Origin: Deltaproteobacteria bacterium RIFOXYA12_FULL_61_11
GTDB taxonomy: Bacteria > Bdellovibrionota_F > JAHFAK01 > YA12-FULL-61-11
Assembly: GCA_001799195.1 (NCBI GenBank)
Contig: MGSU01000027.1
Location: 1 to 18,459, forward strand
Direction of reading: 5' to 3'
Length of the DNA stretch: 18,459 nucleotides
Part shown: positions 1-18,459 of the stretch, in pieces
Layout: each line of letters opens with the position of its first letter
Position numbering within the stretch: the first letter of the stretch is position 1
Notes under the pieces: model-generated
What the model was told of the DNA's origin: nothing
The model's database searches: none
What the model saw: only the letters and a program-made list of their open reading frames with translations
Made by a program: the position numbers and the translations under genes

Positions 1-2
1 TC

Positions 3-2474
3 CTGCGGCGCTTCCACTATTATCTGTCTCTGCTCGAAGCCAACAATGCCATGCTCCTCATCATTGCCGACCTCGAGGACAAGGCTGCTGGAAACCGCCC
101 GTTCGACCTGGACTCCCTTCGTACCTCCTTGAGCGAATTGAGAGCTTACCTCCTGATTCTGGGAGAGAGCCTGCTGGAACTCGGCGGGGATCGTTATCGA
201 GCTTTCCCGGAGCGGGGGGAAGCTATCCTTCGGCAGCTCGAGTTGGCCCTGCCCAGCAGCGTACCGAATACTTCCGAGGTCCTCATCGTCGAGCTCGGTC
301 GGGTGCAGGAGCTGGACCCGGCGCTCATCGGAGCCAAGAACGCACGGCTGGCGACGCTGCGTTGGACCCTCGGGTTACCCGTGCCCGACGGTTTCGCGGT
401 GACCAGCGCGGCCTTCCGCCTCTTCCTCGAACACTGCGGGGTGAGCCGGGAGCTCGATTCTCTCCAGGCCTTGCTCCAAAAGGAATCTTTGGAGGAACTC
501 CTCGCCGCAGGCGCTGCCTTGAGAACCAGGATCCTGGCCAGCCCCCTGCCGTCGATCCTGGAGGACGCACTCCTCCGGCACCACGATCTCCTCGTCGCCC
601 GCACCGGTCGGAACGGGGTCGCCCTGCGTTCCAGCGCGCTCGGCGAAGACTCCTTGCTCAGTTTCGCCGGGCAGTACGAGACCTATCTCAATGTGACGAG
701 GGCCGATCTGCTCGACCGCTACAGAGCCGTCCTGGCCAGTGCCTTCAGTCCGAGGGTGCTGACGTATCTGCACAGGCACGAGCTCTCGGTAGGCCAGTCG
801 GCCATGGCCGTCGGCTGTTACGCGATGGTCGAGGCCTGGTCCAGCGGCGTGGTCTATACCCGGGATCCGCTCGACCCCGAACGCGAGGTGCTGGTGGTGA
901 CCGCGGCTTTCGGCCTGGGTCCTTCCGTCGTGGCCGGAACGGTCGACGCGGATACCTATGTGCTTTCCCGAGACGAGTTCGAGGTATTGGAAACCCGGGT
1001 GGCGGAGAAAGTCCGACGTCTCGAACCCGTCGCGACCGGAGGAGTCGCTGAAGAGGCCGTCCCCGATACCCAGCAACGCCAAGCGGTCCTCGGCCCCGAG
1101 GTGCTCCGCAAGCTCGGAGGGATGGCCTTGACCGTGGAACGGCACTTCGGTTGTCCCCAAGACCTGGAGTGGGCGATCGACGTGCGTGGAGCATTACTGG
1201 TCCTCCAGACCCGGGAGCTGCGCACCCTCGCCCGTCCGACGAAGCTCCCTACCATCGACCCTGCACTCGCCGCAGTGGTCTTGGTGGAGGGAGCCACGGT
1301 GGCCAGCCCAGGCTTTGCCGCCGGTCCTGTCCGCAGAATGCTGCCAGGAGGAATTCTGCCAAGCGGTGCGGAAGGGGTGATCGTCCTCGACCACCCGATA
1401 CTTGACAGGCCTGACATGCTCCGTCGGGCCGCGGCCCTGATCCTCGAGCACGGCAGCGTGGCGAGCCATTTCGCCACCTTGGCCAGGGAATATCGCGTAC
1501 CTATGCTCATCGGGGGGAGGGGTCTGGAACACCTGGTAGAAGGTCGGGAGGTGACCGTCGACGCCTATCGCGGCCAGGTCCACGAAGGCCTGCACCTCGC
1601 CTCGGACTGCGGACGGCAAGCTCCTTCCGAGAAAATCCTCTCTGACGAAAAGGTACTCTTGCTGCGCCGGCTGCTCCGGCTCGTCGCCCCGTTGCATCTG
1701 ATCAACCCCAACGAAGAGGGTTTTACCATTGCCAATTGCGAGACGTTGCATGATCTGACCCGCTTCGCTCATCAGCGGGCGGTCCAGGAAGTGTTCCAGA
1801 CCATGAATCAGAATCGGGACCGGGAGAGCGCCAACCTGAGCTTGCGCACCGATCTCCCCCTCGAGGTGGAATTGCTCTACCTCGATCGCCCCCTGACCAA
1901 GAGTCGCCGGCGACGTTCGATCGGGCCGGAGGAGCTGGATTCCGTACCCATGACCGCTTTATGGGGTGGGATTGCCCGGGAAGGATGGCCTTCGGCCGTG
2001 CATCCCGTTGGTTTTCGCGGGCTCAAATCAGAGGTTGGTCGTACCAAGAGCGGAACGAAACAGGCAAGACGTTTCTCCGAGAAGAGTTATGCGGTTCTCA
2101 GCCGCGACTTCTTGTTCATTTCCTTGCACATGGGCTACCATTTCACCTCGATCGAGGCCCGTTGTACCCAGCTCGAGACCCTGAACTACATCCGGCTCCA
2201 GTACAAGGACGGCGGTTCGACCTTCGAACGCCGTGCGCGACGTATCGCCCTCCTCGCAGAAATCTTGCGCCGCCAGGGCTATGAATGCACTACCAAAGCC
2301 GATTTCCTGGACGCGGCCCTCACGGTCGTGCCCTTCGAACAGTGCCGGAACCTGCTCCATGTCCTCGGACGCTTGAGCATCCTGACCAAGCAACTCGATA
2401 TGGCCCTCAGCAGCGATGCGGTCGCCCGGTGGTATCGCGACGACATCCTGCGAAAACTCGAGGTCAGGGCTTGA
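3..2474 (+). CDS. PEP/pyruvate-binding (PPDK/PpsA-like) protein, 5' end cut off by window
   Basis: The frame is open to the left edge and reads through the first internal ATG at 51, so the true start is probably upstream. A helical N-terminal stretch is followed by a pyruvate phosphate dikinase-type ATP-grasp region at about nt 290-1240 (GAKNARLATLR, LPVPDGFAVTS, VALRSSALGEDS, then DLEWAID before the strand LLVLQTREL). A swivelling phosphohistidine domain follows at about nt 1290-1590. Its motif GSVASHFATLARE places the expected catalytic His at nt 1467-1469. PEP synthase and PPDK normally continue into a PEP-binding TIM barrel. Here the last ~280 residues (about nt 1620-2474) are instead a mostly helical, Arg-rich domain that I do not recognise. 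By family it should move phosphate between ATP and a pyruvate-like or other acceptor, but the acceptor cannot be named. It lies 125 nt before the CBS gene on the same strand and may share its transcript. Confidence 0.85.
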   Translation: MRRFHYYLSLLEANNAMLLIIADLEDKAAGNRPFDLDSLRTSLSELRAYLLILGESLLELGGDRYRAFPERGEAILRQLELALPSSVPNTSEVLIVELGRVQELDPALIGAKNARLATLRWTLGLPVPDGFAVTSAAFRLFLEHCGVSRELDSLQALLQKESLEELLAAGAALRTRILASPLPSILEDALLRHHDLLVARTGRNGVALRSSALGEDSLLSFAGQYETYLNVTRADLLDRYRAVLASAFSPRVLTYLHRHELSVGQSAMAVGCYAMVEAWSSGVVYTRDPLDPEREVLVVTAAFGLGPSVVAGTVDADTYVLSRDEFEVLETRVAEKVRRLEPVATGGVAEEAVPDTQQRQAVLGPEVLRKLGGMALTVERHFGCPQDLEWAIDVRGALLVLQTRELRTLARPTKLPTIDPALAAVVLVEGATVASPGFAAGPVRRMLPGGILPSGAEGVIVLDHPILDRPDMLRRAAALILEHGSVASHFATLAREYRVPMLIGGRGLEHLVEGREVTVDAYRGQVHEGLHLASDCGRQAPSEKILSDEKVLLLRRLLRLVAPLHLINPNEEGFTIANCETLHDLTRFAHQRAVQEVFQTMNQNRDRESANLSLRTDLPLEVELLYLDRPLTKSRRRRSIGPEELDSVPMTALWGGIAREGWPSAVHPVGFRGLKSEVGRTKSGTKQARRFSEKSYAVLSRDFLFISLHMGYHFTSIEARCTQLETLNYIRLQYKDGGSTFERRARRIALLAEILRRQGYECTTKADFLDAALTVVPFEQCRNLLHVLGRLSILTKQLDMALSSDAVARWYRDDILRKLEVRA

Positions 2475-2599
2475 TCCCCCCGGGAGAGTATGCGATCGCG
2501 GAAGTGATAGTTTCGTTAGACTAGACCCCCGGAGACATGGTACATGCGCGGAGTTGGTACCAAACCGGGACCTCCGGTCTTCGAGAACGAGGAGTTGGC

Positions 2600-3124
2600 A
2601 TGGAAAAGATCACCGCGGCCGACATCATGATCCCGCTGGACAAATATCCACACCTCCCTTACTGGTTCACCATCCGGCAGGCCATCGTCGAACTCGAGAG
2701 CTCCGAGTTCGACATCAACGGCAAGAAGTCCCTGCCCCGCGTGGTCCTGGTCTTCGACGAGAAGTACCAACTCCTCGGCATGGTCCGGCGACGCGATCTC
2801 CTCCGCGGTATCCAACCCTCCTTCTTCGAACAGGACAAGGTCAAGGACCAGCGCAAACTCTTCACCATCGAGAGCGATGCCCTGCTCGGCGAATTCCACT
2901 GGGAACGGAGCATGAAGGAGATCAAGGAGCGCGCCGAACGCCCGGTCAGCGAGGTAATGCTGCCAATCACCGCGACCGTCGACGTCGGCGACCACATCGT
3001 GAAGATCATTCACCTGATGGTGGTCAAGAATCTCAGTCTCATCCCGGTGATGGACAAGGACAAGGTCGTCGGCACCGTGCGCAGCGTCGACGTGCTTCAC
3101 GAAGTCGGCAAGATCGTCCTCTGA
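2600..3124 (+). CDS. Two-CBS-domain protein
   Basis: This 174-residue soluble protein has two CBS repeats. The first runs from DIMIP near residue 9 to VRRRDLLRG near 71 and carries a short insertion. The second runs from VSEVMLPITATV near 115 to VRSVDVLHEV near the C terminus. CBS pairs usually bind adenine nucleotides and control a partner protein. An ATG in the same frame exists at 2537, but I chose 2600 because GAGGAG at 2589-2594 sits five bases ahead of it and the CBS fold begins right after. The stop is 42 nt before the symporter gene, so the two are probably one transcript. A role as a cytoplasmic regulator of that transporter is inference from position. No catalytic domain is attached. 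Confidence 0.85.
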   Translation: MEKITAADIMIPLDKYPHLPYWFTIRQAIVELESSEFDINGKKSLPRVVLVFDEKYQLLGMVRRRDLLRGIQPSFFEQDKVKDQRKLFTIESDALLGEFHWERSMKEIKERAERPVSEVMLPITATVDVGDHIVKIIHLMVVKNLSLIPVMDKDKVVGTVRSVDVLHEVGKIVL

Positions 3125-3166
3125 CCCTAGCAACCACAACTTGGGGCCCCCACGGAGACGTCCACC

Positions 3167-4681
3167 ATGAGCGAACGCCACAGCAGCGGCGGTCTGCCGA
3201 ACCAACCCCAGACCATCACTCTGAGTAAACCAGTGCACCCCGTCGATTGGCGACGGCTGGGGTTTCTGTTGGCCGGCCCGGCGTTGTTCCTGCTTCTCTA
3301 CTTCTCGCCTTCCTGGCCAGATGCCATCGATCCCGCGGGTAAGGCCTTCCCCCTCTCCCCCGAAGGCAAGGCGGCTATCGGATTGTTCCTCTTGGCCTCC
3401 CTCTGGTGGGTCTTCGAAGTCGTGCCGATCGGAGTGACCAGCGTGCTCATCGCCGTGGTCCAAGCATTGTTCCTCATCCGCGACCCCAAGGTGGCCTTCA
3501 AGGACTTCATGGACCCCTCGGTGTGGTTCATCTTCGGCTCGATCGTCATCGGCATGGTCTTCTCGAAGACCGGGTTGACCAAACGTATGGCCTACAAAAT
3601 GCTCTACGTGGTCGGGGAGCGCACGAGCTTCATCTACCTCGGCGCCTTCCTGATGACGATGGCGATGACCCTGATCATGGCGCACACGGCGGTGGCTGCG
3701 GCCCTCTTCCCCCTGCTCATGGCCATCAACAGTCTCTATAACGAGGACAATCAGCCCACCCGCTTCGGGAAAGGGCTCTTCATCGGCATGGCCTTCGTGG
3801 CGGGCGCTGGCAGCATTATCACCCTCTTGGGTTCGGCCAGGGCCGCCGTGGCCATCGGGTTCTTCAAGGATATCGTTGGGCGCGAGATATCTTTCTTCGA
3901 GTTATCCTATTACATGTTCCCCATGGGGCTGGGCATGACCCTGCTCCTGTGGCTGTTCCTGCTCCTGGTCTTCCCACCGGAGAAAAAGATCATCCCCGGC
4001 CTGCGCGCTCGAGCCGCGGACCTCTACCAACGCCTCGGTCCGATCACCCGGGCCGAGATCTTCACCCTTGTAGTCGTACTCTCCGCCATCTTGGTGCTGT
4101 GTCTGCGCTCGTTCCTGCCCTTCCTGGCCTCTCTGGACAAGAGCGCGATCATTCTGGTAACCCTGGTACTCTTCTTCGTCTTCAAGATCCTCGACATCGA
4201 GGACCTCGAGCGCATCCCCTGGAACATCATCCTGCTCTTCGGCGGTGCCATGAGCATCGGCTTCTGCCTTTGGGAAACCAAGGCGGCCAACTGGATGGCC
4301 GTGATGTGGCTCAACCTGTTCAAAGAAGCCCACTGGTTCGTCTTCATTCTCTCCATCGCCTTCTTCGTGATGGTGGCGACCAACTTCATCATGAACGTTG
4401 CCGCTATCGCCATCTCCATGCCCGTGGCCCTGGTGACGGCGGGCTACCTCGGGGTAGCGCCTGAGGTCATCTTCTACGCCTCGCTGACCGCCGCCGGCAT
4501 GCCTTTCATGCTGCTCGTCGGCGCCGCGCCCAACGCCATCGCCTACGAGAGCAAACAGTTCAGCTCGGGTGAGTTCTTCAAGGTCGGTGTCTTCGCGAGT
4601 CTCATCCTGATGCTCGTACTCGGCCTCTTCATTCTCCTGATCTGGCCTCTCATGGGATTGCCTATTCTGTCGGGAAAATGA
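3167..4681 (+). CDS. SLC13/DASS-family anion:Na+ symporter
   Basis: This is a 504-residue inner-membrane protein with about a dozen hydrophobic segments and an inverted-repeat architecture like the divalent anion:Na+ symporters, which import dicarboxylates, citrate or sulfate with sodium. Family features visible are the N-terminal LFLLASLWWVFEVVPIGVTS region and the late GAAPNAIAYES motif at residues 452-462. The two SNT motifs that coordinate Na+ and substrate carboxylate are altered. The first hairpin reads AHT (about residues 172-174) and the second reads MNV (409-411). Substrate is therefore uncertain and may not be a standard dicarboxylate. The start is supported by GGAG at 3154-3157. 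The gene converges on the DsbA-like gene that ends the - strand operon, with only 51 nt between them. Confidence 0.88.
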   Translation: MSERHSSGGLPNQPQTITLSKPVHPVDWRRLGFLLAGPALFLLLYFSPSWPDAIDPAGKAFPLSPEGKAAIGLFLLASLWWVFEVVPIGVTSVLIAVVQALFLIRDPKVAFKDFMDPSVWFIFGSIVIGMVFSKTGLTKRMAYKMLYVVGERTSFIYLGAFLMTMAMTLIMAHTAVAAALFPLLMAINSLYNEDNQPTRFGKGLFIGMAFVAGAGSIITLLGSARAAVAIGFFKDIVGREISFFELSYYMFPMGLGMTLLLWLFLLLVFPPEKKIIPGLRARAADLYQRLGPITRAEIFTLVVVLSAILVLCLRSFLPFLASLDKSAIILVTLVLFFVFKILDIEDLERIPWNIILLFGGAMSIGFCLWETKAANWMAVMWLNLFKEAHWFVFILSIAFFVMVATNFIMNVAAIAISMPVALVTAGYLGVAPEVIFYASLTAAGMPFMLLVGAAPNAIAYESKQFSSGEFFKVGVFASLILMLVLGLFILLIWPLMGLPILSGK

Positions 4682-4732
4682 GAAGCGGCTCTGGAGCGCA
4701 GCAGACACCCTACGGGTGAATCTTGTAGAAGA

Positions 4733-5623
4733 TCATGGCGCGGCATGCTCCGTTTGACGTTCCAGGAGCTCTTGCAGCACGTCCACCACGGACACCACGG
4801 TCAGGTCGTAGAGGTACTTGCGGCCGTCAAGGAACAGGGTGGGCGTGGCCTCGACCTTGTTGCGCAGCCCTTCCTGTTTCGCCGCGACCAGCGCGTCGCG
4901 GAGCGTTGGGTCGCCGAGGTAGCGCTCGAAGACGGCGCGCTCGAGGCCGAGCCCCGCGGCCCAGTCCGGGAGCAGCTTGGGACAGAAGGCGTCGTAGTCG
5001 CTGTAGAGTTTAGAGAGGAACGGCCAGAAGGCGCCGAGCCTGGCCGCAGCGAGTATGGCCAGTCCCCCCTCGGTTGAGCTCGCGTGGTCCTTGAGCGGGA
5101 AAGGCCGAAAGAAGAGGCGGACCGTGCCCTTCAGGGGCCCCTCGACGAGTTCTCGGTGGAGCTCCGGCACGAACACCTTGCAGAAGGGGCAGCGAGCGCA
5201 GGCATAGACCACCGCGGTAATCGGCGCTCCGGCGATACCCGTGGCCATGCTCTCGTCCAGCGAGAAGGTGGCCGGCTTGCCCAGCGGCAAGACACTTTGG
5301 GCGCGGCGGGTCAGGGAGCGCTCGAGCTCGGAGCGGGACCTGCCCTCCTTGACCTGTCGGCACAGCGCCTCGGCCAGGCGCAGCACCACCGGGTGAGGTG
5401 GCTTGCGGGCCAGACACTTGGCGAACGTTTCATCGCAGCCATCATACGGGTGCAGGCTTTCGAAGACCCCTTGAACCTTCGCCTCGAGGTCGCTCCCGAG
5501 GCTCCTACAGAGAGGAACCGCGGCGGCCGACTGAGCGCGCGTTGCCGGTGCAGCGGCTAGGACAAGAGTGCAGCACAGCACGGCAACGCGAAGGCTGCGA
5601 CTCGGAGATTGTCGAGGGTTCAT
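4733..5623 (-). CDS. DsbA-like thiol oxidoreductase with CcmH-like N-terminal segment
   Basis: This is a 296-residue exported protein. Residues 1-30 form a signal peptide (hydrophobic stretch, then APATRA). Residues ~60-110 hold Cys63, Cys70 and Cys88 in a helical pattern (CDETFAKCL ... ALCRQVKEG) resembling the helical N-terminal part of CcmH-like proteins. From ~115 onward is a thioredoxin/DsbA fold. It has a CPFC redox pair (Cys145, Cys148), an extra Cys142 three residues earlier, a helical insertion, and the cis-proline motif EATPTLFLDG (Pro261). DsbA-type proteins exchange disulfides in the periplasm. It is the last gene of the operon and overlaps the MauE-like gene by 4 nt (ATGA). GGGAG lies eight bases ahead of its ATG. 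Its natural partner is unknown; the adjacent membrane protein with a CxC pair is the obvious candidate. Confidence 0.87.
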   Translation of the reverse strand: MNPRQSPSRSLRVAVLCCTLVLAAAPATRAQSAAAVPLCRSLGSDLEAKVQGVFESLHPYDGCDETFAKCLARKPPHPVVLRLAEALCRQVKEGRSRSELERSLTRRAQSVLPLGKPATFSLDESMATGIAGAPITAVVYACARCPFCKVFVPELHRELVEGPLKGTVRLFFRPFPLKDHASSTEGGLAILAAARLGAFWPFLSKLYSDYDAFCPKLLPDWAAGLGLERAVFERYLGDPTLRDALVAAKQEGLRNKVEATPTLFLDGRKYLYDLTVVSVVDVLQELLERQTEHAAP

Positions 5624-6132
5624 GTCCTATGCTCCCTATGGTGAGTAACGGCTTCGCCAGGTTTTCGCCGAGCGAAGAGGCGATCGAGTCCAAGCGGGTC
5701 GCGGTCGAAGACCAGCACATACATCGAGAGCGAGAGCCAACCCAGATCGCGCAGGACGGTAAACCACGAGATAGGGTCCGAGGCGGCTCCCTGTGAGGCG
5801 AAGCAACCACAAGACATGTCGAGCCCCCGGAGGACAGCGAGGGTGACCGCCACGGTGAACATCGCCATCATCGTTGCGACGAGCAGGGCTCCGACGCGGG
5901 TGCGTAGGCCGAGGAGCAGCATCAGTCCGGCGGCGAGTTCGATCCACGGCAGGACGATGGCCAGCAGGTTGATCAAGCCGAGCGGCAGGAGTTGATAGGT
6001 CGCGATGTCCAGGGCGAAGGCGGCGGGGTCGAGGAGCTTGTGATAGCAGGCCAGCAAGAAGACGAGGCCCAGGTAGATCCTGGCCGGGAGTGCGAGATAC
6101 GGGTGCCCTCCCCAGGCGTACAAGCGCTTCAT
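5620..6132 (-). CDS. MauE/DoxX-like redox-associated membrane protein
   Basis: This 170-residue protein has four predicted transmembrane helices and the layout of the DoxX/MauE family. The family hallmarks are ARIYLGLVFLLACYHKLLDP near the N terminus, an ALDIATYQLLP loop, and MSCGCFASQG after the third helix. Cys108 and Cys110 form the CxC characteristic of MauE-like members, which are thought to pass reducing equivalents or disulfides to periplasmic proteins during cofactor or disulfide maturation. It overlaps the rhodanese-like gene upstream and the DsbA-like gene downstream by 4 nt each, so the three are almost certainly translationally coupled. AGGAG stands seven bases before the ATG. A membrane redox carrier for the neighbouring periplasmic thiol proteins is inferred. 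Confidence 0.85.
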   Translation of the reverse strand: MKRLYAWGGHPYLALPARIYLGLVFLLACYHKLLDPAAFALDIATYQLLPLGLINLLAIVLPWIELAAGLMLLLGLRTRVGALLVATMMAMFTVAVTLAVLRGLDMSCGCFASQGAASDPISWFTVLRDLGWLSLSMYVLVFDRDPLGLDRLFARRKPGEAVTHHREHRT

Positions 6133-6659
6133 GGCCGGACTCCTGCCGGGAGATCCCCGGTCAGGGCCGGAGCCCCGCCGACGATGAAGCCGACGTTGCG
6201 GATGCCCTTGCCGGCCAGTTCCTTGGCCAGGTGCTCCCCACAGTCGGGATTTTCTCCGTCGCCGTATACGACGACCCGCTTGGCCCCGGAGGAAGCGAGC
6301 TTGCGCAGCGTCGCGCTGGCGACCGCTTCGAGGTAATCATAGGGTACGTTCCGGGCACCGGGTACATGCCAGCTCTCGTAGGCCCCCCGTGAGCGGGCGT
6401 CGAGCACGAGCGTCTCGGTCGGAGCGCCGGTCAGGTTCAGCCCGGTGAGCGTCTCGACCTCGCCGGACGTCTCTGGGCACGGGACGAGGATCTGGTACTC
6501 GGTCTCCTGAACGAGGGGAAGTCCTTCTGCTCGGAGGGCATTGACGAGCAACGCGAGGACCGCACACAGCGCGGTCACGACGAGGGCTTCCAAGACAGGC
6601 GCGTGCCAGGTGAGCCGCCTTGCCGGGGAGCGCCGGAAGAAGATGCTCATTTCACGCAT
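6129..6659 (-). CDS. Membrane-anchored rhodanese-like domain protein lacking the usual catalytic Cys
   Basis: This is a 176-residue protein with an N-terminal transmembrane anchor (about residues 22-42) and a periplasmic rhodanese-like domain (~80-170). Domain landmarks are LVLDARSRGAYESWHVPGARNVPYD split across 84-108, and NVGFIVGGAPAL near 155-166. In active rhodaneses the loop after the VVVY strand carries a sulfur-accepting Cys. Here that position is Gly133 (VVVYGDGENPDC), and the nearest Cys is Cys140, seven residues later. Cys61 follows the anchor. ATG 6659 is preferred because GGAG lies six bases ahead. A second ATG at 6650 would give an exact ATGA overlap with the upstream gene but has poorer spacing. 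The frame continues far upstream as a shadow of the TPR gene. It is coupled by ATGA to the MauE-like gene. Sulfurtransfer is doubtful; binding or an alternative thiol role is possible. Confidence 0.8.
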   Translation of the reverse strand: MREMSIFFRRSPARRLTWHAPVLEALVVTALCAVLALLVNALRAEGLPLVQETEYQILVPCPETSGEVETLTGLNLTGAPTETLVLDARSRGAYESWHVPGARNVPYDYLEAVASATLRKLASSGAKRVVVYGDGENPDCGEHLAKELAGKGIRNVGFIVGGAPALTGDLPAGVRP

Positions 6660-8266
6660 GACGAGCTCCGTTGCGCGGCCTCGTCCTGCCGCAACAAGTC
6701 CTGGATCCGGTCCTGCACCGCGGCAGAGCCCAGGCCATACTCGAGGGCGACGTGCTGCTCCGGCGAGACCGGCCGGGGTAACCAGGGATCGAGGGAAAAG
6801 CTCCACTGCAGCTTCACCAGGAGACGATGATCCTGGTAGCGATAGGGGGCGGTCGTGCTGAAGCGCTGCGAGAACTCGTAACCCGTCACCAGCCGCAGGT
6901 TGTCGGCCAGTTGCGGGCTGAGCGCGCTCAGCCCGAGCTTCAGCAGTAGGTCTCCGCGTGCGACCGTGGGTTCGGAAACGTCGAAATAGCCGTCGGAGCG
7001 GGGATACCGGTCCAGACCCAGGACGGTGAGTGCGCGGGCGGACCAGCCCTTGGGCAGCCCGACCTCGGCGCTCAGCAAGGCTGATCCACCCCACAGATCG
7101 TAGGGGGTGATTTCGGCCGCATGCCACCGTCCGGTGAGTGCGCCCAGGGTGCGGACCTTCGGGCTCAGTCCGAGTTGCCCTCCGAGGCCGCCGTCGACCT
7201 CGGTTCTGGTCCTGCCCAGTTCGCGGAAGCCGCGATGCCCGGCTCCGCCGAACATCGTGACCCCGGAGAGGATAGCGGCCTCGAATTCGCCGCGGTGGGC
7301 CTGGAAATACCACAGGGGCCCGGAATCATACTGGTCGCCGCCCGCGAGGAGCAGACCTTCGTAACGGTAGGCCAGGAGAGCCTGGGGTGACCAGCCCAGC
7401 ACGACCCCGGGCCGTCCGCCGACGAGGAGATAGGACAGATCGCGACCGCTTGTCGAAGTGTAACCGAGCGAACGGATATCGAGTTCTACGGCCGGCCTGA
7501 ACCTGTGGCCTGTGGGCGCGACCTGGCGGAACCACAAACCGGTCTGGACTAGGCCGCTCCCGGGTTCTGCCCCCACGACCGCCCGGTCCACCGGCGACCC
7601 GGCGAACACGTTGGAGGTCGAGCCCAGCACCAGTTCGAGGCGTCCGGAGAGCGGGGCAAGGTAGCCGGGGTCGCGGGCTAGGAGGTGGCTCACGGCCGCC
7701 CGGTCTTCCGGGAAAACGCTCTCTACTCCCCTGGCGGCCTCGAGGTGGTTCAGAACCCGCTTTTCGTCGCGGGCGTGGTGTTCGGTGAAGGCCAGGAGCA
7801 GGCTCCGGCGCGCCGCGAGTGGCGGGGCATCCCAGCAACCCGCGGGGGCCAACAGGTCCCGGACCTCCTCGAGAGACCCCTGTTTGAGGAAGAGCCACGC
7901 TCCCCAGGACAGCACCTCGCAGTCATCGGGATGACGCTCGTGGTAGTCGAGGACCGTGCGCAGCGCCCATAGGTCATTGCCATCCCTCAGATAGGCGCTG
8001 ACGAGCAGCAGAGTCAAGGCCTTGGCTTCAGGGGATCCGGCCAGACCTGCCTTCAGCAGCGTCATGGCCTCGGCGGTCCGGCCCGTTTCCAATAGTTGGG
8101 CGGCCTTTTCGAGAACAGGGTTCGGGGACGGAACCTCCGGTATAACCTGTTGAGACGAGGACACTTCTGCCGTGGAGTGGGCTCCGGAAAGGCAGCCGAG
8201 GATGAGGAGGAAGAAAAACAGGCCACACTCGGCGCGCTGTGAAAAGGCGGTGGTACGAGGATGCAT
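6647..8266 (-). CDS. Exported TPR plus outer-membrane beta-barrel-like protein
   Basis: This is a 539-residue protein. A signal peptide with a lipobox-like LILGC (Cys25) is followed by TPR-type helical repeats at about residues 48-190 (KAAQLLETGRTAEAMTLLKAGL, then further helix pairs). The remaining part, about 205-505, alternates short amphipathic strands ending in Gly, Tyr, Trp or Leu, as in outer-membrane barrels. This order recalls Slam/DUF560-type surface assembly proteins, but I see no signature specific enough to name it. Roughly 35 polar residues follow the last strand, which is unusual for a barrel. GAGGGGG lies just upstream of the ATG, nine bases after the previous stop. It overlaps the rhodanese-like gene by 13 nt. 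It would put one component of this operon in the outer membrane. Function unknown. Confidence 0.75.
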   Translation of the reverse strand: MHPRTTAFSQRAECGLFFFLLILGCLSGAHSTAEVSSSQQVIPEVPSPNPVLEKAAQLLETGRTAEAMTLLKAGLAGSPEAKALTLLLVSAYLRDGNDLWALRTVLDYHERHPDDCEVLSWGAWLFLKQGSLEEVRDLLAPAGCWDAPPLAARRSLLLAFTEHHARDEKRVLNHLEAARGVESVFPEDRAAVSHLLARDPGYLAPLSGRLELVLGSTSNVFAGSPVDRAVVGAEPGSGLVQTGLWFRQVAPTGHRFRPAVELDIRSLGYTSTSGRDLSYLLVGGRPGVVLGWSPQALLAYRYEGLLLAGGDQYDSGPLWYFQAHRGEFEAAILSGVTMFGGAGHRGFRELGRTRTEVDGGLGGQLGLSPKVRTLGALTGRWHAAEITPYDLWGGSALLSAEVGLPKGWSARALTVLGLDRYPRSDGYFDVSEPTVARGDLLLKLGLSALSPQLADNLRLVTGYEFSQRFSTTAPYRYQDHRLLVKLQWSFSLDPWLPRPVSPEQHVALEYGLGSAAVQDRIQDLLRQDEAAQRSSSCVK

Positions 8267-8275
8267 CTCGCCCCC

Positions 8276-8689
8276 TCAGCGTTGCAGGGCCGCCGTGACC
8301 TGTTCCTTGGTGAGCTGCCCTTGCAGTAACTGGAGGACCGTGCCCGCACTATCGAGCAGATAGATGCCGGGTAGAGCCTGCAGAGGGCGCTGCTGCAAGA
8401 GCGGTCGTATGGCAACGGTATCGACATCGATGTCCAGACGTTCGATGGGGATGCTGCTCGGGGTGCCAAGTGCTTGCTCGAGCGCCGCTGTGCTTGCGGC
8501 GATGGCCTTGGCCGTGCACTCACAGGCGTGTTTTCGGCCGATGAAGACGATGCGCACGACCTTGCTCGCACCGGAGGTCGGGACGGGGGTCTGGAGCTTG
8601 GGAGCTTGGTCCCCTTGCTCTGGTCGAGAGCAAGCCAGGGTACCGGCGAACAGAGTCAGGATGAGCAAGAGGCGGAGGGGAAAAAGCAT
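8276..8689 (-). CDS. Thioredoxin-fold lipoprotein with CxC motif
   Basis: This is a 137-residue protein. The signal peptide ends in GTLAC, giving lipidated Cys20. The rest matches a compact thioredoxin-like fold: strand VVRIVFIG (44-51), then Cys56-Glu-Cys58 at the start of the first helix where thioredoxins carry CxxC, strand IERLDIDVD, cis-proline motif ALPGIYLLD (Pro107), and VLQLLQGQLTKEQ at the end. The start at 8689 was chosen because GAGGAG lies six bases ahead; the frame extends upstream to 8830 but without a signal peptide. Located 50 nt after the SUMF1-like gene and 9 nt before the TPR gene. It would act at the periplasmic face, and CcdA from the same operon is a plausible reductant. 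The CxC pair could also bind As(III) or another soft metal. Confidence 0.75.
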   Translation of the reverse strand: MLFPLRLLLILTLFAGTLACSRPEQGDQAPKLQTPVPTSGASKVVRIVFIGRKHACECTAKAIAASTAALEQALGTPSSIPIERLDIDVDTVAIRPLLQQRPLQALPGIYLLDSAGTVLQLLQGQLTKEQVTAALQR

Positions 8690-8739
8690 GGCGAACTCCT
8701 CAAGTGGTGGTGTTGGGGTGGATTTGTACACTCTGCATC

Positions 8740-10404
8740 TCAGCGGTCCTTGCAGCAACGGAAGCCGGCATAGAGGTCGGCCCAGCCCGCATTGAAGGTG
8801 CAGGCGAAGCGGACCGAGGGTGAACCGCAATTGAAGGCGCCGCCGCGCACCTGGTAGCCGCGGGCATCCGCGCTGGTCGGTACGGCGACCACCTCCCAGA
8901 CGTTGCCGTTCACGTCGAAGAGGTCGTGGGCGTTGGTACAGGAGGGCATGGCGCCGGTCGGTAGGACATGGAAGCAGACGTGGCAGCTCGAGAGGCCGTA
9001 CTCCGCGGTCAGGGTGCAGGTCTCAGGGGTGTAGGGAGAGGAGGTCAGAGCGTCGTCGTAACCGCAGTTCTCGCCGGTAGGACAGTTTGCGAGCCCGAGC
9101 GCGGCGCAACACTGGCTGCAAGAGGTATCGACGCTGTTGCAGACGGAGGGGTCCCAGGTGTTGCCGAAGGTGAAGGTCGTGGCCTCCGGACCCTGACAGG
9201 CCTCGAGCCACTCGGATCCGCGGCACAGGCGTTTTCCGGCCGCGACACAGGCCTGCTCGAAGGTCTTGTGGGCGGCGGGGGTCAGATAATCAACATACCA
9301 CGGCAGCACTCCAGGTCGGCTCCTCGCGCCGCCGGAGGCTGTGCCTTGGTTGGTGGGCGTGGCGTCAGAACGCGAGGCCTCGTACCGGTCGAAGCAGACC
9401 CGGCCCACGGAACGCATGTCGTCCGGACAGGGCTCGAGAGCACTATCGTCCGCCGTGGCGTCGGCGGAGGTGTCCGGAGCGCACTCCGTTGGGGGGGCTG
9501 GCCCAGGGTCTCCGGATGGATCCTCCGGGTCGTCCACGCATTCTTCGGCGGAGGAATCGTTGGAGGAGGGATCGGGTTCGGGGTCCGCGGCGCCGTCGTC
9601 GGCGACCTCCTCCAAGGAATTGCCGTGTTCGGGAGTCAGGCAGCAGCGGAACCCCCGTGCCGCGGGGTTCCAGTCGCCCGGAATATACTCGCACCTATGC
9701 AGGGCCGCCGAGTCCGAGCAGTTATAGGCTCCGCCGCGCACCGTGCGCTCGTCGCCGCCGGCAACATGTTCCCAGAGGTTGCCGCTGAGGTCGTAGACCT
9801 CCCAGCCATTGCTGCACCCGGGAAAGGAACCGGTCGGGGCGAGGTGGACGGAGTCTCGACCATAGGCGTCAATGCCGTTGCAGGCCTTGGGGGCGTAGCG
9901 ATCTCCATAGGGATAGATGGTAGCGTCCGGTCCGGAGCAGGCCAGGCGCCATTCACGCGGCGTGCACAGGCGTTTCCCGGCCGCGGCGCAGGCCTCTGTG
10001 GCCGTGGCATTATCCGCGACCTCCCACGGTAGTACCCCGGCGACGCTATGGGCAAGGGTTTCCGAGGTTCCTGACGACGTTGCCGAGGCGTCGGGCCGCG
10101 AGGCCTCATAGCGGTCCATGCAGAAGATCCCGGCCACGACCGCCATGCCGACCGGGCACGTTAGCTTCCCTTTGGGATCGGGCACGCAGCGGTGGTCTGC
10201 GCAGCGGAAACCGTCGCCGCAGCTCTCCTCTTCGCTGCACTCGTCGACGCAACGTCCGTCCTCGGCGCAGACTTGGGAGCCGGAACAGTCCCGGTCGACC
10301 GTGCAGCGACTCTGCACACAGCCGTACCCGAGGCTCAGCAACAGGCCAAGGAAAAGAGCATGAGACATCGGTATCAACGAGTTGTAATAAATGTTGACGT
10401 ACAT
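8740..10404 (-). CDS. Lipoprotein with two SUMF1/FGE-like domains
   Basis: This is a 554-residue exported protein. The signal segment ends at LGYGC (Cys29), and a small Cys-rich module with eight cysteines follows (residues 34-73). SUMF1-like domain 1 (~84-255) and domain 2 (~326-554) both show MDRYEAS or FDRYEAS, AAGKRLC, EW, a DLSGNLWE or DVNGNVWE motif, VRGGA[YF]NC and a terminal GFRCC. An acidic Asp/Glu/Pro/Ser linker (~260-325) separates them. True formylglycine-generating enzymes bind copper with a C-x4-C pair. Here each domain keeps the first Cys (229; 526), but the next is nine residues on (238; 535), so sulfatase activation is unlikely. The ATG at 10404 has GAGG eight bases ahead; the later ATG at 10368 has none. 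Role in the arsenic/redox operon unknown; substrate binding, or a C-type-lectin-like scaffold, is possible. Confidence 0.82.
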   Translation of the reverse strand: MYVNIYYNSLIPMSHALFLGLLLSLGYGCVQSRCTVDRDCSGSQVCAEDGRCVDECSEEESCGDGFRCADHRCVPDPKGKLTCPVGMAVVAGIFCMDRYEASRPDASATSSGTSETLAHSVAGVLPWEVADNATATEACAAAGKRLCTPREWRLACSGPDATIYPYGDRYAPKACNGIDAYGRDSVHLAPTGSFPGCSNGWEVYDLSGNLWEHVAGGDERTVRGGAYNCSDSAALHRCEYIPGDWNPAARGFRCCLTPEHGNSLEEVADDGAADPEPDPSSNDSSAEECVDDPEDPSGDPGPAPPTECAPDTSADATADDSALEPCPDDMRSVGRVCFDRYEASRSDATPTNQGTASGGARSRPGVLPWYVDYLTPAAHKTFEQACVAAGKRLCRGSEWLEACQGPEATTFTFGNTWDPSVCNSVDTSCSQCCAALGLANCPTGENCGYDDALTSSPYTPETCTLTAEYGLSSCHVCFHVLPTGAMPSCTNAHDLFDVNGNVWEVVAVPTSADARGYQVRGGAFNCGSPSVRFACTFNAGWADLYAGFRCCKDR

Positions 10405-10423
10405 CTCTCCAACCTCGTCTCGC

Positions 10424-11131
10424 TCAACCGAACCCGCGGCTACCGAAGTACACCCCGACCAAGACGATGACAGCGCCGGCGCCCCGGCGCAAGTATTCGA
10501 GCACGACCGTAGCCCTGCGGTTCTCGAGGAGCTGCCGCGCTGCACCCATCGAGGTCCCGGCGAGCAGGACCAACACGCTATGCCCGAGGGCATAGGTGAG
10601 GAGCAGGGTGCCGCCCCAGGTGATCGACGAGCCCGAACCGGCCAGGTAGGTCAGGAGCACGATCAGGATCGGCGCGGCGCAGGGGGCGGACACGACGCCG
10701 AAGAGAAGTCCCAGGAGCAGGGCGCCGAGCAGCCCTCGCGTCTTGGGCTGGAGCCTGTAGCCGAGCGCGGGGATGGGGACGGTGAGCAGCCCCATCAGGT
10801 GCAAACCCATGACCACACACACTGCCGCAACCACGAAGTTCCAGATCTGCGAGACGTCGCCGTAGAGCTTGCCGGCCAGCGCCGCGATCATGCCGAGCAT
10901 GGTGAAGGTCACCGCGAGCCCGAAGATGAAGACGAGCGAGAACAGGAAGGCTCGCAGCACCCCGGGCTTGTCCTCGCGATTGCCGGCGACAAAGCTCATC
11001 ATCAGCGGGATCATGGCCAAGACGCAGGGGTTCGAGGCCGTGAGGGCGCCGCCCGCGAACACCGCGACCAGCGCCAGCCACGGATTGGTGTGAATGTATG
11101 CGCCCGCGTTGGTCACGAGGGAGTCGAGCAT
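10424..11131 (-). CDS. ccdA: CcdA/DsbD-type transmembrane thiol electron carrier
   Basis: This 235-residue protein has six predicted transmembrane helices and the two hallmark cysteines of the CcdA family. They lie in pseudo-symmetric motifs: SNPCVLAMIP (Cys36) in the first helix and SAPCAAPIL (Cys151) in the fourth. CcdA carries electrons from cytoplasmic thioredoxin across the inner membrane to periplasmic thioredoxin-like proteins, classically for cytochrome c maturation. No cytochrome genes are near. The likely clients are the periplasmic thiol proteins in this operon. GGAGGA lies six bases ahead of the ATG. It sits 43 nt after the small CPKC thioredoxin gene, which could feed it electrons from the cytoplasm (inference). 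Confidence 0.92.
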   Translation of the reverse strand: MLDSLVTNAGAYIHTNPWLALVAVFAGGALTASNPCVLAMIPLMMSFVAGNREDKPGVLRAFLFSLVFIFGLAVTFTMLGMIAALAGKLYGDVSQIWNFVVAAVCVVMGLHLMGLLTVPIPALGYRLQPKTRGLLGALLLGLLFGVVSAPCAAPILIVLLTYLAGSGSSITWGGTLLLTYALGHSVLVLLAGTSMGAARQLLENRRATVVLEYLRRGAGAVIVLVGVYFGSRGFG

Positions 11132-11174
11132 GGTGTCCTCCTCCGCACGCTACCTTTTCGTGGAGAATCCATTT

Positions 11175-11420
11175 TCATGTCCCGGTAGCCGTCGTGAGCC
11201 ATCCGGCGATTTCGGCGGCCGAGGGCAAGCGTCCGCTCGACTTGACCGTGCCGTCGAGGACCAGGGCCGGGGTCAGCATCACCCCGTACTTCATAATCTC
11301 GTCGAGCTTCTCGACTTTCTCGAGCTGGGCAACCACCCCGGAGGCCGCAATGGCCTGCTCGGCTGCTTCGTAGAGCTTCTTGCACTTGGGGCACCCGGTG
11401 CCCAATACTTTGATATTCAT
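11175..11420 (-). CDS. Small glutaredoxin-like thioredoxin (TM0996/MTH895 type)
   Basis: This 81-residue cytoplasmic protein begins MNIKVLGTGCPKCKKL, with redox pair Cys10-Pro-Lys-Cys13. It ends with the cis-proline motif LTPALVLDG (Pro51) and a short helix, as in the minimal thioredoxins called TM0996/MTH895 or redox-active disulfide protein 2. Members are commonly found next to COG0701 permeases and ArsR regulators, as here. The frame extends to 11456, but the ATG at 11420 is the clear start, with AGGAGG six bases ahead and the fold starting at residue 2. The gap to the permease stop is 10 nt. It may reduce the permease or CcdA, or bind As(III) through the CPKC pair. Confidence 0.9.
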   Translation of the reverse strand: MNIKVLGTGCPKCKKLYEAAEQAIAASGVVAQLEKVEKLDEIMKYGVMLTPALVLDGTVKSSGRLPSAAEIAGWLTTATGT

Positions 11421-11430
11421 GTCTAACCTC

Positions 11431-12606
11431 CTAAAAAAAAGTGCCATATGTTGCACCCGCGAAGGTCGATAGGATGATTACCAGGGAGACGAAAACCACC
11501 GTCTTCTTGGTGCCCATCACGCTGCGGATGACGAGCATGTTGGGTAGCGACAACGCCGGGCCGGCGAGCAGCAGCGCCAGCGCCGGGCCCTTGCCCATAC
11601 CCGAACCGATGAGCCCTTCCAGGATCGGTACCTCGGTGAGCGTGGCGAAGTACATGAACGCGCCGACGAACGACGCGAAGAAGTTGGCGAAGAGCGAGTT
11701 GCCGCCCACGGCCGCCGCTATCCAGGAGTTCGGGATGATGCCCCGTTCAGACCCCCCGGGGCCACCGAGCAGGAATCCCGCCACCAGGACGCCGCCGAGC
11801 AGTAACGGAAGGATTTGTTTGGCGAAGGTCCAGCTCGAGTCGACCCACGTCGAGAGTTCATCCTTATTGAACCAAGCGACGAGGCTGGTGACGAGGCCCA
11901 CGCTGAGCACGCCCGTCACGATCCATTTCGCCGAATGGATGGCAGCCCAGACGCCACCTTCCCCATCCGCGGGCTTGCCCCAGTTGGCAAAGACCAGAAT
12001 GCCCACCATGGCCGCGAAGTAGAGGCCGTCCTGCCAGAGGGATCGCCCTTTCTCCTCATCCGGCATCACGACAGGGCCTTCAGCCTGCCGAGCAGCTTCC
12101 TCCTTGCGGAAGATGAGGTGCATCAACAGGCCGAGCACCACGGCGAACGAGATGGCGCCCACTGCCCGGGCGAGGCCCAACTCGGGCCCGAGGATGCGGG
12201 CTGTGAGTATGATGGCCAGGATGTTGATGGCCGGGCCCGAATAGAGGAACGCGGTGGCTGGTCCGAGCCCGGCACCTCGCTTGTGGATGCTCGCGAAGAG
12301 GGGCAGGACCGTGCAGGAGCAGACCGCCAAGATGGTCCCGGACACCGCGGCCACTCCATAGGCGAGCGCCTTGTTGGCCTTCGGCCCGAGGTAGCGCATC
12401 ACCGCGGCCTGGCTCACGAACACGCTGATCGCCCCGGCAATGAAAAACGCGGGGACGAGGCACAGCAGGACATGCTCCTGCGCGTACCACTTCACCAGCG
12501 AGAGGCTTTCCTGGATGGCGTTCCAGAACCGCTCGCTGCCCGTCGGCAAGAACCAACAGGCCGCAAAGACTGTCAGGATCAGCGCGAGCTTGGTGCGTTC
12601 TCTCAT
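11431..12606 (-). CDS. COG0701 (YraQ/ArsP-like) permease
   Basis: This is a 391-residue inner-membrane protein with 8-10 hydrophobic segments in two related halves, matching the predicted permease family COG0701/DUF318. Family signatures are VCSCTVLPLFASI at about residues 95-107, followed by LGPATAFLYSGPAINI (114-129), and the mirrored TLTEVPILEGL and GPALALLLAGPALSLPNML in the second half. Some members (ArsP) export trivalent methyl- and aryl-arsenicals. That activity would fit directly beside arsM, which makes them, but ArsP specificity cannot be proven from motifs here. The Cys96-Ser-Cys98 pair could bind a thiophilic metalloid. The ATG overlaps the arsM stop as ATGA, which fixes the start at 12606. 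The open frame continues upstream to 13257 only as a shadow of arsM. Confidence 0.88.
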   Translation of the reverse strand: MRERTKLALILTVFAACWFLPTGSERFWNAIQESLSLVKWYAQEHVLLCLVPAFFIAGAISVFVSQAAVMRYLGPKANKALAYGVAAVSGTILAVCSCTVLPLFASIHKRGAGLGPATAFLYSGPAINILAIILTARILGPELGLARAVGAISFAVVLGLLMHLIFRKEEAARQAEGPVVMPDEEKGRSLWQDGLYFAAMVGILVFANWGKPADGEGGVWAAIHSAKWIVTGVLSVGLVTSLVAWFNKDELSTWVDSSWTFAKQILPLLLGGVLVAGFLLGGPGGSERGIIPNSWIAAAVGGNSLFANFFASFVGAFMYFATLTEVPILEGLIGSGMGKGPALALLLAGPALSLPNMLVIRSVMGTKKTVVFVSLVIILSTFAGATYGTFF

Positions 12607-13445
12607 CGTTTGCGTCCGACGAAACGGAGACTGGCGACCTTGCCGGCCAGAGCAGTACAAACATCCTCGAGCTGCAAGGCGGTCAGGCCCGAGGAGCCGG
12701 AACAGCAGGCCGCACCGGCTGAGGGATCGAGCAGACCGCGGAGCTGCAGAGCATCGTAGACCAGTCGATTGGGCACTTCGAGGTCCACCAGTCCTGCTTC
12801 TCGGAGACCTGCAAGGTACTCGGCCTCGGAAATGGCTCCGGCGATGCAAGCCGAGTACAGGAGTTCGGTCTTCACCGTCTCGGGCAAGGACTCGGCAACG
12901 ATGTCCGAGATGGAGAAGCGGCCGCCGGGTTTGAGCACGCGGTGCAGTTCGGCGAAGACGCGCGGCTTCTCCGGCGAGAGGTTGATCACGCAGTTCGAGA
13001 GCACGAGGTCGATGCTCGAGGGCTCGATGGGCAGGTCCTCGATGATGCCCCGGCGCACCTCGACGTTGGTCAGCCCAGCCGCGGCCGCGTTCGCCCGCGC
13101 GCGCTCGAGCATGGCCTCCGTCATGTCCACGCCGATCACCTTGCCCTCGGGTCCGACCAACTTGGCCGCAAGCAGGAGGTCGATGCCGGCTCCTGAGCCG
13201 AGGTCGAGCACGGTGTCGCCCCGGCGGATCCCGGAAAGAGCCACGGGGTTGCCGCAACCGAACGAGTTCTGGACGGCATCCGGGGGCAGACCGGCCAGAG
13301 TCTCGTAACCATAACCGGCGAGAGCGGTCAGGACTCCAGGGGCGATCGGTCCCGAACAGCAGCAGCCACCGGTGGGCTGGGGCTGCTCGACGGCCCGGGT
13401 ATACGATGCGGAAACGTTCTTGCGGATGGTGTCGGGATGGTTCAT
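12603..13445 (-). CDS. arsM: Arsenite methyltransferase ArsM
   Basis: This is a 280-residue cytoplasmic SAM-dependent enzyme that methylates As(III) using thiols and S-adenosylmethionine. The SAM site is seen as [15 protein letters not shown] (79-93) with IGVDMT downstream. The three arsenic-binding cysteines of the family are in their usual contexts: Cys64 (SFGCGNP), Cys152 (SNCVINLSP) and Cys200 (YSACIAGA). An N-terminal CCC (28-30) and a C-terminal CC (247-248) add extra thiols. The start overlaps the acr3 stop by ATGA, and the stop overlaps the permease start in the same way, so all three are translationally coupled. Together with Acr3 and the permease it suggests a choice between exporting arsenite and methylating it for separate efflux. 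Confidence 0.96.
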
Positions 13446-14536
13446 GCCTTGTTCTCCTTGTGTGGATAGTACTTACGACCGAGCCAGAGCGCGACGTTGA
13501 CCAGGCCGATCATGACTGGCACCTCGACCAGCGGCCCGATGACCGCGGCAAAGGCCGCTCCGTGGGTGATGGTAAAGGTCGCCACCGCCACCGCGATGGC
13601 GAGTTCGAAGTTGTTCGAGGCCGCGGTGAAGGACAGAGTCGTGGCTTGCCCATAGGTCGCGCCGACCTTCTTGGAAAGGAAGAAGGAGATGAAGAACATC
13701 ACCACGAAGTAGATGAGCAACGGGATGGCGATGCGCACCACGTCGAGCGGCAACTCCACGATCGTCTCGCCCTTGAGCGAGAACATCACGATAATGGTGA
13801 AGAGCAGGGCGAGGAGCGTGAGCGGGCTGATCTTCGGGATGAAGGTGGCATGATACCAGACCTTGCCCTTCACCCGGATGAGGAAAAAGCGCGTGAGGAT
13901 ACCGGCGAGGAACGGGATGCCGAGATAGATGAAGACGCTCTCCGCGAGATCACCGATGGTGATGTTGACGGTCACGCCCTCGAGCCCGAACCAGGTCGGT
14001 ATAACTGTAATGAAAACATATGCATAGACCGAGAAGAAAAGTACCTGGAAAACGGAGTTGAAGGCGACGAGCCCGGCACAGTACTCGGTGTCGCCCTTGG
14101 CGAGGTCGTTCCAGACGATGACCATGGCGATGCAGCGGGCCAGACCGATCAGGATCAGGCCGATCATGTATTCGGGCTTGTCGGAGAGGAAGAGCACCGC
14201 GAGGGCGAACATCAGGATCGGACCGATGACCCAGTTCTGCACCAGCGACAGACCAAGGACCTTGGTGTTGCGGAAGACGGGGCCCATCTCCTCGTAGCGG
14301 ACCTTGGCCAGTGGCGGGTACATCATCAGGATGAGCCCGAGGGCGATGGGGAGGTTGGTCGTCCCAACGGTCCACCGGTTGATGAAGGGGACGACCGCTG
14401 GAATGAAGTAGCCTGCCCCGACGCCGATGGCCATGGCCGAGAAGATCCACACGGTGAGGTAACGGTCGAGGAAGGAGAGGTGTTTGATCGCACTGGTTGC
14501 CGCCGGGTCGGTTCTGGGTGAGGTTCGCTGGGCCAT
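13442..14536 (-). CDS. acr3: Acr3-family arsenite efflux permease
   Basis: This is a 364-residue inner-membrane protein of about ten helices that extrudes arsenite using the proton gradient. Acr3 hallmarks are [15 protein letters not shown] near the N terminus, [19 protein letters not shown] with the essential-type Cys135, and [15 protein letters not shown] near 302-316 with Glu311. The ATG at 14536 is joined to the arsR stop as TGATG and has AAGGAG seven bases ahead. An upstream in-frame ATG at 14563 would overlap arsR by 28 nt and is less likely. The frame continues upstream to 15013 only as a shadow of arsR. It is coupled to arsM by a 4-nt overlap. Confidence 0.96.
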
Positions 14537-14955
14537 CAGGCTGCTCCTTGGTCGGTTGGACATTCGCACTCCTGAGAAGAGGACGGACCACAACAGGCCT
14601 GGGAAGGTGTCCCCCCGATACTGTCCTTGCGTTCCAGCCAGGTCCGGAGTTCCTGCAGCACGTTCGCCGAAGAAGGATGCTTCGCCAGTTCGCCGCTCAG
14701 CGCATCGAGCACTGCGCGTTCGAGCGCATTCTCGGCAGGCCGGAGCGAGTAGTAGGTCCAGACCGCCGCTTTGCGATCGACGACCAACCCGGCATGGCGC
14801 AAGGTCGCCAGGTGGCGCGAGGCCTTGGACTGGGTAATGCCGAGCGCGGCCATGATATCGCAGACGCACAGTTCTTGGTGATTGAAGAGGAGCCACAGCA
14901 TCTGCAGCCTCGCTTCGTCGGCGAGAACCTTGAGGAATTTGGCGACGTCTCGCAC
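14536..14955 (-). CDS. arsR: ArsR-type As(III)-responsive repressor
   Basis: This is a 139-residue winged-helix regulator. The first ~85 residues are the ArsR fold. They include the metalloid site ELCVCDI (Cys30, Cys32) on the helix before the recognition region, then [18 protein letters not shown] and a beta-wing with VWTYYSL. Such proteins dissociate from DNA when As(III) binds. A C-terminal tail holds four more cysteines, CC at 121-122 and CEC at 130-132, which could form a second or alternative site. The start is a GTG with GGAGG seven bases upstream; no in-frame ATG lies between the promoter and that point. It is the first gene of the - strand operon and is joined to acr3 by TGATG. It most likely represses the whole operon. 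Confidence 0.94.
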
Positions 14956-14984
14956 GGCAGACCCTCCCTCGGTAGAGATATATT

Positions 14985-15013
14985 CGTTTATCCGGTTGTA
15001 TGCATTTTGTCAA
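14985..15013 (-). promoter_or_regulatory. Candidate promoter of the ars operon
   Basis: A perfect TTGACA (15013-15008) is followed after 17 nt by TAAACG (14990-14985), a poor -10 match. An AT-rich TATATC lies a little downstream but with too long a spacer. The site is about 30 nt before the GTG of arsR. The -35 box overlaps the stop codon of the ribbon-helix-helix gene. Confidence 0.45.
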
Positions 15014-15017
15014 CTGG
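14991..15017 (-). promoter_or_regulatory. Candidate arsR operator (interrupted dyad)
   Basis: On the - strand CCAGTTG (15017-15011) and CAACCGG (14998-14992) form an inverted repeat with one mismatch and a 12-nt spacer centred on ATGCAT. It covers the proposed -35 box and the promoter spacer, where a repressor would block RNA polymerase. ArsR dimers bind imperfect dyads at such positions. The exact sequence is not one I can match to a known ArsR site. Confidence 0.45.
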
Positions 15018-15198
15018 TCGGATGTCTACCGCCTCCCTTTGTGCCGGCGAGCTGCTGGACCGATGCCGGCCATTCGGATCTGCAGCGTTCCGCGATGAGT
15101 TGCGCGATCCACTTGCTGGTCGAGAGCTGCTTCGCTTTCGCGACGTGCTTCATCGCGGTCTCGAGACGATCATCAAGATAAATGGTCACCTGACCCAT
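15010..15198 (-). CDS. Orphan ribbon-helix-helix (CopG-like) DNA-binding protein
   Basis: This is a 62-residue protein beginning [19 protein letters not shown]. This is the beta-strand and first helix of a ribbon-helix-helix fold, followed by the turn LSTSKW and second helix [13 protein letters not shown]. Proteins of this form are antitoxins or small autoregulators. The frame can start at 15252, but ATG 15198 has AAGGGG about five bases ahead and begins the fold directly. Relatives usually extend further after the EWP...LAG segment. Here the tail ends in a short Gly/Arg run, so the C terminus may be shortened. No toxin gene is adjacent: downstream is arsR on the same strand, 54 nt away. Its stop overlaps the proposed ars -35 box. 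Confidence 0.7.
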
Positions 15199-15267
15199 AG
15201 GTACCCCTTTATGGAAAACCACATAGAGGTGCAAGTATATGTGCTCATTCATACTAGGTCTTGGTCA

Positions 15268-15292
15268 TCCATCCCTCCAGGGGAGGGATGGA
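15268..15292. promoter_or_regulatory. Perfect 11-bp palindrome upstream of the ribbon-helix-helix gene
   Basis: CCATCCCTCC (15269-15278) and GGAGGGATGG (15282-15291) are perfect inverted repeats around a 3-nt centre, with one further T-A pair at 15268/15292. There is no T-run on either strand, so a Rho-independent terminator is unlikely. Its place 70 nt upstream of the ribbon-helix-helix start suits an operator for that protein. A transcript hairpin is the alternative. Confidence 0.5.
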
Positions 15293-15348
15293 ATATCAGA
15301 GGAGATAATACTTGAAATACAGTATGTTATTACCAAGTAGGTGACGCT

Positions 15349-15434
15349 AGCCGGACTTGATCATCATCCCCTGGCAATACGAAACCCACGAAGAAGGTGA
15401 CCTTGTGAGCGGGGTGTGCGAACCGAGTCCGGCT
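15349..15434. repeat. 86-nt nested inverted repeat, possible structured RNA or small mobile remnant
   Basis: Perfect 9-bp outer arms AGCCGGACT (15349-15357) and AGTCCGGCT (15426-15434) enclose further pairing. CCCC (15368-15371) pairs with GGGG (15411-15414). An innermost hairpin AAGG-TGA-CCTT (15394-15404) is flanked by CAC/GTG. TTTT follows on the + strand. It starts 46 nt beyond the stop of the beta-helix gene and contains no ORF. Confidence 0.45.
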
Positions 15435-15479
15435 TTTGGGCTTTGGCGGTTTTGGGGGCATCTGGCAAACAGCACTACT

Positions 15480-17780
15480 TCACTCATAGCATCCGGGTGT
15501 CGGAGGATCCGCTCGCACAACACCGTCCTTGTCTAGACTGTATCCTGTAATCTTCATTCCCGCGCCTTTTAGATTTCCACCTAGAGTGGGATGCATATCT
15601 GTGTACGGCAATACGACATCAGGTGGGGCGCCCAAGAACGTACTGTGACTATCAGGAGAACCCTGTAGACCTATCCACTCGGTCCAGCCATACGAGCCAT
15701 CGGCATCTTTGAATACCTTTGTCGTGATGTTTCCATCTGTATAGAATACGTTATAGTCGATAGAATTATTGGCGGCTAAATAGTCCAAAGTGCTTAAGCT
15801 TAACCCATTGTAGACATAAAATGGAGACACAGAACGATCCTGAATGATAAGATTGTTCTTGATGACAGTGTTCGCCATATTCGCTTCAATGCGGAATGCA
15901 TAACCTCCCGAACCGCTGTTTATTATTGTATTGAATACGAATATCATATCGTGTGAATCGGAATCAAAATTGACATTGTACTGATTGTCATAAACGAGAT
16001 TATTGTAATAAATGGCGCCAGTATTGACCGCGTATAACCCAATAAAGTTGCCGTAGCACACATTATTGTATACTACTGGAGTGTATGGGCTATGAATTCC
16101 TTCACTATTTACCTTGATTCCGGCACCGACAGGGTTATTGAATGAAGTACTGTTTCTGACTATGCCTCCATAGCGTATATAGATGCCGTGGTCCGCCCAT
16201 TGATTCGTGCCATTATTATACGCAATACAATTATCAACAACGCAATCGTGAGGTCCTTCTGCGCCGGTGGCGCTTGATATCATGATCCCGGATTTTGTGT
16301 TGTTATACGCAGTGCAGGAATCAACCACGATGTTGTAAATTTCCGCACCACTTTCACTCCAGGCCAAGAATCCGCCATTCTTTCCATTTCGGAATATGCA
16401 ATCATAGAAATACAAGTCGTGACTTTGTGCCGATACGGCTCCGTAGTTGATATAATTAGATCCATTGAAATCGATATTTTGAAATCTCAAATGGTGGTAG
16501 GTTCCATTCCAAAGGGCCAAAGAAGTGCTTGAGGTCGTGCCGTCGACTATGGGTCTGTTGCCGCTACCATAAGCACCAAAGGTTATATATCTTCCGGCAG
16601 AGCCAGAACTGTGCGGTTCTAGGGTTCCGGTCCACGTCTCGCCGCGCTTCAATAAAATCCTGTCTCCTGGAGAGAAAGTTGTGTTGTTTACCTTGGCGAG
16701 TGTCCTCCATGCCAGGGCTTCGGTTGTGCCGTTACTAGTATCGCTCCCACCAGTGGCGTTAACGTAGTATGTTGCAGCACAGATCCCACAGTCTGCTTCA
16801 CAGCTCAAGCAGTCTTCGGTGCCGTTGCATGTTCCGTCCGGGCACAAAGATGGGCATGTTGCCGAGCATGTGCCCCCACAACCATCTGAGACACCTCCGC
16901 ACTTGCCGACACAATTAGGTGCGCATCCAATACATGTTTCACCGACACAGGTGTCCGTCGAAGAGCAATCTTCGGGGCCATTGCAGCCGCACAATCCACC
17001 AATGCAATCATTGTTGTTGGATTGTGTTGTACAGTCGGTACAGCTTGTGCCGCAGTGCGTCGGAATGGTGCATGTCGTGCACACTTGTTCGCGACACCAC
17101 TGGCCGGAAGGACACGGCCCGTTGCACGTTCCTCCGCAGCCATCGGATGCACCTTCACATTTATCTGCGCAATCGGGCGAGCATCCTGTACATGTTCCGC
17201 CTAGACATGTGTCTGTTTGTGAACAATCTTCTGGGCCGTCGCAGCCACATGTGCTGTTGATGCAATCTTTGTTGTTGCCTTGTGTTGAGCAGCTTTGACA
17301 GGTAGGACCACAGTGTTCGGGTGTGTTACAAGTCGCGCATGACTGTTCAGTAGTGCACCACTGATCGGATGAGCAGGGCCCACAATCCGTAACGGTGCGG
17401 GCAAGACCGCAATTGTCCATTCCCGTAGATAGGCCACAGGTCGTACCCAAACGTGCACAAAACTCAGTGTTAGTTTCCGGGGTACAACCGCAGACGTTAG
17501 GTGTGCCACCCCCACCACACGTTTGAGGAAGAAAGCACGAACCGCAGTTGACAGACGTTCTTGTCTGGCCGCAGTTATCTAAGTTCATGACTTCATCACA
17601 ATTCTTATTGAGAGAAGCACAGAACTCTTCGTCCGTGTAAGGCGTACAAGTCAGGCCGGAGTTACTACTCTCTCCGATGGTACCCGTATTTCCAGTACAC
17701 GCGGTGAAAACCAAAAGGGCAGGCTCTAATAACAAATAATACAAGGTTCTTGTTGATCTGGAATGTACATGTTGTTTCAT
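15480..17780 (-). CDS. Cys-repeat, parallel beta-helix surface lipoprotein
   Basis: This is a 766-residue exported protein. The signal peptide ends at VFTAC (Cys28), indicating a lipoprotein. Residues 45-147 are two repeats of a C-x-PE/Y..EFCA..C...DNCG..RT...CG.C type. Residues 148-315 are two longer Cys-rich repeats, each with GP[ET]..., NN.DCI...CGC.GPEDCS and SDGCGGTC. From ~337 onward a right-handed parallel beta-helix runs to ~735, with recurrent Asn- and Tyr-rich rungs (YNNGTN, SFNNP, VYNNVCYGN, IYYNNLVYDN) as in pectate-lyase or NosD-like folds. This suggests binding or cleavage of a surface polysaccharide, but no catalytic residues can be assigned. GAGGA lies about seven bases before the ATG at 17780. 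The frame extends to 17876 without a signal peptide. Codons are markedly AT-richer than in all neighbours, suggesting recent acquisition. Confidence 0.85.
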   Translation of the reverse strand: MKQHVHSRSTRTLYYLLLEPALLVFTACTGNTGTIGESSNSGLTCTPYTDEEFCASLNKNCDEVMNLDNCGQTRTSVNCGSCFLPQTCGGGGTPNVCGCTPETNTEFCARLGTTCGLSTGMDNCGLARTVTDCGPCSSDQWCTTEQSCATCNTPEHCGPTCQSCSTQGNNKDCINSTCGCDGPEDCSQTDTCLGGTCTGCSPDCADKCEGASDGCGGTCNGPCPSGQWCREQVCTTCTIPTHCGTSCTDCTTQSNNNDCIGGLCGCNGPEDCSSTDTCVGETCIGCAPNCVGKCGGVSDGCGGTCSATCPSLCPDGTCNGTEDCLSCEADCGICAATYYVNATGGSDTSNGTTEALAWRTLAKVNNTTFSPGDRILLKRGETWTGTLEPHSSGSAGRYITFGAYGSGNRPIVDGTTSSTSLALWNGTYHHLRFQNIDFNGSNYINYGAVSAQSHDLYFYDCIFRNGKNGGFLAWSESGAEIYNIVVDSCTAYNNTKSGIMISSATGAEGPHDCVVDNCIAYNNGTNQWADHGIYIRYGGIVRNSTSFNNPVGAGIKVNSEGIHSPYTPVVYNNVCYGNFIGLYAVNTGAIYYNNLVYDNQYNVNFDSDSHDMIFVFNTIINSGSGGYAFRIEANMANTVIKNNLIIQDRSVSPFYVYNGLSLSTLDYLAANNSIDYNVFYTDGNITTKVFKDADGSYGWTEWIGLQGSPDSHSTFLGAPPDVVLPYTDMHPTLGGNLKGAGMKITGYSLDKDGVVRADPPTPGCYE
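16836..17339 (-). repeat. Tandem duplication of a Cys-rich module inside the beta-helix lipoprotein
   Basis: Two consecutive units encode residues 148-233 and 234-315 of the lipoprotein. They share the ordered pattern C..C..P.HCG..C..C.TQ.NN.DCI...CGC.GPEDCS.TDTC.G.TC.GC.P.C..KC.G.SDGCGGTC. The second unit is slightly shorter. The shared Cys spacing shows an internal duplication. Confidence 0.8.
17340..17648 (-). repeat. Shorter tandem Cys repeat at the N terminus of the same lipoprotein
   Basis: Residues 45-98 and 99-147 both follow CTP....EFCA.L...C.....DNCG..RT...CG.C. It is a second repeat family, distinct from the longer units that follow. The first copy has an extra Gly-rich CGGGG segment. 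Confidence 0.7.
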
Positions 17781-17791
17781 CGTGGTTTCCT

Positions 17792-17804
17792 CGGGACTGT
17801 CCCG
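17792..17804. promoter_or_regulatory. Small inverted repeat next to the beta-helix gene ribosome binding site
   Basis: CGGGAC (17792-17797) and GTCCCG (17799-17804) are perfect arms around one base. They lie immediately upstream of the GAGGA ribosome binding site of the - strand gene. It could be an operator half-pair or a leader element. The single-base centre is too tight for a hairpin without opening the inner pair. Confidence 0.3.
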
Positions 17805-18333
17805 CCCCGCTCTGAATTGATCTGAAATACGACAATAACCCGGAAACAAACGTGGAGGTGGGAGGGAACGGCCCACGAGTGGAGTGGGGTGGGAAAAAGG
17901 GAGGAGCTTGCCAGGAGGAGGGGAATGCAGGAAAGTCCCATGTGGAACAATAACCCTTGGGAACCAAGGAGATATTCATGGAACCTCCTGAAAAGGCACC
18001 ATACCTCACCAGACCTATGAAGGCAAGCAGCAACGCGGGGGTACGCTGCTGGTGCCCGAGGTTTTGGATTTCGTCGAGCATGAGTAGCGGCTCTGCCAGC
18101 CGGACGCTCAGCGCGGGACGCGGGAAGAGATTTTTGACAGTCAGAATAATGCTCTGACCTCGTTCGGCTATGATGCGCTGTCCCGGCTGAAGACAATCCA
18201 AAGCCAGACTCGGCTCGCACGACACTACGGCGCTGGTGTTGCCGTAGTGGTTGTTGACCCGCCGGGCGAACAAGGTATGTAAGCTCTGGAGGAAACGTGA
18301 GAACTTCGCAGAGGGCCGGTCCTGGCACGGTGC
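17805..18333. other. Gene-poor interval, possibly holding a decayed coding fragment
   Basis: This stretch separates the two divergent lipoprotein genes. On the - strand one frame stays open from the right window edge, with only a TTG at 18273 as possible start, and continues into the beta-helix gene. Its translation includes NHYGNTSAVV and PLLMLDEIQNLGHQQRT. The first is faintly like a ketoacyl-ACP synthase III motif and the second is faintly like an AAA Walker B region. They do not belong to one family, and the reading becomes Pro/Ser/Phe-rich low-quality sequence toward 17850. I see no ribosome binding site. I treat it as intergenic or remnant DNA and do not call a gene. Confidence 0.3.
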
Positions 18334-18362
18334 TGGTCCCTGGCTGCTCGGTAGGGTATGAT
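18334..18362 (+). promoter_or_regulatory. Weak candidate sigma-70 promoter for the right-edge lipoprotein
   Basis: TATGAT (18357-18362) matches the -10 consensus in five of six positions and stands 31 nt before the ATG. The hexamer 17 nt upstream (TGGTCC) matches the -35 box in only three. The position is right but the evidence is weak. Confidence 0.3.
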
Positions 18363-18393
18363 GACAGGACAGTTCCGATCGAGAGGGTCCGCC

Positions 18394-18459
18394 ATGCAGA
18401 TAGTCCCGACCGCCTCGGCGTGCTTCCTCATTGTCCTGATGGCCTGCGGCGGCGAGAGC
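18394..18459 (+). CDS. Lipoprotein, N-terminal fragment cut by window edge
   Basis: The 22 codons before the window ends encode a short hydrophobic signal segment (ACFLIVLMAC) that ends in a good lipobox, with Cys18 as the lipidated residue, followed by Gly-Gly-Glu-Ser. AGAGGG at 18382-18387 is six bases ahead of the ATG. The mature part is outside the window, so nothing can be said of its function. It is transcribed away from the beta-helix lipoprotein gene. Confidence 0.65.
   Translation, partial: MQIVPTASACFLIVLMACGGES

Follow-up and report, generated by a model that had tools for sequence, protein, structure and literature searches.

We suggest, with moderate confidence, that 12 genes, running without interruption from position 14955 to 4733 on the minus strand in the ORF calls of the window (the whole stretch of 18,459 nucleotides analysed here), form a single ArsR-headed operon, which arose from the merger of two gene sets and protects envelope thiols during arsenical export. 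Most likely, as judged from sequence comparisons, the operon would supply both reducing and oxidising power to these thiols as trivalent arsenicals are exported; the single transcript, the direction of the electrons, the disulfide substrate and the protective role are what we infer. Set A includes arsR, acr3, arsM, an ArsP-type permease, an ArsE-type thioredoxin, ccdA and a CxC lipoprotein; set B includes a double SUMF1-like Cys-rich lipoprotein, a TPR/beta-barrel protein, a rhodanese-like protein, MauE and DsbA. The two sets are interleaved in the window, the CxC gene of A lying inside B, between the SUMF1 and TPR genes. The features are the following:

15010..15252, minus strand: possible additional gene at the head of the operon, ribbon-helix-helix-like ORF (PF19807/PF19891 matched weakly, below cut-off)
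14536..14955, minus strand: arsR, ArsR/SmtB repressor, set A (PF01022, 9e-16; NF033788, 91 bits)
13442..14536, minus strand: acr3, arsenite efflux permease, set A (TIGR00832, 451 bits, cut-off 283)
12603..13445, minus strand: arsM, arsenite methyltransferase, set A (NF008823, 272 bits, cut-off 263)
11431..12606, minus strand: COG0701/PF03773 ArsP-type permease, set A (PF03773, 245 bits)
11175..11420, minus strand: CPKC thioredoxin of the MTH895/ArsE family, set A (TIGR00412, 107 bits, cut-off 62)
10424..11131, minus strand: ccdA, DsbD_TM electron carrier, set A (PF02683, 7e-24)
8740..10404, minus strand: double SUMF1/FGE-like Cys-rich lipoprotein, set B (PF03781, 1e-15, 58.5 bits, cut-off 23.3)
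8276..8689, minus strand: CxC (ACECT) thioredoxin-fold lipoprotein, set A gene placed within set B (predicted fold of a homologue)
6647..8266, minus strand: TPR protein with predicted outer-membrane beta-barrel, set B (TPR profile matches; PF14559, 3e-5, just below cut-off)
6129..6659, minus strand: membrane-anchored rhodanese-like protein, set B (PF00581, 7e-9)
5620..6132, minus strand: MauE-like membrane redox protein with a CGCF motif, set B (PF07291, 8e-27, 94.5 bits, cut-off 27)
4733..5623, minus strand: DsbA-like protein, set B (PF13462 (Thioredoxin_4), 2e-15; also DSBA)

All 12 ORFs were found on the minus strand in the order stated by the first-pass annotation, and the recomputed junctions agree with the six overlaps and the gaps of at most 50 nt that it had described. 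Six of the 11 junctions overlap and five have gaps of 9–50 nt; in transcription order (nt; minus for overlap, plus for gap) they are arsR/acr3 −1, acr3/arsM −4, arsM/permease −4, permease/trx +10, trx/ccdA +43, ccdA/SUMF1 +19, SUMF1/CxC +50, CxC/TPR +9, TPR/rhodanese −13, rhodanese/MauE −4 and MauE/DsbA −4. The domain identities proposed there were also recovered (HTH_5, TIGR00832, ArsM-type methyltransferase, PF03773, TIGR00412, DsbD_TM, FGE-sulfatase, TPR, Rhodanese, MauE and Thioredoxin_4/DSBA). A GGAG-type ribosome site precedes most of the 12 starts; across positions 4600–15500 no sigma-70-like promoter was detected, and terminator-like sites were fewer than in shuffled sequences. The operon might in fact start with the small ribbon-helix-helix-like ORF, which is encoded on the strand of arsR, 54 nt upstream. 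The same annotation had considered that two operons simply happen to abut, which is counted against by the presence of a gene of the ars set inside the distal one.

The ArsR protein has the ELCVCD arsenic-type motif and a Cys-rich C-terminus, and its gene scores 72% to arsR of L172, a syntenic operon. In the permease, C49, C96 and C98 are invariant across homologues; it resembles the ArsP methylarsenite permease in belonging to PF03773 and in lying beside arsM, but it falls below the cut-offs of the named NCBIfam subfamilies (SO_0444, SaoE), and its methylarsenical substrate is putative. The CPKC thioredoxin is without a signal peptide and would be the cytosolic electron donor, whereas in CcdA, which should carry the electrons across the membrane, C36 is invariant and C151 is conserved in 95% of the homologues. 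Matches to the selenoprotein tso/sao systems in NCBIfam were weak, every one below cut-off, and these systems were discarded as candidates. Ars operons with CcdA and thioredoxins were described in 2010, and set A, judged by its gene content, is a variant of them. As in the published CcdA/Trx/RADP2 ars operons, CcdA, an MTH895-type thioredoxin and a second thioredoxin-like protein occur within an ars operon. Unlike most of those cases, in which arsC is found in 7 out of 8 and so is not universal, family profile searches of the 12 ORFs gave no arsenate reductase (arsC) match; moreover, the second thioredoxin is here the CxC lipoprotein, whose family is unlisted, and the operon contains five additional envelope genes.

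The CxC protein matched no family in Pfam or NCBIfam; of 31 genomes other than that of the window, 28 have its gene in linkage with ars genes. The permease-trx-ccdA-CxC core of set A is conserved in other genomes, where cxc follows ccdA, and in one of these loci (L019) CcdA and CxC are fused as a single ORF. AlphaFold modelled the CxC domain of this fusion with confidence as a thioredoxin fold; the best Foldseek match was CcdA (5vkv), and thioredoxins were also returned. By homology, the electrons would pass from thioredoxin to CcdA and then to CxC, and the fusion, like the recurrent joins of A and B described below, seems to point to the periplasmic side.

Set B is a conserved block found in dozens of loci, in Myxococcota-type genomes. 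In relatives it is mostly unlinked to A and it is common in genomes without A; thus, it would have a function of its own, which need not involve arsenic. No match was obtained in a plasmid search using MauE, and a literature search on MauE/rhodanese found nothing on the module. The first-pass annotation had proposed the same gene order in other genomes as a test of its claim that arsenic and thiol-redox genes are joined: the core proved to be conserved, and the distal link was found independently in two genomes. In G247 the order is trx-permease-SUMF1-TPR-rhodanese-MauE-DsbA, and in G180 arsR-ArsF-ArsG lies upstream of SUMF1-TPR-rhodanese-MauE-DsbA. The G247 operon is preceded by an ArsR-like ORF, but this matched nothing in Pfam and resembles a remnant, so that we do not treat the operon as arsR-led. 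Since the window, G247 and G180 stand on separate branches of the B tree, G247 and G180 being unrelated genomes, the sequences indicate that A and B were joined independently at least twice besides the window. Moreover, B was present in 6 of 8 genomes with CxC against 15 of 195 overall in one survey, and in 7 of 14 against 27 of 377 in the other; the two sets are found together more often than expected by chance in two phyla, with P values that ignore shared ancestry. Against a link, in the 13 surveyed genomes that have both CxC and the TPR protein, the two are on different contigs.

These data bear on the possibility that set B is a hitch-hiker, namely that a horizontally moved ars cassette landed before a resident envelope module, with read-through meaningless for arsenic. 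This we regard as unlikely, but with a real share of the probability: in most genomes B is not linked to A, and the identities to a Myxococcales genome (L014), 89% for the permease and 84% for ccdA but about 46–67% for the B proteins against the B locus of that genome, are consistent with separate histories. On the other hand, the CxC gene lies within B and not before it, and both the additional joins on other branches of the B tree and the co-occurrence above chance in two phyla count against hitch-hiking; the recurrence of the joining makes a working link testable.

The products of set B probably build a Cys-rich outer-envelope protein. The SUMF1-like lipoprotein has about 40 Cys, most of them invariant among 6 sequences, and its halves each match single-domain relatives; of what we take to be the copper-binding catalytic Cys pair of FGE, seemingly one of the two is present, as judged by eye. 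In the TPR protein, residues 205–505 show a strong period-2 hydrophobicity (z 7.1 vs shuffles), which supports a barrel, and a C-terminal SSC is conserved in the alignment; the C-terminal part gave no Pfam match, and a single-sequence AlphaFold model (mean pLDDT 39) was uninformative for the barrel region. Proteins of the Slam/PgaA/BcsC type have an N-terminal TPR and a C-terminal barrel; the window protein, with its predicted barrel, may share this arrangement and likewise has a lipoprotein gene beside it, but it has no sequence match to those families and ends with a Cys tail. The DsbA-like protein shows a CxxCxxC active site (CARCPFC), a cis-Pro loop and an N-terminal Cys pair, with CPxC and T260-P261 invariant in the alignment of homologues, and it matched DsbA/BdbD structures; in the MauE-like protein C108 and C110 are invariant. 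MauD and MauE are the disulfide-forming pair of methylamine dehydrogenase. As in that case, a thioredoxin-fold oxidase and MauE are encoded beside the gene for a very Cys-rich envelope protein; here, however, the oxidase is DsbA/BdbD-like, not MauD-like, and the putative substrate is the SUMF1-like lipoprotein. Finally, C61 is invariant in the rhodanese-like protein, but an alignment of homologues revealed a conserved Gly-Asp-Gly at the usual position of the catalytic Cys, and no conserved Cys in the active-site loop of the family. Because this Cys is missing throughout the family, sulfur transfer is unlikely, and the rhodanese was rejected as sulfur donor for the thiolation of arsenicals, one of the options raised by the first-pass annotation; what stands of its proposal is one apparent operon with a conserved core link.

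In the mechanism that we prefer, protection of envelope thiols, Acr3 would export arsenite, ArsM would methylate it, and the ArsP-type permease would probably export the trivalent methylarsenical. Electrons would flow from the cytosol through the CPKC thioredoxin and CcdA to the periplasmic CxC lipoprotein, whereas set B would make and oxidatively fold the SUMF1-like lipoprotein, with disulfides formed by DsbA, MauE as its membrane partner, and the TPR/beta-barrel protein handling the product at the outer membrane. The rationale we propose is that, because trivalent arsenicals pushed into the periplasm would attack vicinal thiols, a reducing relay and an oxidative-folding set were placed under an arsenic repressor, so that the Cys-rich envelope protein may stay correctly folded.

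Alternatively, the SUMF1 and CxC lipoproteins could themselves bind exported trivalent arsenicals at the periplasm or surface, the redox proteins loading and unloading them. The dense invariant Cys of the former and the tight association of the latter with ars permeases agree with this capture, but, with DsbA and MauE encoded alongside, so many conserved Cys seem more likely to form structural disulfides than to be free thiols, and B is found in many genomes without set A; we consider it improbable. Slightly less probable still is a full cycle, in which CxC, reduced by thioredoxin-CcdA, receives the arsenicals that Acr3 and the permease export and passes them, via the TPR-barrel, to the surface lipoprotein matured by DsbA/MauE; if true, this would tie arsenic detoxification physically to a dedicated thiol machine of the outer membrane.

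A quite doubtful reading is an organoarsenical system like ArsEFG (TIGR00412, NF040494, NF040495; Chen, Zhang and Rosen 2019, cited in PMC9144182), in which a thioredoxin, a lipoprotein and a CcdA-like protein would reduce and export aromatic arsenicals. The likeness lies in the ArsR control and in an ArsE-family thioredoxin that accompanies a CcdA-like membrane protein and a thioredoxin-fold protein of periplasmic type; moreover, L172 carries ArsF-ArsG in place of the ccdA-cxc of its relatives, the two pairs substituting for each other in otherwise similar operons. However, CxC was rejected as an ArsF homologue (hhalign probability 8%; no NF040494 match), and in place of ArsG there is a DsbD_TM CcdA, which shows distant profile similarity to ArsG and no match to its model (NF040495). 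A chimera of two contigs is hardly credible: the locus comes from the MAG of an uncultured bacterium, in 342 contigs and 87% complete, but GC3 is uniform (0.72–0.90 across all 12 genes), similar joins occur in two other assemblies and, since A and B are interleaved, a single false join would not suffice.

The operon gives an initial clue to the function of the conserved, unnamed five-gene envelope module of Myxococcota-type bacteria, and to that of the family of CxC lipoproteins found in company with arsenic permeases. An old loose end, the occurrence of the CcdA electron carrier in ars operons although the known arsenic reductase is cytosolic, becomes testable as well. As a minor observation, a second MauE copy (L048) had been flagged for an in-frame TGA, which turned out to be simply its stop codon.

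The twelve genes lie in one close-packed run in the window, as follows:

14955 to 4733, minus strand: apparent twelve-ORF operon; six junctions overlap, and the other five leave gaps of 9, 10, 19, 43 and 50 nt

The family scans bore out the twelve gene calls of the first-pass annotation, and its observation of an apparent twelve-gene operon is confirmed. GC3 is uniform across the twelve ORFs and the ribosome sites are mostly clear; within 4600-15500 no sigma-70-like promoter was found, and terminator-like sites were rarer than in shuffles. Since the CxC lipoprotein and the MauE protein have one match each in their own genome (a MAG of 4.64 Mb in 342 contigs, from a phylum represented by two genomes only in the collection), the merged operon appears to hold the only copies.

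We divided the genes into set A (arsR, acr3, arsM, a PF03773 permease, a CPKC thioredoxin, ccdA and the CxC lipoprotein gene, cxc) and set B (a double SUMF1-like lipoprotein, a TPR/barrel protein, a rhodanese-like protein, MauE and a DsbA-like protein). When public genomes were scanned for relatives of the CcdA protein, 20 loci emerged, from Myxococcota, Deltaproteobacteria and a single Riflebacteria MAG. They contain arsR, the permease, the CPKC thioredoxin (MTH895-type, named ArsE family by NCBIfam) and ccdA, often acr3 or arsM, and usually a cxc homologue immediately next to ccdA. Of 31 genomes outside the window, with later hits counted, 28 have cxc linked to arsR, acr3, arsM, permease or ArsE-type thioredoxin; the other three show short stretches, or ccdA alone. 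Operons of ars genes with CcdA and thioredoxins were described in 2010, and the chain of thiol proteins as far as CxC is a variant of that known arrangement. At loci L094 and L188 cxc is linked to permease and thioredoxin with no adjacent ccdA, so the lipoprotein can accompany the permease alone. At L014, the nearest set A relative, the same ars head has another envelope extension: TolC-like, HlyD-like, RND permease, FmdE/zinc-finger and TauE-like genes follow downstream in the same orientation (11146-18208).

The CxC motif is conserved among homologues, and the lipobox, conserved in most members, supports a location outside the cytosol. Locus L019 carries a natural ccdA-cxc fusion (10001-11056, a single ORF of 351 residues), whose AlphaFold model shows the CxC domain as a confident thioredoxin fold and whose top Foldseek match is the CcdA NMR structure 5vkv, followed by thioredoxins; together these support a transfer of electrons from CcdA to the CxC protein. 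Some operons that share the ars head have ArsF-ArsG in the ccdA-cxc position, as in L172 (arsR-acr3-arsM-permease-trx-ArsF-ArsG). The identification of CxC as ArsF was rejected on comparison; therefore, we read the two pairs as probable functional replacements rather than one family.

The genomes with set A also yielded MauE homologues (53-66% identity), at other loci, where the block SUMF1, TPR/barrel, rhodanese, MauE and DsbA recurs. Conserved cysteines comprise nearly all of the ~40 in the SUMF1 lipoprotein, C116, C144 and C-terminal C537 in the TPR protein, C61 in the rhodanese-like protein, the CGCF pair in MauE, and CxxCxxC plus an N-terminal pair in the DsbA-like protein. Because a conserved Gly-Asp-Gly occupies the catalytic-Cys position of the rhodanese, sulfur transfer by it is unlikely. 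Strong period-2 hydrophobicity (z 7.1) marks the last 300 residues of the TPR protein but not its TPR part, consistent with a predicted outer-membrane barrel. The tail (6647-6700, minus strand; alignment A2) is conserved and ends in SSC plus 1-2 residues, with the Cys invariant. MauD and MauE belong to the methylamine dehydrogenase system, which is resembled by a MauE and a thioredoxin-fold oxidase adjoining a very Cys-rich protein; we infer that set B may serve oxidative folding and export of the SUMF1 lipoprotein. Frequent neighbours of set B (L098, L099, L102, L104, L150, L167) are a NUBPL/Nitro_FeMo-Co protein, a CoA-disulfide-reductase-like flavoprotein and an AIR-synthase (ThiL-like) protein. 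Three loci (L053, L054, L060) have a second rhodanese-MauE pair ~4 kb from the first, alongside a flavoprotein gene resembling the CoA-disulfide reductase of L102.

In the window the sets are interleaved, as cxc sits between SUMF1 and TPR. We examined 54 B loci, of which 29 had 4 kb or more of upstream sequence; besides the window, two are immediately preceded, on the same strand, by ars-type relay or permease genes. This count may be too low, as some B contigs end close by. Genome G247 has trx-permease-SUMF1-TPR-rhodanese-MauE-DsbA, with what looks like an ArsR remnant ahead of trx and an arsR-ArsF-ArsG operon converging from ~2.8 kb away; in G180, arsR-ArsF-ArsG is followed by ferredoxin-like and other ORFs and then by the whole of set B. 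On the B tree each of the three joins sits on a branch of its own, and on the permease tree the window and G247 are likewise apart, in different branches, which suggests independent assembly. The proposal that one operon ties arsenic detoxification to an envelope thiol-redox chain is supported in part, for set A across genomes and for set B at these joins.

The most economical mechanism would be that envelope thiols are protected and matured while trivalent arsenicals are exported; the main rival is that set B hitch-hikes with the ars genes. Ignoring common descent, the CxC and TPR proteins co-occur in 6 of 195 genomes of one phylum (CxC in 8, TPR in 15; hypergeometric P 2e-6) and in 7 of 377 of a second (14 and 27; P 1e-5), and in 13/13 genomes with both the loci are on different contigs.

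On the minus strand at 15480-17876 lies a Cys-rich ORF of low GC (0.48) and of a composition unlike the rest of the window; it had no match in Pfam, and towards the C-terminus it resembles a parallel beta-helix protein. Convergent to the operon, on the plus strand (51-4681), are a PPDK_N/PEP-utilising enzyme, a CBS-domain protein and a Na/sulfate-type symporter, with 51 nt between the end of the symporter gene and the DsbA stop.
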